A program made the translations under genes and the position numbers. From Bacteroides sp. (GTDB lineage: Bacteria; Bacteroidota; Bacteroidia; Bacteroidales; Bacteroidaceae), in the NCBI GenBank assembly GCA_019412865.1, contig DXOJ01000602.1:1-25848 (forward strand): a stretch of DNA of 25,848 bases, read 5' to 3'. Shown piece by piece: positions 1 to 25,848 of the stretch. Within the stretch, counting starts at the first letter, position 1; the number at the start of each line of letters is the position of its first letter. The notes under the pieces are model-generated. The model saw nothing but the letters and a program-made list of their open reading frames with translations, was not told the origin of the DNA and ran no database searches.

Positions 1-1151
1 AGTTGCGTGGTCGTGCAGGACGTCAGGGTGACCCGGGTTCTTCTGTATTCTTCGTATCACTGGAAGACGATTTGATGCGTCTGTTCTCTTCTGACCGTAT
101 TGCCAGTGTAATGGACAAGCTCGGTTTCCAGGAAGGCGAAATGATCGAACACAAGATGATTTCCAACTCCATCGAACGTGCACAGAAGAAAGTGGAAGAA
201 AACAACTTCGGTATTCGTAAACGTCTGTTGGAATATGACGACGTAATGAACAAGCAACGTACAGTGGTTTACACCAAACGTCGCCACGCTTTGATGGGTG
301 AACGTATCGGTATGGACATCGTGAACATGATCTGGGACCGTTGTGCCAATGCTATCGAAAACAATGATTATGAAGGCTGCCAAATGGAACTGCTTCAGAC
401 ATTAGCAATGGAAACTCCGTTCACTGAAGAAGAATTCCGTAACGAGAAAAAAGAAAAGTTGGCCGAAAAGACTTTCAACATTGCGATGGATAACTTCAAA
501 CGCAAAACTGAACGTCTGGCACAGATCGCTAACCCGGTTATCAAACAGGTATATGAAAACCAGGGACACATGTACGAAAACATCCTGATTCCTATTACAG
601 ACGGTAAACGGATGTATAATATCTCTTGTAACCTGAAAGCGGCTTACGAATCGGAATCTAAAGAAGTGGTGAAGTCGTTCGAGAAATCAATCTTGCTCCA
701 CGTAATCGACGAAGCATGGAAAGAAAACTTGCGCGAACTGGACGAACTGAAACATTCCGTACAGAATGCAAGCTACGAGCAGAAAGACCCGCTATTGATT
801 TATAAACTGGAATCTGTGACTTTGTTTGACGCTATGGTGAACAAGATCAATAACCAGACTATATCTATTTTGATGCGTGGACAAATTCCTGTACAGGAAG
901 CTCCGGATGAATCAGCTGCACGCCGTGTAGAAGTGCGTCAGGCTGCTCCTGAACAACGCCAGGATATGAGCAAGTATCGCGAAAACAAAGAAAATTTGAG
1001 TGATCCGAACCAGCAGGCTGCTGCAAGTCAGGATACTCGTGAACAGCAGAAACGTGAACCGATTCGTGCAGAGAAGACAGTAGGTCGTAACGATCCTTGT
1101 CCATGCGGAAGCGGGAAAAAGTATAAAAACTGCCACGGAAAGAACCTTTGA
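1..1151 (+). CDS. secA: Protein translocase subunit SecA, C-terminal part (5' end outside window)
   Basis: This is the C-terminal 382 or so residues of SecA, the cytoplasmic ATPase that drives preproteins through SecYEG. The fragment opens inside the second nucleotide-binding domain at the helicase motif [14 protein letters not shown], which contains the arginine finger region. It continues through the helical scaffold and wing domains (for example [10 protein letters not shown] near residue 78 and [17 protein letters not shown] near 235). A variable charged linker follows, then the C-terminal zinc-binding tail [14 protein letters not shown], with Cys366, Cys368, Cys377 and His378 of the fragment as the expected ligands; this tail normally binds SecB or the ribosome. 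The frame is open to the left edge, so the gene is cut by the window and not degraded. The stop is TGA at 1149-1151, and a strong hairpin 80 bases downstream probably ends the transcript. Identification is certain from the motifs. Confidence 0.98.
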
Positions 1152-1230
1152 TTAATTAATAATTAAAAATTAAAGGTTGGAAATTGTAGGGTAATGTGCT
1201 TTATGGCATAGTCTCTCTATATTCAACTTA

Positions 1231-1277
1231 TAAAAGAAAGTCTCAAACGGTTAAAAACTGTTTGAGACTTTCTTTTA
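1231..1277 (+). terminator. Strong hairpin terminator downstream of secA
   Basis: Two perfectly complementary 18-base arms, TAAAAGAAAGTCTCAAAC at 1231-1248 and its reverse complement at 1260-1277, enclose an 11-base loop. A further G-C/G-T pair could extend the stem inward. The outer part of the stem is A-rich on the left and T-rich on the right, as in a Rho-independent terminator. It lies 80 bases past the secA stop and just before the next gene's promoter, so it most likely ends the secA transcript. The last bases of the right arm also overlap the candidate -33 element of the next promoter. Confidence 0.85.
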
Positions 1278-1299
1278 TTCTTCCAAAGTTGTACTTTTG
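1269..1299 (+). promoter_or_regulatory. Candidate Bacteroides housekeeping promoter for the DUF6340-like gene
   Basis: A -7 element TACTTTTG at 1292-1299 fits the Bacteroides consensus TAnnTTTG. A -33-like TTTC at 1269-1272 sits 19 bases upstream, close to the TTTG consensus and within its usual 19-21 base spacing. Transcription would start near 1306, giving a leader of about 20 bases before the ATG at 1326. The call rests on consensus match and position only. Confidence 0.6.
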
Positions 1300-1325
1300 T
1301 TCAAATTACTAAATAGAACAAAACT

Positions 1326-2432
1326 ATGGCAAAATCTTATTCACTGGTTTTCATCGTTTTATTCCTGCTGACTCTGGGTAGCTGTCAGAGTCTGGAACAG
1401 ATCCCCATTGATTATCTGCAACCTGCCGACTTGAGCTTTCCTCCGCAACTCCGGAAAGTAGCTATTGTGAATAACACCAGCGACGCCCCGGATAATAAAC
1501 TGATAACAGAGACTGAAAAAATTAAAGAAGGTACACCATTGATAAGTCGTGCAACAGCTTATGCCAATGGAGATCCTAAGACAGCCACTGAATCACTGGC
1601 AGAAGAAATAGCACAGCAGAACTACTTCGATGAGGTGGTTATCTGTGATTCTGCCTTACGCGCCAATGATAAACTGGCCCGCGAAAGTACATTGAGCCAG
1701 GAGGAAGTGCGTCAACTGACTTCTAACCTGGGAGTGGACTTTATTATTGCACTGGAAAACCTGCAACTCAAAGCAACAAAGACTGTCCGTTATCTGGATG
1801 AGTTCAACTGCTTTCAAGGAGCGGTAGACGTGAAAGTTTATCCCACGGTGAAAGTTTATCTTCCCGAACGCAGCAGACCGATGACTACGCTCCATCCTAA
1901 TGATAGCATTTTTTGGGAAGAGTTTGGAGGTACAGCCATAGAAGCCGCCACTCGCATGATTCCCGACAAGCAGATGCTGGAAGAAGCGGCAGCATTCGCA
2001 GGAACGGTTCCGGTGAAAAATATTGTCCCTATTTGGAAAAAAGGAACACGGTATCTTTATACTGGTGGTTCGGTTCCTATGCGTGACGCTGCCATTTATG
2101 TACGCGAAAATTCATGGGACGACGCATACGAACTTTGGCGTCAGGCTTTCGAAGGTACCAAGAACCAAAAGAAAAAAATGCGGGCAGCTCTCAACATTGC
2201 TGTTTACTACGAAATGAAAGATAGTTTGGCTAAAGCAGAAGAATGGGCAGAAAAGGCACAACAACTAGCTAAAAAAATAGATAAAAAGAACATCACAGAT
2301 AGCCCTCAAGCTACCATTGATGATGTGCCGAATTATTATCTTACTACTTTGTATTTAGCTGAACTAAAGGAGAGAAATGCTCAATTACCCAAGTTAAAAT
2401 TGCAAATGAGCCGATTTAATGATGATTTTTAA
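1326..2432 (+). CDS. DUF6340-like lipoprotein with TPR-like C-terminus
   Basis: A 368-residue secreted lipoprotein of unknown function. The N-terminus has a short basic start, a hydrophobic stretch (about residues 6-17) and the lipobox LGSC, giving lipidated Cys20. The segment IPIDYLQPADLSFPPQLRK after the signal and the following KVAIVNNT strand resemble the family annotated as DUF6340 in Bacteroidota; this assignment is from memory of the family pattern, not a search. The middle part (about 90-170) has an alpha/beta pattern with FIIALENLQL. The C-terminal part (about 250-320) is helical and reads like one or two tetratricopeptide-type repeats (WDDAYELWRQAF, MKDSLAKAEEWAEKAQQLAKK). It stands alone between the secA terminator and a further promoter, so it is probably monocistronic or read with the next gene. 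Its role is unknown; a periplasmic or envelope-associated partner-binding protein is an inference. Confidence 0.85.
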   Translation: MAKSYSLVFIVLFLLTLGSCQSLEQIPIDYLQPADLSFPPQLRKVAIVNNTSDAPDNKLITETEKIKEGTPLISRATAYANGDPKTATESLAEEIAQQNYFDEVVICDSALRANDKLARESTLSQEEVRQLTSNLGVDFIIALENLQLKATKTVRYLDEFNCFQGAVDVKVYPTVKVYLPERSRPMTTLHPNDSIFWEEFGGTAIEAATRMIPDKQMLEEAAAFAGTVPVKNIVPIWKKGTRYLYTGGSVPMRDAAIYVRENSWDDAYELWRQAFEGTKNQKKKMRAALNIAVYYEMKDSLAKAEEWAEKAQQLAKKIDKKNITDSPQATIDDVPNYYLTTLYLAELKERNAQLPKLKLQMSRFNDDF

Positions 2433-2436
2433 GGAA

Positions 2437-2471
2437 ATTGTGTATCAAATCTTATTTTTTTTATACCTTTG
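2437..2471 (+). promoter_or_regulatory. Possible promoter for the small acidic protein gene
   Basis: TACCTTTG at 2464-2471 matches the Bacteroides -7 consensus TAnnTTTG and lies 22 bases before the ATG at 2494. The best -33-like sequence is ATTG at 2437-2440, but its 23-base spacing is longer than the usual 19-21, so only the -7 element is well supported. A purine-rich stretch AGAAGGAA just before the start codon could serve as ribosome-binding site. Confidence 0.4.
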
Positions 2472-2493
2472 AACTTATAAAAAGAAGGAACCC

Positions 2494-2940
2494 ATGAAAT
2501 TGAGCCAACAATCATTATCTATTATCGAATCGGCTATCCAAAAGGCAGTCGCTAAATATGTATGTAGCTGTGAACAAACAGTTGTAACCGATATCCATCT
2601 CCAACCGGATCAGGCATCGGGACAACTTAATATTTACAACGATGATGATGAAGAACTGGCAAACATCATGATCGAAGAATGGGCTACTTATGAAGGGGAT
2701 GATTTCCTTGAAAACGTGGAACCTTCTCTTCGCAACATTCTTTGCAGAATGAAGGATGCCGGAGATTTCGACAAAGTGACTATTCTGAAACCTTATTCTT
2801 TCGTTTTGGTAGATGAAGAGAAAGAAACCGTAGCAGAATTGCTGTTGATTGACGACGATACCATACTGGTGAATGATGAATTGCTGAAAGGGTTGGATAA
2901 GGAGTTGGACGACTTCTTAAAGGATTTGTTGGAAAAATAA
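2494..2940 (+). CDS. Small acidic cytoplasmic protein of unknown function
   Basis: A 148-residue protein that I do not recognise. It has no signal peptide or membrane segment, so it is probably cytoplasmic. It is strongly acidic, with runs such as NDDDEELA near residue 50 and IDDDTILVNDELL near 120, and ends in a charged amphipathic helix (LLKGLDKELDDFLKDLLEK). An N-terminal helix (residues 4-21) is followed by YVCSCEQ, a Cys-x-Cys pair at 24 and 26, and then strands. Another cysteine lies at NILCRMKD near 84. The alternating strand/helix pattern is that of a compact folded domain, and the clean start and close promoter argue for a real gene. The two Cys-x-Cys residues could be a metal or redox site, but nothing else supports that. 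Confidence 0.75.
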   Translation: MKLSQQSLSIIESAIQKAVAKYVCSCEQTVVTDIHLQPDQASGQLNIYNDDDEELANIMIEEWATYEGDDFLENVEPSLRNILCRMKDAGDFDKVTILKPYSFVLVDEEKETVAELLLIDDDTILVNDELLKGLDKELDDFLKDLLEK

Positions 2941-3005
2941 AGAAGAATTGTTGGAGAAATAAGATATCGTTCTTTTTGAATAGAGATCGTTCAAGATCCA
3001 CATAT

Positions 3006-3060
3006 AAAAAGATAATCGGAAGCAATCAGGATATGTCCTTTATTGCTTCCGATTATTTTA
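3006..3060. terminator. Bidirectional terminator between convergent genes
   Basis: A perfect 15-base inverted repeat, ATAATCGGAAGCAAT at 3012-3026 and its complement at 3042-3056, has an inner AGGA/TCCT pairing around a TATG loop. It is flanked by AAAAA on the left (3006-3010) and TTTTA on the right (3057-3060), so each strand ends in a U-run after the stem. It sits between the + strand gene ending at 2940 and the - strand gene ending at 3078, and would end both transcripts, including the long leftward operon. Confidence 0.9.
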
Positions 3061-3077
3061 TATATATTCCCTATTGA

Positions 3078-5090
3078 TTATTTGTTGTATTTGATTGAGA
3101 TATTAGCAAGTCTAAGCGGCATGAAGCTGGATACCCCTGCCGGGAGTCTGACCGGTCGCAATCTGATGCAAATATTATCACGGTTCAATAAGGCATCCGG
3201 CAACTTAAAGTCATAGACTTTATAACCAGGAATGTTCTTCTCCGTCTGTCCACCTGCAGCCGTTCTATCAAACTGTCCCAGAATGGTAAACTCTGAATTA
3301 TCTACTTTAATCCATTCACCATTCATCGAATAAGCATATTCAACCACTGCAACAGGGCCACCTCCCCAACTTGCATTCATTTCAACCTGAAGAGACAAGG
3401 ATGTAGAAATACCTACTGTCGATATTTTGTCTACGTAGAAATATGAACTTGTAGACCACGGTTTACTATTAAAAGCACCGCCTCGCATACGACCATAGTA
3501 TCCATCGGTCGTGTTAAGGTTAACATCTCCTCTGAAATCATCCTGGAATCCCAGAATGTAGTCTGCATAGGTTTGCTGGAAATATTTATTTCCGTCTTTG
3601 CTAAGAAGAGCATTCGCCTGCGATGCCTCGCCACCCGTAGGATGGTAATCCGTAAAAGTAGAAGAGCCTATTTCTTTCCAATCGGGTACATTACAATCCC
3701 ATTCTACAAGCACAGAAGTGATCTCGTTTATATCACTGATGTTAATATCTTCTCTGTTAAGCGGAAGAATACATAACCGGCTTTCAGAGATGTCGAAATT
3801 TGTAAGTTTCACTTTCGCCACCATTCCTGTTATGCTTCCCGAACCTTTAGGAAGTGTTTCGTGAGCATAAGGAGCTTCAAACGCAGTAAGCATATATGTA
3901 TTAGAACCGTTTTTATCTCTTATACAGGTCGGATAGTATCTGTAATATGCAGGGAACTTTTCTACCCAATAGTTTTTATTAATCTTACGATCGGCAGCTC
4001 CCGGGTCAGTAGTCTTGAAATTAGTGAATGCACCTACCGGAGATGCAATCTCGACATCTTTCAGGGTCACAAGACTAAATACCATATTATCCGTAAGTTC
4101 AGCAATCGTTCTTTCAGGAATTGTGAAGGTAGAAAGTTCCGAGCTGATTACGTGGGCAGCAGTGATACCGCTAATCAGTCTATAAGTAAAGCTACCCTCT
4201 GATTCTTCTCTTATCATTCCATCTTTCAGACACAATGACACTTTGGCAAATTGTGCAAACGTAATTAAAGATTCGGACTCAAACACAACTGTCTCTCCTG
4301 CCTCATTCTGAATGACATAGCGATTGCTCGGGAAGTTCTTCGAAGTGCCATTGGCTACGATGATTCCTTCAACATATACATTGTTAGTAATTCCACCGAC
4401 AGCATAACCATGTACGGTTGGATAACTGACAAGTTCCGCATTCGCATATTCAGAATATGCTTGCGAGAGATTAATGGTAGCCGTGACCTTACGCTGGTAC
4501 TGATCGTCATAACTCAACACAATACTTCCTGTACGGGGTGATTGCGAATTTGTTTCCGTATTAAAATAAAGCTTTCCATCACTTATCCTATACTCCTGCA
4601 CCCAGTTCACCGTTGGCGTAATAACGATATCCGTTTCGGGCACATTGGTAGAGATTTCCATTTCATATTCACCTCCTTTAGTAAACAGCTCCATCTTATC
4701 ACTGGCAGGAACAATAAATGGATAACGGGATAATTGTTTTATCTTGATTACATCCGCAGTCTTACCATCTTTCGTAAACACACGAATATCACAGAAACGT
4801 TCGGAATCACTGATATTCTCATCATAAGTCACAGTGAAATAAGTTCTTGATGACTGGGCTCCACGTATATCCGTAGAGAACCAGGTTGATTCTACAAAAT
4901 CAATTCGCCACTCGGTATTGGACTTCACCTCCACCTGAACCGGATCACCTTCCGCCTGAAGAATAATCTCATTATTTGTTATTTCCAATATACCGGCTTC
5001 ATGTTCGTCAGAGCATGACGGAAACATTATGATTGCCATCACAGCCAGAAAAGCTGTCCAGACTATTGAATCTTTAATTTTCATGTTCAT
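3078..5090 (-). CDS. BACON / DUF5689 surface lipoprotein, last gene of locus B
   Basis: A 670-residue exported lipoprotein. The signal peptide ends at FPSC (Cys26) and is followed by acidic SDEHE, a composition known to favour surface display of Bacteroides lipoproteins. Residues about 33-121 and 124-211 look like two BACON domains (Ig-like, with conserved W near VKSNTEWRID and the closing strand IKIKQLS / TINLSQA). Residues about 215-455 fit DUF5689, with OB-fold-like strands VYVEGIIVANG and YVIQNEAGETVVF. The last 210 residues form another beta-rich domain with many aromatics and could bind ligand. No catalytic motif was seen. The start is ATG at 5090, which shares one base with the stop of the upstream gene (TGATG); a longer reading would need a TTG codon at 5093. 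Coupling to the metallo-beta-lactamase-fold lipoprotein suggests that the two act together at the cell surface. The DUF5689 call is from pattern memory. Confidence 0.85.
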   Translation of the reverse strand: MNMKIKDSIVWTAFLAVMAIIMFPSCSDEHEAGILEITNNEIILQAEGDPVQVEVKSNTEWRIDFVESTWFSTDIRGAQSSRTYFTVTYDENISDSERFCDIRVFTKDGKTADVIKIKQLSRYPFIVPASDKMELFTKGGEYEMEISTNVPETDIVITPTVNWVQEYRISDGKLYFNTETNSQSPRTGSIVLSYDDQYQRKVTATINLSQAYSEYANAELVSYPTVHGYAVGGITNNVYVEGIIVANGTSKNFPSNRYVIQNEAGETVVFESESLITFAQFAKVSLCLKDGMIREESEGSFTYRLISGITAAHVISSELSTFTIPERTIAELTDNMVFSLVTLKDVEIASPVGAFTNFKTTDPGAADRKINKNYWVEKFPAYYRYYPTCIRDKNGSNTYMLTAFEAPYAHETLPKGSGSITGMVAKVKLTNFDISESRLCILPLNREDINISDINEITSVLVEWDCNVPDWKEIGSSTFTDYHPTGGEASQANALLSKDGNKYFQQTYADYILGFQDDFRGDVNLNTTDGYYGRMRGGAFNSKPWSTSSYFYVDKISTVGISTSLSLQVEMNASWGGGPVAVVEYAYSMNGEWIKVDNSEFTILGQFDRTAAGGQTEKNIPGYKVYDFKLPDALLNRDNICIRLRPVRLPAGVSSFMPLRLANISIKYNK

Positions 5091-6358
5091 CAATTATTAG
5101 ATTTAATCTCACCTGTTTTATATAGTATCTCATAAGCTTCATTCCGATCATTTAATACAAAGATCTGAAAATTCTCTCCACCCGGATAAACACGCGTAAC
5201 AACATGTCCGGCAGGCTTTATCTTCAAGCCGTCTTCACCTAGTCTGCTCCTGTTACTGTCTACCATACCGGCAGCAAAAACCGACCGTTCACCAGGATAA
5301 AGAGTTTGAGACAGCATCCGGCTCAACGTTGCCGGTTGAGGGTGATAGTAATCCCATACGGGAATTACATAGACTTGTGGTTTCACTTGGGAAATGTAGG
5401 TATCGCACATAGCATCAGAATAAGCGTGATGATTGGCAACAACCACATCCGTCTCACCGAGCAATCTGGCTACCGGCGTTTCTATATCAAACCATTCCGG
5501 TGCTTTTTCTACGCCCAGAATATCTCCTGCGGAGAAATAATCAAAATTACCGTATGTGATACGAATTCCACAACTGCAACGGTTTTCGTTCAACTGTTCA
5601 CTTGAAGAGGCTGTAGAAGGCACAAGCTCTTTGGCTGTTGTTCCGCTACCTGTCCAAATTTTACCATTACCCACGATATTACGTACTTCGAATGTAGGAT
5701 AAGAGCCCGGATCTTTCAAGAGTTTGATCTGACTATTGCTTCCTATTACAAATCCCTCATTCTTTTTACCTTCCCTGTCACGAGCGGCAACATATAATTT
5801 ATAGTTTGAGATATGAGCACCAGAGACTTTAGCTGCTGTCGGATAATCATAAGTAGGATAACCACGATCTATCAAAGTGGAAATATTGAGAAGATTACCA
5901 ACATGAGTGATTCCGGTAAGTTTGTAATCCAGTCCTACTTTTTCGATTGCCAGTTTTCCATTCTGTCCGATATGGTCCGTATCAAAGTGAGTGAGCAAGG
6001 CATAATCAAGTGCTCCGTTATTTTTTAATGGCAATGAGAAATGTTTTATATATTGAGCAATCCATTCGGCAGGCCGCTTAGAATCATTAGGCACTGCTTT
6101 CATAATTTCCTGTGTGCCTGAATGTACTCCTAAATCTCCTGCATCCAATAACATGGTAGTCCCATCCGGAAAAATAAGATAGGCTGCATTACCTCTTCCG
6201 GTACTAATCTGATGAATATCCAAATAACCTGCCTGCCACTCCGGAAGGTATTCATACACTTTATCTACTGCATCATCAGGAAAAGGCTTTTCTTGTTGGC
6301 AACTTGCGAATGTAGGCAGCAACATGATGGCTCCTAAAAAAAATATCTTGCTATTCAT
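5090..6358 (-). CDS. Secreted ComEC-like metallo-beta-lactamase-fold lipoprotein
   Basis: A 422-residue lipoprotein (lipobox FASC, Cys20) with a full metallo-beta-lactamase fold of the ComEC/Rec2 type. Visible motifs in order are the first strand pair ISTGRGNAAYLIFPDGTTMLLDAGD (residues 51-75), the metal motif HFDTDHIG (His124, Asp126, Asp128, His129), NENRCSCGIRITYGNFDYFSAGD with Asp279, and VVVANHHAYSDA with His310/His311. The HxDxDH form instead of HxHxDH is normal for ComEC-like members. All expected metal ligands are present, so it is likely an active hydrolase facing outside or in the periplasm. Related domains cleave DNA or other phosphodiesters, but some family members act on esters or lactones, so the substrate is open. 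It follows SusD by 22 bases and couples to the BACON/DUF5689 gene, and it is the only enzyme candidate in locus B. Two extra cysteines (Cys261 and Cys263) near the third motif are notable. Confidence 0.88.
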   Translation of the reverse strand: MNSKIFFLGAIMLLPTFASCQQEKPFPDDAVDKVYEYLPEWQAGYLDIHQISTGRGNAAYLIFPDGTTMLLDAGDLGVHSGTQEIMKAVPNDSKRPAEWIAQYIKHFSLPLKNNGALDYALLTHFDTDHIGQNGKLAIEKVGLDYKLTGITHVGNLLNISTLIDRGYPTYDYPTAAKVSGAHISNYKLYVAARDREGKKNEGFVIGSNSQIKLLKDPGSYPTFEVRNIVGNGKIWTGSGTTAKELVPSTASSSEQLNENRCSCGIRITYGNFDYFSAGDILGVEKAPEWFDIETPVARLLGETDVVVANHHAYSDAMCDTYISQVKPQVYVIPVWDYYHPQPATLSRMLSQTLYPGERSVFAAGMVDSNRSRLGEDGLKIKPAGHVVTRVYPGGENFQIFVLNDRNEAYEILYKTGEIKSNN

Positions 6359-6380
6359 TATATTATTCTTTAATAGTTGA

Positions 6381-8132
6381 TTAATCGATTTGCTTCACAC
6401 TATAGATACCGGCTTCTTCTTTAGTCATTTCATTGCCGCCTCCGTATCCCGGATTTTGCTTCAAGACATTGCTGACAGAAATTGACTTTTCCGGAATAGG
6501 AAAAAGCTCATAATGATCGTCGTTAGTAGGTTTATGATCCCACCAAGAACCTGTTGTATACAACCCCCAACGACGAAGATCGGTACGACGACGCTGTTCA
6601 CCCAGAAACTCGACCATCCACTCATCAAGAATCCGGTACTTGTCGATATTCGTTTCGGTCACCGGATCAGGATCGGCTTTATTCTCGAAATTGCGTTTAC
6701 GCACTTCATTGAAAAGATTGGCTGCTTCTTTTTTATAGCCGCTTCTATATTTACATTCAGCAAGCATATAATAGATTTCAGCAAAACGAATAACCGGATA
6801 ATCCGGATTAAAAGCAATGGTTTTGTCGATATTGTCGGGAACCGGTAGTTTGCACAAACGTATTCCGGAATTCTCTTCCCCGGTACTTATATTGGAGGGA
6901 AGCTCATTCACTGAAGAATATTCTCCGTCTTTCACTTTCTTGAATTGTGCCACCTGATCGACAAATTCAAGAACCTCACCCGGATATTCGTACAGTCCCG
7001 TACACTTCACCTCTGTGCCACTTCTTGATGTACGCTGTAATTTTCCATAAAGGAACATTCCTTCGTATTTCCCATTCCCTTTATACAAGTACAATTTTTT
7101 ACGAAGATCTTTATTATTGAACTTGGCAAAAGGTCGCCCAAGCTTATCCGTATAGGGATCGCCATTGGGTTTAAGAGACGGCTGAAGATGCATACCATTA
7201 GTAGAAGAATAGCCGCTTAGATCAAAATAGTTCTTTGCATTATAATGATTATAGCGTTCGAACTGCCATTGAAACAAAGTGCCTTTTGCATATTGCGACT
7301 GAACAGACCACATTACTTCCTTAGATTTATTATTGTCGAAAGTGAAAGGACCGAACCAGTCTTCCTCCAATTCGTAATAACCGTATTTGCCATCTAATAG
7401 ATCCTGGCAGACCTGCGCACATTCAGCAAAACGGTTCTCTCCCATGTAGACTTCCGCATTAAAATATAACTGAGCAAGAAGGGCGGCGGCAGTTCCTTGA
7501 CGTAAATAGCCTTCTTCCAGCATATCTGCTCTTTTTTTCTCTAATTTGGGAATAGCGGCAAGCAACAGTTCTTCCACATAATTAAAGGTTTCGCGTGCAG
7601 TGGAACGTGGAACTTCCTCGGTAGTAGAGCGCCGGTAAATAGGCATACCCCCATAGAAATCAAGTCCCCGCAGATAAAAATAGGCAACCAATGTCTGAAG
7701 TTGCATCTGATGATCTGCTTTCAATTCTTCCGTCATGCCCAGTGATACATAATCCACACCGGATAAGTCTTCCTTACAAGCTAAAGCCATTGCCACTCCC
7801 ATGCCTACCCCACGCCAGGTTTCTTCGTTGTTGGGGTGAAGAGGTGTCCAGTCGTGATGCTGCAGTTGGGAATATCTGACATCATTGTAATGTATTCCTT
7901 TTTGTGTGACACACATCTCATCTGTTGTACATTCTTGAAGAATGGCACGGTCGAATCCGTGAAACCAACGCCAATGTGTGAAAGAGCGTACCAAGAAAGA
8001 ATAAACAGTTTCCTTAGACGTGAAATAAGTGTCCGGAGTGACTTCGGAATACCACTTCTCATCCAGATTTGTACAACCGGATGACACCAGAAGGGTGAGG
8101 AAGGAGATAATGATTAAAATATTTCGTCTCAT
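6381..8132 (-). CDS. SusD/RagB-family surface glycan- or nutrient-binding lipoprotein (locus B)
   Basis: A 583-residue SusD-type lipoprotein that would sit as the lid on the adjacent SusC channel. The signal peptide ends at VSSGC (Cys20), followed by the typical TNLDEKWYSEVTPDTYFTS opening in which the first helix packs against SusC. Helical TPR-like segments are visible (for example LQTLVAYFYLRGLDFYGGMPIYRRSTTEEVPRS near 150), and the C-terminal SusD signature FAEIYYMLAECKYRSGYKKEAANLFNEVRKRNF near 465-500 is followed by DEWMVEFLGEQRRRTDLRRWG. It is longer than many SusD proteins (about 500-550 residues), with additional residues in the middle. The start is ATG at 8132, 31 bases after the SusC stop. 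The ligand cannot be read from sequence. Confidence 0.95.
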   Translation of the reverse strand: MRRNILIIISFLTLLVSSGCTNLDEKWYSEVTPDTYFTSKETVYSFLVRSFTHWRWFHGFDRAILQECTTDEMCVTQKGIHYNDVRYSQLQHHDWTPLHPNNEETWRGVGMGVAMALACKEDLSGVDYVSLGMTEELKADHQMQLQTLVAYFYLRGLDFYGGMPIYRRSTTEEVPRSTARETFNYVEELLLAAIPKLEKKRADMLEEGYLRQGTAAALLAQLYFNAEVYMGENRFAECAQVCQDLLDGKYGYYELEEDWFGPFTFDNNKSKEVMWSVQSQYAKGTLFQWQFERYNHYNAKNYFDLSGYSSTNGMHLQPSLKPNGDPYTDKLGRPFAKFNNKDLRKKLYLYKGNGKYEGMFLYGKLQRTSRSGTEVKCTGLYEYPGEVLEFVDQVAQFKKVKDGEYSSVNELPSNISTGEENSGIRLCKLPVPDNIDKTIAFNPDYPVIRFAEIYYMLAECKYRSGYKKEAANLFNEVRKRNFENKADPDPVTETNIDKYRILDEWMVEFLGEQRRRTDLRRWGLYTTGSWWDHKPTNDDHYELFPIPEKSISVSNVLKQNPGYGGGNEMTKEEAGIYSVKQID

Positions 8133-8163
8133 ATCATTTTATTAGTTTATAGGTACTTTAATA

Positions 8164-11100
8164 TTAGAATTGGATTTTCATACCAACGGTATATCTACGA
8201 GTTTCAGGATAAATATTATTAAACCATTCATAACCAGGGTCCAGTCCGTTGACATTCACTTCCGGATTAAGTCCTGAATATTTCGTGAAACATGCCACAT
8301 TCCGGACGGTCAGGTAAAGATCAATCTTATCTATATATTTCTGCCACTTTTTCATGTTAAGAGAATATCCCAGACTAATGGCGTCTATCTTTAAGAAAGT
8401 GCCGTCCTCAAGCCAGTAATCGCAAAGCTGCTTTACTTCTTTGATGTGCCGGTTGTCAATGTACGCATTGCGAAGAACGTTCTGGCCTGCTACTTCAGAA
8501 AGTCCATAGTACATATTTATGGTATTAAACACGTCGAAATCGATCCAGCTACGCAGGTTGATACCTAAAGAGAGGTTCTTGTAAGTGAAGGTATGATCCC
8601 ATGATACCATCAATGCAGGAATAGCATTACCGATGTACCGCTTGTCATCATAGGTCTTCTTATCGCTAAGAATCACATTGTCGTTCTTATCATACAGAAG
8701 CCATCTTCCATTATCCGTGATACCGGCATATTTCCAGATATAATAGCTTCCGATCTTTGTTCCTGCTTCAATTCTTCCGGCTGATCCGTTCGTTCCCGGT
8801 GACGGGAATCCTACACGATCCTGGTAAGTATTATTCCCCCACAAAGAGGTAATTTTGGAAGAAGAATGGGATAGACGCATGGTAGTTGTCCAGTTAAAGT
8901 CTTTCGTTTTAACAGGCACTCCGCCAATCTCAAACTCCCATCCGGTATTCTCAAGATTACCATAATTCATGGTCGTTTTCTCGTAAACGGCGGGAGGATT
9001 GGGTACACTGATATTGTATAACATTCCGGAAACTCTTCTTTTATATATATCGAACTTTCCAAAAAGCCGGTTATTCAGAAACGCATAATCCAAACCGATG
9101 TTAAGCTCTGCTTTCTTTTCCCAATGCAAGTCATTATTGACATTACGAGCCGGTCCATAAGAAGTGATCCATGTACCGTTATAAGGCCACATTGAATTGG
9201 AGGAGTACATGGCTGTGGATGCTCCTGCAGAGAAATTGTTATTTCCCGTCACACCATAACCGACACGTACTTTGAGGTCATCAAGAAAACTGACATCACG
9301 CAGAAAGGCTTCATTGGATATACGCCATCCACCTGATACAGCCCAGAATGTTCCCCAGCGATGATTCTTTCCAAATTTGGAAGATCCCTCATGACGGACA
9401 CTTCCAGTAACCATATAACGATCTTTATAGCTATAATTCGCCCGACCAAAGAAGGAGATAAGACGTTCACGAGGATATTTGTGAGAAGACATAGCTGCTT
9501 TTCCATCAGAAAGCCAGCTGCCTGTTCCCATATCCCAAGCTCCTACTCCATCCACAGGGAAATCGAAGTTAGACATATCAAAGTTTTCAGAATTGTTTTC
9601 CCAATAGCTATATCCGGCCACCGCACTAACCGTATGGTCATCTGCAAAAACACGCATGAAATTAATGGTAGGTTCAAAAGAAACATTTACTGTTTTACTA
9701 TATCCGTGAAATCCCTTTCCTTTATAACTTCCATTCAAAGATGTTCTGTGTAATGCGGATACATAATGCGTCTGCTGATACTGGCGATCTTCCCATCCGA
9801 GAGTGGCTTGTGCCGAAAATCCGGCAGGCAGATTGAGCTTTACCGTAGCATCCGCCTTGAGCCATTTATCAACATTATCCGTCTGCTTGAGCATAACTTC
9901 CGCTAATGGATTGTAATATTCACTACCACCAACCAATACATTGTAGCCTGTTTCACTAGTACTATCATAAACATGTTCCGTTGGATTCATCTTCAATGCC
10001 ATGTCGAAACAGGAACTACTGCTCCGCTGATCCCGATGTGCTTCACGATATTCTGTATGTAAGCCTATTTCCAGCAAGTCATTGAGAAGATTAAAGTTTG
10101 CATTGATACGCCCCGAATAGTCTTTACGATTATCGCCTATCGCAATACCTTTCTGATCCTGTGCCATAATAGTGGCATATATTCTGGCTGTATGTCCCCC
10201 TCCCGAAAGGGTGACAACATGGCGCTGGGAAAGTGCTCCCTCATTTAAAAGTTCACCGTACCAATCGGTAGACGCTCCCAAATCTGTTCCTACACCGAAC
10301 CTCACGAAAGCATCGCGATCCAGGACCTGTGGTCTTCTGGAAACTTGTTCGGTGGACAGCTCGCCTGTATATGATAATGTGATAGGACCTTCTTTCGCTT
10401 TCTTGGTAGTCACGAGAATGACACCACCAGCTGCCCTTGTTCCGTAAATAGCACCTGCAGAGGCATCCTTCAAAACATCAATGGATTGAATATCTTCCTG
10501 ACTGATAGAACGCAAATCACCACCAGGAATTCCGTCTATCACAATCAAAGGGGAAGAAGAAGCATTGATGGAAGCTACCCCACGAAGCTGGAAACTAGCA
10601 GAGGCATTCGGACTGGAGGTCTCGGAAACATTCATACCGGAGATTTTTCCTTTCAGAGCAGTCGCAATGGTAGAGCCTCCCAATCCAGTCACTAAATCTT
10701 TTGAAGATATGGAAGTAATGGAGCTGGTCACAGCACGTTTCTCCATTGTTCCATAACCGATAACGACTACTTCATCCAGCAACTGATGATCTTCTTTTAA
10801 TACCAAAGACAAGCTTGTCCGATTTCCCACCTTTACTTCAAGAGACTGAAAACCGATATATGAAATCAGTAATACAGCATTTGACGCAACTGACAGGTTA
10901 AATTTTCCATCCAAATCAGACACTGTACCTTTCCCGGCCACTCCTTTCTCCTGAATACTGGCACCAATCACCGGATCTCCATTCGTATCTACAATCACTC
11001 CTTGTATCTTTTTCGAAGTTGCTTCCGTTTGCTCTTGTTTTACCGGTACGGGAACCAGAACGATATACCCTTTTTCTATCTTGTAAGTAAACCCCGTTCC

Positions 11101-11379
11101 CGCGAGCAACTTATCCAAAACAATAGAAAGTTTTTGTTTCTTAAAATCAACACTCAATGTCCGATTCACATCTATTTTAGTCCGACTATAAGTAATGCTT
11201 AATTGAGTCTGACTTTCAATAGCATCAAAAGCTTTCAACAAAGTTATGTTTTTTCCGGCAATAGTAATCAACTGATTCTGCCCAAAGATAGTACCCAAAG
11301 GGACTATAAAGAATAAGGTTAACAATAAAATACGCAAATTACTGGTATGTTTTATAGTAAAATAAGAATTAAAATTCAT
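8164..11379 (-). CDS. SusC/RagA-family TonB-dependent transporter with STN signalling domain (locus B)
   Basis: An outer-membrane TonB-dependent transporter of 1071 residues. In order: signal peptide to about residue 33 (IFG/Q), an STN domain (about 37-110, LITIAGKNITLLKAFDAIESQ to GYIVLVPV), a carboxypeptidase-regulatory-like beta-sandwich (124-196), a TonB-box/SusC motif LDEVVVIGYG (201-210), the plug (to about 330, with SIDVLKDASAGAIYGTRAAGGVILVTTK), then the barrel, ending in aromatic KIQF as is usual for outer-membrane barrels. The STN domain means it can signal to a FecR anti-sigma factor, and such a gene lies directly upstream. ATG at 11379 gives a good signal peptide; an upstream GTG at 11418 in frame would add 13 residues and is less likely. 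A hairpin separates it from fecR, so it may have its own sigma-dependent promoter in 11380-11457. It pairs with the next gene, SusD. Confidence 0.95.
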   Translation of the reverse strand: MNFNSYFTIKHTSNLRILLLTLFFIVPLGTIFGQNQLITIAGKNITLLKAFDAIESQTQLSITYSRTKIDVNRTLSVDFKKQKLSIVLDKLLAGTGFTYKIEKGYIVLVPVPVKQEQTEATSKKIQGVIVDTNGDPVIGASIQEKGVAGKGTVSDLDGKFNLSVASNAVLLISYIGFQSLEVKVGNRTSLSLVLKEDHQLLDEVVVIGYGTMEKRAVTSSITSISSKDLVTGLGGSTIATALKGKISGMNVSETSSPNASASFQLRGVASINASSSPLIVIDGIPGGDLRSISQEDIQSIDVLKDASAGAIYGTRAAGGVILVTTKKAKEGPITLSYTGELSTEQVSRRPQVLDRDAFVRFGVGTDLGASTDWYGELLNEGALSQRHVVTLSGGGHTARIYATIMAQDQKGIAIGDNRKDYSGRINANFNLLNDLLEIGLHTEYREAHRDQRSSSSCFDMALKMNPTEHVYDSTSETGYNVLVGGSEYYNPLAEVMLKQTDNVDKWLKADATVKLNLPAGFSAQATLGWEDRQYQQTHYVSALHRTSLNGSYKGKGFHGYSKTVNVSFEPTINFMRVFADDHTVSAVAGYSYWENNSENFDMSNFDFPVDGVGAWDMGTGSWLSDGKAAMSSHKYPRERLISFFGRANYSYKDRYMVTGSVRHEGSSKFGKNHRWGTFWAVSGGWRISNEAFLRDVSFLDDLKVRVGYGVTGNNNFSAGASTAMYSSNSMWPYNGTWITSYGPARNVNNDLHWEKKAELNIGLDYAFLNNRLFGKFDIYKRRVSGMLYNISVPNPPAVYEKTTMNYGNLENTGWEFEIGGVPVKTKDFNWTTTMRLSHSSSKITSLWGNNTYQDRVGFPSPGTNGSAGRIEAGTKIGSYYIWKYAGITDNGRWLLYDKNDNVILSDKKTYDDKRYIGNAIPALMVSWDHTFTYKNLSLGINLRSWIDFDVFNTINMYYGLSEVAGQNVLRNAYIDNRHIKEVKQLCDYWLEDGTFLKIDAISLGYSLNMKKWQKYIDKIDLYLTVRNVACFTKYSGLNPEVNVNGLDPGYEWFNNIYPETRRYTVGMKIQF

Positions 11380-11457
11380 ACTTTTGTATATTAAATGAAT
11401 ACTACATTTAAGGTTCACTATTTCCTAAAATTTTAAATGATAACGGTATTTATTTCG

Positions 11458-11488
11458 GGTTGGACAAAAGGATCAGTTTTGTCCAACC
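11458..11488. terminator. Perfect hairpin between fecR and susC
   Basis: Two perfect 12-base arms, GGTTGGACAAAA at 11458-11469 and its reverse complement at 11477-11488, enclose a 7-base loop. The repeat begins 3 bases after the fecR stop codon. Followed by TTTTTAT on the + strand, it is a classic terminator for rightward transcription. In the leftward (gene) direction it is preceded by an A-run and not followed by a clear U-run, so it may be a weak terminator, an attenuator or an RNA-processing element that lets the sigma/FecR pair and the transporter be expressed at different levels. Confidence 0.7.
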
Positions 11489-11491
11489 TTT

Positions 11492-12526
11492 TTATGGATG
11501 GGTACCTCCTTTCTTACTCTTATTCGCCGGTGAAGCAGCTGTCAGTATCACAACCTTATTGTCTGTGACCTTGCTTTCCATACCTCCGACGGTCATTGTT
11601 ACAATATGAATTGCTGCTTGAAGAGGTTCGCCCTTTCTAAGCTTAATGGTATATAAATCATTTGTGTATAAATGCGGTTCTGCCTTTATTTCTACATTAT
11701 AATGTCGTCCCAATGTGTTCAGAATATCCTCCAGATGGCAATCGACAAAATTCAATTCACCACGTGTCCAACCGGAAGCCATCATCACATCTATTTTTCG
11801 TTTTTCATAATTCTTAGTCAGGTGATTGTATTCAAGTTGTTCACCGGGAGTAAGAATAAAACAGCTGTCTGGTGCCAGCAGGTTATTGATTTGCACTTTT
11901 CCATTTTCAAGAGTTGTAGTCGTTTTCCTGTCTTCCGAATATGCCTGTATATTAAACTTCGTACCTAAAGCACGAACTGATAACAAAGATGTCTTGACAA
12001 TAAACGGATGTTTCTTATCCTTATGGACATCAAAATTCGCCTCTCCGGAAAGATAAACAGTGCGTGTATCGCCTCGAAAGCTTTTCGGATAAATGATACT
12101 GCTCTCCGAATTGATCTGTACCTTTGTCCCATCCGGCAAAGTCAATTCTCCCCGTTCACCCATGGGAACAATATATTCTACCAATTTGCAAGAATCAGTA
12201 TAATCATTTATATAATGCCACGATAATAGCACTGAAAATAAGGGGATTAATATCATAGAAGCAATGCGAAGAAGTGGTTTGATTTCCCAATGTGGTTTTA
12301 TTATCGGATTTGCAAGTCCCGCTTTACGCCGGACCTCATACCATGAACGCCGGGTGGCCTCATCAGGTTCAGCGATGATATTCATCCACTCTTCCTGTAT
12401 AGCTTCTTCTTTATCTTCTGCATCAGCAGGAGAAACCAGCCAACGCCAAAACTTCATCTGCAAGGAGTTTTGCAGGGGATGGCGAACAAAAAAATGTATT
12501 AGTTCTGATATGCTTTTCTTCTTCAT
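11492..12526 (-). CDS. FecR-family anti-sigma factor
   Basis: A 344-residue inner-membrane regulator that holds the ECF sigma factor until a signal comes from the STN domain of a TonB-dependent transporter. A cytoplasmic N-terminal part (1-84, with WRWL near 27 and WYEVRRKAG near 62) should bind the sigma factor. One membrane segment follows (about 86-105, IASMILIPLFSVLLSWHYI), then the periplasmic FecR domain (about 113-213, from KLVEYIVPMGERGELTLPDGTKV to TTTTLENGKVQI) and a DUF4974 domain (about 257-330, LNFVDCHLEDILNTLGRHYNVEIK). This is the standard Bacteroidota FecR layout. It lies 126 bases downstream of the sigma gene; that gap is AT-rich with an A-run and a CA repeat (about 12568-12576) but no clear promoter. 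ATG at 12526 is the only reasonable start. Confidence 0.95.
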   Translation of the reverse strand: MKKKSISELIHFFVRHPLQNSLQMKFWRWLVSPADAEDKEEAIQEEWMNIIAEPDEATRRSWYEVRRKAGLANPIIKPHWEIKPLLRIASMILIPLFSVLLSWHYINDYTDSCKLVEYIVPMGERGELTLPDGTKVQINSESSIIYPKSFRGDTRTVYLSGEANFDVHKDKKHPFIVKTSLLSVRALGTKFNIQAYSEDRKTTTTLENGKVQINNLLAPDSCFILTPGEQLEYNHLTKNYEKRKIDVMMASGWTRGELNFVDCHLEDILNTLGRHYNVEIKAEPHLYTNDLYTIKLRKGEPLQAAIHIVTMTVGGMESKVTDNKVVILTAASPANKSKKGGTHP

Positions 12527-12652
12527 GATTTTATCCGTTTATTAATAAGATGCACGAGATAGAATACACACACAGTCTAAAAGCTATTTTTTCTACTTTT
12601 TTTGAGAAAGGAGAATAAAAGAAGAGTTTTTGTCAATAGGAAGTGGTTTTAT

Positions 12653-13216
12653 TTAGAAAAGATAAAAGTGCTTCAGCATCTTGCGGATATCAGCCAATGC
12701 TTGTGTGAGATGGTTTTCTACAGTCCGTTTGTTTATTGCAAGCAGTTGCGCTATCTCATCATTGTTTTTACCTTCTTTACGGCTCATCTCATAAATTCTT
12801 TTTCGTTGGGCGGGCATTTGCTCTACCGTATGCTGTATCAACAACAGTAATTCTTCGGCAAACATATTTTCTTCGATGTTTCCCGCACCCTCATTCTGCT
12901 GACGGGAAAGATTCTCCTGTTGCTTTTCTCCATATTCATTCACCAAAAGTATATGTCGTAAATGCTGGTACACAGCATTCCGGGAAGTCCGATAAAGGTA
13001 GGCATTCAGATTTTCGATTTTTGCCATCTCCTCACGCTTCTGCCATAGTTTGAGGAGAATATCTTGTGCAAAGTCCTCTGCCGTTATATCATCCTGAAGT
13101 AAACCGGATATAAAACGTTTCACCCTCGGGAAATAACGCATAAACAAAACCTCAAAAGCTTTCTCATCTCCTCGTGACAAAGCTCTCAACAGTATTTGCT
13201 CTTCTGTAAATTCCAT
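12653..13216 (-). CDS. ECF-type RNA polymerase sigma factor (FecI-like)
   Basis: A 187-residue sigma-70 family extracytoplasmic-function factor. Region 2 is visible at residues about 10-75 (RALSRGDEKAFEVLFMRYF to TAEDFAQDILLKLWQKR) and region 4 with its helix-turn-helix at about 130-182 (MPAQRKRIYEMSRKEGKNNDEIAQLL, then KRTVENHLTQALADIRK). The linker between them is Gln/Glu-rich. ATG at 13216 was chosen because it gives the family length and begins exactly at region 1/2. A longer frame to 13336 adds a 40-residue leader with no family match, and a good promoter (13250-13281) lies inside that leader, so the longer start would not be transcribed. It is followed by its FecR partner and presumably directs transcription of the SusC/SusD genes. 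Whether it also serves locus A is unknown. Confidence 0.95.
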   Translation of the reverse strand: MEFTEEQILLRALSRGDEKAFEVLFMRYFPRVKRFISGLLQDDITAEDFAQDILLKLWQKREEMAKIENLNAYLYRTSRNAVYQHLRHILLVNEYGEKQQENLSRQQNEGAGNIEENMFAEELLLLIQHTVEQMPAQRKRIYEMSRKEGKNNDEIAQLLAINKRTVENHLTQALADIRKMLKHFYLF

Positions 13217-13249
13217 TTGCAACTTATTGTGTTTAAGTATTAGTTGCAG

Positions 13250-13281
13250 CAAATATAAGAATTTTCCTATTAGCAATGAAA
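13250..13281 (-). promoter_or_regulatory. Candidate housekeeping promoter for the sigma/fecR genes
   Basis: On the - strand, TATATTTG (13257 down to 13250) matches the Bacteroides -7 consensus TAnnTTTG exactly. TTTC (13281 to 13278) lies 20 bases upstream as the -33 element. Transcription would start near 13243, leaving a leader of about 27 bases before the ATG at 13216. A second TATATTTG at 13319-13312 has no -33 partner. Both place the start downstream of the longer open frame and support the 187-residue product. Confidence 0.6.
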
Positions 13282-13385
13282 TTAGAAATTCTTTATGAAA
13301 GGGTTCTAAGACAAATATAGCCGGATAATATTTCATACCCGCCTATATATTACGTGCATATTACTTATATATCACTTGCTTTTAT

Positions 13386-15521
13386 TTAGTTCTTCAATGT
13401 CTGTGCCTTACTCTTCTCTGCCCAGGCTTTCTCCATCCCATAGAAGTTTATTTCCTGTCCTGCAGGCTTCCCATCCAGCTCCGCCTGTTTCTGCTCAAAG
13501 AAGGCTTTCCAACGCTGATAATACAAGTCTTTCAAAAGTCCACTCCATTCCCGATGCGAATAATCATGTAGTCCGCCTTGATTGGCAGCAATGCTATCTC
13601 CCCAGACTGTGATTAATGCGGAAGCATTCCATTCGTACAATCGCTTTTCTTCTTCTGTAGTTCCCAGAGAACGAGCTGCATTCAACCAAGAGGAAACGGA
13701 AAATTCTTTCCGGGTAGATAACAAACGATCTTGCGCCAATATCAAGTCCAGGAATTGCTGTGTTTGTTTGCGGAAATCCTCTTTGTCCTTTCGGTCATAG
13801 CTCTGTGATATTTCTTCAAGTAACACATTTCCTTTATCGGCATTACTCTGACGTACGATGTCTACCAAGTCATACTCAAAATTGTTGTTTCCTTTATACT
13901 GGTCGGCAACGGAAGTAAATAGCCGGGCTGCCTTTGCAGTAGAATCGGGAGCATAAAATAGTTTGGAATATCCCCAAGTAGAAGTTCTATCCAGATGGAA
14001 ACCCGGACGGGCACATAACAAAGACTCAATGGTTCCTTCACCCTGATAATCTTTCGGAGCATTGTAAACGGTGTGTTCCAATGCACGCCAAGCCTCCATT
14101 ATTTCCGGTGAAACTTCTCTGCCATAACGAGCTTTCAAGTAAGTCTGCAACCATTCATCGGAAGAAAAGCGTTCTTCACGCCAAGGAAGTTCGTAAAGGA
14201 GTTCGAACATCACCAGATTATTCTCTATGCCCTCCGGGGTTGCTCCTACTCCATGCAACATTTTCCCATTAGTGTGTGCACAAGCATCATAATACCCGTT
14301 CACCAGCTGATTCATCCGGCCGTGCAAACCAACATTACCTCCAAAATTCAGTAACATACAATAAAGCCAGTCGTGTTTGCCAAAGCCCTTTTCCCGATAC
14401 CACATGGAATCCGGATCTCCCCATTGGGGACGTTTCTCACTATATAAATCTAAAACGAGCAAATCTCCCTGATTAAGAGAAGCAATCATTTCTTCCCGAG
14501 GATTCGCCTGCCAGGCCTGAATGATCCAAACAGCCTTCGGATTGGCTTTCTTCATAGCTGCCATAATGGAAGCACCGGTTTTCGCCAAGTCTACTCCTTC
14601 CGTGTTACCTCCCTCATGAAATGGATCCATGCTGTAATAGTTGGCTTTTCCATAGAGTTTCTCCAATTCCTCATAATACATAGCGGCAAAAGAATCGAAG
14701 TGTTCATCTTCCGTAGAAAGGAAAGCCGGACGGGGGAATCCGCACCATTTACCGGGATCAGCAATCTGATAACCTAGCTTTTCACCAATGTTACGGGGAA
14801 CCATTCCAGCATATCCGGGGAATACTGGTTCAATACCCAACTCCCGCATACGGGCTACGATCTTCTTCTGAAGCGCTTCTTGTTGCTGATACCAGCTATC
14901 GGGATTCGGTCCACCCCAACCCTCGAGATTATTCATTTGCCACCAAGCCATAAAGGCCGGGCCGGAAATAAATTCATTGACTTCTTCTGTTGTGTATCCC
15001 AAACGTTTCAGCAAATTGTACCAGACCACCTCCATTCCAGTGATGCTCAAAGGCATATTGATGCCATGCATTGCCATCCAGTCTATTTCTTTTTCCCAAC
15101 GCTCCCAATCCCAGAAAGCCATGGAATAAGAATAGGTGCAATAGTTCAGATAATATCTGTTCTGCATGGATGTCTCCTTACGTATCTTTTCTTGTGGAAG
15201 CGGTAGTATTTCCGGTAACTTCTGCGAAAGATTATTCCAGGAAAGATGAATACCGGCTACATATTTCAGATACCAGTTCAACCCCGTAGCCAGAGACAAA
15301 TCAGAGTTTCCGGTTATCAGCACTTTACCCTCTTCAGAAGATATTTCAAAATAATCTCTTAACGGATTGTTTTCATCAGCAATCATCCGAAAAAGAATAC
15401 GATCTTTCGAAGTACCCTCCGTCACACGATCTGCCAATGCATTGACAGGCGACTGTTCGGTTTGGCAGCTACATATCCATGTAGCCCCCAATAATAGAAT
15501 GAATAAAAGACGTGTATACAT
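13386..15521 (-). CDS. GH89 family alpha-N-acetylglucosaminidase, lipoprotein
   Basis: A 711-residue exo-glycosidase related to human NAGLU, removing terminal alpha-linked GlcNAc. The signal peptide ends at ICSC (Cys19), so it is lipid-anchored. A small N-terminal domain (about 25-115) carries DLSLATGLNWYLKYVAGIHLSW. The catalytic barrel (about 120-440) has the family motifs YYLNYCTYSYSMAFWDWERWEKEIDWMAMHGINMPL, GPAFMAWWQMNNLEGWGGPNP and VFPGYAGMVP. By comparison with NAGLU, Glu303 in DPFHEGG is the expected acid/base and Glu430 in GVGATPEGIENN the expected nucleophile; both are present. A C-terminal helical domain follows. Length is normal for bacterial GH89 without extra carbohydrate-binding modules. 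It is the last gene of locus A, 69 bases after GH35. Substrates of the family are heparan sulfate ends and GlcNAc-alpha-1,4-Gal caps of mucin; the neighbouring beta-galactosidase favours the latter. Confidence 0.95.
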   Translation of the reverse strand: MYTRLLFILLLGATWICSCQTEQSPVNALADRVTEGTSKDRILFRMIADENNPLRDYFEISSEEGKVLITGNSDLSLATGLNWYLKYVAGIHLSWNNLSQKLPEILPLPQEKIRKETSMQNRYYLNYCTYSYSMAFWDWERWEKEIDWMAMHGINMPLSITGMEVVWYNLLKRLGYTTEEVNEFISGPAFMAWWQMNNLEGWGGPNPDSWYQQQEALQKKIVARMRELGIEPVFPGYAGMVPRNIGEKLGYQIADPGKWCGFPRPAFLSTEDEHFDSFAAMYYEELEKLYGKANYYSMDPFHEGGNTEGVDLAKTGASIMAAMKKANPKAVWIIQAWQANPREEMIASLNQGDLLVLDLYSEKRPQWGDPDSMWYREKGFGKHDWLYCMLLNFGGNVGLHGRMNQLVNGYYDACAHTNGKMLHGVGATPEGIENNLVMFELLYELPWREERFSSDEWLQTYLKARYGREVSPEIMEAWRALEHTVYNAPKDYQGEGTIESLLCARPGFHLDRTSTWGYSKLFYAPDSTAKAARLFTSVADQYKGNNNFEYDLVDIVRQSNADKGNVLLEEISQSYDRKDKEDFRKQTQQFLDLILAQDRLLSTRKEFSVSSWLNAARSLGTTEEEKRLYEWNASALITVWGDSIAANQGGLHDYSHREWSGLLKDLYYQRWKAFFEQKQAELDGKPAGQEINFYGMEKAWAEKSKAQTLKN

Positions 15522-15540
15522 AGCTTTATTTACAATTTAT

Positions 15541-15548
15541 CAAATATA
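15541..15548 (-). promoter_or_regulatory. Possible internal -7 element before the GH89 gene
   Basis: TATATTTG on the - strand (15548 to 15541) matches the Bacteroides -7 consensus and is identical to the elements before the sigma gene. It would give a start near 15534, about 13 bases before the GH89 ATG at 15521. No TTTG-like -33 sequence lies at the usual distance and the region is AT-rich, so a chance match is possible. Confidence 0.3.
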
Positions 15549-15590
15549 ATAATTAAGAGTCGCATTTTATATCTATTTACTACGTTTTAT

Positions 15591-17924
15591 TCAATGAAAT
15601 AAGAAGAATTGTGGACGGCCATATACATTTATATCTTTCACCTTTCCTGACAAGAATGAACCTTTACGAACTTTCACGCGAAAAGCCGAAACCTTATAAA
15701 TTTCTTTCAGATCTATAATAACCCGGTGAGGATGATTAGGTTCCATAGCCGCATCCGTATGCCAAAAAGAAGAGATATCTCCATCAAACAGGTTTTCCGC
15801 TATTCCCAAGTTCTTATCAGCTTGTTCGCTGCTTACATAAACGACTTCCCATTTAGTTTTGTCAATCGGCTGTCCCTTATCATCTATCAGTTCCACTTCC
15901 GAAATGCAGGCCTGATTATCCTCTGTGTAGGAAGACAGAGTCTCTATACAGAAATGGCGGAGAGTAGTCGCAACCGGTAAATCGAATGACTGCCACTCAT
16001 TAGTCTCCTGCAAAGTAGTTTTTAATGCAAGATCACCGTCTTCCAGAATCGGAGTGCCTGCCACTGCACGACGCTGGCCCTTCTGATAATTCTTATCAAT
16101 ACCTAGACTATCCAGAATGGGTTGATTCAATCCTTGCAAAACACGCTTACCCGTATCTTCCATTTCAAACACTACAATTTCGTTTTCTCCCTCTTTCAGC
16201 CATGGAGCGGGCAGATAGAGTGTTTGTTGAGGGCCGATATTCCAGAAACGTCCCAGAGATTTGCCATTTACCCAGACAGCACCTTTGCCCCATTGACTCA
16301 TATCCACAAAGCAGTCACCTTTCTTCTCCACCGTAAACGTTCCTTTATGGAAAGCGGGAACGCCTTTGATGGTTTCGCCAAACTCCATTTCCGAAACTTT
16401 TTCTTTATACAGAGGCAATGGAGTAATAGACCATCCGGTCAACTTTTCATTTCCCCACAAAACTTGGCTGGTGATACCTTTCCGGTTAAACAGTATATCG
16501 GGGCCGTAGTTGACGCGTCCGGTATTTTCTACCAGAATCTCCAGTGTGGCAGGTGTCTTCGGCACATTCAAGGTCACACTGTTCTGATTGTAACGACGAT
16601 CCAGACTGGCTACCTGCTTACCATCAATGAGGATCACAGCATAGTCACGCAAATCCTGTATGACAAGTTTCTGTTTTCCCGCTTTTTGAAGTGTGGTCTG
16701 ATAATGAATATATCCGAAATCAACTCCCAAATCCTCCATCGACAGCACATTTTCAGACTGGGTAGTCTGATGAAATGCAGTCCTTAATGGAGCACTTTCC
16801 TTTAATTCGACTGTTGCAAAAGTGGTAGTCGGATTATCTGCCGGAACTTCCGGCAGTACTGTTCCCGCAGGCAGGTATTTCTGAATCACTTCCCTGAATG
16901 CATGATATTTGGGATAACAATTTCCCCATTCACCCAAGGGAGCGTCATAATCATAGCTTGTGGGCTGGGGCTGATAACCGCCTCCGGTATTGGCTCCATT
17001 GGTATACTCAAAGTTTGTACCACCGTGGAACATATACATGCTGACAGAAACACCGTGGCTCAACATCCAGTCCAGCTGTTCGGCGGGACGTTCATAAGCA
17101 ACAGAGGAATGTCGTCTGCCCCACTCATCAAACCAAGCCGGATAAAACTCCGCAACAAAATAGGGACCGCCCTTTTGGTACTTATCTACCACTTTGAATA
17201 TATCTTCACCAAACACTCCGTTCAATGTAGGCAGTGCGCCCTCAACATGTCCGGCTTCCACCTGTCCACCACCGTCACAGGTAAATAGCGGAACATTGAA
17301 TCCTGCTTCTTTAATCATATCGCGGATAGCGGCAAGATACTCTTTATCCGCTGCATACGATCCATATTCATTCTCCACCTGCACCATAATAATATTACCT
17401 CCATTATTGATGGTCAAAGGAGACAGTTGTTTGCCAAGTTCTTTGATATATCGTTCACAATAGGACAGGAAACGCGGATCTTTACTGCGATAAGTCATAT
17501 CCTTTTCTTTCAGCAGCCACGACGGGTAACCTCCGAAATCCCATTCTGCACAGACATACGGACCGGGACGAAGAATCACATACAGTCCCTCTTCCTGTGC
17601 CGTACGGATAAATTCCGCAATATCAGCCTGTCCACTAAAGTCAAACTCTCCCGGCTGACGTTCATGGAAGTTCCAGAAAACGTAGGCAGATACCGTATTC
17701 AGTCCCATCGCACGCGCTCTCTTCAGGCGGTCACGCCAATACTCGTGCGGAATGCGGGGATAGTGCATTTCTCCACAAATCAACTGGATATCCTTTCCCT
17801 CGATAGTAAAAGTACCATTTCCTATTCTAACCTGTTCCTTGGGGGAGGAACAGGAAGAAATTAGAAATGATACTATGATGTTAAGTATAACAAGTACGGT
17901 TTTATGATTTTTGTTCATCTTCAT
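15591..17924 (-). CDS. GH35 family beta-galactosidase with C-terminal F5/8C domain, lipoprotein
   Basis: A 777-residue secreted lipoprotein (LISSC, Cys25) that should remove terminal beta-galactose by a retaining mechanism. The TIM barrel spans about residues 38-355, with the opening GEMHYPRIPHEYWRDRLKRARAMGLNTV typical of GH35. Glu186 in QVENEYGSY is the expected acid/base and Glu259 in VAEFYPAWFDEWG the expected nucleophile, both intact; FHGGTNFEYTNGAN near 300 is another family signature. Two beta-sandwich regions follow (about 365-615, including WVNGKSLGRFWNIGPQ near 551). The C-terminal part (about 640-770) reads as an F5/8 type C (discoidin-like) domain with AENLFDGDISSFWHTD and VIIDLKEIYKVSAFRV, probably sugar-binding. 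It lies 82 bases after the DUF4874/4832 gene, with a hairpin between them, and before GH89. Removal of beta-Gal exposed by GH89 is a natural division of labour but is inferred. Confidence 0.95.
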   Translation of the reverse strand: MKMNKNHKTVLVILNIIVSFLISSCSSPKEQVRIGNGTFTIEGKDIQLICGEMHYPRIPHEYWRDRLKRARAMGLNTVSAYVFWNFHERQPGEFDFSGQADIAEFIRTAQEEGLYVILRPGPYVCAEWDFGGYPSWLLKEKDMTYRSKDPRFLSYCERYIKELGKQLSPLTINNGGNIIMVQVENEYGSYAADKEYLAAIRDMIKEAGFNVPLFTCDGGGQVEAGHVEGALPTLNGVFGEDIFKVVDKYQKGGPYFVAEFYPAWFDEWGRRHSSVAYERPAEQLDWMLSHGVSVSMYMFHGGTNFEYTNGANTGGGYQPQPTSYDYDAPLGEWGNCYPKYHAFREVIQKYLPAGTVLPEVPADNPTTTFATVELKESAPLRTAFHQTTQSENVLSMEDLGVDFGYIHYQTTLQKAGKQKLVIQDLRDYAVILIDGKQVASLDRRYNQNSVTLNVPKTPATLEILVENTGRVNYGPDILFNRKGITSQVLWGNEKLTGWSITPLPLYKEKVSEMEFGETIKGVPAFHKGTFTVEKKGDCFVDMSQWGKGAVWVNGKSLGRFWNIGPQQTLYLPAPWLKEGENEIVVFEMEDTGKRVLQGLNQPILDSLGIDKNYQKGQRRAVAGTPILEDGDLALKTTLQETNEWQSFDLPVATTLRHFCIETLSSYTEDNQACISEVELIDDKGQPIDKTKWEVVYVSSEQADKNLGIAENLFDGDISSFWHTDAAMEPNHPHRVIIDLKEIYKVSAFRVKVRKGSFLSGKVKDINVYGRPQFFLFH

Positions 17925-17944
17925 TCAAATAAGATGTAAGTTTC

Positions 17945-17994
17945 GAATACTCCGACCGCAACATGAGATCTGTTCTATACGGTCGGAAGTATTC
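17945..17994 (-). repeat. Intra-operon hairpin between the DUF4874/4832 and GH35 genes
   Basis: An inverted repeat with arms GAATACTCCGACCG (17945-17958) and its complement (17980-17994, with one bulged base) encloses a 21-base loop. The stem is about 14 base pairs, GC-rich near the loop. It fills most of the short gap between the two genes and has no U-run after it in the leftward direction, so it looks more like an RNA stability or processing element than a simple terminator. It would separate the binding/uptake genes from the two glycosidase genes. Confidence 0.65.
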
Positions 17995-18006
17995 ATCAAT
18001 TTATTT

Positions 18007-19572
18007 TTAGAATGTAACTGTTCCGAACAGGTTCACGGCATATTTGTCTGCATCATCATACCAATGAGTCACATTCTCTGTTTTAGCAAACTTAATGGCA
18101 TATACCGAATTGTATTTCCAATCGGCTACTTTTTCCGGCATCCAGATTCCTACTTTATAGGTCCCGCTCACACCGGCTGCTACACTTCCTTTGATAGTGT
18201 ATTTCGCAGCCTGATTCGGTTCCTGTTCGGTAGCTGGAATCCAGGTTTTAGGATCCACATCCAGTTTGAATTCTTTCACTACCTGACCGCTTTCGGAAAC
18301 CAGTACGAGATATACCTCTTTCGGATTAATCACCGTAGCAAAACCGGTATTTGTAATCGTCAGATCGTATTCCAAATTTCCACTTTTTGCTTCTACTTTC
18401 GATTCACTTTGAAGATTCAGACGATAACCCAAATGGTCGCGTACAAAATCATAGAATGAACGGACAACGTCATTGCCCTCCTCATCTTTGAAGTAACTCT
18501 CATCGAACAGAATGTGATTATCATTTAATAAAGCGGGATTTACCTTTACCCGTTTCCAACTCATGATATTCAAATCATAGTTTTGCGTCACATCAAATGC
18601 CGAGTAACGGTGTTCGCGCAAAATACGCAGTGATTTTATCGGACTAATCAACTCTGCCAATCCCCATTCTGTATCCTCATTATAAGGGATCTCACCACTC
18701 ATATAGAAATTGTTCACTTTCACCTCTTCCGTTATCTGCTTGTAATCATCCGTATTAGGAACAAAGTCATTGCCCGGTGCAAGCGGATGTTCGCCGGCTG
18801 TAAAATAATCATTCGCATATCCGATGCGTCCACGAGATCCTTCCTGTTCCAGTGTCAACGCTTTCTTATGATTCGGATAACGCATTTCTACACAATAAGG
18901 TGCAGGCAAGGCTCTCAATAAAGCACTGACGATTGCATTCTTCGCACTCTGGTCATTCATCAACGGAGAAGTATGCCACTCTCCCCAAGCACCGATAAAA
19001 CCAACCTGCATGGTAGCAATTTGTCCAATGTATTCATTCAACAGAGGAGTAAGTTGCTCGATGTGCCGGAGAATCCATTGTTTGGATTCTCCACCGGAAG
19101 TATTCAGCCCGGCGTGATTGTATGCAAAACGAAGAATGGCTTTATACCCCTGCGCTTTCATCAACTCGAATATCTTGCGGATATTCGACAGAGCTTCAGC
19201 ATCCAGGTCTTTACTCACCCAGTTAGTTAAGTAGATATATTGCTGTACAAGAGTCAGGTTGTCGTCCTTTGCATCAAATTGCTCTACTTTCTTCGTATAC
19301 AAATCATTGCCATAAACCTCATAATCATTATATGGACTTTTCATTTGGTCGGCAAGCAAATTACATTCCAAGTGGAATCCCCTATCGGGATTCCTAAGCG
19401 ACTCGATCGGTACAATATTTCCTGTTACCTCCGGAGTTTCCGGTTCACTCGTTCCGTCTTCTTCTCCATATTGTCCCGCATATACATCTATTGTATCAGA
19501 ACAAAAGCTACACATAATACCTAATAATAAGGTAGATAATATGGTCATAGTTTTCTTTATATTGATTAACAT
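18007..19572 (-). CDS. DUF4874/DUF4832 secreted protein, possible TIM-barrel glycosidase
   Basis: A 521-residue exported protein. The N-terminus has a basic start and hydrophobic segment (about residues 10-20) ending in a Cys-rich MCSFCSD, so it is exported and possibly lipidated, though the lipobox is not classic. Residues about 52-235 fit DUF4874 (NPDRGFHLECNLLAD, then LVQQYIYLTNW, YKAILRFAYN and VGFIGAWGEWH), and about 245-521 fit DUF4832 (GYANDYFTAGE, YMSGEIPYNED, a LREHRYSAFD segment, and a C-terminal beta-sandwich from about 395). The strand pattern resembles a TIM barrel, with Glu198 in AWGEWH and Glu294 in SGEIPY placed where clan GH-A enzymes carry their two catalytic acids; this is inference. 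ATG at 19572 lies 28 bases past the SusE stop; ATG at 19611 or 19548 is also possible. Position inside a GH35/GH89 locus supports a carbohydrate role. Confidence 0.82.
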   Translation of the reverse strand: MLINIKKTMTILSTLLLGIMCSFCSDTIDVYAGQYGEEDGTSEPETPEVTGNIVPIESLRNPDRGFHLECNLLADQMKSPYNDYEVYGNDLYTKKVEQFDAKDDNLTLVQQYIYLTNWVSKDLDAEALSNIRKIFELMKAQGYKAILRFAYNHAGLNTSGGESKQWILRHIEQLTPLLNEYIGQIATMQVGFIGAWGEWHTSPLMNDQSAKNAIVSALLRALPAPYCVEMRYPNHKKALTLEQEGSRGRIGYANDYFTAGEHPLAPGNDFVPNTDDYKQITEEVKVNNFYMSGEIPYNEDTEWGLAELISPIKSLRILREHRYSAFDVTQNYDLNIMSWKRVKVNPALLNDNHILFDESYFKDEEGNDVVRSFYDFVRDHLGYRLNLQSESKVEAKSGNLEYDLTITNTGFATVINPKEVYLVLVSESGQVVKEFKLDVDPKTWIPATEQEPNQAAKYTIKGSVAAGVSGTYKVGIWMPEKVADWKYNSVYAIKFAKTENVTHWYDDADKYAVNLFGTVTF

Positions 19573-19600
19573 GATTGATATACTTTTAATTTTCACCCGA

Positions 19601-20911
19601 TTAATTTTCATTGTAGATAAAACGTGCAGGAGCACCGGTTGTCCAAGAACTCCACAATGTTGCCCCTCCATCATGAAGAATACATTGATGAGACATATCA
19701 TCAGTGACCAACAGATAACAGTACGGTCCGGTATGATTAGTGATTGCATCACCGCTCCATTGACCGGAAGCACACAAATTGAATTTCCAGTCGTTCAAAT
19801 GCGCCTGTCCTTTTACTGATTCATAATATTCAGGATCTTTCAATACATTCCATTGACCTTCGGCAGTTCCGGCTTCTGCAAACAAATTCTTATATTCCTG
19901 TATGGTCGGCAAACGCCATCCCTTAGGTGCTATCTTATCACGAATATCGTAATGATAATGCACTCCATAGGCTTTCACTCTACCTTCTCCGAGCGATGCA
20001 GGTGTCTTTTTGAAATTATTCGCTTCAATATCTGTACCATCAGCATATTTAGTTGCGCGCAGGTTATCTGCCAACCAAACCAATGATGTTTTGTCACTAT
20101 AAAATATACGAACAACACGATAAGTAATCTTTTCATCTCCACGAACATCGATGAAGCGCATCATTTCTGTCATATTCAGTACTCCGGAAGAACGTGACAC
20201 CCATTGCCCATCATCAGTCTTCACATTCCAATACACAGAATTGGAAGTCCAACGTTTGATAGAAAGTTTATCGAGCAGTGCCTGAAGTTCTTCATGAGTC
20301 AATGATGATTTACCATTCACAACTTCCACACTATGTTCGGCAACCGTCTGTTTCATTTCAGGATCCAGTGAGAAACAAAGCGAGTACGAGGTAGATTCAG
20401 GCCATTCCTGGGTATCCCATTCAAACTGCACAGCAGTTTCCGGGGTATTTTCAGCCAAAGAAATCTTAGTCAAATCTTCCGGCTGCACTAATTTGCTAGT
20501 CATACGTTTCACCCGAATGGTGCGTGCTTCCGAAGCTGCTGCGGTTATATTACCAGTTTCTTTGACCGTCCAATACAATACCGCTTCCTGCCCCGCTTTA
20601 ATTCCCAATTGAGAAAAACTCTGATCGGCAGTCAGTGCAGATATCGCAACAGAAGTCGATTTTCCTGCATCAATTATTACCGGTTCTTTGAATTTCCTGT
20701 CAGTACAAATAAGCAGCTTTGCTCCATTTTCCAGAGGTTTCTCCCAAGAGAAACTATATTTCTCAATCGATAAATCATTCAAATCAATGATCGCTCCATC
20801 TTGAGGCGCGCTCAAGTAAATATCCGACATCGGAATGATTACATTGTACTTGTCTTCCTTACATCCGGCAAGCAACAAGATTCCTAATAGACTATATAAT
20901 AAATGTTTCAT
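19601..20911 (-). CDS. SusE-like surface lipoprotein with C-terminal FISUMP domain
   Basis: A 436-residue lipoprotein (LLAGC, Cys17). Two Ig-like SusE-type domains are seen: about residues 31-135 (DIYLSAPQDGAIIDLND, then YSFSWEKPLENGAKLLICTD) and about 145-248 (AVQFEWDTQEWPESTSYSLCFSLDP, YWNVKTDDGQWVS). The last part (about 252-434) reads as a FISUMP (Fibrobacter succinogenes major paralogous) domain: DKTSLVWLADNLRATKYADGTDI, APKGWRLPTIQEYKNLFAEAG, and a final aromatic-rich segment ending ARFIYNEN. SusE-type proteins bind glycan at the surface next to SusC/SusD; FISUMP is a C-type-lectin-like extracellular domain of unclear function. It lies 15 bases after SusD and 28 bases before the DUF4874/4832 start, so it belongs to the same transcript. 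Confidence 0.88.
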   Translation of the reverse strand: MKHLLYSLLGILLLAGCKEDKYNVIIPMSDIYLSAPQDGAIIDLNDLSIEKYSFSWEKPLENGAKLLICTDRKFKEPVIIDAGKSTSVAISALTADQSFSQLGIKAGQEAVLYWTVKETGNITAAASEARTIRVKRMTSKLVQPEDLTKISLAENTPETAVQFEWDTQEWPESTSYSLCFSLDPEMKQTVAEHSVEVVNGKSSLTHEELQALLDKLSIKRWTSNSVYWNVKTDDGQWVSRSSGVLNMTEMMRFIDVRGDEKITYRVVRIFYSDKTSLVWLADNLRATKYADGTDIEANNFKKTPASLGEGRVKAYGVHYHYDIRDKIAPKGWRLPTIQEYKNLFAEAGTAEGQWNVLKDPEYYESVKGQAHLNDWKFNLCASGQWSGDAITNHTGPYCYLLVTDDMSHQCILHDGGATLWSSWTTGAPARFIYNEN

Positions 20912-20926
20912 AATGCTATCTATTTT

Positions 20927-22447
20927 TTAGTAACCGGGATTTTGAATTATAATGCCTTGTCCTTCAGTAATCAGATGAGTAGGCAACGGGAATTTCTCAT
21001 ATTTATATTGTCCATCCACTTTCGTTTCTATTTTACCTGTCGGCTGTCCGGCAAATCTTGCTTTGGCAAGTGCTGCTTCAATAAATTTTCCGTGGCGGAT
21101 CAAATCCTGACGACGCACTCCTTCAAAATAAAATTCATGTCCACGTTCTTCCAACAATTTATCCAGAAAATCTTCTACAGATGAAAAATCACTCAATTGA
21201 TAAGCTTTTAGTCCACCATGAGTAACCCGCACCTGATTCAACAGGCCAATCGCCTCTTGAGTGATACTGTTTCCATTGCGAACGATAGCTTCCGAAAGTA
21301 AAGTCAATACATCCGCATAACGATAGATGGGCATATCTATTTCGCACTTCTCACCTACTACCCCCTCAATTTTATATTTCACCGGAATTGCACCGTAGAA
21401 GAGTATACCTGTCGTACCACCGTCACGGTCAAGCGCCCGGCTATGGTGTACGCCCTCTGTACCTGTATATTCACCAATAATTCTTTCACGTCTCTTGTCT
21501 TTAGGATCATAAGATTCGTATGCAGGCCAGGATATTTTAAATCCTCCCCAGGTAGTCACCGACATTCCGGCAGGAAGCGGATAGTCAGAAGTCAGTACGT
21601 GAGCGAACCATTTCTGTTCCATCACACCGGCCTCGGCCACACATGAGAATATGACTTCCGAATTCTTTTCACCAGATAAAGAGAACAGAGAGTTATAATC
21701 GTCTACCAATTTATAACCGTATTCCGGTTTTGTCAATTCACGTCCTATTTTCTCCGCCTCATCCCATTGCTTGGTCATCATGTAGAATTTCAGCAATAAT
21801 GTATTGGCCAATCCTTTGGTGAAGCGTCCGTAATTTGTATCTTCATACTTATAGGGCAACACATTAGCTGCATCTTTCAAGTTGGAAACAATGTATTCAC
21901 GCATAGCTTCTTCCGACAAACGTGGAATAACAATCTCCGCTTCCGGTTTTTGCAAAGTCTCCAGATCGGCGATAGGTATCGGACCATACATATCATACAT
22001 CAGAAAAGCCAGGAAACCACGTCCGCATTTCAATTCCGCCATATAGCGAGCTTTCAAGGTTTCATCCATATTCACGTCCTTGATGCGATCCATTGTCAAA
22101 GTCATGGAAGCCAAATACTGGGAATAGTCATACACACGACGATAGTCACCGTCGATATGCCAGTCATTAGCTTCATACGAATTGTATACGGTAGTCCATC
22201 CCCAAGTGTTTTCCACATAATCGGTTACCATTTCCGAAGTCGTCACATAGCCTGCCGCTACTTCAAAAATTCCCCACGGAGAAAACACATAATAAGCACT
22301 CGAATTGACCAAAGCATTTACATCTTCAGCATTTTGGGGAAACATTCCCGGATTAATTTTATTATATACTTCCTGCTCCAGCGTACAAGACGAAATGAGG
22401 AACAAGAGAGTTGCTATTGCAGTATAAATTGTCTTTTTCATATTCAT
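20927..22447 (-). CDS. SusD/RagB-family surface-binding lipoprotein (locus A)
   Basis: A 506-residue SusD-type lipoprotein, the lid partner of the SusC directly upstream. The signal peptide ends at LISSC (Cys21), followed by the family opening TLEQEVYNKINPGMFPQNAEDV. Helical segments such as MAELKCGRGFLAFLMYDMYGPIPIADLETLQKP (about residues 138-170) and LANTLLLKFYMMTKQWDEAEKIGRE (about 213-237) match the SusD TPR region. The C-terminal signature is IYRYADVLTLLSEAIVRNGNSITQEAIGLLNQVR with LLEERGHEFYFEGVRRQDLIRHGKF. ATG at 22447 was preferred over a GTG one codon upstream. It begins 6 bases after the SusC stop, implying tight co-expression. The ligand is not readable, but the neighbours suggest a galactose- and alpha-GlcNAc-containing glycan. 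Confidence 0.95.
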   Translation of the reverse strand: MNMKKTIYTAIATLLFLISSCTLEQEVYNKINPGMFPQNAEDVNALVNSSAYYVFSPWGIFEVAAGYVTTSEMVTDYVENTWGWTTVYNSYEANDWHIDGDYRRVYDYSQYLASMTLTMDRIKDVNMDETLKARYMAELKCGRGFLAFLMYDMYGPIPIADLETLQKPEAEIVIPRLSEEAMREYIVSNLKDAANVLPYKYEDTNYGRFTKGLANTLLLKFYMMTKQWDEAEKIGRELTKPEYGYKLVDDYNSLFSLSGEKNSEVIFSCVAEAGVMEQKWFAHVLTSDYPLPAGMSVTTWGGFKISWPAYESYDPKDKRRERIIGEYTGTEGVHHSRALDRDGGTTGILFYGAIPVKYKIEGVVGEKCEIDMPIYRYADVLTLLSEAIVRNGNSITQEAIGLLNQVRVTHGGLKAYQLSDFSSVEDFLDKLLEERGHEFYFEGVRRQDLIRHGKFIEAALAKARFAGQPTGKIETKVDGQYKYEKFPLPTHLITEGQGIIIQNPGY

Positions 22448-22453
22448 CACTTA

Positions 22454-25400
22454 TTAGAAAGATATTGATACACCAAAATTATATGAGGTTACATTCGGAT
22501 ATGCATAGGTCCCGTTGTCCGTTTCCGGGTCCAGACCTGTCCAGTTAGTAATCACAAACGGATTGTTCACGTCTACATATACACGGAGATTCTTGGCAAT
22601 CTTCTGGCTGACAGGCACTTTATATCCCAATGTAATGCTTCCACAACGAACATAATAGATAGATTTCACATAGTAATCCCCCCATCCGCTTCCACCTCTG
22701 ACAAATGTCGGATCTGTGGCTGTCAGGTTATTGCTATTAAAAGCTTTCAGGGCATAAGTAGAAACATTGATACCATTGTCCATACGTGTCCAGCCCTCAT
22801 AATAACTGGCTCCTCTCTTTCTGCCGGCTTCTCCATAGAAATAGATATTCAAGTCGAAGTTCTTATATCTGAACGAGTTGTTCAGACCGTAGATAATTTT
22901 GGGATCACCATTACCCATATATACTTTATCCTCATCTCCCAATACTCCGTTTCCATCGCGGTCTTTCAACTTCATCATACCCGGAACCAAGTCTTTTTGA
23001 GCGTCCGGGACTTTTTCTCCCGGTTGCAGGATGCCAAGCGCTTCATATTCCCACCATGCACGAATCGGATCATTTTCTTTTTCATAAGGTTTGGGTTTCC
23101 AGTTCGGGTCACGTGTCAGCCAACGGTCATTGTAATGTGACAAGGTTAATGTCGTATCCCATTCAAAATCTTTAGTAACGATATTCACCGTATTCACTGT
23201 GATTTCCACACCCTGACTTTGTGTTGATCCTATATTACCCGCTATTTTATTTATTTCATTATAAAAAGGCAATGGTTTATTTGTCACCAACAAGTCTGTA
23301 ATCTTACGTTTGAAATATTCGGCTGTCAACTTAAATCGGTTGTTGAGTATACCTAGATCCACACCTACATTAAATTCCGTAGTCGTTTCCCAAGTCAGGC
23401 TCCTGTTGCCCAAATCCGAAGCATATACTCCTGTTGATTCTGCACCTCCGATAATGGCACTTCTTCCCACTTCATAATAGTCGTAAATGCGATAACCGAC
23501 ATTAGAGTTACCCGTCTGTCCATAAGAAGTTCTTAACTTCAACATAGACAACCAGTTTGAAGCCCCTTTCATGAAATTTTCTTCACTTATCATCCAACCG
23601 GCTGATACGGACGGGAAATAACCCCAACGATTTTCCGGGGCGAAATTGGAAGCAGCATCAGCACGAACTGTAGCTTCCAGTAAATATCTGCCTTTATACG
23701 AGTAAGTGGCACGGGCAAACAAAGAAGCAATGCTGTTAATAGAAGCCCATGAACCTACAGATGGTTTCTTGTAATTTCCTGAACCCAAACTATTATATCC
23801 AAAGCCATCTACAAGAAAATCTTCATTTCCGGCACTCAATCCATCATTTTTAAATTTTTGGAACGAATAACCACCAATAGCTTTCACGTTATGATCGCCA
23901 AAGCTCTTGGAGTATTGAGCTGTCAGCTCCATCAGATAGGCAGTACTTGTTTCCTGCGAAATATCCGCTCTTCCGTTTTTGGTCTTTCCCTGCAAAGTTG
24001 TCTTAGGCAAATAGCTGGAACGTTTCTGGAAACTACGGTCGACACCTAACTGCAACTTCACTTCCAAGTCTTTCAACGGTTTCACGGATACGAATGCAGA
24101 TCCTATGATCCGGTCTTTTACCGTATTATCCTTAATATCCAACAAAGACACCGGATTCGCAACGAAGGGACGTTTCGGATCAATGAAATAATTTCCTTCA
24201 GAGTCATAGATAGGAATTGTAGGATTGGATTGGATAGCACCGGTCAATACGCCGGAATATTCATTGGCATTGTCTCCCAGAGGAACATTGTCATACTTAT
24301 TCTGCGAGTAAGTAGCAGTCAGTCCGAAAGAAACATATTCACTCAATTCTTGATCCAGATTCAAACGGGCAGAAAAACGACTGACACCATTATTCTTGAC
24401 AATTCCTTCCTGGTTCATATAGTTGACAGAAGCCAGATAACGAGTTTTCTCCGTACCACCATTCACAGAAAGATTGTGCTGTTGCGTATATCCATTGCGC
24501 ATCACCGCATCCAACCAATCGGTACCGCTAGCAGTCAATATTTCATCATTATTGAAAGTGGGTTTATATTGAGTAGGCGGAGTGTCCTGCTTCTCAACAT
24601 ATCCTTCATAAATACCCATTCCGTTCAACTTTAACCACTCTTCATGCATCTGTTTATTATACATATCCATATACATACGAGTATCAAGCATCTTGTAGTT
24701 GGAACGAGCTACCTGCACCGACCCCATACCGGAATAAGTCACTCTGGGCTTTTGACTTTTACCACGTTTGGTGGTAATCAAAACAACTCCATGTCCGGCA
24801 CGCGCACCATAAATAGCTGTGGAAGCAGCATCTTTCAACACAGAAATGGATTCAATATCATCCGGATTCAATGATTCCAGTACATTATCAATATTACCCG
24901 ATTCATAGAAACCATTACCAGAACTTAAATTGGAAGTAGAAGATACCGGGAAGCCGTCGATTACAAATAAAGGTTCATTACCAGCACCGGTAGACGCTTC
25001 TCCACGAATACGAAACTTCGCCTCACCACCCGGCTGTGCAGAAACCTGGTTCACACGGAACCCCGCTGCTTTACCCGCCAACGCACGAGATACATTCGGT
25101 ACGGTATTCATCTCCACATCTCCCATGTTTACCATAGAAACGGCACCGGTCAATGTCTTCTTGCTCTGTGTACCGTAACCCACCACTACCACTTCGTCAA
25201 GTTGTTTGGAATCTTCCTGCAAAGTGATTCTCATGTTTTTTCCGGGTTGTACGGCAACCGTCTGCGACTGATAGCCGATATAGGAGATATCGAGCTGTGC
25301 CTTCGATGAAGAAACGGAGAGTTTGAAATTCCCGTCAATATCTGTTATCGTACCGTTACCCTGTACTCCTTTTTCTAACACACTGGCCCCGATAATCGGT

Positions 25401-25843
25401 TCCCCCTGTGCATCTGATATAGTACCGGATATGGTTATTTTCTTTTCTTGTTCCGGAGACTGTGCCTCGATGGATAATATTATCTTCTTGTCCAGTACCG
25501 AATATTTTACATTAGTGCCGGAAAAGATTTCTTTCAACACACTAAAAATGTTGCTTTTATCAGCGGAAACTGATACGCGACGATTCAAATCGACATGCTT
25601 ATTATTGAAGAAAAAATCGAAATCAGACTGCGCTTCAATCTCTTTCAAAATGTCCTCCACTCGCTGATTACGTACATCAATACTGATTAAAGCCTTTTGA
25701 GCGTAACTATCGGCTGCATAGCTCAATCCGATAGAACATACAAAGAACAAAACCAATAGTCTCATAGATAATGGGATTTTTTTTGAGGTTAGCCAAAGTG
25801 ACTTTACCACCCACAAAAATTGGATGCTAAAATAATTTTGCAT
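22454..25843 (-). CDS. SusC/RagA-family TonB-dependent transporter with STN signalling domain (locus A)
   Basis: An outer-membrane transporter of 1129 residues. After an N-terminal leader with a hydrophobic core (about 27-45, cleavage near SYA/Q 46-49) come an STN domain (about 50-125, ALISIDVRNQRVEDILKEIEA to KKIILS), a carboxypeptidase-regulatory-like domain (136-208), the SusC motif LDEVVVVGYG (215-224), the plug with ISVLKDAASTAIYGARAGHGVVLITTKRG, and the beta-barrel ending in aromatic VSISF. It would import oligosaccharides captured by SusD and SusE. The STN domain indicates control through a FecR/ECF sigma pair. ATG at 25843 lies only 5 bases from the window edge with no stop before it, so the true start could lie outside; an ATG at residue 27 (MRLLVLFF) is an alternative. 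Its promoter is not in the window. Confidence 0.94.
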   Translation of the reverse strand: MQNYFSIQFLWVVKSLWLTSKKIPLSMRLLVLFFVCSIGLSYAADSYAQKALISIDVRNQRVEDILKEIEAQSDFDFFFNNKHVDLNRRVSVSADKSNIFSVLKEIFSGTNVKYSVLDKKIILSIEAQSPEQEKKITISGTISDAQGEPIIGASVLEKGVQGNGTITDIDGNFKLSVSSSKAQLDISYIGYQSQTVAVQPGKNMRITLQEDSKQLDEVVVVGYGTQSKKTLTGAVSMVNMGDVEMNTVPNVSRALAGKAAGFRVNQVSAQPGGEAKFRIRGEASTGAGNEPLFVIDGFPVSSTSNLSSGNGFYESGNIDNVLESLNPDDIESISVLKDAASTAIYGARAGHGVVLITTKRGKSQKPRVTYSGMGSVQVARSNYKMLDTRMYMDMYNKQMHEEWLKLNGMGIYEGYVEKQDTPPTQYKPTFNNDEILTASGTDWLDAVMRNGYTQQHNLSVNGGTEKTRYLASVNYMNQEGIVKNNGVSRFSARLNLDQELSEYVSFGLTATYSQNKYDNVPLGDNANEYSGVLTGAIQSNPTIPIYDSEGNYFIDPKRPFVANPVSLLDIKDNTVKDRIIGSAFVSVKPLKDLEVKLQLGVDRSFQKRSSYLPKTTLQGKTKNGRADISQETSTAYLMELTAQYSKSFGDHNVKAIGGYSFQKFKNDGLSAGNEDFLVDGFGYNSLGSGNYKKPSVGSWASINSIASLFARATYSYKGRYLLEATVRADAASNFAPENRWGYFPSVSAGWMISEENFMKGASNWLSMLKLRTSYGQTGNSNVGYRIYDYYEVGRSAIIGGAESTGVYASDLGNRSLTWETTTEFNVGVDLGILNNRFKLTAEYFKRKITDLLVTNKPLPFYNEINKIAGNIGSTQSQGVEITVNTVNIVTKDFEWDTTLTLSHYNDRWLTRDPNWKPKPYEKENDPIRAWWEYEALGILQPGEKVPDAQKDLVPGMMKLKDRDGNGVLGDEDKVYMGNGDPKIIYGLNNSFRYKNFDLNIYFYGEAGRKRGASYYEGWTRMDNGINVSTYALKAFNSNNLTATDPTFVRGGSGWGDYYVKSIYYVRCGSITLGYKVPVSQKIAKNLRVYVDVNNPFVITNWTGLDPETDNGTYAYPNVTSYNFGVSISF

Positions 25844-25848
25844 AATTT

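What the first reader, a model, noticed from the sequence alone, without database searches (positions are those of the whole stretch)
3078..13216. SusCD uptake locus whose only enzyme candidate is a ComEC-like metallo-beta-lactamase-fold lipoprotein
Seen: sigma, FecR, STN-SusC, SusD, then an MBL-fold lipoprotein with intact HFDTDH, SAGD and NHH motifs, coupled to a BACON/DUF5689 lipoprotein. No glycosidase, lyase, sulfatase or peptidase is visible in this locus. Known: ComEC-type MBL domains are associated with DNA handling and nuclease activity, and SusCD systems can import non-glycan cargo. Inference: this may be an uptake system for nucleic acid or another phosphodiester or ester substrate in which the MBL protein cuts at the surface and the DUF5689 protein (OB-fold-like) binds. 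This is the best candidate for an undescribed system in the window.
Basis: partly seen in the sequence, partly recalled or inferred. Interest (0 to 1): 0.72.

Follow-up and report, generated by a model that had tools for sequence, protein, structure and literature searches.

The report
Uptake locus with predicted surface phosphodiesterase
A gut Bacteroides carries a self-regulated outer-membrane uptake operon whose only enzyme belongs to a little-studied family built like the DNA-cutting part of ComEC and a phosphocholine-removing enzyme, so it probably feeds the cell a phosphorus-containing molecule rather than an ordinary sugar polymer, although its real cargo is still unknown.

The parts
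3078..5090 (-). DUF5689 lipoprotein: signal peptide and Cys26, BACON (model 34-122), DUF5689 (207-427), C-terminal jelly-roll-like domain (457-670); probable cargo-binding surface protein
5090..6358 (-). MBL-fold lipoprotein (422 aa), predicted metal-dependent phosphodiesterase; metal motif H124xD126xD128H129, D279, H310
6381..8132 (-). SusD-like lipoprotein
   Evidence: PF07980 106 bits; PDB SusD relatives
8164..11418 (-). SusC-like TonB-dependent receptor with N-terminal STN signalling domain
   Evidence: TIGR04056 706 bits; PF07660 STN
11492..12526 (-). FecR-type anti-sigma factor
   Evidence: PF04773, PF16344
12653..13216 (-). ECF sigma factor
   Evidence: TIGR02985 143.8 bits over cut-off 126.4; ATG at 13216-13214
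3013..3057 (.). strong hairpin between convergent genes, probable terminator of the operon
   Evidence: -25.3 kcal/mol, z -8.37; sequence
11457..11489 (.). 12-bp hairpin in the FecR-SusC gap; role unknown
   Evidence: -16.4 kcal/mol, z -5.45

Best explanation
This is a TonB-powered SusC-SusD uptake operon for a phosphorus-ester (phosphodiester-containing) cargo such as a glycerophosphodiester, teichoic-acid-like or phosphonate ester; nucleic acid is rated apart below. The MBL lipoprotein is a metal-dependent phosphodiesterase of the ComEC-MBL/Pce kind that cuts the cargo at the outer membrane, on the outside or in the periplasm. The BACON/DUF5689 lipoprotein is a surface binding protein. SusC and SusD import the piece, and the STN domain of SusC with FecR and the ECF sigma turns the operon on when cargo passes. 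Shown: gene content, coupling, predicted fold, complete metal motif, conserved unit, neighbours of relatives. Inferred: enzymatic activity, location, cargo class, induction.
Against: 0 of 3 window-type loci (L007, L088, L089) rings with any of the 12 phosphorus seeds. The window's MBL clade (29 rows, 100/100) is sister to, not inside, the phosphorus-linked clade (18 of 23 rows labelled, 85/81, open fork), and its neighbours are known only for the window type and L060. Relatives also occur with carbohydrate enzymes: MBL-AXE1 fusion near GH31 (L009), GH31, GH3 and GH89 (L094), two GH3 and a 3-keto-disaccharide hydrolase (L060), GH43/GH32-type (L062), sulfatase and SASA esterase in the phosphorus-positive L097. 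L043 showed neither. The seeds were taken mostly from MBL loci, many loci come from sister species, and 22 of the 49 loci (21 of the 48 with a called MBL ORF) are not barrel-linked. Fold alone does not fix substrate.
Confidence: 0.47

Rival explanations
1. Glycan PUL: the operon is the downstream half of the GH89/GH35 locus (13386-25843), or a glycan PUL of its own, and the MBL removes a decoration (lactone, ester, sulfate or phosphate) from a host glycan.
For: GH89 and GH35 lie upstream on the same strand, 169 nt from sigma, also in G001 (L007). L094 holds an MBL relative with GH31, GH3 and GH89 in one locus. BACON and jelly-roll parts resemble domains of carbohydrate enzymes and glycan-binding proteins.
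Against: L088 and L089 keep SusC-SusD-MBL-DUF5689 at the same place without a GH89 or GH35 seed hit (L005, ten kb upstream of the MBL, likewise) and with another sigma/FecR pair. The operon has its own sigma, FecR and STN-SusC. 20 of 27 barrel-linked family members have phosphorus-ester neighbours.
Confidence: 0.26
2. Nucleic-acid feeding or uptake: the MBL is a surface nuclease like the ComEC MBL domain and DUF5689 binds DNA or RNA; SusC-SusD import the fragments.
For: Closest fold is the ComEC nuclease domain; motif II is HxDxDH as in ComEC, while 58 of 73 rows have HxHxDH as in Pce. A relative, L066, lies in an operon FecR-barrel-MBL-adenosine-deaminase-like-DeoD (TIGR00107 309 bits over 232)-nucleoside permease (TIGR00889 471 over 446). 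[quoted passage not shown] Canonical DUF5689 loci: TonB receptor in 15 of 20, EEP phosphoesterase gene in 10 of 20, EEP in 0 of 40 control loci.
Against: Nucleoside genes of the L066 kind rang in L066 alone of the 49 MBL loci; the other phosphorus-linked relatives point to glycerophosphodiesters, phosphonates or phosphatases. The window DUF5689 protein is only 15-20% identical to 14 canonical ones (A3). The near relative G001 has a separate canonical TonB-DUF5689-EEP locus (L160). No nucleotidase or nucleoside transporter is in the window operon.
Confidence: 0.21
3. The MBL is not catalytic in uptake but a binding or housekeeping protein that merely travels with the SusCD pair.
For: Three paralogs have lost the metal ligands (L045, L049, L053); the Tat-type relatives have no SusC seed hit within six ORFs.
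Against: The window protein keeps every ligand, and MBL and SusD relatives share exact contig lengths in 7 cases against about 0.5 expected.
Confidence: 0.06

Closest known systems
Phosphate utilisation systems (PusCD/PUS loci) of Flavobacterium (PMC8115612; passages and sections 16 and 19 read)
   Same: SusCD pair with phosphoesterases and, in some, phosphonate genes instead of CAZymes
   Different: PUS loci are defined by induction on phosphate depletion and known PDE/PME genes; the term metallo-beta-lactamase does not occur in that paper's main text (figures and supplements not seen); the window has STN-SusC, FecR and sigma control and an MBL as its only enzyme
ComEC/Rec2 MBL domain
   Different: stand-alone lipoprotein of 422 aa, no Competence (PF03772) or DUF4131 match, SusCD instead of competence context
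Pneumococcal Pce/CbpE teichoic acid phosphorylcholine esterase
   Different: Asp for the second motif II His, no choline-binding repeats found, Gram-negative SusCD context
DUF5689-barrel pair for natural transformation (RA0C_RS04920/RS04915, PMC8459023)
   Same: DUF5689 protein made beside an outer-membrane TonB-type transporter; canonical loci often have an EEP phosphoesterase gene nearby
   Different: partner here is a SusC-SusD pair, the enzyme an MBL, extra BACON domain, no DUF5017 match
MBL-GDPD-GlpT SusCD operons in other Bacteroidales (this survey: L042, L095, L099, L101, L103; L063 in another order)
   Same: sigma-FecR-SusC-SusD-MBL order
   Different: they add GDPD and a GlpT-like carrier; the window adds DUF5689 instead

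Membership tests
Glycan PUL | adjacent SusC-SusD pair | tested here: met
Glycan PUL | CAZyme in the same conserved unit | tested here: not met
   none found in 3078-13216; upstream GH89/GH35 give no seed hit in L005, L088 and L089, but are present in the window and L007
PUS (PusCD) locus | SusCD with phosphoesterase or phosphonate gene | tested here: inconclusive
   only a predicted phosphodiesterase, the MBL; known phosphoesterase genes in relatives but not in window-type loci
PUS (PusCD) locus | induction by phosphate depletion | not testable with these tools
   needs transcriptomics
ComEC/Rec2 | MBL domain with HxDxDH | tested here: met
ComEC/Rec2 | membrane Competence domain | tested here: not met
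   no PF03772; TIGR00361 17.3 of 190 bits
Pce/CbpE | MBL phosphorylcholine esterase fold | tested here: met
Pce/CbpE | HxHxDH and choline-binding repeats | tested here: not met
   Asp126 in place of His; no choline-binding Pfam hit
DUF5689 transformation pair | DUF5689 domain | tested here: met
   56.4 bits, cut-off 28.6
DUF5689 transformation pair | partner barrel of the RS04915 type | tested here: inconclusive
   the partner is a SusC/RagA protein over the TIGR04056 cut-off; the RS04915 sequence itself was not compared
DUF5689 transformation pair | DNA binding or role in transformation | not testable with these tools
   needs experiment
OB-fold nucleic-acid binders | OB fold of the DUF5689 part | tested here: inconclusive
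   PF01336 in 2 of 21 members, best E 0.0036; fold search barely covered that part

The most novel reading that the evidence does not exclude
A SusCD-type outer-membrane importer of nucleic acid: a ComEC-like MBL lipoprotein cuts DNA or RNA at the surface, a DUF5689 lipoprotein of the kind needed for DNA uptake in Riemerella captures it, and SusC-SusD bring fragments in under STN/FecR/sigma control, a nutritional counterpart of competence assembled from competence-like parts. A relative in a nucleoside-salvage operon (L066) shows that the enzyme family does meet nucleoside catabolism.
Probability: 0.21. Interest if true: 0.85.

Novelty: new variant of a known kind. Interest (0 to 1): 0.53.

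Why it matters
It points to an enzyme family, MBL proteins of the ComEC/Pce kind, that recurs in SusCD loci of Bacteroidota beside glycerophosphodiester, phosphonate, phosphatase and once nucleoside genes; the listings of the paper searches made here showed no description of it. If right, gut Bacteroides take up phosphodiester nutrients (teichoic acids, phospholipid head groups, phosphonates or nucleic acids) by SusCD systems, and a set of SusCD loci without CAZymes gains a testable substrate class. It also joins the unexplained DUF5689 transformation proteins to a nutrient-uptake setting.

Tried and rejected
Own assembly: not held; G001 used as nearest kin. The genus is Bacteroides by inference: G1299 has the contig length of B. 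xylanisolvens XB1A (5976145); the species of the window was not established. 'secA' for a gene beyond the operon is named by eye.

Contexts of the window's own MBL clade: the family search around G458 (3 genomes), the genus search around G487 (5), and the families of G048 (1) and G060 (2) gave no further member besides the centres G458 and G487 themselves. Plasmids gave one distant relative in Parabacteroides distasonis without SusCD among its annotated neighbours; phages one weak partial hit; viral contigs two weak hits, L165 and L166, not followed.

A ComEC competence gene was rejected (no membrane domain). A secreted beta-lactamase was not pursued (blaAHM 23 of 590 bits). DUF5689 as a specific marker of MBL loci was rejected: it occurs in 60 of 118 sampled Bacteroidota genomes. 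The fold matches of the DUF5689 protein to Eph receptors and cadherins were set aside as common beta arrangements. Promoter-like hits were below the shuffle mean (18 against 29.7) and not used. My notebook gave 11 of 20 DUF5689 loci with EEP; the table shows 10 of 20.

Rows dropped or limited: L005 is the same place as L088 and was not counted twice; L059 gave no MBL ORF with my caller (48 of 49 loci did); for the tree, MBL rows were cut to their first 520 residues, and 24 of the 120 listed homologs were used. Control loci: 40 of the listed SusD places, picked by eye at steps down a list that is ranked by score and cut short, one MBL-linked place skipped. Not every neighbour gene was scanned for families; some are named by similarity to a scanned one or by eye. 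DUF5689 loci: 20 of the places listed, mostly the strongest.

For that fact I moved nucleic acid from 0.17 to 0.21, the best explanation from 0.50 to 0.47 and the glycan rival from 0.27 to 0.26.
Full report
What is there. On the minus strand the operon runs sigma (13216-12653), FecR (12526-11492), SusC with an STN domain (11418-8164), SusD (8132-6381), MBL lipoprotein (6358-5090) and BACON/DUF5689 lipoprotein (5090-3078). Gaps are 126, 73, 31 and 22 nt, and the last pair overlaps as TGATG. A strong hairpin (-25.3 kcal/mol, z -8.37) separates it from the convergent genes. GH89 and GH35 genes of another SusCD locus lie just upstream on the same strand.

Unit. In the last two the sigma is divergent, sigma and FecR are only distantly similar (66-67 and 98-101 bits, against 2132-2149 for SusC, 1336-1340 for SusD, 935-939 for MBL and 1427-1440 for DUF5689), and GH89 and GH35 seeds find nothing in the stretches read (L005, L088, L089); L007 (G001) has both. 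The MBL family rings in 16 of 158 genomes of the genus, 14 of 399 of the family, 7 of 393 of the order and 7 of 395 of the phylum; the samples share G001. In the protein database, MBL and SusD relatives share exact longest-contig lengths in 7 cases (0.5 expected by jittered lengths), MBL and DUF5689 in 4 (0.15 expected), and two lengths are shared by all three. This is circumstantial evidence that they lie on the same contigs.

Neighbours of relatives. I read 49 loci of the MBL family, 48 with a called MBL ORF. In 25 a SusC seed hit lies within six ORFs of the MBL; in two more (L064, L066) another outer-membrane barrel (PF25183) lies next to or near it. Twenty of these 27 have phosphorus-ester genes. 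(a) GDPD (PF03009 with DUF4996) and a GlpT/PgtP-like carrier: L042, L063, L095, L099, L101, L103; L093 has GDPD-like genes; L090 has an MBL-GDPD fusion and the carrier. (b) PhoA-type alkaline phosphatase and a GDPD: L096, L097, L098, L100 (L097 and in part L096 scanned). (c) Phosphonate genes: Neptunitalea L006 with PbfA, PhnX-like and TIGR03364, L065 alike, L068 with PhnX-like, TIGR03364-like and a phosphodiesterase. (d) His_Phos_2: L010, L091, L092, with a mannitol dehydrogenase in L010. (e) GDPD in L064 and L067. L066 instead reads FecR-barrel-MBL-adenosine-deaminase-like-DeoD-nucleoside permease-fructose-6-phosphate-aldolase type, the only one of the 49 with these nucleoside genes. The other six are the three window-type loci, L043 without such genes, and L009 and L094 with glycosidases. 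With the same 12 phosphorus seeds 2 of 40 control SusD loci rang, a PhoA and a calcineurin-like gene.

Results against. The window-type loci hold none of these genes. In a tree of 73 rows the window's clade (29 rows, 100/100) is sister to the phosphorus-linked clade (18 of its 23 rows, support 85/81), so the cargo is carried over from relatives of 31-38% identity in the alignment (L010, L006). L060, the one member of the window's broader clade outside the window type with known neighbours, lies beside two GH3 genes and a 3-keto-disaccharide hydrolase. L097, counted for phosphorus, also has a sulfatase and a sialate-esterase-type gene.

Reading. SusCD with phosphoesterases instead of CAZymes is known from the PUS loci of Flavobacterium (PMC8115612, passages and sections 16 and 19). 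The window fits that kind with a different enzyme, a different accessory protein and STN/FecR/sigma control. I give 0.47 to a phosphodiester-type cargo other than nucleic acid cut by the MBL, 0.26 to a glycan PUL, 0.21 to nucleic acid and 0.06 to a non-catalytic MBL. That surface-exposed Bacteroides lipoproteins often carry acidic residues after the cysteine (CSDEHEA in DUF5689, CQQEK in MBL) is recalled, not tested.

Noticed in passing
L066:5105-15706: Operon sigma-FecR-barrel-MBL-adenosine-deaminase-like-DeoD-nucleoside permease-aldolase: an MBL relative in a nucleoside-salvage setting.
   Followed up: partly
window 13386-25843 (-): A second SusCD locus upstream: SusC, SusD, SusE/Fib_succ_major, DUF4874/DUF4832, GH35, GH89. 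The ORFs at 18007-19773 and 19601-20911 overlap, so the DUF4832 start is probably further inside.
   Followed up: partly
L090:5849-7879: Natural fusion of MBL with GDPD-DUF4996.
   Followed up: partly
L009:10874-13399: Fusion of an MBL relative with an acetyl xylan esterase (AXE1) domain, near an FAD oxidoreductase and GH31.
   Followed up: partly
L045, L049, L053: Degenerate MBL paralogs that lost the metal ligands of motif II and the HH motif.
   Followed up: no
L160:3347-7991: The near relative G001 also has the canonical TonB receptor-DUF5689-EEP locus of the transformation type.
   Followed up: partly
L158:2423-11213: SusC-SusD-DUF5689-calcineurin phosphoesterase-GDPD operon, a PUS-like locus with DUF5689.
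   Followed up: partly
L060:8508-10571: MBL relative with a C-terminal secretion-system sorting tail (PF18962) beside GH3 genes.
   Followed up: partly
window 11457-11489: 12-bp hairpin between FecR and SusC, z -5.45; possible attenuator or control element.
   Followed up: no
L091, L092, L010 (458-461 aa MBL): SusCD loci with MBL, FAD_oxidored, His_Phos_2 and, in L010 as scanned, DUF6772 and mannitol dehydrogenase; looks like polyol-phosphate use (sugar-kinase-like gene by eye).
   Followed up: partly
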